Shown piece by piece: positions 1 to 64,000 of a stretch of 64,000 nucleotides of DNA. Both the position numbers and the translations under genes were made by a program. The notes beneath the pieces were generated by a model. That model searched no databases, was not told where the DNA came from, and was given only the letters and a program-made list of their open reading frames with translations. Position 1 is the first letter of the stretch. Every line of letters starts with the position of its first letter. The DNA is from Intestinimonas sp. (lineage in GTDB: Bacteria > Bacillota > Clostridia > Oscillospirales > Oscillospiraceae), in contig JALCSB010000001.1 in NCBI GenBank assembly GCA_022653075.1, positions 1 to 64,000 of the forward strand, in the 5' to 3' direction.

Positions 1-528
1 TTCTTTTTTCTTTGTCCGTACCTGCGCCAGTTCGTCATTCAGGGCAGACAAACTCATCTGTTTATTCATATTCCCATTTTACCACATCTGGCATTTTGTT
101 TCACTTTATTGTGCGGTATTGCCTTAGGGATTCTTTGAAAGTTGGCCTGCGAGCACGCTGGTAAAGGCTTATGATGTTATCGTGGTCAAAAACAAAAGGG
201 CCACAGCACCTCCCGCAGATGGTATGTTTCCTCCTTGACAGCAGGGCCCGGTTGTAGCGATACGGCCGGGTCCGGTTTATGTTCATCTTCACAGGAGAAA
301 TCCCGCGAAATGAAAAATTCCCCAGATCAAATTAAACCCAAAGAAATATAGGCAAATAAAATACGCGGCGGCTATGAACAACGCGAGTTTAAAAAGTTTT
401 TTGATAACGGACAGGACAATAAAAAATAAAATAACCATGAGAATAATAAAGCCCATAGTATTCCTCCTTAATCGGTGCGTTATTTTTCATTATATCTTCT
501 GTGCATACATAGTTCAACGAAATTATCA

Positions 529-557
529 AGCACCTGCGTTCATCGCGGGTGCTTTTT
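529..557 (+). terminator. Intrinsic terminator-like hairpin
   Basis: AAGCACCTGCG-loop-CGCGGGTGCTTTTTT inverted repeat followed by a T-run. Confidence 0.6.
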
Positions 558-574
558 TGTGAGGTGAGTTACTT

Positions 575-739
575 GTGGCAAAGGGAGAGTATGCAACGTG
601 GCTGGAGCCAGAAGGGCTTTTGCTGCTGGAGGGCTGGGCCCGTGACGGCCTGACCGAGGAACAGATCGCGCATAACTGCGGTGTCAATGCCGCTACGCTT
701 TATGACTGGAAAAAACGTTTCCAGCGGTGCTGTTTATGA
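575..739 (+). pseudogene. Truncated phage terminase small subunit-like (HTH) remnant
   Basis: GTG-start frame VAKGEYATWLEPEGLLLLEGWARDGLTEEQIAHNCGVNAATLYDWKKRFQRCCL*, typical N-terminal HTH of phage terminase small subunits, stopping abruptly. Confidence 0.5.
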
Positions 740-986
740 TCGGCGGCAGGGCAAAGCAGCAGAAAAAACGCAGCCGACTATCTGATTGATACGTTTTCGA
801 GGCCAACGCAAGATAATATTTTGGGGACGTCGGGAGGATCGGCGGGAAGGTTTTCACCTGGGCGGTGAGCACGGGTAAGACAGTGGGCTTTGTAAAGGGG
901 GCTTTTTTTGGAGCAAGCGGTTCATGTGGTGGATAAGGCCATGGAGCAGGAGTTCCGCAGGGAGGTTGAGAGGGGGAATCGAGAGC

Positions 987-1400
987 ATGATCAGTGAGAT
1001 CCGGCAGGCGGTAGTAGGCGAGCTCGAGACCCTGTATCCGACGGCGAAGCGGTATTTTGACAGTGTGCCGCAGGACTTTACAAGACCGTCGTTCCTGATT
1101 ACCGTGACCGGGCAGAACTATGAAAAACGCCTTGGCGGTGCCTACCGAAGTACCCTTTCACTGGATGTGGCGTACTTTTCGGCAGCGGACCAGACGGGCA
1201 TCCTGTCGGACTGTCTGGAGGTGCAGGAGACACTCCTGCGGAGCTTTGACCTGGTGGGTGGATTCCGCGCAACCAACAAGAACGCGAAAATCACGGATCA
1301 GGTCCTGCACCTCACATTTGACGTAAACTATTCGGAAAAGAAAGTGGAACCGGGAACGCTTATGGGAACGGTTACCACCAATTATGTATTGAAGGAGTGA
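987..1400 (+). CDS. Phage tail terminator/completion-like protein
   Basis: 138-codon ORF MISEIRQAVVGELETLYPTAKRYF... immediately before the tail sheath gene, position as in PBSX-like phages. Confidence 0.55.
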   Translation: MISEIRQAVVGELETLYPTAKRYFDSVPQDFTRPSFLITVTGQNYEKRLGGAYRSTLSLDVAYFSAADQTGILSDCLEVQETLLRSFDLVGGFRATNKNAKITDQVLHLTFDVNYSEKKVEPGTLMGTVTTNYVLKE

Positions 1401-1404
1401 TTGT

Positions 1405-2451
1405 ATGGCGGGAACCTGGACAACACAGGACAAGGTCCTTCCGGGAGCCTATCTCAATTTTCAGACCAACACGGCGCTGTCCATTACACCGGGCGACCGG
1501 GGTACTGTGGCACTGCTGCAGGAGATGAGTACCGGCGCGGCGGGGGAGACTTACACGGTTACTGCGGAGGACGACAGCGGCTGGCCCGACGCCGCCACCG
1601 ACGCGGATAAATTTCTGGCCGCGCAGGCACTTAAAAATGCCAAAACCGTCAAAATCTATAATCTGGGGGCGGAACACACCGCCGAGGTCCTGAGCGCGGC
1701 GCTGACGGCGCTTAAAACCGTGGCGTTTGACGTGCTGTGCTATCCCTATGACAACGCCGCCTATTCGGCAAACCAGGCGGCTATCAAGACCTGGCTGCAG
1801 ACGATGGTGGAGGACGAGGGACGGGACATTCAGGCAGTGCTTGCCGACGACCCGGCTGATTACGAGTACATCATCAACTGCGCCCATGCCGTGAAGCTGG
1901 CAGACGGCACAACCCTCACCAATGCCCAGACCTGCGCATGGGTGGCCGGAGCCACGGCGGGCGCGGGCATAAACGAGAGCAACACCGGCTTGCAGTACGC
2001 CGGCGCTGTCGACGTGTCGCCGCACATGACAAAGACGGAGATGGAGACGGCGGTCTCCGACGGCAAGTTCATCTTCAAGGTGGACGCGTCTCAGAACGTC
2101 ACCGCCGTCTACGACATCGACAGCCTGGTCACCTATACCGGGGCAAAGAGCAAAGTGTTCCGCAAGAACCGCGTGATCCGGCTGCTGAGTGGCATCAATA
2201 ACGACATTACGGAAATTTTTGAGTCCAACTATGTGGGCCGCTTCAACAACAACGCGGAGGGACGCTCTGCCTTCCGCACCATCCTGGTGGAGTATTTTAA
2301 CACGCTTCAGGATGAATCGGCCATTCAGAACTTTTCCAGCGACGACGTGACTGTGGAGGCCGGGACGGACAGCGACGCGGTTACCGTGACCATAGGGCTC
2401 ACGCCGGTGGACAGCATTGAAAAGCTCTACGTCACTGTAAATCTGGCTTAA
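1405..2451 (+). CDS. Phage tail sheath protein (XkdK-like)
   Basis: 348 aa, MAGTWTTQDKVLPGAYLNFQT... typical contractile sheath N-terminus; followed by tube gene. Confidence 0.85.
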   Translation: MAGTWTTQDKVLPGAYLNFQTNTALSITPGDRGTVALLQEMSTGAAGETYTVTAEDDSGWPDAATDADKFLAAQALKNAKTVKIYNLGAEHTAEVLSAALTALKTVAFDVLCYPYDNAAYSANQAAIKTWLQTMVEDEGRDIQAVLADDPADYEYIINCAHAVKLADGTTLTNAQTCAWVAGATAGAGINESNTGLQYAGAVDVSPHMTKTEMETAVSDGKFIFKVDASQNVTAVYDIDSLVTYTGAKSKVFRKNRVIRLLSGINNDITEIFESNYVGRFNNNAEGRSAFRTILVEYFNTLQDESAIQNFSSDDVTVEAGTDSDAVTVTIGLTPVDSIEKLYVTVNLA

Positions 2452-2464
2452 AGGAGGAGAGAGC

Positions 2465-2938
2465 ATGGAGAGCGTATCCAAATTATCCGACACCATAAGC
2501 AGCCGCGAGGGCAAGGCGTATATCACGATCAGTGGCTCCAACCGGGAGGCGTTCGACCTGTCGAAGCTGACGGCGGAGCTTGAGCTTTCCGTCACGGACA
2601 AGCAGCTTCTGGGTCACCGAATGAAGCAGCACAAGGTCACAGGCTGTGAGGGAACCGGCAGCGCCACATTCTATTTTATGAATTCGGAGCAGCTAAACGC
2701 CGCGATTGCGTATGTTAACAGCGGGTCCTTCACTGGGTTTACTCTGCTCGTCATGAACGACGACGCAGGAAGCACGGTGGGCCGGCAGGAGGTGGCGCTG
2801 TACAACGTCATTCCCAAGAAATTTCCCCTGGCCTATCTGGACGACAGTTCCGATGACCCGCTGACCTATGACACCGACATCACCTTTGACCGCATGGCGC
2901 TGCTGGGAAGCTTTAACGCGCCGGGAGTATATCAGTAA
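2465..2938 (+). CDS. Phage tail tube protein (XkdM-like)
   Basis: 157 aa, position after sheath, XkdM-like sequence. Confidence 0.8.
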   Translation: MESVSKLSDTISSREGKAYITISGSNREAFDLSKLTAELELSVTDKQLLGHRMKQHKVTGCEGTGSATFYFMNSEQLNAAIAYVNSGSFTGFTLLVMNDDAGSTVGRQEVALYNVIPKKFPLAYLDDSSDDPLTYDTDITFDRMALLGSFNAPGVYQ

Positions 2939-2984
2939 CAGGAGGGGGTAAAACCCCCTCCTGTATTTTTAGGAGGACAGAGTT

Positions 2985-3416
2985 ATGAGCAGCTTGAACG
3001 CTTTTTTGCATCCGAAGAAAGTTGAGAACAGAAAGATCGTTGTCTCCAGCCGCTTTGTGGAGGACGGCAAGCCGGTCGCGTGGGAGATCCGCCCGATTAC
3101 GGAAAAAGAGAATTCCCAACTGGAGAAAAAATACACCATGGCCAACCGAAAGACGGGGGTGGAGCGCCTGGACCGGGACGCGTACGCCCACGCCCTGGTC
3201 GCCGCCGCCGTGGTATTTCCCGACCTGACAAACACGGAACTCCAGAAAGGGTACAATGTGCTGGGCGAGGTCAATCTTTTGAAGGAGATGCTGACCATCG
3301 GAGAGTTTGCGGTGCTGTCCGAGGCCATATCGGAACTGTCCGGCCTGGACAGGAACGACATCAATGAGCAGATGGAAGACGTAAAAAACGGATCAGGCAG
3401 GGCGACGCTGAGCTGA
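2985..3416 (+). CDS. Tail assembly chaperone (XkdN-like), short form
   Basis: 143 aa between tube and tape measure; contains in-frame A_AAA_AAC at 3383-3389. Confidence 0.75.
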   Translation: MSSLNAFLHPKKVENRKIVVSSRFVEDGKPVAWEIRPITEKENSQLEKKYTMANRKTGVERLDRDAYAHALVAAAVVFPDLTNTELQKGYNVLGEVNLLKEMLTIGEFAVLSEAISELSGLDRNDINEQMEDVKNGSGRATLS

Positions 3417-3583
3417 ACCTGGCGTATTACGCCCTGCATAAACTGCACATTCTGCCCCACGTGCTGGACGGACTTTCCCAGCGGGAAAAGGCGTTTATTT
3501 ACGCCGCGATTGAGCTGCGCGTGGAGGCGGAAAAGCGCGAAACCGATAAAATGAAAGGCGGTGGACGGAGACGCCGACACTGA
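2985..3583 (+). CDS. Tail assembly chaperone, predicted -1 frameshift long form
   Basis: -1 shift at A_AAA_AAC gives ...RIRQGDAELNLAYYALHKLHILPHVLDGLSQREKAFIYAAIELRVEAEKRETDKMKGGGRRRRH*. Confidence 0.7.
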
Positions 3584-3726
3584 GGGCAATTTTCAAGCTG
3601 ACGGACCAGTATTCGCCCGCGGCTGACAGAATATACAGCAGCACATGCCGCGCGACGGACGGTATAAGTCAGACCGGCCGGTCCACAGACAGCTTAAATA
3701 CACGGCTTAAGACATCCGGCAGCGCT

Positions 3727-5598
3727 ATGGGCCGGTTTACCACAAGCATTTCCAACCTCGCGGGGAAATTTCTGAATCTGAAAACGGCGGAAAAGGTTAT
3801 GGAGATCAGCGACACCTACACCACCGCCGGCACGAAGCTGTCCCAGCTCACCAGTGGCCTGCAGCAGCAGAAGCAACTGCAAAATGAAGTTTTCGCGGCG
3901 GCGGAACGGTCACGCGGAAACTATTCCGACATGGCCGACACCGTGGCGAAGCTGGGAACCACCTCCGGAGAACAGTTTGGAAACACCAACAATCTCGTTA
4001 AGTTTACCGAAACCATGCAGAAAATGTTTAAAGTCAGCGGAATGAGCGCGCAGGATCAGGCGGGGGCGTGGTCACAGCTGCAGCAGTCCATTGGGAGCGG
4101 AAAGCTGCAGGGACAGGACTTCGGGACGCTCACCGCCGGCGCACCGCTGGTTGAACAGGCCATTGCACAATATATGGGCAAGTCAGCAGATGACATAAAG
4201 TCCCTGGGGGCAGCCGGAGAGATTACCTCTCAAGCGCTGATCAACTCGGTTCTGGCTTATTCCCAGACAGCGGATCAGAAGATGTCATCCATGCCGATGA
4301 CGTTCAGCGATTGCTGGAATACGATCAAGACGGGGGCCATGGAGGCGTTCGGCAGCGTTTTCGAAAGTATGAGCGGTATCCTGAACTCCCAGGGAATTCA
4401 AGCAGTAATTAACGGCGTGATCGGCGGCTTGGCCGCTTTGGCGCAAGCCGCAAACGGGGTGCTGAGTGCCGTGGCCGCCGTTGGCCAGTTTTTTGCCGAC
4501 AACTGGACGGTCATTCTACCCGCCATTTTAGGGGCTACAGTGGCTCTTGCGGCTTTTGCCGTGCAGTCAGAAATCGCGCGGATTAAAACCGGAAAAGGCA
4601 TAATCGCGGCGGCTATAAAAGCGGGCGCAGACTTCAACGCCGCCGTCGCCTTGTTCACAGAAACCGCTGCACAGCAGGGCCTAAACGCCGCCATCGCGGC
4701 CTGCCCGATCTCCTGGATTATCATGGGAGTCGTTCTGCTTGTAGCGGCGTTTTACGCGGTGGTCGCCGTCATCAACAAGATAACCGGTCAGTCCACCAGC
4801 GCCACGGGACTCATTGTTGGCGCTGTTTTTGTCATAGGTGCTGCCGTCAAAAACGCCGGGATGGCAATCGCCAACATTGTCCTCGGCATCAACGACGCTT
4901 TCTGGGCTTGCATCAGCAATATCAAGACCTTTTTTAACAATGCTTGGATTGATATTCAAAGCAATTTTCTTGACTTTGTAGATACCATTCTGGGCGGAGT
5001 AAAATCAATTATTGACTGGCTGAACCGCATTCCGGGCGTTGAGATTGATTCTTCGGGAATCGAAGATAAAATTCTGGCCAACGAAGACAAAAAAGCGCAC
5101 CTGTATGCACAAAAGCAGGATTATAAAGACGTCGGCGCGGAGTTTACAAGAGGGGCGAGCACATTTGATGCCTTTCAGGAGGGCTGGGCATCCAACGCGC
5201 GGAACAAGGGGTATGACATTGGCTCAAGCTGGGCTGACTCCGCGTTGGATACGCTGAAAAATCTTAGCGGCGGTGCCAACCAGTCGGACGCCTTCACTGA
5301 TCTGGAAGATAATGGGCCTTCAAATTCGCCCGCCGGGACGGCCAATGACCCCACGACGGTACAGGGCACCGGCAGCGGCGGCACCCTGTCGGTCGACATT
5401 TCGGACCAGGACCTGCAGTACCTGCGCGACCTGGCCGAAAAGGATTACATCGCCAAATTCAGCACCGCTACGCTGGCGCCCAACATCAGTGTCAGCGTCA
5501 ATAACTCCACGGCCGAGGACCTGAATGGGCTGAAAAACCGGATTGCAACGATTCTGCGTGAGGGAATTGCCACGGCGGCGGAGGGGAGCTATGCATGA
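3727..5598 (+). CDS. Phage tail tape measure protein (frame is open upstream to about 3560 without a canonical start)
   Basis: 623 aa with [36 protein letters not shown] tape-measure motif and hydrophobic segments; upstream in-frame TETPTLRAIFKLTDQYSPAADRIY. Confidence 0.8.
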
Positions 5599-6260
5599 GC
5601 TACGCGATTTTTTTTGACTATGACAGCGTGACCTACCGGCTGCCCACCAATCCGGAGGAGCTGAAAATTTCGTCCACGCAGGCCAATGAAAAATATGAAA
5701 TCCTTGGGTTGGGTCAGGTCGCTGTTCCCACCGGCATGGAGCTGCGGGAATATACGTTTGAAGTGGAGTTTCCCCATTCCCTGCGGAACTATGGGGAGAC
5801 GCCCGGCCAGCTTGAGGGCCCGTATTTCTACCTCAACCGGTTCAGATTGTGGCGGAAGGCCAACGTCCCGGTCCGCTTCATCGTCGAGAGCGATTTTGCG
5901 GAAGACATCAATATTCTTGTGCTCATTGAGGAACTGACCGTTACGGAGAAAGCCGGCGAGGAAGGGGACAAGTACGTTGAGTTTAAGCTGCTGGAGTATA
6001 AGTCTTTTGAGAGAAAACTAGTGACGGTGACGACCTCCGGCGACGGTACGGCGGTGGCAAAAACCGCGTCGGCGACGGGCACGGACAGAAACCCCAAGGC
6101 CGGATCCACCTACACCGTGCAGTCCGGGGACACGCTGTGGGGAATTGCAAAAAGGGTGTACGGTGACGGAGCAAAGTATACGAAGATTTTCACCGCCAAC
6201 AAGAGCAAAGTGAAAAACCCGAATCTGATTTACGTGGGGCAGGTGCTGACGATTCCATGA
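5595..6260 (+). CDS. LysM-domain baseplate protein (XkdP-like)
   Basis: C-terminal Lys[50 protein letters not shown]. Confidence 0.8.
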
Positions 6261-7240
6261 ATATGGAGTTTCTTGCAGAAGCGGACGGCGAGATCTATGA
6301 GATCAGCCAATTGGTTAAGTCGGTGTCGTGGACGGACACGCTCAACGGCGGGTGCGGCAAGCTGGAGTTTGCCTACCTCGCCCAGGACCTGAATCTGGAA
6401 AACGGCGCGGCCGTGTGGTTCCGGTACGACGACGCCGATATTTTCCGCGGGCGGGTGTTTAAACACCAGCACGCCAGGAACGGGGCCGTAACGGCCACCG
6501 CGTACGACCAGCTGCGGTACTGTAAAACCAAGGACACCATTAAGTGCAAAGGCGACACCGTGACCACGCTGGTTAAAAAGATGTGCAACTATTTCGGGCT
6601 GACCACAGGTACGTTGACCGACACCGGCTATACACTTTCCACCAGTGTACAGGACAGCAAGACCTGGCTGGACATTATCTATACCGCGGTTCAGGACACG
6701 CTCCTCTATCACGGCGCGTGGTTTTCCCTGCGGGATGAGTACGGCAAAGTCTGCCTGCGAAACCTCACCGAACTGGAGAGCAGCCTGATTTTGGGGGATG
6801 AAAGCCTTTGCTACGATTACGACTACACAAAGTCCATTGACGACGACTTCTATAACCAGATCAAGCTGGCCGTGGACAACGAGGTGACCGGCAAGCGGGA
6901 TATTTACATGACGAATGACAGCAATTCAATCAGCAAGTACGGGCTGCTGCAATATTTTAATGTCATGTCCTTTTCGGGTGGCTCTTCCGGTTCGGCAAAC
7001 GCGTCTAGTCAGGCAAAGAAAAAGACGCTGGCCATTCAGATGGCAAACGCCCTGATGAGCCTGTATAACGGGGAGACGGAGTCCCTGACCATGGACTGCA
7101 TCGGAGATACAAGGATCCGGGCCGGGAGCAGTTTCCACGCCTGTCTTTCGGACTTCGGCATGGATAAGCGCCTGATTGTTAAAAGCGCCACGCACACGTT
7201 CCTGCCGGCGCACACCATGAAACTGGAGGTGCGGATATGA
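6257..7240 (+). CDS. Phage late control/baseplate hub protein (XkdQ-like)
   Basis: 327 aa, gene order and sequence. Confidence 0.75.
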
Positions 7241-7470
7241 TCGACGAGATTAAGCTGATCATTGAAAACTACATTAACAACCGAAAACCCGCGTGCCTGA
7301 TGATCGGCACGGTGGTGAGCGGCGGCATAAAGGTCAGCGAAAAGCTGACCATTCCCGATGAGCTGATCATCGGCAACCTGAAAAACACCGCGGAGGCGGG
7401 GGACCGCGTCCGCCTGCTGCGCGACGACGGCGGGCAGCTCTATTATATCCTGGAGGTGATGGCGTCATGA
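7237..7470 (+). CDS. DUF2577 family phage protein (XkdR-like)
   Basis: 77 aa, position between XkdQ-like and XkdS-like genes. Confidence 0.65.
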   Translation: MIDEIKLIIENYINNRKPACLMIGTVVSGGIKVSEKLTIPDELIIGNLKNTAEAGDRVRLLRDDGGQLYYILEVMAS

Positions 7471-7862
7471 CCCTGGCGGGAACCGTTTCAACCGATTTGA
7501 AGCTTTCCACGGACACAGAAACCACACGGACCTATCAGCTCTCGGAACATAAGATACAGGGTTTTCTTGACGGCGCGGACGCGCTGCGGCAATCCATCCG
7601 GAAGGTCCTGAACACGGAGCGGTACGAGTATCCAATCTATGACCTGGATTATGGAATCTGGTTTGACGACCTCGTGGGAAAGGACCGGGCGTATGTTAAG
7701 GCGGAGCTGCGGCGGCGTATTCAGGAGACCCTGCTGCAGGATGACCGGATTAAGAGCGTGGAGAGCTTCTCTTTTTCAGTGACCGACGACGAAATGCTGT
7801 GTACCTTTGACGTGACCAGCATATACGGTACGGTAACAGCTTCCAAGGGGGTGACGATGTAG
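7467..7862 (+). CDS. DUF2634 baseplate wedge protein (XkdS-like)
   Basis: 131 aa, IRKVLNTERYEYPIYDLDYGIWFDDLVGKDRAYVKAELRRRIQETLLQDDRI. Confidence 0.8.
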   Translation: MTLAGTVSTDLKLSTDTETTRTYQLSEHKIQGFLDGADALRQSIRKVLNTERYEYPIYDLDYGIWFDDLVGKDRAYVKAELRRRIQETLLQDDRIKSVESFSFSVTDDEMLCTFDVTSIYGTVTASKGVTM

Positions 7863-8885
7863 ATGTTTGAAGCATATACCTACGACGCGATTTTGAGCGA
7901 CCTGCTCAGCCGCGTAAAAAGTGATGTGGACAGGCGGGAGGGCTCGGTTATTTACGACGCTCTGGCACCCTGCGCGTATAAGCTGGCGGAATATTACACA
8001 CAGCTTGACAATTTCATTGACCTGGTTTCCGGCGATACCGCAGTGGGCGAGTACCTGGACCGGGTGGTTGCCGACTATGGACTGACCCGAAAGGCCGCCG
8101 TCGCCGCCGTGCGCAAGGTTACGACCAGTGAGGCTGTGAATATTGGCTCCCGCTGGGCTATTGGTGAACTTGTTTACGGCGTAACCGCCGAGATGGAGGA
8201 CAATGTCTACAGCGCGGCGTGCGAGACGGCGGGGACCGTCGGCAACACCTACACCGGCACCCTTTCCAACATCGATAACACGTCCGATGCCACCGTGACG
8301 CTGGGCGATATTCTCACCGAGGGTACCGACGAGGAGACGGACGAGAACCTGCGGACCCGGTTTTATGAGCGGGTGCGGAATCCATCCACCAGCGGCAACG
8401 CGGCGGACTACAAGAAATGGGCGCTTTCGGTTTCCGGTGTGGGCGGGGCGAAGGTGTTCCCCCTCTGGAACGGCGCCGGGACGGTGAAGGTACTCATTGT
8501 GGACAGCGACATGGCCATGGACGCGGGCCTTGAAAGCGCGGTCGCGGACTACATAGAGAGTGTCCGCCCGATCGGGGCCGCCGTAACCGTGGCGAGTCCG
8601 ACAGGCCTGAGCATCACCGTATCGGCGGCGGTCAAACTGGACGGATCCCAGACGCTGGACGCGGTTCAGGCGGCCTTTACCGCCTCCCTTACCGCCTACC
8701 TCAAGAGTACGGTATTTGAGACGTACCACATCAGCTACGCCAAGATTGGCAGCCTGCTGCTGGCAACCGAAGGTGTGGGCGATTACAGCGGCCTGCTTGT
8801 CAACGGCGGGGCGGCTAATATTACGATTGCCGACACGCGGATGCCCATTTGCGGTCCGGTCACACTGACGGAGGAATCGGTATGA
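7863..8885 (+). CDS. Baseplate J family protein (XkdT-like)
   Basis: 340 aa, SRVKSDVDRREGSVIYDALAPCAYKLAEYY...EETDENLRTRFYERVRNPSTSGNAADYKKWAL. Confidence 0.9.
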   Translation: MFEAYTYDAILSDLLSRVKSDVDRREGSVIYDALAPCAYKLAEYYTQLDNFIDLVSGDTAVGEYLDRVVADYGLTRKAAVAAVRKVTTSEAVNIGSRWAIGELVYGVTAEMEDNVYSAACETAGTVGNTYTGTLSNIDNTSDATVTLGDILTEGTDEETDENLRTRFYERVRNPSTSGNAADYKKWALSVSGVGGAKVFPLWNGAGTVKVLIVDSDMAMDAGLESAVADYIESVRPIGAAVTVASPTGLSITVSAAVKLDGSQTLDAVQAAFTASLTAYLKSTVFETYHISYAKIGSLLLATEGVGDYSGLLVNGGAANITIADTRMPICGPVTLTEESV

Positions 8886-9427
8886 AGCTAATGGACCTGC
8901 TGCCGCCCGCTTATGAAAATAATGTCACAATGGCAGAACTTCAGGGACTTTTGACGGATCGGGTGAGCACGCTGATCGCCGACCTGAGCGGGACCGTGGA
9001 TGAGTGCTTTCTTGAGACTGCGTCAAAGCTGCTCAGCCGGTATGAAAAAGTCTGCGGCGTCGATGTAGATGTCAGCAAGTCTGACACCTTCCGCCGCGAA
9101 ATCCTGAAAGCAAAGATCCGGGGGATCGGCACGGTAACCAAACAGCTCCTGATGGAGACGGCGGCAAGCTACAGTAACGGCGATGTGGAAGTGATTGAGA
9201 ACCCGGCGCATTACAGCCTTGTGGTGAAGTTTACCGGTACGCTGGGTATCCCGCCCAACCTGGACGGCCTGAAGGCCGCCGTCGAGGAGATTAAGCCCGC
9301 GCATCTGGCGTTTTCATTTCTCTACACCTATATGACCTGGGCGGCGTTCGAGTCGTACGCCCACACCTGGGCGGACTGGGACGCGCTGGGCCTCACCTGG
9401 GATGAATTCACGGTTTACAAGGAGTGA
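8882..9427 (+). CDS. DUF2313 tail protein (XkdU-like)
   Basis: MKLMDLLPPAYENNVTMAELQGLL..., overlaps end of baseplate J gene. Confidence 0.75.
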   Translation: MKLMDLLPPAYENNVTMAELQGLLTDRVSTLIADLSGTVDECFLETASKLLSRYEKVCGVDVDVSKSDTFRREILKAKIRGIGTVTKQLLMETAASYSNGDVEVIENPAHYSLVVKFTGTLGIPPNLDGLKAAVEEIKPAHLAFSFLYTYMTWAAFESYAHTWADWDALGLTWDEFTVYKE

Positions 9428-9432
9428 TCGGA

Positions 9433-10308
9433 ATGGGCAGCGCAAACAAGACGGCCAACTACGGGCTGAACCAGTGGCAGCCGAACGAATACCCCAAAAT
9501 GGAGGACTTCAACCGCGACAACGCCGCCATTGACGCGGCGCTTACGGCGGCGCGGTCGGCGGAGGAATACAACCCGGCGGGGACCTACGCCGTCGGGGAC
9601 TACTGCACCCATGGCGGCAAGCTGTACCGCTGCACCACGGCCATCCCGGCGGCGGAGGCGTGGACGGCGGGCCACTGGACGGAGACGATGGTTGCGGGGG
9701 AACTGCTGGCGATGATTGCGACACTGGCGGGGAAGGCGGACAACGTTACATCCACTATCTTATCATGGGACGATCTAATGGCGGCTAAATCTGGGGTATA
9801 TCTTGTAAGCAGTACAGTTACGGGTATGCCGGCAACCGGGGCGTGGTGGCATGTATGGCTGCTAACAGACAGTGGCAGTCAAAACAAGACTATCATCGCA
9901 AGAAAAGTATCTGCGGAAAACGGCCTTTGGACTCTGTGCATGGTAAACGGAGCGCTTGGAGAATGGTCTGGCCCATACGCCACCGCCACGCCGCCGACGG
10001 AGTACGATCTGCCGCTGGCAAGCGGATTTACTAATGTAGAACCATCAAAGTATAGTAAAGACCAGTTTGGACGTTGTCTGGTTGATTTTATTATTAGCGG
10101 AACGATAGCAGCAGATACAATTGTGGTTGTCGGAACATTACCATCTGGATATCGACCCGCTAAGACTATGCACACTGTTGGATATTCTTATGCGGACGGC
10201 GGCGCAACTATGGAATTATGGATTACCGCGAATGGAGAAATTACGGTGTATTCTCCGTCTGCGATCAGTAGTGCGGCAGGTCAAGTTTCCTTTGTCGCCG
10301 GTAATTAA
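9433..10308 (+). CDS. Tail fiber/receptor-binding protein
   Basis: Conserved N-terminus (NYGLNQWQPNEYPKMEDFNRDNAAIDAAL), carbohydrate-binding-like segment GTYAVGDYCTHGGKLYRCT, variable C-terminal half. Confidence 0.75.
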   Translation: MGSANKTANYGLNQWQPNEYPKMEDFNRDNAAIDAALTAARSAEEYNPAGTYAVGDYCTHGGKLYRCTTAIPAAEAWTAGHWTETMVAGELLAMIATLAGKADNVTSTILSWDDLMAAKSGVYLVSSTVTGMPATGAWWHVWLLTDSGSQNKTIIARKVSAENGLWTLCMVNGALGEWSGPYATATPPTEYDLPLASGFTNVEPSKYSKDQFGRCLVDFIISGTIAADTIVVVGTLPSGYRPAKTMHTVGYSYADGGATMELWITANGEITVYSPSAISSAAGQVSFVAGN

Positions 10309-10320
10309 GGGGGAACAACG

Positions 10321-10941
10321 ATGAATTATAAGCACTGCTGCGTTATCAACGCAGCCGGATACTATCAGACGCTTGTGCTGGTGCTGCTCCCGGATGGAGA
10401 GGACCAGCAAATTCAGGGGTACACGCTAAAAAGCGGAGAGTCTTTCATTGATACCGCGCCGCCCTCCGGCTTCGTCAAGCCCCGATGGGACGGCTCCGCG
10501 TGGGCAGAGGGCGCGACCGCCGAGGAAATCGCCGCGTGGGGGGCTAAGAATCCGGGACCCGACATAGCCTCTATCAGAGCAAAGCGTATTGCTTCCAGCA
10601 AGACGCAGCTGGCCGCCTACCTGCTGGCCCACCCCATGACGTGGACGGACGGCAGCCAGTACAGCGTGACGGCGGAGAAGCAGTCCCTCCTGACCAGCCA
10701 GCTGGCGCTGTACTCCGTGGCCGCCGCCGCCGGGGAAAGCTATCAGCTCCGGTGGAACACCACCGGCGGGGAATGCACGGAGTGGACCTATGAAAACCTC
10801 TCGGCGCTGGCGCTGGACATCGGGGCGTATGTGCAGCCGTTTGTCAGCTATCAGCAGGCGCGGGAGGTGGAGATCACCAACTGTACGACGGCGGCGGAAG
10901 TGGAGGCGATCACGATTGATTATGCGTCGGTTTCTGCGTAG
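10321..10941 (+). CDS. Phage tail fiber-associated hypothetical protein
   Basis: 206 aa ORF directly after the tail fiber gene. Confidence 0.5.
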   Translation: MNYKHCCVINAAGYYQTLVLVLLPDGEDQQIQGYTLKSGESFIDTAPPSGFVKPRWDGSAWAEGATAEEIAAWGAKNPGPDIASIRAKRIASSKTQLAAYLLAHPMTWTDGSQYSVTAEKQSLLTSQLALYSVAAAAGESYQLRWNTTGGECTEWTYENLSALALDIGAYVQPFVSYQQAREVEITNCTTAAEVEAITIDYASVSA

Positions 10942-11362
10942 CCTGGTTCTGTGGGTATTTGGCGGGGCGCTCTATTTCCTGATGGAAGTTTCCTGGAAAC
11001 TGGCCCGGGGGCATCCCAACGAAATCAGCTGGACGATGCTGGTGCTGGCGGCCGTCGTGAGCATCCCGCTGGACCAGGTGAACGAGCGCCTGCCCTGGGA
11101 TATGCCGCTGTGGCTGCAGGCCGTTCTGGGCGGACTGGGCATCACGGCGGCGGAGCTGGTGACCGGGCTGGTCCTGAACGTCCGGCTGGGACTGGGCGTG
11201 TGGGACTATACCGATATGCCGCTCAACCTGTGGGGGCAGATCTGCCTGCCCTACAGCCTGCTGTGGGTGCTGCTGGCCGGGGTGGGGATTGTGCTGTTCG
11301 ACTGGCTGCGGTACTGGCTGTACGGCGAGAGGCGGCCGGAATACATACTATTGAGGAAGTGA
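10922..11362 (+). CDS. Multi-TM membrane protein (ABC-transporter type IV-like)
   Basis: MRRFLRSLVLWVFGGALYFLMEVSWKL... several TM segments. Confidence 0.55.
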   Translation: MRRFLRSLVLWVFGGALYFLMEVSWKLARGHPNEISWTMLVLAAVVSIPLDQVNERLPWDMPLWLQAVLGGLGITAAELVTGLVLNVRLGLGVWDYTDMPLNLWGQICLPYSLLWVLLAGVGIVLFDWLRYWLYGERRPEYILLRK

Positions 11363-11366
11363 TTTT

Positions 11367-11597
11367 ATGGAGTGGACGGTGGTAACCGTGATCATCGCGC
11401 TGGTAGGGCTGGTGGGCGTGTTCGTCAAGGTGGGGGTGTCCATGTCCCGGTCCAGCCAGCGGCTTTCGGACAGCGTGGATCGGCTGGAAAAGAGCGTGGA
11501 CGGCCTCAAGGACGACAACCGGGACGACCACAAAGAGTTTTCGGACAAGCTGGATAACCACGAGCACCGGATCACGGTGCTGGAGACACAGAAATGA
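11367..11597 (+). CDS. Phage-encoded single-TM coiled-coil protein (holin/spanin-region)
   Basis: N-terminal TM then coiled coil SDSVDRLEKSVDGLKDDNRDDHKEFSDKLDNHEHRI. Confidence 0.55.
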   Translation: MEWTVVTVIIALVGLVGVFVKVGVSMSRSSQRLSDSVDRLEKSVDGLKDDNRDDHKEFSDKLDNHEHRITVLETQK

Positions 11598-11890
11598 GCG
11601 CGGTGAAACCGAAGCCCCGCCGGTGGCTCACGGCGTCCAAGCTGATTGCGTTCTGGATGCTGGCGCTCACCACGGTGGTGTCGGCGGCGACGCTGTACTT
11701 CATGCGGCTGTGCATCCTTCGGGATTTCACCGGGGCGCTGTACCCGCTGTCGGCGCTCATTACGCTGTGCCAGGCGGGAAACGCCGTGGTGCTCACGGCC
11801 ATCACGGGAAAGTCCAGGGCAGAGAACACAAAAGGCGGCATCACCTACGACGCCGCCATGAGTAATGCCTCCGACGAGGCGACTATTTGA
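11594..11890 (+). CDS. Small phage membrane protein, holin-like
   Basis: 98 aa, two predicted TM segments, lysis-cassette position. Confidence 0.45.
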   Translation: MSAVKPKPRRWLTASKLIAFWMLALTTVVSAATLYFMRLCILRDFTGALYPLSALITLCQAGNAVVLTAITGKSRAENTKGGITYDAAMSNASDEATI

Positions 11891-11903
11891 AAGGAGATTT
11901 TTT

Positions 11904-12167
11904 ATGAGTGCGATTCTGAGGAAACTGTCCAGCCGGAAGCTGTGGCTGGCCATCGCGGGTGTGGCCACCGGGATTGCCGTGGCGCTGGGAGCCAGCTCCG
12001 GCGACATAAGCACCGTGGCGGGCGCCGTGACGGCCATCGTATCGGTGGTAACGTACATCGTAACCGAGGGGAAAATTGACGCGGAGGGTGTCAAGACGGC
12101 GGTGGAGGCCGCGCAGAGCGCGGTGAGCGCCGTGACCGGGGAGAGTGAGAGCCATGCCGACAGCTAA
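11904..12167 (+). CDS. Phage holin-like protein
   Basis: MSAILRKLSSRKLWLAIAGVATGIAVALGASSGDISTVAGAVTAIVSVVTYIVTEG. Confidence 0.6.
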   Translation: MSAILRKLSSRKLWLAIAGVATGIAVALGASSGDISTVAGAVTAIVSVVTYIVTEGKIDAEGVKTAVEAAQSAVSAVTGESESHADS

Positions 12168-12852
12168 CGAAATCCTCGCGTGGGCGCGAAGCTACCTGGG
12201 CATGAAGGAATCCCCGGCAAACAGCAACAACGTCCCGTTTAACACCCGGTATTATGGACATGCCGTGTCAGGCTCCTCTTATCCTTGGTGCTGTGCGTTC
12301 CAGTGGTGCCTCTTCCAGGACATCGGCGCGCCGGAGCTGTTCTACGGCGGCGGGAAAACGGCGAGCTGCACCACGCTGTACCACTTCTACAAGAAGCATG
12401 GCCAGACGGTGGAGCCGTCGCGGGTCAAGCCGGGGGACCTGGTGTTTTTTAACTTTGACGGAAACGCCTCCGTTATGAACCACATCGGAATCTGCGAGAG
12501 CGCCGGGGGCGGTTCTGTGACCACCATCGACGGCAACACCGGCACCAGCAGCGAGGCCAACGGCGGCGAGGTCATGCGCCGAAAGCGGGCGCTCAAATAC
12601 GTGGGCGGCGCGGCCAGACCGGCCTATTATCAAAAGGAGGAAGAAGAGATTGTGACACAGGAACAGTTTGACAGCATGATGGACAACTATCTGGCCCACC
12701 GGGCGCAGATGGCCCCCGGCGACTGGAGTGCGGCGGAACGCGCCAAAGTGGAGGCGGCGGGAATCATCCAGGGTGGCGCCGGCACCGGCTACAAGTCCTT
12801 TGTGACCCGCGAGGAGCTGGCGGTTGTTGAGGCGAGAGCGCTCAAGCTGTAG
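12154..12852 (+). CDS. CHAP-domain endolysin
   Basis: NEILAWARSYLGMKESPANSNNVPFN...YPWCCAFQWCLF...VKPGDLVFFNFDG...NHIGICES. Confidence 0.85.
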   Translation: MPTANEILAWARSYLGMKESPANSNNVPFNTRYYGHAVSGSSYPWCCAFQWCLFQDIGAPELFYGGGKTASCTTLYHFYKKHGQTVEPSRVKPGDLVFFNFDGNASVMNHIGICESAGGGSVTTIDGNTGTSSEANGGEVMRRKRALKYVGGAARPAYYQKEEEEIVTQEQFDSMMDNYLAHRAQMAPGDWSAAERAKVEAAGIIQGGAGTGYKSFVTREELAVVEARALKL

Positions 12853-13037
12853 GGGTATAAACGAGCTTGGGCTTTTTGTTAAGAGAAGTACCCCATTACC
12901 CGAAACAACCAGGCGGTAGAGACGTTGTGTCCAAAATCGTGTCCATTTTTCTATTCTAAGCATGGAATATGCTTTCTTGTTACGAAATTCTGTTCTGAAA
13001 ACAAAAACCGCCGATCCATTGCGGCAGTAAACAAAAA

Positions 13038-13066
13038 GCCTAGAGCTATTATAGCCCTAGACTTTC
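13038..13066 (-). terminator. Terminator-like hairpin downstream of ssrA
   Basis: CCTAGAGCTAT-TATAGCCCTAG inverted repeat flanked by A-rich/T-rich ends. Confidence 0.5.
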
Positions 13067-13071
13067 AAAAT

Positions 13072-13423
13072 TGGTGGAGGCGAGGGGAGTTGAACCCCTG
13101 TCCGAAAACGCTTAAACGGAAATTTCTCCGGGCGCAGGCGGTTATTTAAATTCCCTTACTCAGGCGTGAGCCGTCACACTCAAGAGCTTGGTAGCTTCAT
13201 GATTCATGGTGCGCTCAAAGCTTTGCGCACACACGTGCACCACTCAAATGACGCCCTGTTCCGGCTCGTGGTCCCTCCGGACAGGACGGTAGCGAACTTA
13301 AGCCGCTACGAGTTCGTAATTGTTGTTGTTCTTTAATTTATAAAGAATGCCCATTTTCAGAAGGCTGGGCGCCTTCGCCCGCTATTCCCGCCTCCACGTC
13401 CCCGTCGAAGCCGGTACGCCCCC
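13072..13423 (-). ncRNA. ssrA: tmRNA
   Basis: Minus-strand 5' GGGGGCGUACCGGCUUCGACGGGGACGU... and 3' ...GGGGUUCAACUCCCCUCGCCUCCACCA; tag frame ...NNNNYELVAA-stop. Confidence 0.95.
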
Positions 13424-13485
13424 ATGAACCCACGCTTACCGTGGGGCAAAGGGGGAAGAGACAGGTTAAATTTCAATAAGAATGA

Positions 13486-14007
13486 TCATGCTTTTTGAGG
13501 GTCCGGATAAGAGACTCCAAAGGTATCGACCGTAACCTTTTTCATGCGTTGATCGGTACGGGGACGGTCCGACCGATCCGCTGGTGTGGAAACAATGGTA
13601 TCGGCTACGTCCATGCCGCTTGTCACTTTACCGAAAGCGGCATACTGTCCGTCCAAATGCGGTGCCTTGTCTACCATAATGAAGAATTGACTGCCGGCGG
13701 AATTGGGGTCCATGGTACGAGCCATGGACAGTACACCGCGATCGTGCGCCAAATCATTTGGAAAGCCATTACCGGAAAATTCACCCCGGATGGAGTAGCC
13801 TGGCCCCCCCATACCGTTGCCATCGGGACAGCCGCCCTGAATCATAAAACCAGGTATAACGCGGTGAAAAATCAATCCGTCATAGAAGCCGGACTGGACA
13901 AGGCTAATAAAATTAGCCACGGTGTTTGGCGCAATATCGGGATAAAGTTCGGCTGTAATGACACCGCCTTGCTCCATTTCAATGGTAATGACAGGATTCT
14001 GAGCCAT
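13486..14007 (-). CDS. ppiB: Cyclophilin-type peptidyl-prolyl cis-trans isomerase
   Basis: FHRVIPGFMIQGGCPDGNGMGGPGYSIRGEF...GSQFFIMVDKAPHLDGQYAAFGKV. Confidence 0.9.
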   Translation of the reverse strand: MAQNPVITIEMEQGGVITAELYPDIAPNTVANFISLVQSGFYDGLIFHRVIPGFMIQGGCPDGNGMGGPGYSIRGEFSGNGFPNDLAHDRGVLSMARTMDPNSAGSQFFIMVDKAPHLDGQYAAFGKVTSGMDVADTIVSTPADRSDRPRTDQRMKKVTVDTFGVSYPDPQKA

Positions 14008-14047
14008 GGGAAGTACCTCCTCATCAAGTTCAAAATGTCTCGAATAG

Positions 14048-14512
14048 TCAGCAGACCCGCTGTTTCATGGCACGGTCCATTTCCCGCCTGGCATCCTTTG
14101 TGGCGGCCGCCGCGCGCTTGTCATAGAGCTTTTTACCCTTGGCAAGCCCCAACTCCAGTTTAATATGCGCCCTGCGAAAATAGAGTGCCAGCGGAATCAG
14201 CGTTACACCGTCCTGCTTGATGCGGGCATAAAGCTTCAGAATCTCCCGCTTATGCATTAAAAGGCGGCGCGGCCGGATAGGGTCCCGGTTAAAAATATTA
14301 CCCTTTTCATAGGGGGAGATGTGCAAGCCATGTACGGTCAGCTGTCCGTCCTTAATAGTACAGTAAGAATCCTTCAGATTTGCATGACCCTGCCGGATAG
14401 ACTTAACCTCGGTACCCACCAGTTCAATGCCCGCTTCAAATTTTTCCAAGATGAAGTAATCGTGATAAGCCTTGCGGTTCTGGGCGATCTGCTTGACAGC
14501 TTTCTTGTCCAT
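14048..14512 (-). CDS. smpB: SsrA-binding protein
   Basis: MDKKAVKQIAQNRKAYHDYFILEKFEAGIELVGTEVKSIRQGHANLKDSY. Confidence 0.97.
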   Translation of the reverse strand: MDKKAVKQIAQNRKAYHDYFILEKFEAGIELVGTEVKSIRQGHANLKDSYCTIKDGQLTVHGLHISPYEKGNIFNRDPIRPRRLLMHKREILKLYARIKQDGVTLIPLALYFRRAHIKLELGLAKGKKLYDKRAAAATKDARREMDRAMKQRVC

Positions 14513-14618
14513 AGCAAGTCTCCTTCCAATATGAAAGTATATCATATGTGTCAAGAGGAAGGCAAGCGATTTCCACGTGAAAAGGCGGCGATACGATGTA
14601 CCGCCGCCGCAGAGCCGG

Positions 14619-15569
14619 TCAGCTGACCACGTGGATGGGATCTCCACCGAGAAAATGAGAGATATTTTCCGCCAGAATGGTTACCAGACGCTGCCGGGTT
14701 TCCAGCCCCTTCCATCCCATGTGGGGGGTCAAAATGACCTGCTCCATCTCATAGAGAGGACTGTCTGGCTGGGGTGGCTCTGTTTCCTGCACGTCAAGTC
14801 CGGCGCCTGCCAGACGCCCCGCTTTCAAAGCCGCGATCAGCGCGGGTTCGTCGACCAGCGCGCCGCGGGCCGTGTTGATGAGAAACGCGCTGGGCTTCAT
14901 CAGCGCCAGCGTCTCCGCATGAATCAGATGCCGGGTTTGAGGGGTCAGCGGACAGTGCAGAGAGACATAATCACTGTTTCGCAGGACTTCCTCCAGCGAG
15001 GTAAAGTGGACGCCCTCCTCGTCCGGGCGGGGAGAGCGGTTATAGGCCAGAACTTTCATGCCGAGCGCGAGGCCGATTTTGATGACCTCTCGGCCAATAT
15101 GCCCGGCGCCCACGATCCCTAGTATTTTCCCATTTACCTCCGTATGGTCTACTTGCAGGAAACGGGTGAAGTTGCTTCGGTCACCGCGGGTCAGCATGGC
15201 CTGCTGGCGCTGCATGGAAGAACTGAGGTTTAATATCATCATAATGGCGGTATGCGCCACACGCTGTGTGCTGTAGGCCGGAATATTGCAGATGGTGATA
15301 CCTCTGGCACGGGCTGCGTCGACGTCGAGATTATTATACCCGGTTCCGGCTTCGCAAATCAGCTTCACCGAATCCGGGAAGCGGGCAAGGATCTCCCCGC
15401 GAACAGGTAGCTCTTTGGTTACCACGATATTTTGTCCCTGCACACGGGCAAGAATATCCGCCTCGTCCGTGGCCTCGTACTGCGTGACCTGAGAGGACAG
15501 GACAGAGAGGTCCAGCTTACCGTCATAGTTCATGCGCGCTGCGTTGAGTACCACGGTTCTGTTATTCAT
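14619..15569 (-). CDS. D-isomer-specific 2-hydroxyacid dehydrogenase
   Basis: GIVGAGHIGREVIKIGLALGMKVLAYNRSP; LINTARGALVDEPALIAALKAGRLAGAGLDV. Confidence 0.9.
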   Translation of the reverse strand: MNNRTVVLNAARMNYDGKLDLSVLSSQVTQYEATDEADILARVQGQNIVVTKELPVRGEILARFPDSVKLICEAGTGYNNLDVDAARARGITICNIPAYSTQRVAHTAIMMILNLSSSMQRQQAMLTRGDRSNFTRFLQVDHTEVNGKILGIVGAGHIGREVIKIGLALGMKVLAYNRSPRPDEEGVHFTSLEEVLRNSDYVSLHCPLTPQTRHLIHAETLALMKPSAFLINTARGALVDEPALIAALKAGRLAGAGLDVQETEPPQPDSPLYEMEQVILTPHMGWKGLETRQRLVTILAENISHFLGGDPIHVVS

Positions 15570-15673
15570 GGAGATCACCATTCCTTTTTGTCATACTGCA
15601 CAGAATTTCCCCTGCGCTGATGATTCCATTGTAGCACATGAACGGAGAAAAGGCTATGACTTTCTCAATATTC

Positions 15674-16255
15674 TTAGGCAGGACCCAAAACGAGAGGCTG
15701 GAGTTGCTCTCCGTGCAGCGCGGCGTCGATAGTGGCTGGAATCTGTAAAAAATCCGCCACCAGCGAGGTGGGTTTCCGGATTGGGTCGTCCTGACGGAAG
15801 GGGACGAAATAGAAATGTTTCCGGCACAGCAGTGTTCCCAGATTGGGCGCGGCTCCCGCCAATGCGTCATTGGTGGAGACGGCTATGATAACCGGGCCGC
15901 TGTTGCGCAGATGCGCCTTAACCGCCATGGTTACGGTGGAGTCGGCGATGCCGTGGGCCAGCTTTGCCAGAGTATTGCCGGTACAGGGGGCGATCACCAG
16001 AACATCCAGCAGATTCTGGGGGCCGATGGGTTCCGCTTTGGGGATGGTGTCGATAACACGGCGGTCACAGATGCGCTCCATCTCCCGTAGGTGTTCATGG
16101 GCCGGGCCGAACCGGGTGTCGGCAGAGGCACTGATTTCAGAGACAATGGGCACGACCGTTTCATATCGGGCGGCCACCTGTTCCAGTGCCGGAAAAACCT
16201 TGTCATACGTACAAAAAGAGCCGCAGAAGGCAAAGCCCACGCGTACAGGTTCCAT
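15674..16255 (-). CDS. dpaB: Dipicolinate synthase subunit B
   Basis: 193 aa flavoprotein-like: VRVGFAFCGSFCTYDKVFPALEQVA...VIAPCTGNTLAKLAHGIADSTVTMAVKAHLRN; starts 3 nt after the dpaA stop. Confidence 0.92.
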   Translation of the reverse strand: MEPVRVGFAFCGSFCTYDKVFPALEQVAARYETVVPIVSEISASADTRFGPAHEHLREMERICDRRVIDTIPKAEPIGPQNLLDVLVIAPCTGNTLAKLAHGIADSTVTMAVKAHLRNSGPVIIAVSTNDALAGAAPNLGTLLCRKHFYFVPFRQDDPIRKPTSLVADFLQIPATIDAALHGEQLQPLVLGPA

Positions 16256-16258
16256 AGG

Positions 16259-16400
16259 TTACGCTCCTAACTCACTTAGCATGTTATAGATGGTGTCCCG
16301 GATAATTTTACCTGAGGTGACAGGCGCCACCTTGCCGGGGAGGGAGAGGGCCCAGATGACCCGTACCCCCAAACGGGACGCTGCCTCAAGGTCCACCCCG
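16259..16400 (-). CDS. dpaA: dpaA C-terminal segment (VDLEAASRLGVRVIWALSLPGKVAPVTSGKIIRDTIYNMLSELGA)
   Basis: Matches the expected C-terminal end of SpoVFA (LPG.VAP.T.G.I) and ends 3 nt before dpaB; homology starts exactly at core CCCCG 16396-16400. Confidence 0.92.
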
Positions 16401-16422
16401 GGGGACGCTGAATTACGATAAG
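16382..16422. other. attL of element 1
   Basis: TGCCTCAA arm (16382-16389) plus core CCCCG; joins dpaA C segment to element. Confidence 0.75.
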
Positions 16423-16493
16423 ACGCATGCCGGACGGACGAGCGCATAGAATCAAAGCGTAGGGGATGGCGACCCGGAAAGGGGGTATGGGAT

Positions 16494-16613
16494 ATGAAAA
16501 AAAAGCTGCATGTAATCGAAGTCCATGGGCGGGAAAAGGGACCGGAGCTGGAAGAGCTGCTGCTGACGCGGCTGCGGATGGAAATGGAGCAAAAAGGAAT
16601 ATGCCGAGAGTAG
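16494..16613 (+). CDS. 39-aa leader ORF overlapping the recombinase start
   Basis: AAAGGGGG upstream of ATG; MKKKLHVIEVHGREKGPELEELLLTRLRMEMEQKGICRE*; its end overlaps ATG at 16601. Confidence 0.5.
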   Translation: MKKKLHVIEVHGREKGPELEELLLTRLRMEMEQKGICRE

Positions 16614-18121
16614 GAGTCTATCTCCGTCTGTCCCGGGAGGACGAGGGCGGTGCACCGGAGTCCCAGAGTATTGAGAACCAGCGCAGAATTGTGGCGCGGT
16701 ACCTGGACGGGCAGAATTGGAAAGCGGAAGCAGAGTATGTGGACGACGGCTTTTCCGGCATGAAAACGGAGCGGCCCGCGTTTCAGCGCCTGCTGCGGGA
16801 TATCGAGGCGGGCCGTATCGACACCGTGATCACCAAGGATCTGTCCCGTCTGGGGCGGGATTATCTGGCCACGGGGGAATATCTTGAGCGTTACTTCCCG
16901 GAGCACGGGGTGCGATACATCGCGGTGGGCGACCGCATCGACACGGCGGGTGCGGAAGGGGTTGGATTCATGACACCGCTGCTGTCTGTATTTAACGACC
17001 TGTACGCCCGTGATATTTCCCGGAAAGTGCGCTCTGCGCTGGACAGCAAAAAAGTGGCCGGACAGTTTATTGGCGCCAGACCTCCCTATGGCTACCAGAA
17101 GGACGAACAGGCGCGGGGCCATCTGGTCCCTGACCGGGAGACCGCCCCGGTGGTCCGGTGGATGTTCCGGCGGTATGCCGCCGCTGGTTCGGTACTGGGC
17201 CTTGCCAAAGAACTGACCGAGGGGGGCGTGCCCACGCCGTCGGGGATCGGGAGCGGAATATGGAGCGACACCACGGTCCGGCGAATCCTTACAAATCCCA
17301 CCTATGCCGGACATTTGACTCAGAACCGGTCCCGCAAGGTGAGCCCAAAGTCGGAAAAACGGACCAGATTGCCCCGGAGCGACTGGATTGTGGTGGCGGG
17401 TACCCACGCGCCGCTGGTGACGAAGGAGGAATTCGACCGGGTACAGGAACTGTTGGACAGGCGCAGCTATCGGAGGGCCAACGGAAGGCGGCATGTGCTG
17501 TCCGGACTGGTTTTCTGTGCGGACTGTGGCAGTACCATGAGCTATGTGCGGGAGGGAGACCGGACCTATTTGGTGTGCCAGCAGTCCCGCCGTGGCGGGC
17601 GGCTGCATTTGTGCTCCTCCCACTGCGTACGGGAGGACGCGGTATTGAAGGCCCTCTGCGCCTGTCTGCGGACGATGACCTCCGGCCTGGAACCGGAGGA
17701 GCTGGCATCGCGGGCCGAAACGGGAGAACCGGCCCACCGAAAAGCACATCAGGCTGCCATTGAGCGGGAGTGGGAGCGCTGTGCGCGGACGCGCTGTCAT
17801 CTTTACCAGGACCGGTCGGAGGGGTTACTGGGGGAGGAAGAGTACCGGATGCTACATGCTGCGCTGGAGCGGGAAGAGGCGGAGCTGGAGCGAAAACGGT
17901 CGGCGCTGGCCGCTGAGTCTTCCTTCCAGCTGACGGCGGCAGAGAGACTGAAGCACCTGCAGGAGCTGCTGGAATTCTCGGAGCTGGATTTCGTTACGGC
18001 CCGCCTGCTGGTGGAGCGGGTTGTGGTTCACGCGGACCGTACCTTGGAGCTGTATACTCGATTCCGGCTCCCGGAGGCCCCAAAAGGGCCGGCCGGGACA
18101 AAAGTGTCCGGCCGGCCCTGA
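16601..18121 (+). CDS. Large serine recombinase 1
   Basis: 506 aa; catalytic resolvase domain VYLRLSRED...SQSIENQRRIV...ITKDLSRLGRDYLATGEYLE; recombinase domain and zinc ribbon CADCGSTMSYV. Confidence 0.95.
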   Translation: MPRVGVYLRLSREDEGGAPESQSIENQRRIVARYLDGQNWKAEAEYVDDGFSGMKTERPAFQRLLRDIEAGRIDTVITKDLSRLGRDYLATGEYLERYFPEHGVRYIAVGDRIDTAGAEGVGFMTPLLSVFNDLYARDISRKVRSALDSKKVAGQFIGARPPYGYQKDEQARGHLVPDRETAPVVRWMFRRYAAAGSVLGLAKELTEGGVPTPSGIGSGIWSDTTVRRILTNPTYAGHLTQNRSRKVSPKSEKRTRLPRSDWIVVAGTHAPLVTKEEFDRVQELLDRRSYRRANGRRHVLSGLVFCADCGSTMSYVREGDRTYLVCQQSRRGGRLHLCSSHCVREDAVLKALCACLRTMTSGLEPEELASRAETGEPAHRKAHQAAIEREWERCARTRCHLYQDRSEGLLGEEEYRMLHAALEREEAELERKRSALAAESSFQLTAAERLKHLQELLEFSELDFVTARLLVERVVVHADRTLELYTRFRLPEAPKGPAGTKVSGRP

Positions 18122-18149
18122 ACTGGATGGAATTTTTCCGGACCTGCCT

Positions 18150-18983
18150 CTACAGGGACAGGTCCTCGTCGGTGACCTCTCCCTCGGCCACCCAATTGGT
18201 ATCACCAATAAGAAACAGACCGGTTACCGCAGCTCCCTCCCGCTGTACCCGCACCCGAAGAGTTCCGCCCGGCACGATCAAGTGGACGGTATCGGAGGCA
18301 AGGCCTTTGGCGGCGAGGACTGCGCTGGTGGAACCGGAGCCGGTCCCGCAGGCCAGCGTGAAGTTCTCCACCCCGCGTTCATAGGTGAGCAGACGGACAG
18401 CGCCGTTCTCCCAATCATAGAAATTTACATTTGCGCCCTTCCGAAAGGCCGGATGGTGGCGGAGCGCCATGCCCAGCGGCCGCAGCTCCGCCTGCGTTTT
18501 TCCCGCCAGACCGGGCATGGGCACCACGGCATGGGGGAGTCCGGGACTCCCCAGTTCCACATAGGCGCAGTCATACGTCACGCCGTTTACATCCACAGGA
18601 TAATCCGGGATCAGGACGGTGGGCGGATTCAGGCGGACTTCATACTCCCGGCGGCTGTGCCGCCAGGCCAGTACGTTGCCCGACATGGTCTCCATGCACA
18701 CCCGGTCCCCGGACAGGCCGCTTTCCAGCGCAAAACGGGCCAGACAGCGCGCGCCGTTGCCGCACATCTCGCCTTCGCTCCCGTCGGCGTTATAGAACCG
18801 CATTTGTAAGTCTCCGCCCTGGCGGGGAAAATCCACTGCCATGAGCGCGTCTGCGCCGATAGAAAGCCGGCGGGTACACAGCCGCCGCGCCAGTGTGGGA
18901 AGGACCGATTCCGGAACGCCCTCGCTTCTGTTGTCAATGATGATAAAATCGTTCCCGGTCCCCTGCATTTTCACAAAATGCAT
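18150..18983 (-). CDS. dapF: Diaminopimelate epimerase
   Basis: MQGTGNDFIIIDN; YNADGSEGEMCGNGARC; LACGTGSGSTSAVLA. Confidence 0.97.
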   Translation of the reverse strand: MHFVKMQGTGNDFIIIDNRSEGVPESVLPTLARRLCTRRLSIGADALMAVDFPRQGGDLQMRFYNADGSEGEMCGNGARCLARFALESGLSGDRVCMETMSGNVLAWRHSRREYEVRLNPPTVLIPDYPVDVNGVTYDCAYVELGSPGLPHAVVPMPGLAGKTQAELRPLGMALRHHPAFRKGANVNFYDWENGAVRLLTYERGVENFTLACGTGSGSTSAVLAAKGLASDTVHLIVPGGTLRVRVQREGAAVTGLFLIGDTNWVAEGEVTDEDLSL

Positions 18984-19003
18984 GTGCGCGCCCCTCTTCC
19001 ATG

Positions 19004-20299
19004 CTATTTGAGCGAATCCGGGATAACCGCGCAGGTCAGCAGATCATCATAGGTCTGCCGCCGGACGATGAGCTCCGGGCGCCCTTCCTTTACAAGTATG
19101 ACGGCGGGAATGGGATTATGATTGTAGTTGCTGGCCATGGAATAGCCGTAGGCGCCGGTGGAAAAGACGGCGAAAATGTCGCCGCTTCTGGCAGGGGGAA
19201 GCATTACATCCCGCATGAGAAGATCGCCCGACTCACAGCACTTGCCGCATACGGTGACCTGCTCGGTGGCGGGTTCGTCGGCGCGGCCTGCCAGCATACC
19301 CTTGTAAACGGCCTGGTAGAGTGCGGGCCGAATGTTGTCCGTCATGCCGCCATCCACCGAAATGTACTTGCGCACACCGGGGATTTCCTTAATAGAACCC
19401 ACGGTATAGAGTGTAATGCCCGCCTCGCCTACAATACTGCGGCCCGGCTCGATAACCACTGCGGGGCGTTCTATGCCCTCGTCGGCGCAGAACTGATTGA
19501 GGCGGGTCATGACGGGGTCAAGGAAATAGGAATAGGGGCGGCGCTCTTCCCCGGTGTAACGGATGCCGTAACCGCCGCCGATATTCAGTTCCCGGACAGA
19601 GAAACCAAACCGCTTTCGGGTTTCGCGGACAAGCCCGAGCGCCACCTCCAGCGCCTGAAGATAAGGCGTGTTGTCGAACAGCTGGGAGCCGACATGGTAG
19701 TGGAACCCCAGAAAGTTCACAAACTCGGAGCGGATGGCGGCCTCCACGGCGGGATAGATGACGGTATCCTCCAGGGGGATACCGAATTTAGAGTCCTTTT
19801 TGCCAGTGACGATATAGTCGTGGGTGCTGGCCTTTACACCGGGTGTGATCCGGTAGAGAACATTCATCCGTACTCCCTTTTTGCGGCAGATGGACTCCAG
19901 AAGAGGCAACTCCTGCAGGCCGTCGATAATGATGCGGCCGATTCCGGCATCCACGGCCAGCTCCAGTTCAGAGGGCAGCTTATTGTTGCCGTTAAATTCA
20001 ATGCGTTCCGGAGGAAAACCGGCGCGGAGGGCGGTATACAGTTCGCCGCCCGATACTACGTCGATGCACATGCCCTCCCGCATAACCAGACGCAGCATGG
20101 CCGGGGTGCAGAACGCCTTACAGGCGTAGGCCACCCGCGTGTTGTAATATTTCTCTAGAAAACAAGACCGAAGCTCGGAAAAACGGGACACGATCTCCGT
20201 TTCAGAAAAAATGTAGAGTGGGGTGCCGTACTGCGCCGCCAGTGCGGTCGTATCGCAGCCGTCAAAAAAAAGAATGCCGTTCCTGATTTCCTTTACCAT
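19004..20299 (-). CDS. lysA: Diaminopimelate decarboxylase
   Basis: VAYACKAFCTPAMLRL; GFHYHVGSQLFD; LNIGGGYGIRYT; EPGRSIVGEAG; CGKCCESGDLL. Confidence 0.97.
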   Translation of the reverse strand: MVKEIRNGILFFDGCDTTALAAQYGTPLYIFSETEIVSRFSELRSCFLEKYYNTRVAYACKAFCTPAMLRLVMREGMCIDVVSGGELYTALRAGFPPERIEFNGNNKLPSELELAVDAGIGRIIIDGLQELPLLESICRKKGVRMNVLYRITPGVKASTHDYIVTGKKDSKFGIPLEDTVIYPAVEAAIRSEFVNFLGFHYHVGSQLFDNTPYLQALEVALGLVRETRKRFGFSVRELNIGGGYGIRYTGEERRPYSYFLDPVMTRLNQFCADEGIERPAVVIEPGRSIVGEAGITLYTVGSIKEIPGVRKYISVDGGMTDNIRPALYQAVYKGMLAGRADEPATEQVTVCGKCCESGDLLMRDVMLPPARSGDIFAVFSTGAYGYSMASNYNHNPIPAVILVKEGRPELIVRRQTYDDLLTCAVIPDSLK

Positions 20300-20483
20300 A
20301 TAATCTGGGCTCCTTTTTGGTGGGAATGATGAATTGGTTCTCGCGGTCACATGGCCTTGATTTTGCCTTACACGATCCTCCACAAAAACGGCGATCATGA
20401 CCACTTTGCGGCTATTATAGCACAGGTCGGCAGGCCCTGTAAAAAATTTCGGGGAAAAAACTTGACGCTGGGTCCGGCGGGGC

Positions 20484-20524
20484 AGCGTGCAAATCCGCAC
20501 TCCGCCCCGCCGGGCTTTGAGGCA
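20484..20524. other. attR of element 1
   Basis: Core CCCCG 20505-20509 plus TTGAGGCA arm (20517-20524); joins element to dpaA middle segment. Confidence 0.75.
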
Positions 20525-20850
20525 AGGTCAATGACTAGTGTGTCGGGCCTCAGCTCGGCAAGACGGTCCTCATTAAGCACGCGGGCGGGTACGGTGTTAA
20601 TCAGCAGGTCATAGCTGCAGAGCCAGCCATCCAGCGTGGAGATCTGTTCCGCGCAGCAGCCGTAGGCCTCTGCCCAGACTAGATCAGACCATTTTCGGGC
20701 CGCCACGGTGACACGCGCGCCCAGCGCGTGAAGGCGATGGGCCACCAGCTTTCCCAAACGTCCATAGCCCAGTACCATGGCCCGGCAGCCGTGCAGGGTG
20801 ATGGGCAGTTCCTCCATGGCGATTTGAACGGCCCCTTCCGCAGTAGGTAC
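20505..20850 (-). CDS. dpaA: dpaA middle segment (Rossmann core)
   Basis: TVPTAEGAVQIAMEELPITLHGCRAMVLGYGRLGKLVAHRLHALGARVTVAAR...LLINTVPARVLNEDRLAELRPDTLVIDLASKPGG, SpoVFA-like; flanked on both sides by att cores. Confidence 0.95.
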
Positions 20851-20866
20851 CGTCTTAGCGATATCG
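20834..20866. other. attL of element 2
   Basis: CGCAGTA arm plus GGTAC core. Confidence 0.75.
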
Positions 20867-20874
20867 GTACGCTG

Positions 20875-20904
20875 TACTATTTGCCCCCATCCGCCCCATA
20901 TATA
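20875..20904 (+). promoter_or_regulatory. Sigma-E-like promoter upstream of recombinase 2
   Basis: TACTATT-N15-CATATATA, resembling KMATATT-N14/15-CATACAMT. Confidence 0.4.
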
Positions 20905-20955
20905 TGGAGGGAAAACGGGACCACCGGCGGGTGGTCGGAGAAAGGGGACGGATTC

Positions 20956-22536
20956 ATGCTGCGAGTCGCGGCTTATTGCAGGGTATCCACGGACAAGGAG
21001 GACCAGCAGCACTCATTGGAGAGCCAGCTGCGCTATTTTAACGATTACATCGGTGCCCGGGCGGACTGGGCGCTGGCGGGAATTTACGCGGACGAGGGAC
21101 TCAGCGGGACGGGTACCAAAAAACGAGTGGCCTTTCGACAGATGATGACGGATGCCAGGGAGGGCAGGCTTGACCTGATTCTAACCAAGGAGGTGTCCCG
21201 TTTTGCGAGAAACACGGTGGATGCGCTGGAGAATACCCGTACGCTCCGGCGGTACGGCGTGGGTGTGGTGTTTCTGAGTGACAATATTGATACCCGGGAA
21301 AACGACGGAGAACTGCGCCTGACCATCATGGCCAGCATTGCCCAGGAGGAATCCCGCCGGACCTCCCAGCGGGTAAAATGGGGGCAGAAACGCCGCATGG
21401 AGCAGGGTGTGGTGTTCGGCAACAACAGTATCTACGGGTTCGATCTGCACGGGGGGCAGCTCTGCGTTGTGGAGCGGGAGGCCGAAGTTGTCCGCGCCAT
21501 CTACCGGAAGTATGTGATCGAGGGAAAGGGTACCCATGTGATCGCCCGCGAGCTGTATGAGGCCGGTGTGGACCCGCCTGCTTCGCCGTGTGGACGGTGG
21601 TCACCGGCCATGGTGCGGCGGGTGCTGAGAAACGAAAAATACTGTGGTGACTTGGTTCAGAAAAAGGAGATTACGGTGGATTTTCTTACCCATCAGCGGC
21701 AGGAGAACCGGGGCGAGGAGGAACTGGTCTGCCTGCGGGACCACCACGAAGCGATTCTTCCCCGTGAGATGTGGGAGCAGGCGCAGGAGCAATTGCGGCG
21801 CAGGCGCGGCGGACGCAGTGGGACAGGCCAACGGTGCTGGTGTTCCGGAAAGGTGCGCTGCGGCATCTGCGGCGGGCGCTTTATCCTGCGTACCGCGCGG
21901 CGGCCCAACGGAGATCAATACCGCGGCTGGATCTGTAGCAGTCATGTGTATCGGAGCGGGAAACCGCCCTGTTCAGCCGGTATGGTGAATGAGCGGACGT
22001 TGGAGGCCTGCGTGCAATTTGTGTTCCGGCTGCTGCTACCGGACCCGGAGGAGACCGCGAGGCGTCTGGAGGAGGAGCTGGATGGGCTGCCCGATGAAAG
22101 AGACCGTGAGCCGCGGATCCGGGCGGAGAAACGCCTTCAAAAGCTCCAGCAGAAGAGAGCGCGGATGATGGACGCGTATTTTGACGGGACGATTCCGAAG
22201 GAGGAGATGAAGTCCCTGCGGGACCGATATGATCGGGAACGGGAGGGGCTGGAGTCCAGGCTGCGGAACTTTGACCGGAGCCGTGAGCCGGACGAGGTCA
22301 GAAAGAAGTGGGGAACTGCCGTCCGGGACAGCCTGAACGGATCAGGAGAGGTTTTTGCCACGGCGGTGCGGGAGATCACGGCCTGTGAAGCGGCGCTGCG
22401 GATCTCCATGGAAGGGCTTTCCGGACAGGTGGAGCTGCACTATGCAACCTCCGGCCGGCGGACGTCCTACCGGACCGACATCCTGGGATGGCGCCTGTTG
22501 GACAGAGCCCATCCTGCGAAAGATCCGGCAGAATAA
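20956..22536 (+). CDS. Large serine recombinase 2
   Basis: 526 aa; MLRVAAYCRVSTDKEDQQHSLESQLRYF...ILTKEVSRFARNTVDALENTR...zinc ribbon RCGICGGRF; good RBS. Confidence 0.95.
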   Translation: MLRVAAYCRVSTDKEDQQHSLESQLRYFNDYIGARADWALAGIYADEGLSGTGTKKRVAFRQMMTDAREGRLDLILTKEVSRFARNTVDALENTRTLRRYGVGVVFLSDNIDTRENDGELRLTIMASIAQEESRRTSQRVKWGQKRRMEQGVVFGNNSIYGFDLHGGQLCVVEREAEVVRAIYRKYVIEGKGTHVIARELYEAGVDPPASPCGRWSPAMVRRVLRNEKYCGDLVQKKEITVDFLTHQRQENRGEEELVCLRDHHEAILPREMWEQAQEQLRRRRGGRSGTGQRCWCSGKVRCGICGGRFILRTARRPNGDQYRGWICSSHVYRSGKPPCSAGMVNERTLEACVQFVFRLLLPDPEETARRLEEELDGLPDERDREPRIRAEKRLQKLQQKRARMMDAYFDGTIPKEEMKSLRDRYDREREGLESRLRNFDRSREPDEVRKKWGTAVRDSLNGSGEVFATAVREITACEAALRISMEGLSGQVELHYATSGRRTSYRTDILGWRLLDRAHPAKDPAE

Positions 22537-22542
22537 TAAATA

Positions 22543-22580
22543 GCTCGGGCCGGAAATCAAATCTCCGGTCCGAGCTTTTC
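22543..22580 (+). terminator. Terminator after recombinase 2
   Basis: GCTCGGGCCGGA-loop-TCCGGTCCGAGC TTTTC. Confidence 0.75.
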
Positions 22581-22691
22581 TAATGAAAAGGCGGGAAATA
22601 TTTTTCAAAAAACTGAAAAATATAACCAAAAAGTAACCAACATATTTTATACTGTACCTACAGAGCGAAACACACGAAAGGGGATAAGCGA

Positions 22692-23132
22692 ATGGACGGT
22701 ATTTCACAGCGCTTTGTCCGGTATGAGACGCGGATTACGTTTATTCATGTCTACTCTTATGAAAACCGAAATCCCAAGGGGGTCCTTTCCAACCCCTTTT
22801 ATCCCAAAGATCAGGCATTTGACGGACTGATTCAATTACTGAATCTCATTGAGAATATGCTCAATGCGCTTGGGCTTTCTCAGCAGAATGTGGAGCAGCG
22901 GGTATTTCATCAGATGAAAAAAACGTTTGCAAAGTCGCAGCCGGCCCCCGCACAGCCAACGAATGGAAAACCGATAGCCTCTTTCCAGATCAGTGTTCTG
23001 TTTCGGCAGAACGCCAGTTGGCAGGGAAGCGTTCGCTGGATCGACTGCAACCTCGAGGCACAGTTTCGCAGTGTTCTGGAGTTAATCGGCCTGCTGGACA
23101 GCGCGCTGTCCGTGCAGAAGCCCCCGCTTTGA
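22692..23132 (+). CDS. Hypothetical protein in element 2
   Basis: 146 aa ORF with upstream GAAAGGGG RBS; no family recognised. Confidence 0.55.
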   Translation: MDGISQRFVRYETRITFIHVYSYENRNPKGVLSNPFYPKDQAFDGLIQLLNLIENMLNALGLSQQNVEQRVFHQMKKTFAKSQPAPAQPTNGKPIASFQISVLFRQNASWQGSVRWIDCNLEAQFRSVLELIGLLDSALSVQKPPL

Positions 23133-23195
23133 GATTAAGAAGGAGCCAGTTTGCATTCTCCGTATATACTGTGATTTTGAATGTTCATAACATAA

Positions 23196-23236
23196 AAAAG
23201 TGTCACAGGAATCGGCCTGTGACAGCTTTTTTATAG
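23196..23236. terminator. Bidirectional terminator
   Basis: AAAAAAGTGTCACAGG-loop-CCTGTGACAGCTTTTTT between convergent genes. Confidence 0.8.
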
Positions 23237-23241
23237 ACAAT

Positions 23242-24240
23242 TCAGTGTGAAGTGATTTCACCGGATAGGCTGCGGACAAAGAGACTGTGAATACGCTCCG
23301 GATCTTCGGTTTGCCCTAAAACCCACATGAGCTTGGTGACGGCGGCCTCGGTGGTCATATCGTATCCTTGAATCACACCTTGAGCCAAGGCTTTCTGTCC
23401 GGCCTGGTAAAGAGAAAAATTGCTGCTCTCGTACAGGCACTGGCTGCATACGACTACCGTCATGCCGTGCTGCACGGCCTTGTGGAGTTTGGCAATCAGA
23501 TTGCGCCGGATAAAGTGAAGCCCACCGGCACCGAAAGCCTCAATAACCACGCCGCGGTAATGCATCCGCAGCAGCATATCAAAAATTTCCGGGTTAAGGC
23601 CCGGCGTCAGTTTAATAAGAAACACATCCCGGCACAAAGCGTCCCGCAGGGCAGGTGTTTTTTCCCGAAAAGGCGGCAGCGCGGAAGAATCAAGCCGGAG
23701 CCCGCCGCCGTCCACCTGAGCGACCAGCGGCCAGTTCACGCTTTCAAAGGCGTCAAAACCGGTGGTGCGGGTTTTAACGGCGCGGCAGCCCAAGATGACC
23801 TTACGGTTAAAGGCCAGGAAAATACCGGGTGTTTCGGTGGCGGCCATGGCAAAGGCCACGCGGAGATTTTCCAGCCCGTCGCTCAGGGGGTGCTCAATGG
23901 GAAGCTGAGAGCCGGTAAGTACGACTGGAATTTGCAGGCCGGGGAGCATAAAGGAGAGGACAGAGGAGGTATAGGCCATGGTGTCAGTACCATGGGTGAT
24001 CACCACGCCGTCAAAAGAAGAGGCGGCGGCGAACACATGCCGGGCAATCAGATGCCATTCCTCCGGCTGGATATTGGAACTGTCCAGGTGGAGAATATCA
24101 CGCACGGTGACCTTGTAGCTGTCCAGAAGCCCGGTCAGCCGTTTGATCAGCGTACCGCCGTCCATACCGGGCGCCAGTCCCTCCGAAGTGGGGCGGGAGG
24201 CAATGGTGCCGCCCGTGGTTAAAAGCAAAATATGTTTCAT
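23242..24240 (-). CDS. ansA: L-asparaginase
   Basis: ILLLTTGGTIAS; VVITHGTDTMAYTSSVLSFML. Confidence 0.92.
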   Translation of the reverse strand: MKHILLLTTGGTIASRPTSEGLAPGMDGGTLIKRLTGLLDSYKVTVRDILHLDSSNIQPEEWHLIARHVFAAASSFDGVVITHGTDTMAYTSSVLSFMLPGLQIPVVLTGSQLPIEHPLSDGLENLRVAFAMAATETPGIFLAFNRKVILGCRAVKTRTTGFDAFESVNWPLVAQVDGGGLRLDSSALPPFREKTPALRDALCRDVFLIKLTPGLNPEIFDMLLRMHYRGVVIEAFGAGGLHFIRRNLIAKLHKAVQHGMTVVVCSQCLYESSNFSLYQAGQKALAQGVIQGYDMTTEAAVTKLMWVLGQTEDPERIHSLFVRSLSGEITSH

Positions 24241-24257
24241 TATGTACTCCGGCATTA

Positions 24258-24809
24258 TTAGGAATCGTCTTCCTCGAAGGTGAGAGTAAGACGGGCAAAG
24301 TCCACCATGGTGGCCTTAAGCTGACTTAAAAATTTTTCAGGTGGGAGACATTCCGGCCCGGTAAGCCAGCGGATAATGGCGGCAAGCAGCGCGTCGCTGA
24401 AGAACGTGATATAGAACTGCGGGTCGTCGATGTCCTGAAACAGGTCCTGTGTCAGCAAAAAGAGAAAGGGTTCCATCGTCTCGGAAAAGTAGGAGCGGAA
24501 GGAATTTTGTCCTTGAATTTCCAGTGCGTTGCGGTAAAAATCACGCTCGCTGTAAAAGTACCGGCAGATATCGGTGATAAGGCCCCAACTGGATAAGTAG
24601 TCTTTTTTCTGAATCGTCTGGATGAACTCGGTATAAAACACCCAATTGACCAAATCATGTTTATCCTTAAAATGATAATAGAAACTCTTGCGACTCATCC
24701 CGCAGGTTTCGCAGATGTCGCCCACACTGATTTTGGAAAAGGGCTGCTGTGCCATAAGTTTTTTCATCGTTCTGGCAAGCGCCTGTTTGGTGATGTTGGA
24801 ATCCGGCAT
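24258..24809 (-). CDS. TetR family transcriptional regulator
   Basis: HTH TKQALARTMKKLMAQQPFSKISVGDICETCGMSRKSFYYHFKDKHDLVNWVF. Confidence 0.85.
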   Translation of the reverse strand: MPDSNITKQALARTMKKLMAQQPFSKISVGDICETCGMSRKSFYYHFKDKHDLVNWVFYTEFIQTIQKKDYLSSWGLITDICRYFYSERDFYRNALEIQGQNSFRSYFSETMEPFLFLLTQDLFQDIDDPQFYITFFSDALLAAIIRWLTGPECLPPEKFLSQLKATMVDFARLTLTFEEDDS

Positions 24810-24976
24810 GTGCTCACCTCACTGCTCTGCGTCCCACATTTTGTATAAGACAGTATAGCATATTTTCATTGGCAGGGCAAGCATGCTTGGAATATTGTGA
24901 CAGAATGGAAGAAAAGAAGAGAAAAAAACCAAGGTTTCAAGAAAAAAATTAAAAAGAATTTGAAGAGGTTAGAACC

Positions 24977-26293
24977 TTACCCGCAGCCGGGCACGGTCTC
25001 CCCCAGCAGAAAGTGTTCCGACGAACCGGTGATACGGACGGTGCGGATTTGATTGTGCAACTGGGTACCGGGAGCGCGGACGCAGATATAATTCGGCGCA
25101 TGGCCCTGCCACAGCCCGCCTTTTTCCTCTTCAAACAGAACGGGTAAGGCTTTACCGACCCAACTCCGCAGCCAGACGCGCTCCAGTTCCGCGGCGACGG
25201 CGGCGGCCCGGTGGGCGCGGTCTTCCTTTACGGCGCGGGGGATCTGATTGAGCTGTGCCCCTGCCGACGTGCCGGCGCGGCGGGAGTAAGGAAAAATGTG
25301 CATGGCGGAGAAGGCACAGCGCCGTACAAAGGCCAGTGTGGCCTGAAATTCCGCTTCGGTCTCACCGGGAAAGCCGACGATCAAATCGGTGGTAATGCCG
25401 GGACGATCGAAGAAGCTTCGAAGAAGCTCTACGGATTCCAGATACCGGGCCGTGTCGTACTTCCGATTCATGCGGCACAGGACGCTGTCGCAGCCGCTCT
25501 GCATGGACAGATGGAAGTGGGGGCACAAATTGGAAAGACCGGCGGCACGGTGGCAGAATTCCGGTGTGATGGTACGCGGTTCCAGGGAGCCGAGACGGAC
25601 CCGCAGGTCCGGTACCGCGGCGCAGACGGTTTCTACCAGGTCGATCAGAGAAAGACCGGCGTGCAGGTCCTGGCCCCAGGAGGAGATTTCGATGCCGGTC
25701 AGCACCAGTTCCCGGTATCCGTCCTCCGCCAGCCTGCGGGCCTGCGCGGCCGCGTGTTCCGCGTCCAGAGAGCGGACGGGCCCGCGGGCATAGGGGATGA
25801 TACAGTAGGAGCAGAAATTCACGCAGCCGTCTTCCACCTTTAACATGGCGCGAGTCCGGCCTTCCAGTCCGTGGGCGGGCAGCCGCTCAAACACGCGGCG
25901 TTCCATGCTGTTATCCAGAACGCGGCGGGGGACGCCGTGCCCCGCACTCCCGCGGTCGGCGCACAGTGCCTCCAATTCATCCAAAAATGCCATACGCCCG
26001 CCGGTTCCGGAGATCAGGTCCACGCCTAATTCCGCCACCGCTTCCGGGGAGGTCTGGGCATAACAGCCGCAGACGGCCACCACGGCACCGGGGCTGCGCC
26101 TCCGTGCCTGACGGATTGCCTGGCGGGATTTCCGGTCGCTGACGGCGGTTACGGTACAGGTATTAATAATGTAGACATCCGCCGGGCGGTCAAAGGGAAC
26201 CAGAGTGTGGCCACGGGCGGCGAGCGCGCGTTCCAGCGCGGCGGTTTCATATTGATTGACCTTGCAGCCCAGGGTGTGAATGGCAATTTGCAT
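24977..26293 (-). CDS. mtaB: tRNA (t6A37) methylthiotransferase
   Basis: MQIAIHTLGCKVNQYETAALE; radical-SAM CXXXCXXC: EDGCVNFCSYCIIPYARGPVRS. Confidence 0.92.
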   Translation of the reverse strand: MQIAIHTLGCKVNQYETAALERALAARGHTLVPFDRPADVYIINTCTVTAVSDRKSRQAIRQARRRSPGAVVAVCGCYAQTSPEAVAELGVDLISGTGGRMAFLDELEALCADRGSAGHGVPRRVLDNSMERRVFERLPAHGLEGRTRAMLKVEDGCVNFCSYCIIPYARGPVRSLDAEHAAAQARRLAEDGYRELVLTGIEISSWGQDLHAGLSLIDLVETVCAAVPDLRVRLGSLEPRTITPEFCHRAAGLSNLCPHFHLSMQSGCDSVLCRMNRKYDTARYLESVELLRSFFDRPGITTDLIVGFPGETEAEFQATLAFVRRCAFSAMHIFPYSRRAGTSAGAQLNQIPRAVKEDRAHRAAAVAAELERVWLRSWVGKALPVLFEEEKGGLWQGHAPNYICVRAPGTQLHNQIRTVRITGSSEHFLLGETVPGCG

Positions 26294-26499
26294 GGTGATA
26301 ACCTCACAAAAGGAGAAACGCCGTCCCTCAGTTCTGGTGAAAATGGCTGAAATTCAGAAAAGAAACGGTGTTCTTGATTGTATTTTTCGCGCTCCTTGCT
26401 ATAATTAAAAGCATTGAATCCCTCTTATGCGGCCGGTCGCTCGGAAGATGCCGGCCGCGGGAACGGGATTATTATAACATGCGATAGGAGGGATTGACA

Positions 26500-26736
26500 A
26501 TGACCAGCTTTTCGATCATGCTGGAATCGATCGGTGACATTAAGGAGTTTGTCAATGCAGCCAGCCGTCTGGACTGCGAAGTCGACGTGCGCAGCGGCCG
26601 TTACCTGGTGGACGGAAAATCCATAATGGGACTGTTTTCCATTGATCTGTCTGAGCCTGTTACCACGGAGGTTCACGGCACGAGCGCCCAGGGTGAGATG
26701 TTCCGTCAGGCCATTGCCCGCTTTGTAAAGGAGTAA
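26500..26736 (+). CDS. HPr-fold protein lacking the active-site His
   Basis: 78 aa with DGKSIMGLFSIDLSEPVTTEVHG motif but no GLHARP. Confidence 0.7.
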   Translation: MTSFSIMLESIGDIKEFVNAASRLDCEVDVRSGRYLVDGKSIMGLFSIDLSEPVTTEVHGTSAQGEMFRQAIARFVKE

Positions 26737-26739
26737 TTC

Positions 26740-27354
26740 GTGGCATATCATTTTTTCGCAATGATTTCCCGCATGCGCTATATCAGCCGGTGGGGGCTGA
26801 TGCGGAATACCTTTCGTGAAAATATTCAGGAGCATTCTCATATGGTGGCTGTGATTGCCCACGCGCTGGCTGTGATCCGCCGGGACGTTTATGGCGGAAG
26901 CATTGACCCGGGTGCGGTGGCGGTCGCCGCTTTATACCATGACGCGCCGGAAATTCTGACTGGCGATCTGCCCACACCCATCAAATATTACAACCCGGAG
27001 ATTCGGGATGCCTACAAAAAGGTAGAGAGCGTGTCCGCGCGAACACTCCTATCGCTGCTTCCAGCCGCTCTTCGCCCGGCTTACGAGCCGCTGCTGGAGG
27101 AGAACCCGGAGAGTGAAACCTATGCCTTGGTGAAAGCGGCGGATAAACTTTCGGCCTATGTAAAATGTATGGAGGAATTGGAAGCCGGGAACCATGAGTT
27201 TGATCAGGCGGCCCGGCAGACGCTGGCCGCTCTTAAGGCATCTCCGCTGCCTGAGGTACATTATTTTATGGATGAGTTTGTACCCGGTTTTGGCCTTACC
27301 CTGGATGAACTCCAGTCTTCTCATATGAAAAACAGAAAGGATGATCGAGCATGA
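26740..27354 (+). CDS. HD-domain 5'-nucleotidase (YfbR-like)
   Basis: [43 protein letters not shown]...[18 protein letters not shown]. Confidence 0.85.
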
Positions 27355-27623
27355 CAAGAGCCATTGTAACCGTACTGGGGAAGGACCGGGTAGGTATTAT
27401 GTCCTTTGCCTGTACCTTGCTGGCACAGCACAATATCAACATCCTGGATATCAGTCAGACCATTTTGCAGGATTATTTTACCATGGTCATGCTGGTGGAC
27501 GCCACCGGCTGCGACCTGCCCTTTGCGGAACTGGCGACTCTGCTGGAGAACCAGGGGAAAACACGGGACCTCGCGATCCACATTCAGCGCGAGGATCTGT
27601 TCAACGCCATGCACCGGATTTGA
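27351..27623 (+). CDS. ACT domain protein (UPF0237)
   Basis: [50 protein letters not shown]. Confidence 0.9.
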
Positions 27624-27637
27624 GAGGGGCGGGAAGA

Positions 27638-28996
27638 ATGATCAATACCAATGAAATTATGGATACCATCCATATGATCGACCAGCAGCATCTGGATGTA
27701 CGGACCATCACCATGGGTATCTCTCTTCTGGACTGCGCGGACGCCAATGCCGACACCGCCTGCCGCAAAATCTATGATAAGATCTGCCGGAAAGCGGAGC
27801 ACCTGGTCCGGACCGGCTGCGACATCGAGCGGGAGTTTGGCATTCCCATTGTGCATAAGCGGATTTCCGTCACGCCCATCGCGCTGGTGGCCGGCGCGTC
27901 GGAGGCGGAGGATTATGTCCCGTTTGCCGCAGCGCTGGACCGGGCTGCACAGACCTGCGGCGTTAACTTTATCGGCGGGTTCTCCGCGCTGGTGCAGAAA
28001 GGATTCACGCCCGGGGACCGCCGGCTTATCGCCGCCATACCGGAGGCGCTGGCCACCACTGAGCTGGTCTGTTCCTCGGTGAATGTGGGTTCCACAAAGG
28101 CTGGCATCAACATGGACGCGGTGGCACAGATGGGGCAAACCATTAAAAAATGCGCCGAGCTGACCAAAGAGCGGGGCGGTTTCGGCTGCGCCAAACTGGT
28201 GGTGTTCTGCAATGCCGTGGAGGACAACCCCTTTATGGCTGGCGCGTTCCATGGCGTGGGCGAGGGAGACTGTGTCATTAACGTGGGCGTTTCCGGCCCG
28301 GGTGTGGTCTACCACGCGTTGCAGAGTGTAAAGGGGAGGCCCTTTGACGACGTGGCGGAGACCATTAAAAAGACCGCTTTCCGCATTACCAGGATGGGCC
28401 AGCTGGTGGCTCAGGAGGCATCCCGCCGGCTGGATGTGCCGTTCGGCATTGTGGACCTGTCTCTGGCGCCCACGCCCGCCGTGGGCGATTCGGTGGCCCG
28501 CATTCTGGAGGAAATGGGTTTGGAAGTTTGCGGAACGCACGGCACCACTGCGGCGCTTGCTCTGCTCAACGATGCGGTCAAAAAGGGCGGTGTCATGGCG
28601 TCCTCCCATGTGGGCGGACTGTCCGGCGCCTTTATCCCCGTCTCCGAGGATGAGGGAATGATCGCCGCCGCCCGTTCCGGCGCGCTGCAGCTGGACAAGC
28701 TGGAGGTTATGACCTGCGTGTGCTCCGTTGGCCTGGATATGATCGCCGTCCCCGGTGACACCTCCGCCGAAACCATCTCCGCCATTATTGCGGATGAGAC
28801 CGCCATCGGCATGGTAAATACCAAGACCACCGCCGTGCGTATCATTCCCGCACCTGGCAAGCAGGTGGGGGACACAGTGGAATTCGGCGGCCTGCTGGGT
28901 TCCGCCCCCGTTATGCCCGTACACTCCTTTAGCAGCGAGGCGTTTGTCCATCGCGGAGGGCGTATCCCTGCTCCAATGCAGAGCCTGAAGAACTAA
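27638..28996 (+). CDS. PFL/UPF0210 family protein
   Basis: [27 protein letters not shown]...; pairs with upstream ACT gene as usual. Confidence 0.88.
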
Positions 28997-29008
28997 AAGC
29001 CGTTTACA

Positions 29009-29036
29009 GCCCCGGAAACGCCAAGTTTCCGGGGCG
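29009..29036 (+). terminator. Terminator hairpin
   Basis: GCCCCGGAAAC-GCCAA-GTTTCCGGGGC. Confidence 0.6.
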
Positions 29037-29137
29037 ATATTATGCTGGGGCAGTCAGGACGAAACCACGCCTTGTAAATTTAGCATATTTGTGAGAAAAT
29101 AGAAAAAATGAACCCGACAGGACGGAGACCGTACACT

Positions 29138-31516
29138 ATGACCGACTTATTTGAAAAATCCATTTACACGCTGGAATTGCCGCGGGTGCTGGACCTGCTG
29201 GCGGAGCAGGCCGTAACCGAGGAGGGCAAGGAGCGCTGCCGTGCGCTGCGTCCGCTCACCGACCCTGACGAGGTACGCCGCCGGCTGGCGGAAACCTCTG
29301 CCGCATTTCAGCTTTTGACCCTGCGGGGCACACCCAGCTTTTCCGGCGTAAAGCCGGTGGCGGCGGCCCTTCAGCGCGCCGATATGGGTGGAGCGCTCAA
29401 TACCAGGGAACTCCTGTCGCTGGCTGCTCTGCTGCGCTGCGCCCGCGCGGCCCGGGATTATGCCAGCGGCGAAGGCGGTGTGCGCACTTGCATCGACCAC
29501 CTGTTTGCCTCGCTGACGGCCAATCGTTTTCTGGAGGATAAAATCACGGGTTCCATTCTCTCGGAAGATGAGATTGCCGATGCCGCCAGCACCGAACTGG
29601 CCGATATCCGCCGCCATATCCGGGCCACCTCCAGCAAGGTGAGGGAGATCCTGAACAGACTGATTTCCTCCTCCCAGGCCAAATATCTGCAGGAATCCAT
29701 CATCACCATGCGTTCCGGGCGCTATGTGGTGCCGGTCAAGTCCGAGTGCAAAAACGAGGTCCCCGGCCTGGTTCATGATGTGTCCGGCTCCGGCGGGACC
29801 TTTTTCATTGAGCCGATGGGCGTGGTAAAAGCCAACAACGAGCTGCGCGAATTACAGGCCCGGGAAGAGAAGGAGATCGAGCGCATTCTGTGCGAGCTCT
29901 CCGCCGAGGCCGCCGCGCACAAAGAGGATATTATCCAGGACTATGATCTGTTGATCATGCTGGACTGCATCTTTGCCCGGGCCGGGCTGTCGGTGCGCAT
30001 GCATGCCTGCCAGCCGCGTCTGGCTACCGACGGGATCGACTTGAAAAAAGCCCGTCACCCACTGCTGGATCCTAAAACGGCGGTGGCGAATGATCTTCGT
30101 CTGGGCGGAACGTTCCATACGCTGGTCATTACCGGGCCCAATACCGGCGGCAAGACGGTCACGCTCAAAACCATCGGCCTGCTGACGCTGATGACCCAGT
30201 GCGGCCTGCACATTCCGGTGGCCGACGACAGCCAGGTGGTGGTATTCCGCCATGTTCTGGCCGATATCGGCGACGAACAGTCCATCGCCCAGAATCTCTC
30301 CACCTTCTCCTCACACATGAAGAACATCGTGGGTATTTTAAAGGAGGCGGACGACAGCAGTCTGGTCCTCTTTGATGAACTGGGCGCGGGGACTGACCCT
30401 GTGGAGGGCGCGGCTTTGGCCGCCGCAATTATTGAAAACGCCCGGAGCCGGGGCGCGCTGGTGGCCGCCACCACGCACTACGCCGAATTAAAAGTCTACG
30501 CGATGACCACGCCGGGCGTGGAAAACGCCTCCTGCGAGTTTGATGTGGATTCCCTGGTGCCCACCTACCGGCTGTTGATCGGTGTGCCCGGCAAATCCAA
30601 TGCCTTTGCCATCTCTAAACGGCTGGGATTGCCTGAGGAAATTATCCAGCGGGCCGCTGACCGTATCAACGCGGAGAACGTCCGGTTTGAGGATGTGCTC
30701 TCTCAACTGGAACGTCAGCGGCAGGAAATGGAGAAGGAGAAGGAGAAAGCAAGCCTGCTGCGGCGGGAGATGGAAGAGTCCGCGCGGACCGCCCGGGAAT
30801 ATCGACAGCGGCTGACGCAGGAGAAGAACAAAGCCGCGGAAAAAGCCCGGATGGAGGCCCGAACCATCATTGAGGAGGCTCGGCGCACCGCGGACCAGGT
30901 TTTCGAAGAGCTGGACGATATGCGTCGGCGGCAGGAAAAAGAGGCCAATTGGCAGCAGGCCAACGAGCGGCGTGCCGGTCTCAAGCACAGGCTGAATCAG
31001 GCGGACGATGCCATCGGCGTAGAGACGGAGCTGCCGCCTCCGCCTCCCACGCGGCCCGCCAAGGTGGGAGACACGGTGGAACTGGTGAAGATGAAGGGGA
31101 CGCAGGCCACGGTTTTATCCGTTTCCAAAGAGGGCGTACTGCAGCTTCAGGCCGGTATCCTCAAGGTCACCGCCCGGCAGGATGAAGTCCGGGTAGTGGA
31201 GGGCGAGACCCAGTCTCAGAAGCAGGCGCGCCGGATCGCCCAGCGGTCGGAACACCAGCTTCGCGCCCTGGGAGCTTCTCCGGAGGTGGATTTGCGGGGC
31301 ATGACCGGCGACGAGGCTGTAGGTGCATTGGACTTGTTTCTGGACAGCGCCACAATGGGTAAGCTCACACAGGTTACCGTAATCCATGGCAAGGGAACCG
31401 GCGCGGTGCGAAAAGCGGTTCGGGAGCATTTGAAACGTAGCCGTTATGTAAAGACATTCCGGCCCGGACGCTATGGCGAAGGTGAGGACGGCGTGACGAT
31501 TGTGGAGCTGAAATAG
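29138..31516 (+). CDS. mutS2: Endonuclease MutS2
   Basis: ITGPNTGGKTVTLKTIGLL; LFDELGAGTDPVEGAALA; C-terminal Smr EVDLRGMTGDEAV...VIHGKGTGAVRKAV. Confidence 0.97.
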   Translation: MTDLFEKSIYTLELPRVLDLLAEQAVTEEGKERCRALRPLTDPDEVRRRLAETSAAFQLLTLRGTPSFSGVKPVAAALQRADMGGALNTRELLSLAALLRCARAARDYASGEGGVRTCIDHLFASLTANRFLEDKITGSILSEDEIADAASTELADIRRHIRATSSKVREILNRLISSSQAKYLQESIITMRSGRYVVPVKSECKNEVPGLVHDVSGSGGTFFIEPMGVVKANNELRELQAREEKEIERILCELSAEAAAHKEDIIQDYDLLIMLDCIFARAGLSVRMHACQPRLATDGIDLKKARHPLLDPKTAVANDLRLGGTFHTLVITGPNTGGKTVTLKTIGLLTLMTQCGLHIPVADDSQVVVFRHVLADIGDEQSIAQNLSTFSSHMKNIVGILKEADDSSLVLFDELGAGTDPVEGAALAAAIIENARSRGALVAATTHYAELKVYAMTTPGVENASCEFDVDSLVPTYRLLIGVPGKSNAFAISKRLGLPEEIIQRAADRINAENVRFEDVLSQLERQRQEMEKEKEKASLLRREMEESARTAREYRQRLTQEKNKAAEKARMEARTIIEEARRTADQVFEELDDMRRRQEKEANWQQANERRAGLKHRLNQADDAIGVETELPPPPPTRPAKVGDTVELVKMKGTQATVLSVSKEGVLQLQAGILKVTARQDEVRVVEGETQSQKQARRIAQRSEHQLRALGASPEVDLRGMTGDEAVGALDLFLDSATMGKLTQVTVIHGKGTGAVRKAVREHLKRSRYVKTFRPGRYGEGEDGVTIVELK

Positions 31517-31660
31517 TCCCCGCCCCGTGTTCTACTTTTCGTACGGCGCATGGTATGCAAAATTTGTGCCGAAAAAACAACTTTATAAAAAATATGTCAG
31601 AACGTTGAGTTTGCTTGTGAAAATCGGGGGCTTGCTCACATGGATTTGTGTAAATTGACA

Positions 31661-31689
31661 TTGACGATTTGTCATAAATTTGGTATGCT
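31661..31689 (+). promoter_or_regulatory. Sigma-A promoter upstream of HPr gene
   Basis: TTGACG-N17-TATGCT. Confidence 0.65.
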
Positions 31690-31730
31690 ATATAAGTAGT
31701 CAAACGCTTTGTTTGAGGGGGGAACACAGA

Positions 31731-31994
31731 ATGTATGTTAAAGAGGCTGTTGTAAACAACCAGGTTGGCCTCCATGCAAGACCTGCCACGTTCTTTATTC
31801 AGAAGGCTAACGAGTTCAAGAGTTCCATTTGGGTGGAGAAGGATGAACGGAGAGTGAATGCAAAGAGCCTGTTGGGTGTCCTCTCTCTGGGCATTGTAAA
31901 GGGGACCTCCATCAACCTCATTGCCGACGGGCCCGACGAGAAGGAAGCCGTGGAGGCGCTCATCGAGCTGATTTCAACCAATTTCTCCGAGTGA
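31731..31994 (+). CDS. ptsH: Phosphocarrier protein HPr
   Basis: VNNQVGLHARPATFFIQKANEF...NAKSLLGVLSLGI. Confidence 0.92.
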   Translation: MYVKEAVVNNQVGLHARPATFFIQKANEFKSSIWVEKDERRVNAKSLLGVLSLGIVKGTSINLIADGPDEKEAVEALIELISTNFSE

Positions 31995-32012
31995 GTTGGA
32001 GAATCTTATCCC

Positions 32013-32041
32013 AAAAAGCGCCGCTTTGCGGCGCTTTTTTT
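32013..32041 (+). terminator. Intrinsic terminator
   Basis: AAAAAGCGCCGCTTTGCGGCGCTTTTTTT. Confidence 0.85.
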
Positions 32042-32115
32042 GATAGAAAGCCATATTCTGTATTCAGGGCCACGTATGGGGAAAAATGAAAATAGGAATA
32101 TGCGGGAGGCTGCGG

Positions 32116-33963
32116 ATGACATTTGATGAATTAAAGGAAAAGGCGCACGCCCTGCCTCTGAAGCCGGGTGTCTATATCATGCAGAACGCCAAAAATGAAG
32201 TCATCTATGTGGGAAAGGCCAAGGCGCTCAAAAACCGTGTGTCCCAATATTTTCAGGATTCCGCCTCTCATACGGAGAAAACCAAGGCAATGGTTTCCCA
32301 GATCGACCATTTTGACGTGATTATTGCCGACAGTGAGTTCGAGGCGCTGGTGCTGGAGTGTTCCTTAATTAAGCGTCACCAGCCCAGATATAATATTCTG
32401 CTGAAGGATGGCAAAGGATATCCCTATATCCGTCTGACGGTAAAGCAGGCATATCCGCGCTTTTCCCTGGCGGGCCATGTGGAAGAGGATGGCGCGCGAT
32501 ATTTTGGACCTTATGGCAGCCGGGGCGCGACACAAAATATTATTGACGCGCTGCGCACTGCGCTGCGCCTGCCGGTATGCAATAGACGGTTTCCACGCGA
32601 TATCGGCCGGGAGCGCCCCTGCCTGTATTACCGGATGAACCAGTGTGACGGCTACTGCCGGCCGGAGATGGACCAGGGCCGTTATCGGGAAGCCATCGAA
32701 CAGGCCATCCGGCTGCTGGAAGGAAAATTCGACGAGGTGGCCGCCGAGCTGACTGCGGAGATGAATCGGGCGGCGGAGGAACTGCGATTTGAAAAGGCCG
32801 CTGAGCTGCGGGACCGCCTGAAGGCATTAGAACTGCTGGGTAAGCGGCAAAAGGTGGTCTCCGGTTCCCTGACGGATACGGATGTGACAGGATTTTACCG
32901 GGGCGAGGTGAAAAGCTGCTTCACCGTGCTGCACTATGTGGCCGGCGATTTGGCCGCCAAGGATATGGAGCTGATTGAGACTCCCATGGAGGGAGGCGAG
33001 GCTGAGAACGTCTCCGCGCTGGTCAAGCAATTCTATGGCGGACGCGGGAACCTGCCCAGACAGATTCTGCTGCCTTGCGAGATTGAGGATGAGGTGCCGG
33101 TGACGCGGATGCTGTCCGAGTCCTGCGGCCACCGCGTGGATCTGATAACACCCCAGCGTGGGGCAAAGATGGACCTGATTCGTCTGGCTAATCGGAACGC
33201 GATGGAAGAAGTGGCCCGCGCCACCAGCCGGCAGGAACGTCAGAGCAAACTGCTGGAGACGTTCGGAAATCTGTTGGGCCTGGCCGGCCCCCCGGTGCGT
33301 ATGGAGGCCTATGACATTTCCAACACCGGGGACGATGACATCGTGGCCTCTATGACGGTGTTTGTGAACGGACGCCCCCTCAAACGGGACTACCGCCGAT
33401 TCAAGCTCAGGGACCTGCTCCATGCCGACGACTATGCCTCTATGGAGCAGGTTCTCACCCGCCGGTTCCACCGCTATCTGGACGGAGATGAGAAATTCGG
33501 CGCGCTACCCGATGTACTGCTCATTGACGGTGGTGAGAACCATGCCCGGGTGGCTGTGCAGGCCCTGGCAGGATTAGGCCTGTCAATTCCGGTGTTCGGT
33601 ATGGTCAAAGACGACCGCCATCGTACCCGCGCCCTGGTGACTCCGGAAGGGAAAGAGATCGGCATTCGCCAGAACCAGGCGGTGTTTGCTCTGGTGGGGC
33701 GCATTCAGGAGGAGACCCACCGGTTTGCCATTGAATTTAACCGGCAGCAGCGTACCAAACGGATTCAGGGCTCGGTGCTGGATCAGATCCCGGGTGTGGG
33801 CAAGGCCCGCCGCGCCCAGTTGCTGCGGCAGTTCAAAAGCGTAAAAAAAATTCGTACAGCCTCGCTGGAAATGCTGGAGGAGGCCGTACCCAAAAATACA
33901 GCCCGGGCGGTCTACGACTTTTTTAACGCCCCCGGTATGGAGAAAAAGGAGCGTCAGTCATGA
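32116..33963 (+). CDS. uvrC: Excinuclease ABC subunit C
   Basis: LPLKPGVYIMQNAKNEVIYVGKAKALKNRVSQYF; DVLLIDGGENHARVA. Confidence 0.97.
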   Translation: MTFDELKEKAHALPLKPGVYIMQNAKNEVIYVGKAKALKNRVSQYFQDSASHTEKTKAMVSQIDHFDVIIADSEFEALVLECSLIKRHQPRYNILLKDGKGYPYIRLTVKQAYPRFSLAGHVEEDGARYFGPYGSRGATQNIIDALRTALRLPVCNRRFPRDIGRERPCLYYRMNQCDGYCRPEMDQGRYREAIEQAIRLLEGKFDEVAAELTAEMNRAAEELRFEKAAELRDRLKALELLGKRQKVVSGSLTDTDVTGFYRGEVKSCFTVLHYVAGDLAAKDMELIETPMEGGEAENVSALVKQFYGGRGNLPRQILLPCEIEDEVPVTRMLSESCGHRVDLITPQRGAKMDLIRLANRNAMEEVARATSRQERQSKLLETFGNLLGLAGPPVRMEAYDISNTGDDDIVASMTVFVNGRPLKRDYRRFKLRDLLHADDYASMEQVLTRRFHRYLDGDEKFGALPDVLLIDGGENHARVAVQALAGLGLSIPVFGMVKDDRHRTRALVTPEGKEIGIRQNQAVFALVGRIQEETHRFAIEFNRQQRTKRIQGSVLDQIPGVGKARRAQLLRQFKSVKKIRTASLEMLEEAVPKNTARAVYDFFNAPGMEKKERQS

Positions 33964-34505
33964 GAGTGATCACAGGTACGGCCAGAGGCCGGAGGCTCAA
34001 GGAATTAAGCGGCGAGGAGACCCGCCCCACCACGGACCGGGTCAAGGAGGCCATGTTCAGCATTGTCCAGTTCGATATTGAGGGCAGACGGGTGCTGGAT
34101 TTGTTCGGCGGTACCGGACAGCTGGGCATCGAGTGCCTATCCCGCAGTGCTGAATCCGTCACATTTATTGATGTGCGGAAGGAGGCGGTATCCCTGATCC
34201 GGGAAAATCTGGCTCTTACCGGTCTGGGAGAGCGGGCTAGAGTGCTGCAAAGTGATTATCTGGCTTTTCTGACCGCGTGCAGGGAAAAATTTGATCTGAT
34301 TTTTTTAGATCCGCCTTATGCCAGCGGCTTTCTGGAAAAGGCACTGGAAACCATCGCCACGATTGACATTCTGTCGCAAAATGGTATAATAGTGTGCGAA
34401 TCTGCCATGGAGAAGTTACTCCCGTCTCTGAATGAACCCTATAAAATGGGGAAAGAGTATCGCTATGGCAAGATAAAACTAACTACCTACCGCCGCACGG
34501 TATAG
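33960..34505 (+). CDS. rsmD: 16S rRNA (guanine966-N2)-methyltransferase
   Basis: MRVITGTARGRRLKELSGEETRPTTDRVKEAMFSI; LIFLDPPYASG. Confidence 0.95.
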   Translation: MRVITGTARGRRLKELSGEETRPTTDRVKEAMFSIVQFDIEGRRVLDLFGGTGQLGIECLSRSAESVTFIDVRKEAVSLIRENLALTGLGERARVLQSDYLAFLTACREKFDLIFLDPPYASGFLEKALETIATIDILSQNGIIVCESAMEKLLPSLNEPYKMGKEYRYGKIKLTTYRRTV

Positions 34506-34525
34506 GACAAAGGGGATACCTACCC

Positions 34526-35023
34526 ATGAAAACGGCTATTTATCCGGGTAGCTTCGACCCGCTGACGCTGGGCCATCTGAATATTATTAAGCGGGCTTCC
34601 ATGTGTTTTGATAAGCTGATTGTGTGTGTGATGGTCAACTCCAAAAAGACCGGGCTTTTTGCGCCGGAAGAACGGGTGGAGCTGATTCGCCGTGTTGTAT
34701 CCAATCTTCCCAATATCGAGGTGGACGCATCCACCTGCCTGCTTGCCGACTATGCCCGTAAGCGCCGTGCCCGGGTTATCGTAAAGGGCCTGCGGGCCAT
34801 GTCCGATTTTGAGATGGAGGTCCAGATGGCGGTGGTTAACCGCAAATTGAATCCCAATGTGGACACCATGTTCCTGCCCGCTAATGAGAAATACACCTAT
34901 CTGAGTTCCACTGTTGTGAAGGAGATGGTCCGCTATGGAGCGGACCTGTCCGATTTCCTGCCCCGGGAGATCATTCAGGATGTGAAGGATAAGATGCAAG
35001 AACTGGTTAGGAGGGGTGGCTGA
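34526..35023 (+). CDS. coaD: Phosphopantetheine adenylyltransferase
   Basis: MKTAIYPGSFDPLTLGHLNIIKRA; YLSSTVVKEMVRYGAD. Confidence 0.97.
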   Translation: MKTAIYPGSFDPLTLGHLNIIKRASMCFDKLIVCVMVNSKKTGLFAPEERVELIRRVVSNLPNIEVDASTCLLADYARKRRARVIVKGLRAMSDFEMEVQMAVVNRKLNPNVDTMFLPANEKYTYLSSTVVKEMVRYGADLSDFLPREIIQDVKDKMQELVRRGG

Positions 35024-35556
35024 TGGCCAGTGACGTAGAAGAATTATTGGACATGCTGTATTCCATGATTGACGAAGCTCGTAACATGCCTCTAAGTAGT
35101 GAAAAATGCATTGTTGAACGCGACCGGGCACTGGATCTGCTGGAGGAAATTAAAGGAAAGTTTCCGGTGGAGCTGAGCGAAGCCAGGCGGCTGCTGGATT
35201 CCAAGGAGGAGTATATCGCATCCGCCAAGCGGGAGGCGGATTTGATCCGCAAGCAGGCGGAGGACCGGGCCCGGCAGATGCTGTCCGAAGATGAGCTGAT
35301 GGCGCAGGCCAGACAAAAAAGCAGCGAGATCTTGCGTACCACCGAAGCGCGCAGCCGGGAATTGCGCCGTGCCGCCAACGACTACTGTGAGGATGCGCTG
35401 CGCCGTACGGAAGAGGCGGTAAACGAGGCGTGTGAAGAAATCAAGCGCTCCCGGGTAAAATTCCGCGCGGCCGCCAATGCTACCCTGACGACCGGTACGG
35501 CCGGTACGGCGTACGGCCGGGCAGGCCGCCGGCAGCGGGACCCGCACCGCCTATGA
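35023..35556 (+). CDS. Coiled-coil protein, coaD neighbour
   Basis: Charged coiled coil; overlaps coaD stop. Confidence 0.65.
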   Translation: MASDVEELLDMLYSMIDEARNMPLSSEKCIVERDRALDLLEEIKGKFPVELSEARRLLDSKEEYIASAKREADLIRKQAEDRARQMLSEDELMAQARQKSSEILRTTEARSRELRRAANDYCEDALRRTEEAVNEACEEIKRSRVKFRAAANATLTTGTAGTAYGRAGRRQRDPHRL

Positions 35557-35772
35557 CGCCGAGGCGGACAAAAGCTAAACGGATGCAGGATTCTGCGGCA
35601 GCACCGAAAAACGTGCTGCCGCGCTTTTTACCTGAAAAGGAGAGATTTGAAGTACATCAAACCTCTTTGATTTTTAATTTTGCTGTCCCTCTGCGGGCAG
35701 CCGTAATACATGGTGCAAAATGACGATACCGTTTCCGGTCATTTTGCGCCCTGGGCATAGGGAGAGAGAATG

Positions 35773-36252
35773 ATGGCATTTGAAACAGCCAAGGCATATC
35801 TGGAACAATATAACCTTGCGGACCGGATTCATGTATTCGAGGTATCCAGCGCCACGGTGGAGCTGGCGGCGCTGGCCCTGAACTGCCTGCCGCAGCGCAT
35901 CGCCAAATCGCTGGCCTTTCAGACCGGGGACGGCCCTATTCTCATTGTGGCGGCCGGGGACGCCAAAGTGGATAACCCGCGGTTTAAGGTCCGGTTCCAT
36001 ATCAAGGCGAAAATGCTGAGCCACGATGAGGTAGAACCGTTAATTGGTCATGATGTGGGCGGCGTATGTCCCTTTGGTGTGAGAGAAGGCGTAAAGATCT
36101 TCCTGGATGAATCCCTGAAGAGATTTGATACGGTATTTCCCGCCTGCGGCAGCAGTAACAGCGCGGTGAAGCTCACCATTCCGGAGCTGGAGAGAATTCT
36201 TCCCGGCGCGGAGTGGGTGGATGTGTGCAAGGGATGGCGGGAAGAGCCGTGA
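35773..36252 (+). CDS. YbaK/EbsC-type Cys-tRNA(Pro) deacylase-like
   Basis: RIAKSLAFQTGDGPILIVAAGDAKVDNPRFK; ends about 30 bp from the element border. Confidence 0.85.
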   Translation: MAFETAKAYLEQYNLADRIHVFEVSSATVELAALALNCLPQRIAKSLAFQTGDGPILIVAAGDAKVDNPRFKVRFHIKAKMLSHDEVEPLIGHDVGGVCPFGVREGVKIFLDESLKRFDTVFPACGSSNSAVKLTIPELERILPGAEWVDVCKGWREEP

Positions 36253-36263
36253 TCCGTTCGGCT

Positions 36264-36300
36264 GCATGACCGCTGACGCGGTGGGTACTGCGTTGGCTAC
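36264..36300. other. attR of element 2
   Basis: Core GGTAC 36284-36288 followed by TGCG arm. Confidence 0.75.
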
Positions 36301-36681
36301 AGCCAGCTCCTCACGGGCAAAATAGTCTCGGATAACAAGGCCGCGCGCCTTGGCCAGCGCGGCGGTGGCCGGATCTACTCTGCCACCGAACAGAAACTGA
36401 CGGGGTTCCACCCAGTCCAGCAGGTCGGCCAGCAGCGGCTGGTGGTCGGACAGCGGCGCATTCAGCCGCCCTTCCTCTCCCACCACTGGGAGGGGAAGGA
36501 TGATGCAATCGGCGCGATGCAGCTGGGACAGGTCGGACTCCGCCTGGCCGTCCGTTTCTTCCGGCGGCGTCTTTTCCAGCGCAAACGTATGTATGGTGTG
36601 ACCATCATCCGTCAGCAGTTGTGCCAGCTTTACCTGGCGCATATCACCGCCGATAAGCCAAATATTTTGTTCGTAATGCAA
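36284..36681 (-). CDS. dpaA: dpaA N-terminal segment
   Basis: TTG start, MHYEQNIWLIGGDMRQVKLAQLLTDDGHTIHTFALEK...ADCIILPLPVVGEEGRLNAPLSD...FAREELAVANAVPTA, SpoVFA-like. Confidence 0.95.
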
Positions 36682-36858
36682 GCTCCATTCCTCCGTTTCC
36701 CGTTCTCATCCTATTCTGCGGAAGGGAAAGCGTGACGCCGTGGATAGCGAGTTGGAATAATATGCGGCGGGTGGATGTTCAGGATCAAAAGAGAAGAAAA
36801 TTCCGCCCTCTGCGGAGTAAAACAGAACGGATGAGAAACCGGGGAGGAAACACAAACG

Positions 36859-38031
36859 ATGAATTATGCGACCGAAGCATTGAAGAAACATTATGCATGG
36901 CGGGGAAAGGTGGAAATGTTGCCCCGCTGCTCCGCCATGACCAGCGAGGAATTGGCACTGGCTTACACACCAGGCGTGGCTCAGCCCTGCCTGGAGATTC
37001 AGAAGGATATCAGCAAGAGCTATGAATTGACCCGCCGCTGGAATACCGTTGCGGTGATAACCGACGGGACCGCCGTGCTGGGCCTGGGCGATATCGGCCC
37101 TGAGGCTGGCATGCCTGTGATGGAAGGTAAGTGTGTCCTGTTTAAGGCATTCGGCGGCGTGGATGCAGTGCCGCTGTGCATTCGCTCCAAAAATGTGGAC
37201 GACATCGTGAACACCGTAGCCCTGCTGGCTGGATCCTTCGGTGGAATCAATCTGGAGGATATCTCCGCACCGCGCTGCTTTGAGATCGAGGAGAGGCTGA
37301 AACAGCGCTGTGATATTCCGGTATTTCATGACGACCAGCATGGTACCGCAGTCATCACCATGGCTGCTCTGATTAATGCCCTGAAGCTGACCGGGCGAAG
37401 CCTGGAGAACATCCGTATTGTGACCTCCGGGGCCGGGGCGGCGGGTGTTGCCATCATTAAACTCCTGCTGGCCATGGGGCTCAGAAATGTCATCATGTGC
37501 GACAGATACGGCGTGATTTACGAAGGGCGCCCGGAGCTGGACGGCGAGGAACATCCTATGGCAAAGCTCACTAATCCGGAAAGACGGCAGGGGACGCTGG
37601 CCGACGTGATAAGCGGCGCGGACGTATTCATCGGCGTGTCGGCCCCCGGTGTGCTCAGCCAGGATATGGTGCGCTCCATGGCACCTCATCCCATTATCTT
37701 TGCCTGTGCCAATCCCACACCGGAGATATTTCCGGAGGAGGCCCGCGCGGCGGGGGCGGCCGTGATTGCCACCGGGCGCAGCGACTATCCCAATCAGGTT
37801 AACAATGTCCTGGCCTTCCCCGGGATTTTTCGCGGCGCGCTGGATGTGCGGGCCAGCGATATTAACGATCAAATGAAAATCGCGGCCGCCCATGCGCTGG
37901 CGTCTCTGGTTTCCGACACGGAGCTGAGACCGGAGTATGTCATCCCCACAGCGTTCGATCCCCGCGTGAGGGACACGGTGGCGAAAGCGGTGGCCCGCGC
38001 CGCCCGCGAAAGCGGGGTGGCCCGCATCTGA
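36859..38031 (+). CDS. NAD-dependent malic enzyme
   Basis: ELALAYTPGVAQPCLEI; VITDGTAVLGLGDIGPEAGMPVMEGK; FHDDQHGTAVI. Confidence 0.95.
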   Translation: MNYATEALKKHYAWRGKVEMLPRCSAMTSEELALAYTPGVAQPCLEIQKDISKSYELTRRWNTVAVITDGTAVLGLGDIGPEAGMPVMEGKCVLFKAFGGVDAVPLCIRSKNVDDIVNTVALLAGSFGGINLEDISAPRCFEIEERLKQRCDIPVFHDDQHGTAVITMAALINALKLTGRSLENIRIVTSGAGAAGVAIIKLLLAMGLRNVIMCDRYGVIYEGRPELDGEEHPMAKLTNPERRQGTLADVISGADVFIGVSAPGVLSQDMVRSMAPHPIIFACANPTPEIFPEEARAAGAAVIATGRSDYPNQVNNVLAFPGIFRGALDVRASDINDQMKIAAAHALASLVSDTELRPEYVIPTAFDPRVRDTVAKAVARAARESGVARI

Positions 38032-38211
38032 GGCCAGGCGAATATAAAAAATCAGACTTAAAAATATGAATTCGTCGCGTGACTGGATGTATCCCACCGA
38101 AAACCAATTGACAGCGCTCTGCCTGAAAAGGTACAATAGAAGGCGAAAATAAGTGCGGCTGTACCGCACGGAAGAATACCCGGAGAAGAAGCCGGGGGAA
38201 GGAGCAGAGTC

Positions 38212-39651
38212 ATGCGTTCGTTTGAAACCAACGTCCAGGAGCTCAGAGCCAAAGTCCTGCGGGAAGTTGCCAAGCTGGTATGGGAGGACAATCTGGTCGG
38301 CGGTATGATGGATATTCAGGAGAAGATTGTACCCGGCCCGGAGGCCACTATGCGCTGCTGCATTTACAAGGAGCGGGCAATTATCGGGGACCGTGTCAAA
38401 ATGGCATTGGGCGGCGACAAATTTAATCCTGCCGTGGTGGAGGTCCTTCCCATCGCCTGTGACGAATGCCCGGTAACCCAGATTACGGTGGGACCCGCTT
38501 GCCGCGGCTGTATTGCTACCCGCTGCGTTCACACCTGCCCTAAAGGCGCCATCTCCATTGTGAATCACCGCGCCCGCATCGACCATTCCAAATGTATTAC
38601 TTGCGGCAAATGCCTGAGTGCCTGCCCGTATGGCGCGATCATCCGCAACCGCCGTCCCTGCGAGCTTGGCTGTAAGGGGGACGCCATCTCCATGGGGCCG
38701 GATAAGAAAGCCACCATTGATGCCAGCAAGTGCATCTCCTGCGGCACCTGCATTAATCAGTGCCCCTTCGGCGCCATCTCCGATAAATCGTTTATCGCCG
38801 ACGCCATTCATATGCTTCAGGGCACACGGAAATGGGGGTACACGGTTTACGCCATCGTGGCGCCCTCCATCGCCGGCCAATTCAATCCGGCCAGCCTTGG
38901 CCAGGTGGTGACGGGCCTGAAGAAGTTGGGGTTTGAAGATGTGATAGAGGTTGCTCTGGGTGCCGATATGGTGGCCAAACGGGAGAGCGGAGAATTGCTG
39001 GAAAAAGGGCAGCTTGCCTCATCCTGCTGCCCCGCTTTCGTGAGTTATACCACAAAGAATTTCCCCGAGCTGGCAGAGAAGCTGATCTCCGAAACGCCGT
39101 CTCCCATGGTTATGACCGCGCGGTACATTAAAAACCTTCATCCACGCGCCAAGGTCATTTTTATCGGGCCCTGCGTAGCAAAAAAGCACGAGTTTCAGTT
39201 GGGCAAGACCATGGGCGCGGTGGACTGTGTGCTGACCTTTGAGGAATTGTGGGCACTGTTTGAATCTCGCGATCTGGACCTTACGGCGCTGGAGCCCGCT
39301 CAGCTGGACGAGGCCAGCGGATTTGGCCGGTCCTTCGCGTACAGCGGCGGCGTGACTGCCGCCGTGGCGGAAGCGCTGAAGGAAAAAAAGACAGACTTTG
39401 ACCTTAAGGCCGCCCCATGCAGCGGCATCGATGCGTGCAAGCTGGCTTTCCTCAAATTGTCCAAGGGCGTTTTGGATGCCAATTTTATCGAAGGAATGGC
39501 CTGCGAAGGCGGCTGTGTACAGGGGGCGGGCTGTGTGATTCGCAGCCCCCAGAATAAGAGCGCCGTGACGCAGTACGCCAAGAATGCCGGAGAACGGACG
39601 ATCGAGTCCGCGGTCGCCACGGCCACGGATGCCATAACCGGGAAGAAATAG
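38212..39651 (+). CDS. Ferredoxin-domain [FeFe]-hydrogenase-like protein (group B-like)
   Basis: Multiple CxxCxxC motifs; H-cluster-like SSCCPAF, GPCVAKKHE, EGMACEGGCVQGAGC. Confidence 0.85.
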   Translation: MRSFETNVQELRAKVLREVAKLVWEDNLVGGMMDIQEKIVPGPEATMRCCIYKERAIIGDRVKMALGGDKFNPAVVEVLPIACDECPVTQITVGPACRGCIATRCVHTCPKGAISIVNHRARIDHSKCITCGKCLSACPYGAIIRNRRPCELGCKGDAISMGPDKKATIDASKCISCGTCINQCPFGAISDKSFIADAIHMLQGTRKWGYTVYAIVAPSIAGQFNPASLGQVVTGLKKLGFEDVIEVALGADMVAKRESGELLEKGQLASSCCPAFVSYTTKNFPELAEKLISETPSPMVMTARYIKNLHPRAKVIFIGPCVAKKHEFQLGKTMGAVDCVLTFEELWALFESRDLDLTALEPAQLDEASGFGRSFAYSGGVTAAVAEALKEKKTDFDLKAAPCSGIDACKLAFLKLSKGVLDANFIEGMACEGGCVQGAGCVIRSPQNKSAVTQYAKNAGERTIESAVATATDAITGKK

Positions 39652-39660
39652 TCACAAGAA

Positions 39661-39704
39661 CACAAAAGGGGCGCGGGAATTTTCGTTCCCGCGCCCCTTT
39701 TGTG
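39661..39704. terminator. Strong bidirectional terminator
   Basis: CACAAAAGGGGCGCGGGAA-TTTTCG-TTCCCGCGCCCCTTTTGTG. Confidence 0.9.
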
Positions 39705-39740
39705 TGTAACAAGTGTGTAAATAGGAAGAAAGCGTTTTCT

Positions 39741-39950
39741 TTACAGTGAAAAGTCCGCATCGTCCAGACGGGAAAAGTCCGGCATGATCGGTTTGGGTGG
39801 CACCCGGCGCAGAGGATCATACCGAAAACTTCGGCACTGCCCCGCAGCGGAGACAACCCCTTTTTTCAGACAGATTACATTTTTCTCATCTACAGGCGCA
39901 CTGCGCTGACAGTAGGCACAGCGCGGTTCAATCTTTTTCTGGAACAGCAT
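39741..39950 (-). CDS. Small conserved Cys-containing protein
   Basis: 69 aa MLFQKKIEPRCAYCQRSAPVDEKNVICLKKGVV. Confidence 0.6.
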   Translation of the reverse strand: MLFQKKIEPRCAYCQRSAPVDEKNVICLKKGVVSAAGQCRSFRYDPLRRVPPKPIMPDFSRLDDADFSL

Positions 39951-40011
39951 GAAATCCCCCCTCCCAAGACGGGAAACCGTCCGACCGGGAACTTAGTAAA
40001 TTCATTTCTTA

Positions 40012-41199
40012 TTATAACACATGACGCCGCGGTTTGCTATCTAATTTTCCGGCCGCAGCCACTGCCATGGCAAAAAACAGAAGCCAGACCAGGAATGCGA
40101 CCGCCAGTGAGAGCGTGAGCACGGTGGAGAAATCCAGTTCGGCGATATTTTCCACTTGCTCGGCAAGGCAGGCGGACACCGGCTGACCGAGTCCGACGAA
40201 GTGGACCAGTCCCGTGATGAAGACGGCGGACAGGACGCCGTGCAGGAGTTTCCCCACGAAGTAAGTGCGCGTGGAAAGCCCGGAACCGCCCAGAAAGGAC
40301 AGTACCTGGCAGTGAATAGATACACCGGCCCAGCCCAGCATAAAGGCCGCCATGGAGAGTTTTCCCGCCAGCGCGCCCGGACCGGTCAGCGACCATACGC
40401 CGGAGGAGAGCTCAATGGCTCCGGTGAGAAGGTGCTCCACGCTCTCGCGGGAGAGACCGATGGGGGAGAGCAGCAGGGACAGCACGGTGGCCATCCCGGG
40501 CAGAATACCGGAGAGGAACAGCATACGGATGGCCACGCTGAAAAAGATGACAAACGCACAGATATTGAGGATCGAGAGAAAGGAATCTTTTACCGCGGTG
40601 GTAAACACCACGGTCAGGTGCTCCGCGGCGATATGAGAGGGATGCGCCCGTCTGGTCCCGCGCTTCCGGTCACCGGAGTGATAAAAACGGAACAACAGCC
40701 CAATGCACAGGGAGGCGGCGGCGTGGGCTAGATACAGCAGAATGCCGATCCGGTTGCTTGCGAACACGCCCGCGCCCACTACGCCGAGAATGAAGGCGGG
40801 CCCGGAATTGTTGCAGAAGGCCAGCAGACGCTCGGCTTCGCTTCGGCTGCACAGCCCTTTTTCATAGAGGCTCAGCGCGGTCCGCGCGCCCACCGGATAG
40901 CCGCCTATAAAGCCCAGAGCGACTGCGGAGGCACAGGCGCCGGGCAGACGGAACAGCGGACCCATCACATGCTCCAGGCCGCGCCCGAGATAATCTGCCA
41001 GCCCCAGATTTACCACCAGAGCAGACAGTACGAAAAAAGGAAAGAGGGAGGGAATGATGACATTGCTGCACAGTGTAATCCCGTCCTTTGCTGCCGCAAT
41101 GGACTCCTGAGGCCAGCACATCAGGGAGGCGGCGGCACACAGCAGGGCAAGAGACAGCAGCATATTCCGGACGCCGGGACGGGCAAGCAGTTTGGACAT
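40012..41199 (-). CDS. ylbJ: Sporulation integral membrane protein YlbJ-like
   Basis: LPSLFPFF-type IIPSLFPFFVLSALV; GFIGGYPVGARTALSLYEKG; FCNNSGPAFILGVVGAGVF. Confidence 0.85.
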   Translation of the reverse strand: MSKLLARPGVRNMLLSLALLCAAASLMCWPQESIAAAKDGITLCSNVIIPSLFPFFVLSALVVNLGLADYLGRGLEHVMGPLFRLPGACASAVALGFIGGYPVGARTALSLYEKGLCSRSEAERLLAFCNNSGPAFILGVVGAGVFASNRIGILLYLAHAAASLCIGLLFRFYHSGDRKRGTRRAHPSHIAAEHLTVVFTTAVKDSFLSILNICAFVIFFSVAIRMLFLSGILPGMATVLSLLLSPIGLSRESVEHLLTGAIELSSGVWSLTGPGALAGKLSMAAFMLGWAGVSIHCQVLSFLGGSGLSTRTYFVGKLLHGVLSAVFITGLVHFVGLGQPVSACLAEQVENIAELDFSTVLTLSLAVAFLVWLLFFAMAVAAAGKLDSKPRRHVL

Positions 41200-41317
41200 A
41201 AGGGTATCTCCCTTCGGGGGCGCCCCGCGCCCTTTCCTTTCGCGCGGTTCGGCCTTATAATAATATAGAAAATATAGAAAACAGAATGTGGCAGAATAAA
41301 GGGAGGAGGAGGGCGTT

Positions 41318-41887
41318 TTGAAACGGACCGTGGAGACCGTAAATGGACCGGTCACCTATACATTGACGATAAAAAATGTAAAAAATTTAAATCTGCGGGT
41401 CGGCCCGGACGGGGAGGTGGACGTATCGGCAGGGCCGAGGGTGCCACCGGAAGCGGCGGACCGCTTGATCCGGGACCGGAGCGGCTGGGTGCTGCGCGCA
41501 CAGGCGCGCATGCGATCCAGAAATGTCCCGGCCGTGTCTCCGGACCTCACGCGTGGTCCGGAGGTCATTTTTGAGGCGGTGGAACGCCTGTATCCCCTGG
41601 TGGCCGCGCTGGGAATCCCAAAGCCGGAGGTAACGCTGCGGAAGATGACCAGCCGCTGGGGCAGCTGCCACTATACCAGAAGGCGCATCACCCTGAACCG
41701 GGCGCTGTCCGCCGTTCCGACGGAGTGTTTGGACTATGTGGTCGTCCACGAGCTGACCCACTTTCTTTGTCCTAATCACTCGGCACAATTCTATGCTCAG
41801 CTGGCGGCCTTTATGCCGGATTGGGCGCGCCGACGCTCGTTGCTGCGCACTTATGAGGGACTGCTGCGGGATCGTTCCGGACTCTGA
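41318..41887 (+). CDS. YgjP-like metal-dependent hydrolase
   Basis: SRWGSCHYTRRRITLNRAL; VVHELTHFLCPNHSAQFY. Confidence 0.92.
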   Translation: MKRTVETVNGPVTYTLTIKNVKNLNLRVGPDGEVDVSAGPRVPPEAADRLIRDRSGWVLRAQARMRSRNVPAVSPDLTRGPEVIFEAVERLYPLVAALGIPKPEVTLRKMTSRWGSCHYTRRRITLNRALSAVPTECLDYVVVHELTHFLCPNHSAQFYAQLAAFMPDWARRRSLLRTYEGLLRDRSGL

Positions 41888-41956
41888 TTTTTTCGGACAG
41901 GCAAACCGCGCCCCCGCCGCTCATATAGATACTGACAGGCGGGAGGTGGGCGCTTT

Positions 41957-42238
41957 ATGGAAAAAAAGAGCCGGCGGGAAGGAATCCTGGAAAAGACGGC
42001 GGAGACGTTCGACCTGCCCGGCGATGTGCTGGCGGGTCTGCCCCGGATGGTACTGCTGGGCGACAGCCAGTTCCGCATGGAAAACCATGGCGGTATTCTG
42101 GCTTATGGCAGCGAGGAAATTCACATCAGCGGAGGACGCCTTATTGTGAAGGTACGGGGGAGCGGGTTGGAGCTGCGGGCCATGAACAGCTTTGAACTGC
42201 TGATTACCGGGAAGATCGCGGGGGTGGACCTGGCATGA
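41957..42238 (+). CDS. yqfC: Sporulation protein YqfC-like
   Basis: 93 aa, LPRMVLLGDSQFRMENHGGILAYGSEEIHI; followed by yqfD. Confidence 0.88.
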   Translation: MEKKSRREGILEKTAETFDLPGDVLAGLPRMVLLGDSQFRMENHGGILAYGSEEIHISGGRLIVKVRGSGLELRAMNSFELLITGKIAGVDLA

Positions 42239-43476
42239 ACCGTCTGATGAACTATCTGCGCGGCAGTGTCAAGCTCACCGTGGCGGGCGCTTTTCCGGAG
42301 CGCTTTCTGAATCTGTGCGCTCAGCACCGGGTGACGTTCTGGAATCTGACGGTGGAAGACCCCCACACTCTGACCCTGTGCGTAACCCGGAAAGACAGCC
42401 GGAAGGCCCGGCGCTTGGCCCAGCAGGTGATGTGTACCGTAGAGCGGGACAAAAGCGCGGGCCTTCCCTGGTTTTTGTGCAGGTTCCGGCGACGGCATGC
42501 CCTGGTGGCGGGGCTGTGCCTGTCCGTGGCGGCTGTACTGATCCTGTCCCAGTTCGTTCTCACCATCGACGTGAGCGGCAATGAGACGGTACCCACGGCG
42601 GTGATCCTGTCCGAGCTGCGCCGGCAGGGGGTGAAGCCCGGGGCGTACGGGCCGGGACTTGACCTGCGGAACATTCGGCAGGAGGTTTTGCTGGATGTTC
42701 CCGATCTGGCATGGATGGCCATTAATCTCCACGGCACGCGGGCGGAAGTGCTGGTGCGGGAGAAACTGCCGGTACCCGAGGTACTGGATACCTCTGTTCC
42801 CACCCATGTTGTGGCGAGCGCCACCGGCATTATCACGCATATCCAGCCCATGGCGGGGCAGCCTCTTTTTAAGGCGGGTGATACCGTTCTGGAGGGAGAG
42901 GTGGTCATCAGCGGCATTATTGATATCCAGGAGCCCCAATATTCCGAGGCGGATATGGGTACCGAGGTTGTACGGGCGCGGGGAAAGGTCTGGGCCAGGA
43001 CCTGGCGCACCCTGACGGCGGAAATCCCGCTGACGGCGCAGGTCAAGACCTACACCGGAGAGACGAAAGTACGCCATTCGCTGAATTTATTGGGACATCG
43101 CGTCAATTTTTATGGAAACAGTGGAATTCCCATGGAAGAGTATGATAAAATAACCACAGTCCGCGTTTTGACGCTGCCGGGCGGCCGGGAGATGCCCCTG
43201 AGCCTATCCACGGAGTCCTACCGCGGCTATACCACTGCGGAAGCCGCGCTGAATACCGGCGCGGCGGAGGATTTGCTGAAAACCCATCTGGAAAAGCGGC
43301 TGCAAAACCTGATTGGAGAGGACGGACAGGTTCTCCGAACGGATTACACCGCCAAATGCACCGGAAATTTGCTCACCGTGACCCTGCTGGCCGAGTGCAG
43401 CGAGCAGATCGGCAGGGAGGTGACCTTCCCGGGAACCGTGGGCCGGTATCCCTCCGGAAATTCGGGGGAATCCTGA
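42235..43476 (+). CDS. yqfD: Sporulation protein YqfD
   Basis: GSVKLTVAGAFPERFLNLCAQHRVTFWN; N-terminal TM, downstream phoH. Confidence 0.9.
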   Translation: MNRLMNYLRGSVKLTVAGAFPERFLNLCAQHRVTFWNLTVEDPHTLTLCVTRKDSRKARRLAQQVMCTVERDKSAGLPWFLCRFRRRHALVAGLCLSVAAVLILSQFVLTIDVSGNETVPTAVILSELRRQGVKPGAYGPGLDLRNIRQEVLLDVPDLAWMAINLHGTRAEVLVREKLPVPEVLDTSVPTHVVASATGIITHIQPMAGQPLFKAGDTVLEGEVVISGIIDIQEPQYSEADMGTEVVRARGKVWARTWRTLTAEIPLTAQVKTYTGETKVRHSLNLLGHRVNFYGNSGIPMEEYDKITTVRVLTLPGGREMPLSLSTESYRGYTTAEAALNTGAAEDLLKTHLEKRLQNLIGEDGQVLRTDYTAKCTGNLLTVTLLAECSEQIGREVTFPGTVGRYPSGNSGES

Positions 43477-43517
43477 GTACAGGGGCAACGCCTGCCGCAG
43501 GCAAGGAGCGAATCAAT

Positions 43518-44495
43518 TTGATCGAACAATCTGTCAGCATGGACCGTATGGAGGAGGCCATTGACCTGTTTGGCTCCTTCGATGAAAACATCAAGCTGAT
43601 TGAGAAAGAGTTGTCCGTCACGGTGGTGAATCGGGACGGGGAACTGAAGGTTTCCGGCGAGGGGGAGAACGTGGCGTACGCCGTCAAGTCCATTCAGGGC
43701 CTGCTCTCCCTCTCCGCCCGGGGAGAACGGATCAGCGAGCAGAACGTACGCTATATCCTTCAATTAGTGCGCACGGGAAACGAGGCCCATATCAACGATC
43801 TGGCACAGGACGTGCTGTGTGTCACCGCCAAGGGTAAGCCCATCAAGGCCAAAACCTTGGGCCAGCAGAACTACGTGAAGGCCATCCAGAAAAATCTTGT
43901 GACGCTGGGCATCGGTCCGGCGGGCACCGGAAAAACCTACTTGGCGGTAGCCGCCGCGGTAGCTGCGTTTCGGGACAAGCAGGTCAACCGCATTATTCTA
44001 ACCCGGCCCGCGGTGGAGGCGGGCGAGAGGCTGGGCTTCCTGCCCGGCGATTTGCAGAGCAAGGTGGACCCCTACCTGCGACCCCTATACGACGCCCTGT
44101 TCGATATGCTGGGGGCGGAAACCTATAACAAGTACCTGGAGCGGGGTAACATTGAAGTGGCCCCGCTGGCCTACATGCGAGGCCGCACACTGGACGACTC
44201 GTTTATTATTCTGGATGAGGCCCAGAACACCAGCCGGGAACAGATGAAGATGTTCCTGACCCGCATGGGCTTCAACTCCAAAGTCGTCATTACCGGCGAC
44301 ATTACCCAGATCGATTTGCCCGCCGACAAGATCAGCGGCCTTCGGGAGGCGATGCGGGTTTTGGACGGCGTGGAGGATATCGCCATCTGCCGCCTCGGGC
44401 AAAGCGATGTGGTGCGCCATGTGATGGTCCAGCGGATCATCAAGGCTTACGAGGAGGACGAAAAGCGCCACAGGACGGGAAAGGGGAAAAACTGA
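43518..44495 (+). CDS. phoH: PhoH family ATPase
   Basis: IGPAGTGKTYLAVAAAVAAFRDKQVNRIILTRPAVEAGERLGFLPG; ILDEAQNTSREQMKMFLTRMG. Confidence 0.96.
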   Translation: MIEQSVSMDRMEEAIDLFGSFDENIKLIEKELSVTVVNRDGELKVSGEGENVAYAVKSIQGLLSLSARGERISEQNVRYILQLVRTGNEAHINDLAQDVLCVTAKGKPIKAKTLGQQNYVKAIQKNLVTLGIGPAGTGKTYLAVAAAVAAFRDKQVNRIILTRPAVEAGERLGFLPGDLQSKVDPYLRPLYDALFDMLGAETYNKYLERGNIEVAPLAYMRGRTLDDSFIILDEAQNTSREQMKMFLTRMGFNSKVVITGDITQIDLPADKISGLREAMRVLDGVEDIAICRLGQSDVVRHVMVQRIIKAYEEDEKRHRTGKGKN

Positions 44496-44497
44496 CC

Positions 44498-44992
44498 ATG
44501 GCAAAGCTACACCGCATTCCGGTAACGGCCGAGGTATCCGATGTAACCAAAGCCGACGTGGCGCTGATCCGCAAGGCCATCCGCACGGCGCTGGCCGAGG
44601 AGGGCGTCGCGGTTCCCTGCGAGGTGGACGTGCTTCTCACCGATGACGGGAATATCCACGCTATTAACCGGGCGCAGCGGCAGGTGGATCGTCCCACCGA
44701 TGTGTTGTCCTTCCCCATGTTCGAGTACACGCCGGGTCATCCCCCGGCGGACGGACGGGACGCCGATCCCGCCACCGGTCTGACTCCGCTGGGCGATATG
44801 GTTATCTCTGTGGAGCGGGTAAAGGCACAGGCGATGGAATATGGTCATTCGACGCGCCGGGAGCTGGCCTATCTTACGGTCCATTCGGTTCTGCACCTGC
44901 TGGGCTATGACCACATGGACGACGGACCTATGCAAAAGCAGATGCGTGCGCGGGAGGAGGCCATCCTGGCGGTCCTGGGCATTCCCGGGTGA
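44498..44992 (+). CDS. ybeY: Endoribonuclease YbeY
   Basis: HSVLHLLGYDHMDD zinc motif; VDRPTDVLSFPM. Confidence 0.96.
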   Translation: MAKLHRIPVTAEVSDVTKADVALIRKAIRTALAEEGVAVPCEVDVLLTDDGNIHAINRAQRQVDRPTDVLSFPMFEYTPGHPPADGRDADPATGLTPLGDMVISVERVKAQAMEYGHSTRRELAYLTVHSVLHLLGYDHMDDGPMQKQMRAREEAILAVLGIPG

Positions 44993-45041
44993 CGCCGGCC
45001 CGCCCTTTTTTCGGGCAATACAATGGATAAGAGGAATCAAT

Positions 45042-45935
45042 ATGGAAATCAAAAAATCGGGTATGATTTCGGTGGTGGGCCGGCCCAACGTGGGCAAATC
45101 CACCCTGACCAATGCGCTTGTGGGGGAAAAGGTGGCCATCGTCACCAATAAGCCCCAAACCACCCGCAACCGAATCTGCGCCGTTTTAAACCGGAACGGC
45201 TGCCAGTTTGTATTTCTGGATACACCCGGCCTGCACAGGCCAAAATCAAAATTAGGAGACTATATGGTGAAGGTGGTGCGGGACAGCGTGGCCGACATGG
45301 ACGCGGTTATGCTGCTGGTGGAGCCGGTTGCCCGTGTGGGCGGGGCAGAGGCGGAACTGATTGGCCGCATCAAAAACCTGAACGCACCCGCCGTGCTGGT
45401 CATCAATAAAATCGATACTGTGAAAAAAGAGGATCTGCTGGCGGTGATACGCGCATACCAACAGGCCCATGAGTTCAGCGCCGTCCTGCCCATTTCCGCA
45501 AAGACGGGAGAGGGTGTGGAGGATTTGCTTACCGTGCTGGAGAGCTATCTTCCCGAGGGGCCGCAGCTTTTTCCCGACGACATGGTAACCGACCAGCCGG
45601 AGCGCCAGGTTATGGCGGAGATCCTGCGGGAAAAACTGCTGCTCTGTCTGGATAAAGAGGTGCCTCACGGTACCGCCGTGGAGCTCACACGCTTTTCCGA
45701 GCGGGAAAGCGGTATTCTTGATATCGATGCCACAATCTACTGTGAAAAGGCCAGTCATAAAGGTATTATTATTGGAAAAAGCGGGTCCATGCTGAAAAAA
45801 ATCTCGTCTCAGGCTCGGGAGGATATGGAGCGATTCATGGGTGCGAAGGTTTATCTGACCACCTGGGTCAAAGTCAAGGAAAACTGGCGGGACAATGTAA
45901 ATCAGATTCGGAACTTCGGATATCGGGATGAGTAG
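45042..45935 (+). CDS. era: GTPase Era
   Basis: GRPNVGKSTLTNALVGEKVAIVTNKPQTTRNRI; DTPGLHRPKSKLG; KH domain. Confidence 0.97.
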   Translation: MEIKKSGMISVVGRPNVGKSTLTNALVGEKVAIVTNKPQTTRNRICAVLNRNGCQFVFLDTPGLHRPKSKLGDYMVKVVRDSVADMDAVMLLVEPVARVGGAEAELIGRIKNLNAPAVLVINKIDTVKKEDLLAVIRAYQQAHEFSAVLPISAKTGEGVEDLLTVLESYLPEGPQLFPDDMVTDQPERQVMAEILREKLLLCLDKEVPHGTAVELTRFSERESGILDIDATIYCEKASHKGIIIGKSGSMLKKISSQAREDMERFMGAKVYLTTWVKVKENWRDNVNQIRNFGYRDE

Positions 45936-46039
45936 GAGCCAAGGCCCCGCGTCAGACAAAAGAACGTCAAGGTATGACATACTTTTCCACACATAAGCGC
46001 GCGGCACCGGGCCAAGCTAATGTCAGAGGGGGTATCGGC

Positions 46040-46150
46040 ATGACTGCGGAGGCGATGTGGGTTCTGTTCCTGGCCACCGGACTGCCAGAGGCATATTCCC
46101 TTTGCGCACACTTAAAGACGGAAGAGGAATCTCCGGAAAAAACAGCGTAG
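46040..46150 (+). CDS. yqzL: YqzL-like small protein
   Basis: 36 aa MTAEAMWVLFLATGLPEAYSLCAHLKTEEESPEKTA between era and recO. Confidence 0.6.
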   Translation: MTAEAMWVLFLATGLPEAYSLCAHLKTEEESPEKTA

Positions 46151-46195
46151 GCCGGGCACTCGCCCGGTCTACATAGGCGAAACGCAGGTGAGGAC

Positions 46196-46990
46196 ATGCA
46201 GATCGCGACGCAGGGCCTGGTCCTGCGGGAAACAGAGTATAAAGATGCGGACAAGATCCTGACCGTGCTGACCCGGGAGGGCGGCAAACGAACCGTGAGG
46301 GCCAGAGGATGCCGGCGGAGGGGGAGCCGGCTGACCGCCGCCGCTCAGCTTCTGGTCTGGTCGGATATGACGCTGTTTGAATACAGAGACCGGTATACGC
46401 TCAATGAGGCGGACGCATTGGACCAGTTTTTAGGGGTCCGGTCGGATCTGGACCGGCTGGCGCTGGCTTCCTATTTTGCGGAGGTCACCGAGGCGGCGGC
46501 GGAAGAAGGCAGGCCGGACGGCGCACTGCTCTCGCTGATTCTTAATTCCCTGTATGCCCTGGACCGGCTGAAAAAGCCCCTGCCGCTGGTGAAAGCGGCG
46601 TTTGAACTGAAGCTCCTGTGTATCACCGGATACGAGCCTCTGGTGGATGCCTGTGCGGTCTGCGGGACTCCGGAGCCGGAACAGCCGAGGCTGAGCCTGG
46701 GGGAGGGCGTGATCCACTGCGCGGCCTGCCGGGTGGGCAGGGGAATCTCCCTGCCGCTGGATGCGTCCGCGCTGGCCGCCATGCGGCACATCGTACTGGG
46801 GAACCCGAAACGCCTGTTTTCCTTCGAGTTGGAGAAGGAAAGCCTGCGCCTGCTGAGTGACGCCTGTCAGGCTTTTCTGCTGACCCAGATGGATCGGGGA
46901 TTCCGTACCTTGGACTTTTATAGGCGGTTGTCTGTACCGGATACGCCGACGCAGACGGGAGAAGGCCAGCATGCGCAAAAAGGCAAATAA
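46196..46990 (+). CDS. recO: DNA repair protein RecO
   Basis: TQGLVLRETEYKDADKILTVLTREGGKRTVRARG; zinc-finger CAVCGTPE...CAAC. Confidence 0.95.
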   Translation: MQIATQGLVLRETEYKDADKILTVLTREGGKRTVRARGCRRRGSRLTAAAQLLVWSDMTLFEYRDRYTLNEADALDQFLGVRSDLDRLALASYFAEVTEAAAEEGRPDGALLSLILNSLYALDRLKKPLPLVKAAFELKLLCITGYEPLVDACAVCGTPEPEQPRLSLGEGVIHCAACRVGRGISLPLDASALAAMRHIVLGNPKRLFSFELEKESLRLLSDACQAFLLTQMDRGFRTLDFYRRLSVPDTPTQTGEGQHAQKGK

Positions 46991-47111
46991 AAACCGGAAA
47001 AACTATTGCACCGGTTAATATTATTGGATATAATAAAAGGCAAAGCAGAGTCATAATTTGCTTTTTTTGGAACATAACGCAGTTTTGTTATTACTTACTG
47101 GAGGCGGTTGC

Positions 47112-47795
47112 ATGGTGCGGGAGGAAACTGCTTCGGCGGAGTGGAAAGCGTTGCTGAAGCGGTTACCCGGTATCCTTAATGTTGAATTTGTCGTGGATGG
47201 CGAAGAAATCCGCGAACTGCATATTCTGGCCAATCACACCCGCGCGCCCAAACAAATTGTACGCGATGTGCAGTCCGCGCTTCGGGCGCAGTTTTCTGTG
47301 GAAATTGACCACCGGGTGATCAGCGTAGCTCAGATTACCGATGCCGATGCCGATGCGCTCAATGCCATACCCGAGCGGCGCCTGATCTGCGAGCGGCTGG
47401 CACTCTCCACCGGGAGAGACCATGTACTGGCTCAGGTTACGCTTTCTTATAAAGGACGGAGTTACTCTGGAACAGCCGAGGATAACCCCGCCGAGCCGGA
47501 CCGCCAGTGTGCGATTGCCTGTGCCACAACAGCCGCGATGAATCAGTTTTTAAGACCGGAAAACAGGTTTTTGTTCCGGGAAATTAAGACGGTTCCCTTT
47601 GGAGACGGCCGTGTGTTCCTGGTGGGCCTGCAGCTCAAACGGAGCGGTGTGTCCACCCCCTGCGTCGGCGCCTGCTTTGAGGGCGAGGACGCAGGACTGT
47701 CGGTAGTTATGGCCACGCTGGACGGTGTAAACAGGATTATTTCCAAACTTGATTTTTTTTCGGTGGAGCCTGATTCCGCCGAACCAACCGGCTGA
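47112..47795 (+). CDS. Conserved hypothetical protein
   Basis: 228-codon ORF with TACTGGAGGCGG RBS. Confidence 0.6.
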   Translation: MVREETASAEWKALLKRLPGILNVEFVVDGEEIRELHILANHTRAPKQIVRDVQSALRAQFSVEIDHRVISVAQITDADADALNAIPERRLICERLALSTGRDHVLAQVTLSYKGRSYSGTAEDNPAEPDRQCAIACATTAAMNQFLRPENRFLFREIKTVPFGDGRVFLVGLQLKRSGVSTPCVGACFEGEDAGLSVVMATLDGVNRIISKLDFFSVEPDSAEPTG

Positions 47796-47852
47796 ACCTT
47801 TGCACGTGGCGTCCGCGTGTTTGACGCGTAACCGCGCGAATTGAAAGAGCGA

Positions 47853-47913
47853 AGCGAATATAGCCTGTCCGATTAGCGGAGGACAGAGTCCTACATAGGA
47901 GGCTATATTCGTT
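47853..47913 (+). ncRNA. Structured 5' leader (multi-stem) upstream of micropeptide
   Basis: AGCGAATATAGCC/GGCTATATTCGTT stem enclosing CTGTCC/GGACAG and TCCT-ACAT-AGGA hairpins; RBS AGGAGG within closing stem. Confidence 0.5.
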
Positions 47914-47997
47914 ATGAAAAATACGAAATTGATGGCTGCTCTGACTTCTCTGGTCTCTTTTATCGTAGCCAGCGGCGCCTTTTTTAGCTGGCGCTAA
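47914..47997 (+). CDS. 27-aa hydrophobic micropeptide
   Basis: ATG with AGGAGG: MKNTKLMAALTSLVSFIVASGAFFSWR*. Confidence 0.5.
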   Translation: MKNTKLMAALTSLVSFIVASGAFFSWR

Positions 47998-48000
47998 AAA

Positions 48001-48060
48001 GAGCGGGTAGCCCCGTGGGCACGGACGGCCAAATTTTATGGCTGTCCGTGCCGCTCTTTT
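48001..48060 (+). terminator. Strong intrinsic terminator after the micropeptide ORF
   Basis: GAGCGG...GGCACGGACGGCC-AAATTTTAT-GGCTGTCCGTGCCGCTCTTTTT. Confidence 0.8.
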
Positions 48061-48083
48061 TCCAGGGAAAGGATGTGGTGCAT

Positions 48084-49430
48084 GTGAAAACTGCGTCCAA
48101 ATGGTATGTCGCAGGGGTTTCAGCCGTCGGTCTGATCGTGGGTCTGTACTGCGCCTATATTCTGTTTACCGCTCAGATCGGGATGTGGAACGGCGAGACG
48201 ATAGGACGGATGATTACGCTTACGATCTTGTGCGTTTTGTGCCGGTGCCTGCCGCTGTATATCCGGGAGGACTGCACGGTTGACCTGTCCTTTCTCAGCA
48301 TTTTGGCGGCTGTGCTGGTACTGGGCCCGGAGGCTGCGGTAACCATGGTTTTTATTACCACGCCTCTGGAGATTATCCCCACTGAGGATGGAAAAGGGTA
48401 CTATCACATTCTGAATACCGCGCCGGTTAAAACTTTTTTCAACATGGGAAACCGAAATATTTCTTTTTATGCGGGCGGACTTGCCTACTATGCCGCGGGC
48501 GGCGTTCCCGGGAAAATCGGACTGCCCAGTATACTGCCCGCCATTTTGGCGTTTCTGCTCTGTGCTCTGGTGCTGAACAGTTCTATTTTGACGGGCTGCT
48601 TCCGGCTTCAGGGAATATGCCGGGTAAATCCAACTATTTTTCAAATGCTGTGGGGTTTGGTGCCCAGTATCCTCTGCACCGTCCCCGTGGGCTATTTTAT
48701 CAGCTTTCTTCTGCTCCGGAGCTCTGGACCCTGGCTGACCATGCTCTTTGTGCTCCCGCTGCTGTTGGCTCGCTTTTCCTTCAAACTCTATCTGGACAGC
48801 CAGCATCAGCATATCAATATTATTCGGACGCTGGCTGCCGCTATTGATGCAAAGGATCACTATACCAGGGGCCACTCTCAGCGTGTCAGTGTTTATTCCG
48901 CCCGGATCGCCCGTAGAATGGGCCTTTCGTCCAAACGGACCGATCGGCTGCAACTGGCCGCTCTGTTTCACGATATCGGGAAAATCGCCGTGCCGGACGA
49001 AATTCTGAACAAAAGGGGATGGCTTACCCAAGAGGAACGCGCCAGAATTCAGAACCATCCACGAGATGGCGTCCGGATTCTGGAGAACATGGACAGTTAC
49101 ACCGAACTCTATCCATACATTCTTCATCACCATGAATTCTATAATGGACACGGTTATCCCGATGGTACGGCCGGGGATGACCTACCGGTGGATATTTATA
49201 TTCTCTCGGCGGCGGATGCCTATGATGCCATTACCAGTGACCGACCTTATCATAAGGGCGTGAGTCCACAGAAAGCGGCGGAGATTATGCTCGAGGAATC
49301 GGGAAAACAATTTCACCCGGAAGTGGCGCGTACAGTGGCTGCCATGGCGGCGGACGGTTCAATCTTTGAACCGATTCCGGCAGATAGCTGGTCCGAGGAC
49401 CCTGACAGAGAGCCGGTGAGTACATGCTGA
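48084..49430 (+). CDS. HD-GYP domain protein with N-terminal membrane (MASE-like) region
   Basis: HYTRGHSQRVSVYSARIARRMGL...LFHDIGKIAVPDEILNKRG...HHEFYNGHGYPDG. Confidence 0.93.
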   Translation: MKTASKWYVAGVSAVGLIVGLYCAYILFTAQIGMWNGETIGRMITLTILCVLCRCLPLYIREDCTVDLSFLSILAAVLVLGPEAAVTMVFITTPLEIIPTEDGKGYYHILNTAPVKTFFNMGNRNISFYAGGLAYYAAGGVPGKIGLPSILPAILAFLLCALVLNSSILTGCFRLQGICRVNPTIFQMLWGLVPSILCTVPVGYFISFLLLRSSGPWLTMLFVLPLLLARFSFKLYLDSQHQHINIIRTLAAAIDAKDHYTRGHSQRVSVYSARIARRMGLSSKRTDRLQLAALFHDIGKIAVPDEILNKRGWLTQEERARIQNHPRDGVRILENMDSYTELYPYILHHHEFYNGHGYPDGTAGDDLPVDIYILSAADAYDAITSDRPYHKGVSPQKAAEIMLEESGKQFHPEVARTVAAMAADGSIFEPIPADSWSEDPDREPVSTC

Positions 49431-49984
49431 CGCTTGCCATTTTGGGGACGCTGGTGGTTGGCTGGCTGCTGGGCGGGCGGCTGACCCGCTTTGAAAAAGC
49501 GGGAATCCGGCTTATCCTGTTGCCGGTGGTGGCCATGGCGCTGCAGCTACTGCTGCAACTGCTGAAAGGCGAGACATACTATCGGTGGGCTGGTCTGATC
49601 CTGCTGGATTCCTATGCGCTGCTGTTTACTTTTCTGCTGCTGAACCGTCATCTGCAGAAAAGCACGTTGCTGCTCTTCCTCGGTAGCGTTTGTAACCTGC
49701 TGGTAATTATGGCCAATGGATTCCGGATGCCGGTTTCCGCCCAGGCGGGCACACGGCTGAGTGCGGCGGGTTTTGCCTCCCTCGCGGCAGGGGAGATACC
49801 CATGTATACCCTCGCTGGCGACAAGACCAGGCTGCTGTTTTTGGGTGATATGCTGTATATTCCAGTTCCGGGTTTCCGGGGCTTTGCCAGTATTGGCGAT
49901 TGCCTGCTGGCGGCGGGATTTATGTTCCTTTTGATGGCTGTCATGGCACCCAAAAGAGGCCCAAGATGGCTCAAAACCGGGTAA
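49424..49984 (+). CDS. DUF5317 family membrane protein
   Basis: Multi-TM, VCNLLVIMANGFRMPVSAQA...LLFLGDMLYIPVPGFRGFASIGDCLLAAG. Confidence 0.85.
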   Translation: MLTLAILGTLVVGWLLGGRLTRFEKAGIRLILLPVVAMALQLLLQLLKGETYYRWAGLILLDSYALLFTFLLLNRHLQKSTLLLFLGSVCNLLVIMANGFRMPVSAQAGTRLSAAGFASLAAGEIPMYTLAGDKTRLLFLGDMLYIPVPGFRGFASIGDCLLAAGFMFLLMAVMAPKRGPRWLKTG

Positions 49985-50020
49985 GTTATGAAAATAAGTT
50001 TTATAAATGCAGGCAAATTT

Positions 50021-50060
50021 GAACAATCTCCGGCTGCGGTACCGCAGCCGGAGATTGTTC
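50021..50060. repeat. 40-bp perfect palindrome
   Basis: GAACAATCTCCGGCTGCGGTACCGCAGCCGGAGATTGTTC. Confidence 0.95.
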
Positions 50061-50158
50061 TATATGTTTCCAAAAATGAGAACAGGATAAAATTGGGATA
50101 GAAGGAGACCAAAAGAATAAAATGGAATAATTATGAAAAAATGTTCGAAATAAAACTC

Positions 50159-50187
50159 TTGCTTTTTCTTCATAGAACCTTTATACT
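50159..50187 (+). promoter_or_regulatory. Sigma-A promoter of the mraZ/dcw operon
   Basis: TTGCTT-N17-TATACT. Confidence 0.65.
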
Positions 50188-50195
50188 GAGAGCAT

Positions 50196-50232
50196 GTGGA
50201 GCGAAATGGAGCAGAATAGAGCAAAGTGGAGG
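50196..50232 (+). promoter_or_regulatory. Putative MraZ operator (four 10-bp-phased repeats)
   Basis: TGGAG at 50197, 50207, (TAGAG) 50217 and 50227. Confidence 0.6.
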
Positions 50233-50243
50233 AAGTGAGGGGC

Positions 50244-50666
50244 TTGGCCAGCGTAACCGGAACCTACGAGCACAGTATCGACGCAAAGGGCCGGCTCTTT
50301 ATTCCAGCCCGGCTCCGGGAAGAACTTGGCGAGACCTTTTATCTGGCCATGGGTGTGGACGCTTGCCTTGCCATCTATCCTCAGGCGACTTGGGACCAGT
50401 TTACTGAGCGCTTTGCCGCACTTCCCATCAGTGAATCCAAAGCCATGCGCTCCTTTTTTGCCAACGCCGTAAAATGTGTGCCGGACAGCCAAGGCAGAGT
50501 CAATTTGCCCCAGCGGCTGAGAAATTATGCTTCCCTTACCAAAGACGTGGTCATTATCGGTGTCCATAACCGCGCTGAGATCTGGGATGCCGCTACGTGG
50601 AAGAAGAGTGAGGATGAAATGACGCCTGAAAAGATGACCGCTCTCTTGAGCAAGCTTGGAATGTGA
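50244..50666 (+). CDS. mraZ: Transcriptional regulator MraZ
   Basis: TGTYEHSIDAKGRLFIPARLREELGETFYL; DSQGRVNLPQRLRNYA. Confidence 0.95.
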   Translation: MASVTGTYEHSIDAKGRLFIPARLREELGETFYLAMGVDACLAIYPQATWDQFTERFAALPISESKAMRSFFANAVKCVPDSQGRVNLPQRLRNYASLTKDVVIIGVHNRAEIWDAATWKKSEDEMTPEKMTALLSKLGM

Positions 50667-50668
50667 CC

Positions 50669-51610
50669 ATGGAGCAGGAACATTTCTCCCACAGGCCGGT
50701 ACTCCTGCGCGAGTGCATCGAGGCGCTGAACCTTCGTCCCGACGGTGTGTATTTAGACGGTACACTGGGACGTGCGGGACATTCCCGCGAGATCGTCCGC
50801 AGGCTGACCACCGGACGGCTTGTCTGCATCGACCGGGATCAGGCCGCGTTGGACGCGGCCAGGGAGCGTCTGGACGGGTACATGGACCGGGTTACACTGG
50901 TCCATGGAAACTTCGGAGATTTGGCTGCGCTTGCGGACAGGCTGTCCTTACCTCCGGTCGACGGTATGCTGTTTGATCTGGGGGTTTCCTCACCCCAGCT
51001 GGACGACGGTTCCCGGGGGTTTTCCTATATGCACGATGCGCCGTTGGACATGCGAATGGACCAGTCCGCGCCGCTGACGGCTGCCACCATCGTCAACCAG
51101 TGGCCTCGGGAGGAACTGAGGCGAATTTTTCGGCAATACGGGGAGGAGCGCTACGCCGCGCAGATCGCCGGTGCCATCGTGCTGGCACGGGAGAGCGCCC
51201 CTATTAAGACAACATTTCAGCTTGTCAATATCATCCGGTCAGCCATGCCGGCTGCCGCACTGCGGGAAAAACAGCATCCGGCCAAGCGCAGTTTTCAGGC
51301 GATCCGCATCGCCGTAAATGATGAGCTTTCCGCCGTGGATTCCATGCTTCAGGCGGCGGTGCCGCTGCTGGCCCCCGGCGGCAGGCTGGCGGTAATATCT
51401 TTTCATTCCCTGGAGGACCGGATTGTAAAAAACGCTTTTGCGGGCTTTGCAAAGGGTTGTACCTGCCCACCGGATTTTCCGGTTTGTATCTGTGGGAAAA
51501 AGCCCACGATTCGTCTTATCTGTAAAAAACCTATTGTTTCCAGAGAAGCGGAACTTGAGGAGAATCCACGCGCCCGCAGCGCCAAGCTGCGTGTAGCGGA
51601 AAAACTGTAG
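50669..51610 (+). CDS. rsmH: 16S rRNA (cytosine1402-N4)-methyltransferase
   Basis: HRPVLLRECIEALNLRPDGVYLDGTLGRAGHSREI; FDLGVSSPQLDDGSRGFSY. Confidence 0.96.
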   Translation: MEQEHFSHRPVLLRECIEALNLRPDGVYLDGTLGRAGHSREIVRRLTTGRLVCIDRDQAALDAARERLDGYMDRVTLVHGNFGDLAALADRLSLPPVDGMLFDLGVSSPQLDDGSRGFSYMHDAPLDMRMDQSAPLTAATIVNQWPREELRRIFRQYGEERYAAQIAGAIVLARESAPIKTTFQLVNIIRSAMPAAALREKQHPAKRSFQAIRIAVNDELSAVDSMLQAAVPLLAPGGRLAVISFHSLEDRIVKNAFAGFAKGCTCPPDFPVCICGKKPTIRLICKKPIVSREAELEENPRARSAKLRVAEKL

Positions 51611-51665
51611 GGTGAAAAGCGGCTTTTGCCGCGGATTGATTATGAAAAGATAGGATGTGACCTCC

Positions 51666-52223
51666 ATGGCATCAGTCAGAAAGTATACACCATACGGCGC
51701 CGCAACTTATGGCAACGTGGCTTATGATTTGGCCGGGACGGCCGACCGTCCTCTTCACCAGGGCGGCGCGGAGGCCCTTACACCCAAGCGCCGGGCGCGC
51801 TCCGGCGCACGCGCGCTCACCCGCCCCAAGGTGCGGGTCCGCGAGGCGGGTTATGTAGCGCCGTTCGCCGTGATCGGTTTTCTGGCCGTGGCGGTGTTCG
51901 CGGTGTTGCTGATGTTCAGTTATGCAAAGCTCACTGCGGTAAATGATCAGGTGGTGTCTGCGCGGAACCAGCTTAATTCCCTGAAAACAGAGGAATCCAA
52001 ACTGCTCACACAGTATGAACTGGCGTTTGATCTGAATAGTATTGAAAAGCAAGCCCTTGCAGGCGGTATGGTCAAGCCGCAGATCGGGCAGACCTATGTG
52101 TTGGACCTCTCCAAACCAGACAGTGTGGTGCGCTACCAGCAACAGGAGGGATCGTCCAAAGCCGACAGCCTAAAGGCGGAAGTAATTAGCATCTGGAATA
52201 ATCTGGTGGAATATTTCCGCTGA
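51666..52223 (+). CDS. FtsL-like septum protein
   Basis: Single TM followed by coiled coil, between rsmH and PBP gene. Confidence 0.7.
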   Translation: MASVRKYTPYGAATYGNVAYDLAGTADRPLHQGGAEALTPKRRARSGARALTRPKVRVREAGYVAPFAVIGFLAVAVFAVLLMFSYAKLTAVNDQVVSARNQLNSLKTEESKLLTQYELAFDLNSIEKQALAGGMVKPQIGQTYVLDLSKPDSVVRYQQQEGSSKADSLKAEVISIWNNLVEYFR

Positions 52224-52276
52224 TCTGATACATATGCTGAATCAGCGGCCGACGAGAGGTCGGAACAGGAAATAAA

Positions 52277-52309
52277 AGGGGCGTAAGAAATTGAATTTCT
52301 TACGCCCCT
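52277..52309. repeat. 33-bp near-perfect inverted repeat
   Basis: AGGGGCGTAAGAAATT-G-AATTTCTTACGCCCCT. Confidence 0.9.
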
Positions 52310-52330
52310 ATACCGTAAAAGGAGACCGGC

Positions 52331-54709
52331 ATGGCAGAAAAAACGGGAAAAAGTGCACAGACGGCGAGACAAAAGTCCAATCGGATCCTGCTTATCCGGA
52401 CGATTGTTTTGATGGCCATATTTGGAATCGTCACTTTTATTCCATTGTTCTGGAAACTGTGGCAGATTCAGATCGTAAACCACGATAAATATGAAAAACT
52501 GGCTATTGATCAGCAGACCCGTGACCTCACGGTCTCCGCTGCCCGCGGCACCATATATGATGATCGGGGTAACCTGCTCGCCATCTCCTCCACAGTACAA
52601 AATGTGGTCATTTCTCCTAAAGACATTGCTGCGGGTGAGAAGGATGCGGAAGAGAAAAAGGAAGCGGGAAAGAAATACAATGAACATATGAACCGGGATT
52701 TTATTGCCTCCGGGCTGGCGGATATCCTGGGCTTGAATAAAGATGATATTTTGAAAAAAATGGACCAGACCGGCTATCAGTATGTGGTACTTGCCGAACG
52801 GGTGGAGGATGACATTTCCACAAAAGTCCGGAAGTTTATGAGTGACAACGACCTGTACCCCGGCGTTTATCTGGAGCCGACCACCAAGCGGTATTATCCC
52901 TATTCTTCCCTGGCTGCTCAGGTGATCGGATGGGTGGGCTGGGCTGATGACGGAACCTTTAAGGGCGCCTATGGCATTGAAGCCAAGTATGAAAGTGACC
53001 TGGCCGGAAAACCGGGCCGGGTGATTTCTGCCAAAAATGCCAGCGGCACCGAGATGCTGTCCAGCTATGAGAATTACATCGACGCAGTGCAGGGCTATAG
53101 CCTGCATCTCACGCTGGATGCCACAATCCAGAGCTATGCCGAGCGGGTTCTCTCCGAAGGGATCACCCGTTATCAAGTTCGGAACGGCGGTTTCTGCATT
53201 GTAATGAATCCGAAGACCGGTGCCATCTACGCCATGGCCAGCGACCCCGCCTATGACCTCAACAACCCCCGCGGGATCTCCGACCCCGTGCTGACACAGT
53301 ATTTGCAGCGGGTACAGGCTGACCCCGCCAACAATGAAGCGGCCTATCAGAAGGCTTTGCAGACCGCCCAGTACAGCCAGTGGCGCAATAAGACGCTCAA
53401 CGACACCTACGAGCCCGGTTCCACTTTCAAATGTGTTGTGCTGGCCGCGGCCCTGGAAGAGGGCGCGGTCAGCGAAAGTGATCATTTCTACTGCTCTGGC
53501 GCGGTCAAGGTAGCGGACCGGCTAATTCACTGCAGCAAGCGGACCGGCCACGGTGACCAGACCCTGCGCCAGGCGGCGATGAACTCCTGTAACCCCGCGT
53601 TTATCGCCATTGGACAGAGGCTGGGTGCGGAAAAATTTTACCAGTATCTTCAGAATTTCGGCCTGCTGACCAAGACCGGCATCGACCTGCAGGGCGAGGC
53701 CAGCAATCAGGGGCTGGTGTGGGATAAAGAAACATTTACCAGCGAAAATGGCATCACCTCTCTGGCCACGGCTTCCTTTGGCCAGCGTTTCCAGATTACG
53801 CCCATTCAGCTTATCACCGCCGTTTCCGCAGTGGTAAACGGTGGTCATCTGATGCAGCCTTATGTGGTCCAGTCGGTCACCGACAGCGACGGGAATACGG
53901 TTCGTACCACGCAGCCCACGGAGGTCCGGCAGGTTATCAGCGAAGCTACCTCCGAAGAGACCCGCTCTATTCTGGAGAGTGTGGTCGGCGACGGTGGAAC
54001 GGGTAAAAATGCCTATATGGCGGGCTATCGGATCGGCGGCAAAACCGGCACGTCCGAGACCCTGGTCAAAGGCCAGAACATTGTTTCATTCATGGGCTTT
54101 GCGCCCGCCGACGACCCGCAGGTTATCGTCCTGCTGGCCTATGACAGCCCCACGCCGTCCGCACCGGGGTCCAGCATTACGTCGGACGGCTATTACATAA
54201 GCGGTGGTAATATGGCCGCACCGATGGCGGGCGAGCTGATCGCGAATATCCTGGACTACCTGGGGGTTCAGAAACAGTATTCTGCGCAGGAAATGGCCGA
54301 TGTGCTGGTACCAAACCTGGTGGGCCTGTCCTCTGCCGATGCCCAGAGCAACCTGAAGAGCAAGGGCCTTACTTACCGTACGGTGGGTGAGGGAACGCAG
54401 GTAACGGGGCAGATTCCGGCACAGGGCGCCTCTATCCCCAACGGCAGTCAGGTGGTGCTCTATTTGGGGGCGGAGGTACCCACGGCACAGGTGGAGGTGC
54501 CGGATATTTCCGGCTGTACTCTGGATTCCGCGCAGAGCGCGATTTCCAATGCCGGCCTCTATTTGCGGGCCACCGGCGTTTCCGGATACTATTCCTCTTC
54601 CACAGTGGCGATCAGCCAGTCTGTTACCGCCGGTACCATGGTAGACCCCGGAACCGTTGTGGAAGTTAAGTTTGTGGACACTCATATTCAGGATTACGCG
54701 GAAAATTAA
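52331..54709 (+). CDS. Penicillin-binding protein 2/SpoVD-type transpeptidase with C-terminal PASTA repeats
   Basis: YEPGSTFKCVVLAAAL; KTGTSETLVKG; two PASTA-like repeats VPNLVGLSSADAQSNLKSKG and VPDISGCTLDSAQSAISNAG. Confidence 0.94.
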   Translation: MAEKTGKSAQTARQKSNRILLIRTIVLMAIFGIVTFIPLFWKLWQIQIVNHDKYEKLAIDQQTRDLTVSAARGTIYDDRGNLLAISSTVQNVVISPKDIAAGEKDAEEKKEAGKKYNEHMNRDFIASGLADILGLNKDDILKKMDQTGYQYVVLAERVEDDISTKVRKFMSDNDLYPGVYLEPTTKRYYPYSSLAAQVIGWVGWADDGTFKGAYGIEAKYESDLAGKPGRVISAKNASGTEMLSSYENYIDAVQGYSLHLTLDATIQSYAERVLSEGITRYQVRNGGFCIVMNPKTGAIYAMASDPAYDLNNPRGISDPVLTQYLQRVQADPANNEAAYQKALQTAQYSQWRNKTLNDTYEPGSTFKCVVLAAALEEGAVSESDHFYCSGAVKVADRLIHCSKRTGHGDQTLRQAAMNSCNPAFIAIGQRLGAEKFYQYLQNFGLLTKTGIDLQGEASNQGLVWDKETFTSENGITSLATASFGQRFQITPIQLITAVSAVVNGGHLMQPYVVQSVTDSDGNTVRTTQPTEVRQVISEATSEETRSILESVVGDGGTGKNAYMAGYRIGGKTGTSETLVKGQNIVSFMGFAPADDPQVIVLLAYDSPTPSAPGSSITSDGYYISGGNMAAPMAGELIANILDYLGVQKQYSAQEMADVLVPNLVGLSSADAQSNLKSKGLTYRTVGEGTQVTGQIPAQGASIPNGSQVVLYLGAEVPTAQVEVPDISGCTLDSAQSAISNAGLYLRATGVSGYYSSSTVAISQSVTAGTMVDPGTVVEVKFVDTHIQDYAEN

Positions 54710-54763
54710 ATCTGCCTTACCGCGGAAGCACAGTCTCCCGCATCAACCAAAAGGGGTGATTGC

Positions 54764-56206
54764 ATGAAGCTCCAGGACCTTTTGGTGGACGTGGCCCTTA
54801 CCCAATGTCAGGCCGCGCCAGAGACAGAGATCACCGACCTCAGCTATGATACCCGTACCATGCGGCCGGGCGCGCTGTTTGCCGCGCTGCCCGGTTATAA
54901 GACAGACGGCCGAAATTTTATTCGAGAAGCTCTCGATCGGGGTGCCGTCGCAATCCTGTGCCAGAAAGCGCCGGACTATGACGGACCGTGGCTGGTCGCG
55001 GAGGACCCACGGCTGACGCTGGCCCGGATGTCTGCCAACTGGTTTGGCAGGCCGTCCGAGCGTCTGTGCTGCATTGCCGTGACTGGAACAAATGGGAAAA
55101 CAACCACGACCTATCTGCTGAAAGCAGTACTGGAAGGCGCTCTGCATACAAAAGTGGGGCTGATCGGGACCAATCAGAACATGATCGGCGACAAAGTCCT
55201 GCCATCCAGCCGCACAACGCCCGAATCCTACGAAATTCAGTCGCTCATGCGCGCCATGGTGGACGCCGGCTGTACTCATGTGGTAATGGAGGCGTCCTCC
55301 CACGCGCTGGTGATGCACCGCACGGCTGGCATTCGCTTTACCGCTGGCATTTTTACAAATCTGACTCAGGACCATCTGGACTTTCACCATACCATGGAGG
55401 AGTACCGCCGTGCCAAGGGCCTGCTCTTCCAACAGACCGATTTGGCCGTTTTGAACCTGGATGACGAGGCGGGGCGTTGGTACGCCGGCCATGTGTCCTG
55501 CCCGGTTTTTACCTATTCCGAGCATAAAGACGAGGCCGACCTGGTGGCGAAAAATATTCGCCTCTTTCCCGACCATGTGGAATTTGAGGCGGTGGCACGC
55601 AGCACGATTGGCCGTGTCTGGCTGGCGATTCCAGGCGGGTTCACAATTTATAACGCCCTGGGGACAATTGCCTGCGCGCTCAATCTGGGTTTGAAGCTGG
55701 ACAACATCACCACCGCTCTCCGCACAGCCAAAGGTGTAAAAGGAAGGCTGGAAACCGTCCCCGTTCCGGCACCCTATACCGTACTTATTGACTATGCCCA
55801 TACCCCTGACGCACTGGAGAACGTGCTCACGACCGTGCGGGATTTTACCGACCGGCGGGTTATCTGCCTGTTTGGCTGCGGCGGCGATCGGGACCGTACC
55901 AAGCGTCCGCAAATGGGCGAAATCGCCGGCGCGCTGGCTGACCTTGTCATTGTCACTTCCGATAACCCGCGCACGGAGGACCCCACGGCTATTATCCGCG
56001 ATATCCTGCCCGGGCTGGATGGGGCAAAGTCGGAATGCCTGCTGGAACCGAACCGCCGCGCTGCCATCCGCGCTGCGCTCAGCCGGGCGGGGCCGGGGGA
56101 TGTGGTGCTACTGGCCGGAAAGGGCCACGAGACTTATCAGGAGATCAACGGGGTCCGATATCCGCTTGACGAGCGGGAGGAAGTTTTCTCTTTTTTTGCG
56201 CATTGA
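54764..56206 (+). CDS. murE: UDP-MurNAc-tripeptide synthetase
   Basis: VTGTNGKTTTTYLLKAVLEG; SDNPRTEDP. Confidence 0.95.
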   Translation: MKLQDLLVDVALTQCQAAPETEITDLSYDTRTMRPGALFAALPGYKTDGRNFIREALDRGAVAILCQKAPDYDGPWLVAEDPRLTLARMSANWFGRPSERLCCIAVTGTNGKTTTTYLLKAVLEGALHTKVGLIGTNQNMIGDKVLPSSRTTPESYEIQSLMRAMVDAGCTHVVMEASSHALVMHRTAGIRFTAGIFTNLTQDHLDFHHTMEEYRRAKGLLFQQTDLAVLNLDDEAGRWYAGHVSCPVFTYSEHKDEADLVAKNIRLFPDHVEFEAVARSTIGRVWLAIPGGFTIYNALGTIACALNLGLKLDNITTALRTAKGVKGRLETVPVPAPYTVLIDYAHTPDALENVLTTVRDFTDRRVICLFGCGGDRDRTKRPQMGEIAGALADLVIVTSDNPRTEDPTAIIRDILPGLDGAKSECLLEPNRRAAIRAALSRAGPGDVVLLAGKGHETYQEINGVRYPLDEREEVFSFFAH

Positions 56207-56331
56207 AGTATGATATAATCCTTTCCCGGCGTGGGGGTAAAGCTCTGCGGGGCCAGACGTACGCCGGTTAAATTGAAAAAAGGCGGTGGAGCCGGGCGGA
56301 CCACCGCGAAAAACCTGGAGGTCCCAAAATT

Positions 56332-57324
56332 ATGATGGTACAAATCCTTTTGAGCATCGTTCTCTCGTTTGTAATAACGGCCATCGCCGGGAAGCTGCTG
56401 ATTCCCGTCCTGCGCCGCATGAAGGCGGAGCAGTCCATTAAGGAGGATGGCCCGACGTGGCACATGGCCAAGCAGGGCACGCCCACCATGGGCGGACTGA
56501 TGTTTATTCTCGGCATTGCGGCAACAATCTTTACCGTGGGGCTGCCCCAACTGCAGGCGGGAGAATTCGGCGGCGTGACTGTGTTCCTGTTTGCGCTGGT
56601 ATTCGGCGCCATAGGGTATCTGGACGACTATCAAAAGGTGAAAAAGCACGAGAATACCGGTCTTACCGCCGGCTCTAAATTTTTGCTTCAGCTTGCCGCG
56701 GCACTCTTATTCACGGTGCTGCTGCGAAATTTCGGATATTTGAGCCAGGGTATCTACGTCCCCTTTGTAAATGTGGAGCTGCGCTTGCCCTGGACTTTGT
56801 ACATGATTTTTTCCGCCTTTGTTATGGTGGGTACGGTAAACGCGGTCAACATTACCGACGGCCTGGATGGCCTTGCCGCCAGTGTAACGCTTCCGGTGGC
56901 CGTATTCTACACCATTACGGCCATCTGGTGGGGGCAGACGAACCTGGGTGTGTTCGGCGGCGCGCTGGCGGGTGGCCTGGCGGCATTCCTTCTGTATAAT
57001 CACTACCCGGCCAAGGTATTCATGGGGGATACCGGATCCCTTTTTTTAGGAGGAACGGTATGCGGGCTGGCATTTGCCCTTGATATCCCCCTCATTCTGA
57101 TTTTGGCGGGCATTATCTACATTGTGGAGACCATGTCTGACATTATTCAAGTGGCCTATTTCAAAGCTACCCATGGAAAACGCATTTTCCGCATGGCCCC
57201 GCTCCATCACCATTTTGAAATGAGCGGCTGGAGTGAAAAGAAGATTGTGGGTGTGTTTGCAGGTGTTACCGTCTTATTCTGCCTGCTGGCGCTGTGGGGT
57301 GTATACGGGCGCTTCCCGATCTGA
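56332..57324 (+). CDS. mraY: Phospho-MurNAc-pentapeptide transferase
   Basis: GTPTMGGLMFI; NITDGLDGLAASV; HHHFEMSGWSEKKIV. Confidence 0.96.
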   Translation: MMVQILLSIVLSFVITAIAGKLLIPVLRRMKAEQSIKEDGPTWHMAKQGTPTMGGLMFILGIAATIFTVGLPQLQAGEFGGVTVFLFALVFGAIGYLDDYQKVKKHENTGLTAGSKFLLQLAAALLFTVLLRNFGYLSQGIYVPFVNVELRLPWTLYMIFSAFVMVGTVNAVNITDGLDGLAASVTLPVAVFYTITAIWWGQTNLGVFGGALAGGLAAFLLYNHYPAKVFMGDTGSLFLGGTVCGLAFALDIPLILILAGIIYIVETMSDIIQVAYFKATHGKRIFRMAPLHHHFEMSGWSEKKIVGVFAGVTVLFCLLALWGVYGRFPI

Positions 57325-57365
57325 AGAAACGGGCAGGAAGCGGGAGAGGGAAAGGAGGCACATGA

Positions 57366-58574
57366 ATGGCGACCAAAGCAAAACGGGACCTTACGGTGGA
57401 AGAACAACTGGCGCGCGGCCCCCTGGACCTTCCCTTCCTGATGCTGGTGGTGCTGCTGACCGGGATCGGCGTCATCATGGTCTTTTCCGCGTCTTACGCC
57501 TCCGCCTATTATGAGGAAAACAACCCCGCAGCCTATTTCATCCGGCAGGCCATCTTTGCGGTGATGGGCCTTGCAGTCATGTACTGCATTTCGAAAATTA
57601 ACTATCAAACTTTTCGCTGGCTCGGCGTGTTTGTGCTGATTCTTGCCGTCGTGCTCATGCTGCTGGTCCTTGTACCACACATCGGCGTTAAGCGCAACGG
57701 CGCCCAACGCTGGATTCGCAGTTTTGGACCCATTCCTCAGTTCCAGCCGTCTGAAATCGCCAAGCTGGGCGTCATTCTGTATTTTTCCGCGCGATTATCC
57801 AAACGCAGCAACCAAAAAGCGCCCAAGCGGGACGTGCGCACACTCTCCGGCCGCCTTTGTAACTTTGCCGACCATATCGGCCTGACGGAGTTACTGCCCT
57901 ATATCGGCGTGCTGCTGGCCATTGTTGCGCTCCTCTCCCGAGAGCCGCATATGTCCGCCACCATTTTAATTTTAGGCGTTGGGGCGGCGCTCCTCTTTGC
58001 GGCGGGTGTCAATATGGGATGGTTCATCTGCGGCGGCGTCAGTGCGGCGGCGGCGCTGGGTTTTATCATGCTCAACACCCACTATATGACCAACCGCCTG
58101 CAGATGTGGCAGCACCCGGAGTCCGACCCGAGGGGGAAAGGCTACCAGGCACTGCAATCGCTTTATGCCATTGGCTCGGGCGGATTGCTGGGGCTTGGTT
58201 TCGGGCAGAGCAGACAGAAGTTCATGTTTCTCCCTGAGGAGCATAACGACTTCATCTTCTCCGTAATCTGCGAGGAGCTGGGCTATGTGGGTGCAGGCCT
58301 GATTCTGCTGCTGTTTGCGCTGCTGGTCTTACGGGGATACTGGCTGGCTCTTCACGCCAGGGACCGGTTTGGTGCCCTGCTTATCGTAGGCATTACCACC
58401 CTGCTGGCCTTTCAGGTATTTCTTAATATAGGTGTGGTGACCAATCTGTTCCCGGTTACGGGCATCTCGCTGCCGTTTTTCAGTTACGGTGGTTCGGCGC
58501 TTATGATTCAACTGGCGGAGATGGGTGTGGTACTCAGTGTTTCGCGTCAAATTCCCGCCCCTCGGGCGAACTGA
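57366..58574 (+). CDS. ftsW: Lipid II flippase/polymerase FtsW
   Basis: VMVFSASYASAYY; FQPSEIAKLGVILYFS; PFFSYGGSALMIQLAEMGVVLSVSR. Confidence 0.94.
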   Translation: MATKAKRDLTVEEQLARGPLDLPFLMLVVLLTGIGVIMVFSASYASAYYEENNPAAYFIRQAIFAVMGLAVMYCISKINYQTFRWLGVFVLILAVVLMLLVLVPHIGVKRNGAQRWIRSFGPIPQFQPSEIAKLGVILYFSARLSKRSNQKAPKRDVRTLSGRLCNFADHIGLTELLPYIGVLLAIVALLSREPHMSATILILGVGAALLFAAGVNMGWFICGGVSAAAALGFIMLNTHYMTNRLQMWQHPESDPRGKGYQALQSLYAIGSGGLLGLGFGQSRQKFMFLPEEHNDFIFSVICEELGYVGAGLILLLFALLVLRGYWLALHARDRFGALLIVGITTLLAFQVFLNIGVVTNLFPVTGISLPFFSYGGSALMIQLAEMGVVLSVSRQIPAPRAN

Positions 58575-58613
58575 ACGGGATATTCATGAAAATACGAGCG
58601 GAGGCGTTTCCTC

Positions 58614-59735
58614 TTGAAAATTCTCTTTACATGCGGCGGGACCGCGGGGCATATCAATCCGGCCATCGCGCTAGCCCGGCTGTTTCAGGCCCGGCATTCA
58701 GACTGCAAGGTTCTGTTTGCCGGTGCGGATAACGGCATGGAACGTATGCTGGTGCCTCACGAGGGTTATGAACTGCGTACGGTTCATGTGAATACTATTC
58801 ATCGAGCGTGGAAGTGGAGGGATTTGAAGCATAATGTAGAGACTGTTATTACGCTGCCGCGGGCCCGCCGGCAGGCCGCCGCCATTTTGGACGAATTCCA
58901 ACCGGATTTAGTAGTGGGAACCGGCGGTTATGCCTCTTATCCGGTGGTAAAGGAGGCCGCCCGGCGGGGAATTCCCACCGCTGTTCATGAGTCCAATGCG
59001 GTTCCAGGCCTTACCACAAAGCTGCTGGCCAAGTCGGTCGACCGGATAATGGTGGGGTTTGAGGATTCTCGGGCTTATTATCCCCATCCGGAGCGGGTGG
59101 TGGTTACCGGTACGCCCGTGCGGCGGGATTTCTTCGATCACACCCGGAAGGAGGCGCGCGCCGCCCTGGGCTTTACCGACGGCCGGCCGGTGGTTTTGTC
59201 CTACTGGGGCTCTCTGGGCGCCGAGGTTATGAACCGTTATACCGCTGAGATGATCGGTATTGAGGCGAAAGCGGGCTGGCCGTTCCACCACATCCACGGT
59301 GCGGGGCGCAACTATACCTGGCTTATGGACCGACTGGCCCAGATGGGAATTAAGACCGGAGAGGACACCTCCGCCGAGATACGGGAGTATATCTATGACA
59401 TGCCCTGGGTCATGGCGTCGGCGGATTTGGTGATTTGCCGGGCGGGTGCATCCACAATTTCAGAACTGACCGCCATCGCCAAGCCGGCCATTTTGGTTCC
59501 CTCGCCCAATGTAACCAATCACCATCAGGAAAAGAACGCCCGCGTACTGGCCGACCACGGCGCGGCCGTGCTGCTTCTGGAACCGAACTGTTCGGGCAAG
59601 GTCCTTTTCAGTACGGTAACCGCTTTGCTCGGCGACCAGGAGAAGCTGGCCGCCATGGCAAAGGCACAGTCCACGCTTTCTGTTACCGATGCGGGAGAGG
59701 AAATCTATCAGGTCCTCCTTTCCCTTATGAAATAA
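58614..59735 (+). CDS. murG: UDP-GlcNAc transferase MurG
   Basis: ILFTCGGTAGHINPAIALA; RAGASTISELTAIAKPAILVPSPNVTNHHQEKNAR. Confidence 0.95.
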   Translation: MKILFTCGGTAGHINPAIALARLFQARHSDCKVLFAGADNGMERMLVPHEGYELRTVHVNTIHRAWKWRDLKHNVETVITLPRARRQAAAILDEFQPDLVVGTGGYASYPVVKEAARRGIPTAVHESNAVPGLTTKLLAKSVDRIMVGFEDSRAYYPHPERVVVTGTPVRRDFFDHTRKEARAALGFTDGRPVVLSYWGSLGAEVMNRYTAEMIGIEAKAGWPFHHIHGAGRNYTWLMDRLAQMGIKTGEDTSAEIREYIYDMPWVMASADLVICRAGASTISELTAIAKPAILVPSPNVTNHHQEKNARVLADHGAAVLLLEPNCSGKVLFSTVTALLGDQEKLAAMAKAQSTLSVTDAGEEIYQVLLSLMK

Positions 59736-59802
59736 GCTGCCGCACCCCGCCCGTACTATACGCATAGGATGGTCTGAATCCTAAAGGAGCGGGGGACAAA
59801 AC

Positions 59803-61059
59803 ATGAGTGCTTTTTTGGTGGAGGGCGGTGCCAAACTGTACGGAAGTACCGGAATCCACGGTGCAAAAAACAGTGTGCTGCCCATTCTGGTGGCCACGTT
59901 GCTGGCTCCAGGAGTCAGTGTAATCCATAACTGCCCGGAACTGTCCGACGTACGCGCGTCGCTGGAGATTTTGGAACATCTCGGCTGCCGGACCACACGG
60001 GAGGGCGACACGATTACAGTAGACGCATCTGCACTGACCCACTGCGATGTACCGGACCAACTGATGCGGGAGATGCGCTCCTCTGTGATCTTCCTCGGCG
60101 CGATTCTAGCGCGGACAGGGGAGGCAAAGATGTCTTTCCCCGGCGGCTGTGAACTGGGGCCGCGTCCCATTGACCTACATCTGGCGGCGATCCGCAGCCT
60201 GGGTGCCACCATTGAAGAGCGGGGAGGTACCCTTTTCTGCACCGGCGGTAAATCCATGAAGGGACGAGAACTGGTACTGAGTATTCCCAGTGTGGGCGCC
60301 ACAGAGAACGCCATGCTGGCCGCTGTGGGCGCCGATGGTGTTACCACTATTTCTAATGCCGCGCGGGAGCCGGAGATCACCGACTTGCAGACCTTCCTTC
60401 AGTCTATGGGCGCCGATGTGCACGGGGCTGGAACTTCGATTATTACAATCCAGGGCGGGCTGCCCGTCCGAGGTGGAGAGCATACGGTGATGCCGGACCG
60501 CATCGTGGCCGCCACGCTGCTGTGCGCTACGGCCGCTGCCGGGGGCGAGGTGGAACTGGACGGCACCGACTACCGTCATCTGTCTACCGTGACCGCGGTG
60601 CTGACGGAGGCGGGCTGCAAAATCCACAGTGGTCACGACTGTGTGACCATTCAAAGGACGGAACCGCTCCACGGCGTTTGTCCGATTCGCACGGCGCCTT
60701 ATCCTGGATTTCCCACCGACGCGCAGGCCCCGGTTATGGCCGCGCTGGCCGCCAGCCGGGGTACAACCGTGTTTGTGGAGAACATTTTTGAAAGCCGTTA
60801 CCGCCATGCGGCGGAATTAAGCCGCATGGGGGCCAATATCCGCGTGGAAGGCCGGGTGGCGATTGTGTGCGGTGTGGAGCATCTGCACGGCGCAACGGTG
60901 CGCGCCGCCGACCTGCGGGGTGGGGCCGCCTTGGTGGTGGCCGCGCTGGGCGCGGAAGGAGACAGCGAAATCACGGGGCTTACCCATCTTGACCGCGGCT
61001 ATCAGGACCTGGATGGAACGCTGCGCACATTAGGTGCGCATATTACACGTACGGATTGA
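59803..61059 (+). CDS. murA: UDP-GlcNAc 1-carboxyvinyltransferase
   Basis: IHGAKNSVLPILVATLLA; FPGGCELGPRPIDLHL; GFPTDAQAPVMAAL. Confidence 0.96.
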   Translation: MSAFLVEGGAKLYGSTGIHGAKNSVLPILVATLLAPGVSVIHNCPELSDVRASLEILEHLGCRTTREGDTITVDASALTHCDVPDQLMREMRSSVIFLGAILARTGEAKMSFPGGCELGPRPIDLHLAAIRSLGATIEERGGTLFCTGGKSMKGRELVLSIPSVGATENAMLAAVGADGVTTISNAAREPEITDLQTFLQSMGADVHGAGTSIITIQGGLPVRGGEHTVMPDRIVAATLLCATAAAGGEVELDGTDYRHLSTVTAVLTEAGCKIHSGHDCVTIQRTEPLHGVCPIRTAPYPGFPTDAQAPVMAALAASRGTTVFVENIFESRYRHAAELSRMGANIRVEGRVAIVCGVEHLHGATVRAADLRGGAALVVAALGAEGDSEITGLTHLDRGYQDLDGTLRTLGAHITRTD

Positions 61060-61180
61060 ATTTTCAGATTGTAAGCATTTTTTAACGATTTGACGCCGCA
61101 TTTATGGTAAACTGGTTTACAGACGTTTATCGGTGCATAGCCTGAAATATAAAATAGAATTCCCCAGGGGGAGAACGTAA

Positions 61181-61966
61181 ATGGCAGCAAAGCGCAATTC
61201 AAAACGCGGACGCCGGAACCGGGGCCGCTTCGGCGGCCTCTATAAGATTATGTCCGTGATTCTCATACTGGCCGCCCTGGTGGCAGGCTCCGCCGTGTTT
61301 TTTCGAGTGGACGACGTGGAGGTTACCGGCCAGAATCGTTATACGGCGGATCAGATTATTCAGGCGGCCGGCGTAAAGCAGGGCGATAACCTGTTTCTTA
61401 TGAATAAATTCAATGTGGCCAAGCATTTGCTGTCCGCCCTGCCCTATATCGATGAAGTAAATATCCGGCGTGCGCTTCCCGATACGCTGCGGATTACCGT
61501 AACCGAATGCGTTCCGGCGGCCGTGGTGCCGGGTGAACAGAATACCTGGTGGATCATCGATACCAAAGGGAAGGTACTGGAGCAGACGGACACAGACACT
61601 GCCGACGGTACGGCGAAAGTAAACGGCCTGACCGCTATCCTGCCCGCGCCGGGTACCAAACTGGCGGTAGGCGATGAAAACAGCGGCAAGCTGCAGAGCC
61701 TGTTGGATCTGATGTCGGCATTCGCACAATACAATATGATCGGACAAGTTTCCGCCATCGATATGACGGGAGACGCAAATATTGTCTTCGGTTATCAGGG
61801 AAGATTTGAGGTCAAAATTCCCATGACCTGTGATTTTTCTCAGAAGGTATGGGCGCTGGATGCCATGGTGGCGCAGCTTCAGGAAAATGAGAGTGGCGGT
61901 ATTGATCTAACCGGGGACGAAAAACTCTATTTTAATCCAAATCAGACGATGGAAATATTCAGCTGA
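61181..61966 (+). CDS. ftsQ: Cell division protein FtsQ/DivIB
   Basis: Single TM then POTRA-like FRVDDVEVTGQNRYTADQIIQAAGVKQGDNLFLMN. Confidence 0.88.
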   Translation: MAAKRNSKRGRRNRGRFGGLYKIMSVILILAALVAGSAVFFRVDDVEVTGQNRYTADQIIQAAGVKQGDNLFLMNKFNVAKHLLSALPYIDEVNIRRALPDTLRITVTECVPAAVVPGEQNTWWIIDTKGKVLEQTDTDTADGTAKVNGLTAILPAPGTKLAVGDENSGKLQSLLDLMSAFAQYNMIGQVSAIDMTGDANIVFGYQGRFEVKIPMTCDFSQKVWALDAMVAQLQENESGGIDLTGDEKLYFNPNQTMEIFS

Positions 61967-62094
61967 CTCTTGACCACGCAGATATTTCAGGATACAATAA
62001 TAACAAAATATAGGAATTGAAATGGTACATTCGACATAATTCTCACTTTTTTGAATTTTACCTTTAACAAGTGAGGTACATAGGAGGAGCGGGC

Positions 62095-63225
62095 ATGGCG
62101 TTTGGATTAGATACAGGACCGGATAATGTGGTTAACATTAAGGTAATCGGAGTTGGCGGTGGCGGAAGTAACGTAGTTAACCGCATGGTCCGCTCTGGAA
62201 CCAAAGGGGTGGATTTTATCGCGGTCAACACGGACAAGCAGGCGCTGTCCACCTCCAGCGCCACATTTAAAATTCAGATCGGAGAAAAGCTGACCGGCGG
62301 GCAGGGCGCCGGTTCCAACCCCGAGGTAGGCCGTAAGTCCGCCGAGGAAAGCCGAAATCAAATTTCCAAAGTGCTGGAAGACGCCGATATGGTATTTATT
62401 ACCGCCGGTATGGGCGGCGGCACTGGGACCGGTGCCGCCCCCATTGTGGCCGATATTGCCAAGGAGATAGGTGTGCTGACCGTCGGCGTTGTGACGAAGC
62501 CGTTCCACTTTGAAGGGCGCCGCCGCATGGATCAGGCGGAAAAGGGAATCGAAGAACTGCGGTCCAAGGTGGACTCCCTGGTCATCATCCCGAACGAGCG
62601 CCTGAAATTTGCCACCGATCAGAAAATTACTTTTGCCAATGCTTTTGAAATCGCCGACGACGTGTTGCGTCAGGCGGTGCAGTCCATCTCAGACCTGATT
62701 AAAAATACGGGCTTTATCAATCTGGACTTTGCCGATGTGACCGCCGTGATGAAGGATGCAGGCATGGCACACATGGGCGTGGGCCACGCGGCCGGTAAGA
62801 ATAAGGCCGAGGAGGCTGCCAAGATGGCCATTTCCAGCCCGCTGCTGGAGACCTCCATTAACGGGGCCCATGGCGTTTTGGTCAATGTGACCGGCTCCAT
62901 GGATATCGGCCTGGAGGAAGTGGAGACGGCTGCCAATCTGGTGCAGCAGGCGGCTCACCCCGAAGCGCTTATTATCTTCGGTGCCGCGTTCGACGATACG
63001 CTGGAGGACGAGATCCGGGTAACCGTAATCGCCACAGGTTTTGCCGATGCCACTCCGTCCATGCCTACCGCACCCTTTACCAAGGCGGGAGAAAAAGCGG
63101 CCGCCGCCTCTGCTTCCGGTACGCCTGTTGCGCCGCCGGAGCCTCTGCCCGAGAAAGAGGAAGACGACCCCTTTGCGGACATCTTTAAGATATTTAACCG
63201 GAACAAGGATAATTTCCGGCCCTAA
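62095..63225 (+). CDS. ftsZ: Cell division protein FtsZ
   Basis: [34 protein letters not shown]. Confidence 0.98.
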
Positions 63226-63232
63226 GTTCTGA

Positions 63233-63266
63233 AAACTGCCGGCGGAACGTGTTCCGCCGGCAGTTT
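63233..63266 (+). terminator. Terminator after ftsZ
   Basis: AAACTGCCGGCGGAAC-GT-GTTCCGCCGGCAGTTT. Confidence 0.85.
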
Positions 63267-63337
63267 CTGCTTGCAATTATGGGCGCGGGCGCATATAATA
63301 ATTCTACGCTCTGAAATCAGGGCAATCTGACAAAAAA

Positions 63338-63462
63338 GGAGTGGGACCGTCGTGAGCAGCGACCCTGGAAGTCGAGAACCTATACATACTGACGGTGTGT
63401 CTCCTTTGGGCGCAGCATAGGCTGGGTCCCGTCGGTGGCGCGCCGGGAAAGGCGTGATACCG
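63338..63462 (+). ncRNA. Candidate structured leader/riboswitch upstream of CorA-like gene (class unassigned)
   Basis: GGGACC/GGTCCC outer pairing, ACCGTC/GACGGT stem, repeated GCAGC modules (GAGCAGCGACCCTGG and GCGCAGCATAGGCTGGG). Confidence 0.4.
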
Positions 63463-64000
63463 ATGCTGACAATTCATAAGACTATTGACGGAAAAATGAC
63501 CAAATTGGACAAAGTGGAAAACGGTTGCTGGGTGAATCTCACCTATCCTACGGAGGATGAACTGACTACAGTGTCCAAGACATTGGGTGTGGACCTGGAT
63601 TTTCTCCGGGCTGCGCTGGATGAGGAAGAGACCTCCCGGATTGATACGGAGAATGGTCAGACCCTTATAATTATTGATGCTCCCTCCGTGGAGCAGGGGG
63701 AAGCGGTGGTCTATTCCACGATTCCTCTGGGAATTATTGTCTCGGAAAAACAGATTATCACGGTATGTCTGAAAGAAAATTCCGTTATTCGGGATTTTCA
63801 GGACGGACTGGTCCGTAATGCCGAAACCCAGAAAAAAACCAGCTTTATTCTTTACATGCTGCTGTGGGTGGCTAAGCGCTATCTGCAATATTTGAAGCAA
63901 ATCGACAAGATCTATAATTACATGGAGCGCCAGCTTTACAAGTCACAGCGGAATAAGGAACTGATTCAGCTGCTGGACTTGGAAAAATCCCTGGTCTATT
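63463..64000 (+). CDS. CorA-like divalent cation transporter (runs off window)
   Basis: WVNLTYPTEDELTTVSKTLGVDLDFLRAALDEEETSRIDTENGQTLIIIDAP...LLWVAKRYLQYLKQIDKIYNYME. Confidence 0.85.
   Translation, partial: MLTIHKTIDGKMTKLDKVENGCWVNLTYPTEDELTTVSKTLGVDLDFLRAALDEEETSRIDTENGQTLIIIDAPSVEQGEAVVYSTIPLGIIVSEKQIITVCLKENSVIRDFQDGLVRNAETQKKTSFILYMLLWVAKRYLQYLKQIDKIYNYMERQLYKSQRNKELIQLLDLEKSLVY

Follow-up and report, generated by a model that had tools for sequence, protein, structure and literature searches.

The dpaA (spoVFA) gene of this genome is split into three open segments by two recombinase elements. With a probability of roughly 0.85, the smaller one, element 1, is a skin-like element without phage genes that sits at a fixed attB in dpaA, would be excised in the mother cell and appears to have captured a housekeeping operon. 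The genome analysed is a 2.05-Mb draft in 28 contigs (97.7% complete), and the window, the whole stretch of DNA examined here, spans the initial 64 kb of contig 1. The dpaA segments lie on the minus strand, with an intact dpaB beyond them:

15674 to 16255, minus strand: dpaB, dipicolinate synthase subunit B, an intact open reading frame with 60-72% identity to the dpaA-adjacent dpaB of congeners.
16259 to 16400, minus strand: C-terminal segment of dpaA, ending in the core CCCCG (16396-16400), which is the junction with element 1; placed by tblastn and junction comparison.
20505 to 20850, minus strand: middle segment of dpaA, running from CCCCG (20505-20509) to GGTAC (20846-20850); placed by tblastn and junction comparison.
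36284 to 36681, minus strand: N-terminal segment of dpaA (PF16924, E 5.7e-25), with a TTG start codon likely at 36681.

Deletion in silico of the intervening 4,109 bp and 15,438 bp joins the three segments into a single frame of 294 codons. The resulting 294-aa DpaA aligns end to end with the uninterrupted DpaA of seven congeners at about 45-68% identity. dpaA is expressed in the mother cell. The dN/dS values for the gene are 0.07-0.20 overall, including pairs in which both members are interrupted. Two such pairs of sister species gave 0.068 (G089-G222) and 0.163 (G191-G396), the window gene gave 0.11-0.20 against congeners, and an intact pair gave 0.115. Judged by these ratios, interrupted dpaA is still under purifying selection, and a gene that is split yet selected implies regular reconstitution. 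Genes of the sigE and sigG types are present in the genome. The sigK gene is itself split (model residues 1-119 and 109-226; G000:C4:133835-141469, L286), and the roughly 7 kb within it contain a serine recombinase and an amidohydrolase-like gene along with further genes of non-phage type, making this a third skin-like element. Since sigK is also split together with a recombinase, the organism probably performs at least three such excisions.

Element 1 contains the following features:

16410 to 16422, minus strand: att arm on the C-segment side, CTTATCGTAATTC, a degenerate form of the family arm CTTATCCAAAT.
16423 to 16452, plus strand: candidate sigma-E-like promoter 5' of the small ORF and R1, ACGCATG-N15-CATAGAAT, with 10 of 15 consensus matches.
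16494 to 16613, plus strand: 39-aa ORF, candidate recombination directionality factor, overlapping the start of R1; a similar ORF occurs in most site B elements.
16601 to 18121, plus strand: R1, a 506-aa large serine recombinase of the site B type with Resolvase, Recombinase and Zn-ribbon domains (Pfam).
18086 to 18118, no strand assigned: GC-rich hairpin where the convergent R1 and dapF genes meet, GGGCCGGCCGG...CCGGCCGGCCC, read from the sequence.
18150 to 18983, minus strand: dapF, diaminopimelate epimerase (TIGR00652, 194 bits; cut-off 114.65).
19004 to 20299, minus strand: lysA, diaminopimelate decarboxylase (TIGR01048, 450 bits; cut-off 297.9).
20414 to 20443, minus strand: sigma-A-like promoter of lysA-dapF, TTTACA-N18-TATAAT with TG, 11 of 12 matches.
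20484 to 20496, minus strand: att arm on the middle-segment side, GGATTTGCACGCT, degenerate.

The common core CCCCG at 16396-16400 and 20505-20509 sets the period of the element at 4,109 bp, and the extent given in the initial annotation, from the C-terminal to the middle segment of dpaA, is thus borne out. Its inventory of a recombinase, intact dapF and lysA and no phage genes also holds, except that these are not the only genes, because a conserved 39-aa ORF is present as well; the element carries nothing else. The hairpin is likely a bidirectional terminator, and it is missing from the output of our terminator scan.

At site B, a GGGG core lies within the Gly-Gly codons of the motif SKPGG and is common to the junctions. 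We compared the C-segment-side arm with those of 10 or more site B elements. The ends of these elements carry inverted arms, CCTTATCCAAAT ... ATTTGGATAAGG, which are clearest in Clostridium viride; in the window they can still be recognised but are degenerate. Symmetric arms about a short core resemble serine-integrase attP sites, as in gin. Because the cores are direct repeats, the expected product of recombination is excision. The predicted joint of the 4,109-bp circle, GCACTCCGCCCCGGGGGACGCTG, had no match among IMG/VR viral contigs, a collection that is uninformative on excision.

We searched with the joined DpaA by tblastn and found the same two breakpoints in other genomes of the family. 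At least 10 genomes have an interruption at site A, about residue 139 (ANAVP|TAEG), and at least 13 have one at site B, about residue 249 (SKPGG|VD). Site A junctions have a CC core in a Pro codon, flanked in several genomes by inverted GTGTCC-type arms. The type of recombinase tracks the site: R2-type enzymes (35-53% identity) occupy site A and R1-type enzymes (44-56%) occupy site B. Across 401 genomes of the family, all 13 R1 homologues with at least about 45% identity are located at site B of dpaA, whereas none at about 44% and below was found beside dpaA in the flanks inspected. A scan of named genomes placed site B interruptions in C. viride DSM 6836 (interrupted at both sites), Pseudoflavonifractor gallinarum DSM 107456, Flavonifractor sp. 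An82, Anaerotruncus massiliensis AT3 and several MAGs. An assembly artefact is very unlikely because isolates show identical junctions, and chance is excluded because two breakpoints recur across many genomes with matching recombinase types. The initial annotation had named, as a finding that would count against it, dpaA fragments in relatives at unrelated positions and without recombinases; we found the same codon interrupted, alongside cognate recombinases. Congeners with uninterrupted dpaA, which it had suggested comparing, do not contain the element, and dapF and lysA are both missing from that locus.

We considered the possibility that these are dead insertions, with dpaA a pseudogene in a lineage that is losing sporulation and the recombinases inactive remnants. 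The genome is small (2.05 Mb, compared to about 3 Mb in two congeners), and the degenerate att arms of the window element also fit decay. However, all three dpaA segments remain open and can be joined in a single frame, dpaA is under purifying selection in interrupted lineages, and many species are interrupted at the same sites. The genome also has an intact dpaB, genes for sigE and sigG, and the split sigK. The recombinases also appear to be maintained, with dN/dS of 0.21-0.23, indicating purifying selection, and R1 retains the residues that are invariant across its family. We therefore regard decay as an unlikely explanation.

Serine integrases usually require a directionality factor. In most site B elements, an ORF of about 40 codons lies directly upstream of the recombinase gene, usually overlapping it, and a GPTLEELL-like core is common among the products. 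These ORFs show coding-type substitution (dN/dS 0.18-0.26), were not found in a few site B elements and matched no Pfam family. As the sole accessory gene of element 1, the ORF is the best candidate for a directionality factor; CD1234, a known small accessory factor, has 53 aa. Several site A recombinases follow a different, SHOCT-like small ORF (best E 3e-4, below the cut-off; for example L043 before 10705 and L053 before 7442), and R2 of the window has no such ORF upstream.

Across 16 non-redundant regions upstream of site B recombinases, matches to the sigma-E consensus were enriched over shuffled sequences (z about 5.7-5.9), and the sigma-A consensus showed no enrichment (z < 1). Control recombinases located outside dpaA (n = 15 sequences) scored z = 3.0 for sigma-E-like sites, and the enrichment is therefore suggestive rather than proof. 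Some of the R1-like recombinases outside dpaA (L107-L123) may split other sporulation genes.

The cargo of element 1 was described in the initial annotation as vegetatively needed, and we examined both genes for further copies. A PF01678 search of the genome detected dapF only in element 1, and no Ddh bypass (PF16654) was found in this genome. From pathway knowledge, dapF should therefore be needed for meso-DAP. Because the genome is a draft, a second dapF could sit in the missing 2%. The description fits lysA less well: the genome has another, divergent gene of the LysA type at G000:C8:3478-4686 (TIGR01048 E 4e-79, under the cut-off), and lysA is less critical than dapF for that reason. The divergent type is the only one seen in genomes such as G022. 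The sigma-A-like promoter upstream of lysA is consistent with use of lysA-dapF during growth, with about one site of this 11/12 class expected by chance within element 1. Rfam detected no lysine riboswitch upstream of lysA and matched only tmRNA. The tmRNA gene (13072-13423, minus strand) lies at the end of a prophage-like gene run (924-13423), for which it is a likely integration site.

The two cargo genes differ in their affinities. The window dapF is about 61% identical to that of G078, where it is also adjacent to lysA, and about 33% identical to those of congeners (tree support 100/98), which marks it as a foreign or relict dapF that is now the only one found and lies within element 1. 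The lysA of element 1 groups with the lysA of congeners. The dapF tree could suggest a generally mobile integrative element that acquired dapF-lysA by horizontal transfer, used dpaA as a convenient target and would be excised in growing cells too. Its patchy distribution could suggest the same, since within the genus site B is interrupted in only 1 of 11 genomes, that of the window. However, at 4.1 kb the element has no transfer genes, and its close recombinase homologues are confined to dpaA: in collections of phages, plasmids and viral contigs, every full-length relative of R1 falls below about 45% identity, and most fall below 38%. Moreover, sister species keep the same cargo, lysA clusters with congeneric genes, and an excision that takes the sole dapF with it should kill growing cells. 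General mobility is thus very unlikely.

Other site B elements carry different host genes. Thiamine genes (thiF, thiH and the thiE/tenI type) occur in two Flavonifractor genomes and mgsA with an rRNA methyltransferase gene in two Pseudoflavonifractor genomes, and an ABC transporter is also among the sibling cargo. The element in MAG L151 encodes a protein that reads as a glutamine-dependent NAD synthetase; no other nadE match in that genome rises above the cut-off. The same cargo is retained between the site B elements of sister species. As read from these gene contents, the pattern is one of ordinary host operons captured, not of a design specific to lysine. dapF, lysA and dpaAB are members of one branched pathway. 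It is scarcely credible that the cargo is adaptive and excision serves as a metabolic switch, in which loss of dapF and lysA closes the meso-DAP/lysine branch as a rebuilt dpaA opens the way from the common precursor to DPA; the genes of these branches do occupy one excision unit, but in other genomes the cargo at site B is unrelated (for example thiamine genes, mgsA, NAD synthetase and transporters), the circle and pre-made enzyme would persist, meso-DAP is still required for cortex synthesis, and the other LysA-type gene lies elsewhere in the genome.

Element 2, which splits dpaA at site A, also carries host genes:

20846 to 36283, no strand assigned: element 2, 15,438 bp, delimited by GGTAC repeated at 20846 and 36284.
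20956 to 22536, plus strand: R2, a large serine recombinase of the site A type, from its recombinase domains (Pfam) and site A homologues.
29108 to 35023, plus strand: mutS2, HPr, uvrC, rsmD and coaD (NCBIfam equivalogs).
34526 to 35023, plus strand: coaD (TIGR01510), the sole copy in the genome.

The mtaB gene likewise lies inside element 2. In relatives the gene block is found elsewhere, and several of these genomes have it next to genes that here occupy window positions 43356-45935. This difference in placement indicates that the mutS2-HPr-uvrC-rsmD-coaD block was moved into dpaA. The site A element of G022 is far larger than element 2, at about 43 kb (G022:C2:92788-135866).

Both purifying selection on dpaA and the sigma-E-like sites that precede the recombinase operon fit excision in the mother cell. 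We infer that R1 would be expressed from a sigma-E-type mother-cell promoter and, probably aided by the coupled protein of about 40 aa, would recombine the directly repeated attL and attR during sporulation, releasing the 4,109-bp circle. R2 would likewise excise element 2, making dpaA whole and permitting DPA synthesis. The forespore chromosome would be left intact and retain its elements, so that element 1 and the captured lysA-dapF operon, presumably read from its own vegetative promoter, would be inherited. Housekeeping genes would be tolerable as cargo because excision would be limited to the terminal cell, and the mother cell would keep DapF for a time because enzyme and circle would persist. 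With the sole dapF aboard, element 1 should no longer be losable from the vegetative line. We raise tentatively a further step of hostage-taking: capture of sole essential genes (dapF, coaD) may have made both elements incurable from the germ line, and with each mother cell cutting about 19.5 kb from dpaA, the division between germline and soma might be locked in.

Elements of this kind are known from sigK, spoVFB, spoVR, spsM, gerE, kamA and yabG (PMC6957869, PMC5025042, PMC10747680, PMC4191935). We found no report of a split dpaA/spoVFA in the searchable literature, a body that excludes subscription papers. Element 1 resembles skin in sigK (SpoIVCA/Skr in Bacillus subtilis, CD1231/CD1234 in Clostridioides difficile) in its internal serine recombinase, split mother-cell gene and direct-repeat att sites (PMC6957869, PMC5025042). 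A small accessory protein, needed for skin excision and a candidate here, and the forespore copy, kept in skin and probably here too, extend the likeness (PMC6957869, PMC5025042). In contrast to skin, element 1 targets dpaA, measures 4.1 kb, has no phage genes, carries lysA-dapF, and uses a different recombinase family and att site. The vfbin element of Bacillus weihenstephanensis is excised during sporulation and splits spoVFB (dpaB), the gene for the other dipicolinate synthase subunit (PMC6957869, PMC4191935). However, vfbin is prophage-like and lies in a Bacillus dpaB, whereas here dpaA is split twice, in an Oscillospiraceae lineage, by elements with host-gene cargo.

The gin element in gerE of Bacillus cereus ATCC10987 (GirC/GirX) is also non-phage and pairs a serine recombinase with an accessory factor, for which element 1 has a candidate (PMC5595907). 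It is a low-GC island of 31 genes with three recombinases, in contrast to the one recombinase and core biosynthetic operon of element 1 (PMC5595907). Having one recombinase and lying in dpaA, element 1 falls outside the gin (GirABC/GirX) family, and without phage genes it falls outside the prophage-like intervening elements. It does have its own site-specific recombinase, direct-repeat att sites whose recombination would restore the frame, and a split host gene still under selection. Structurally it is therefore skin-like, and gin is its nearest counterpart as regards the lack of phage genes. The heterocyst elements of cyanobacteria (nifD, fdxN, hupL) are likewise excised by programme in a terminal cell and vary in gene content, but the organisms and recombinases are different, and the available part of the source reports no essential single-copy housekeeping cargo (PMC4874684). 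Among sporulation excision elements, the accessible portions of the cited literature describe prophage-like elements or islands in which most genes are accessory or uncharacterised. The novel features here are the target dpaA, two recombinase families at two fixed sites, compactness, and a single-copy cargo that is apparently essential.

Apparently essential single-copy cargo in elements whose programmed removal would be needed to rebuild a spore gene makes sense only under strict confinement of excision to the mother cell, and the system would let the separation of germline and soma be tested directly in bacteria. It also shows a route to permanence for an excisable element, through capture of an essential gene. 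For a widespread gut family, the analysis names two families of att sites in dpaA and yields a candidate directionality factor of about 40 aa together with new site-specific recombinases with defined att sites.
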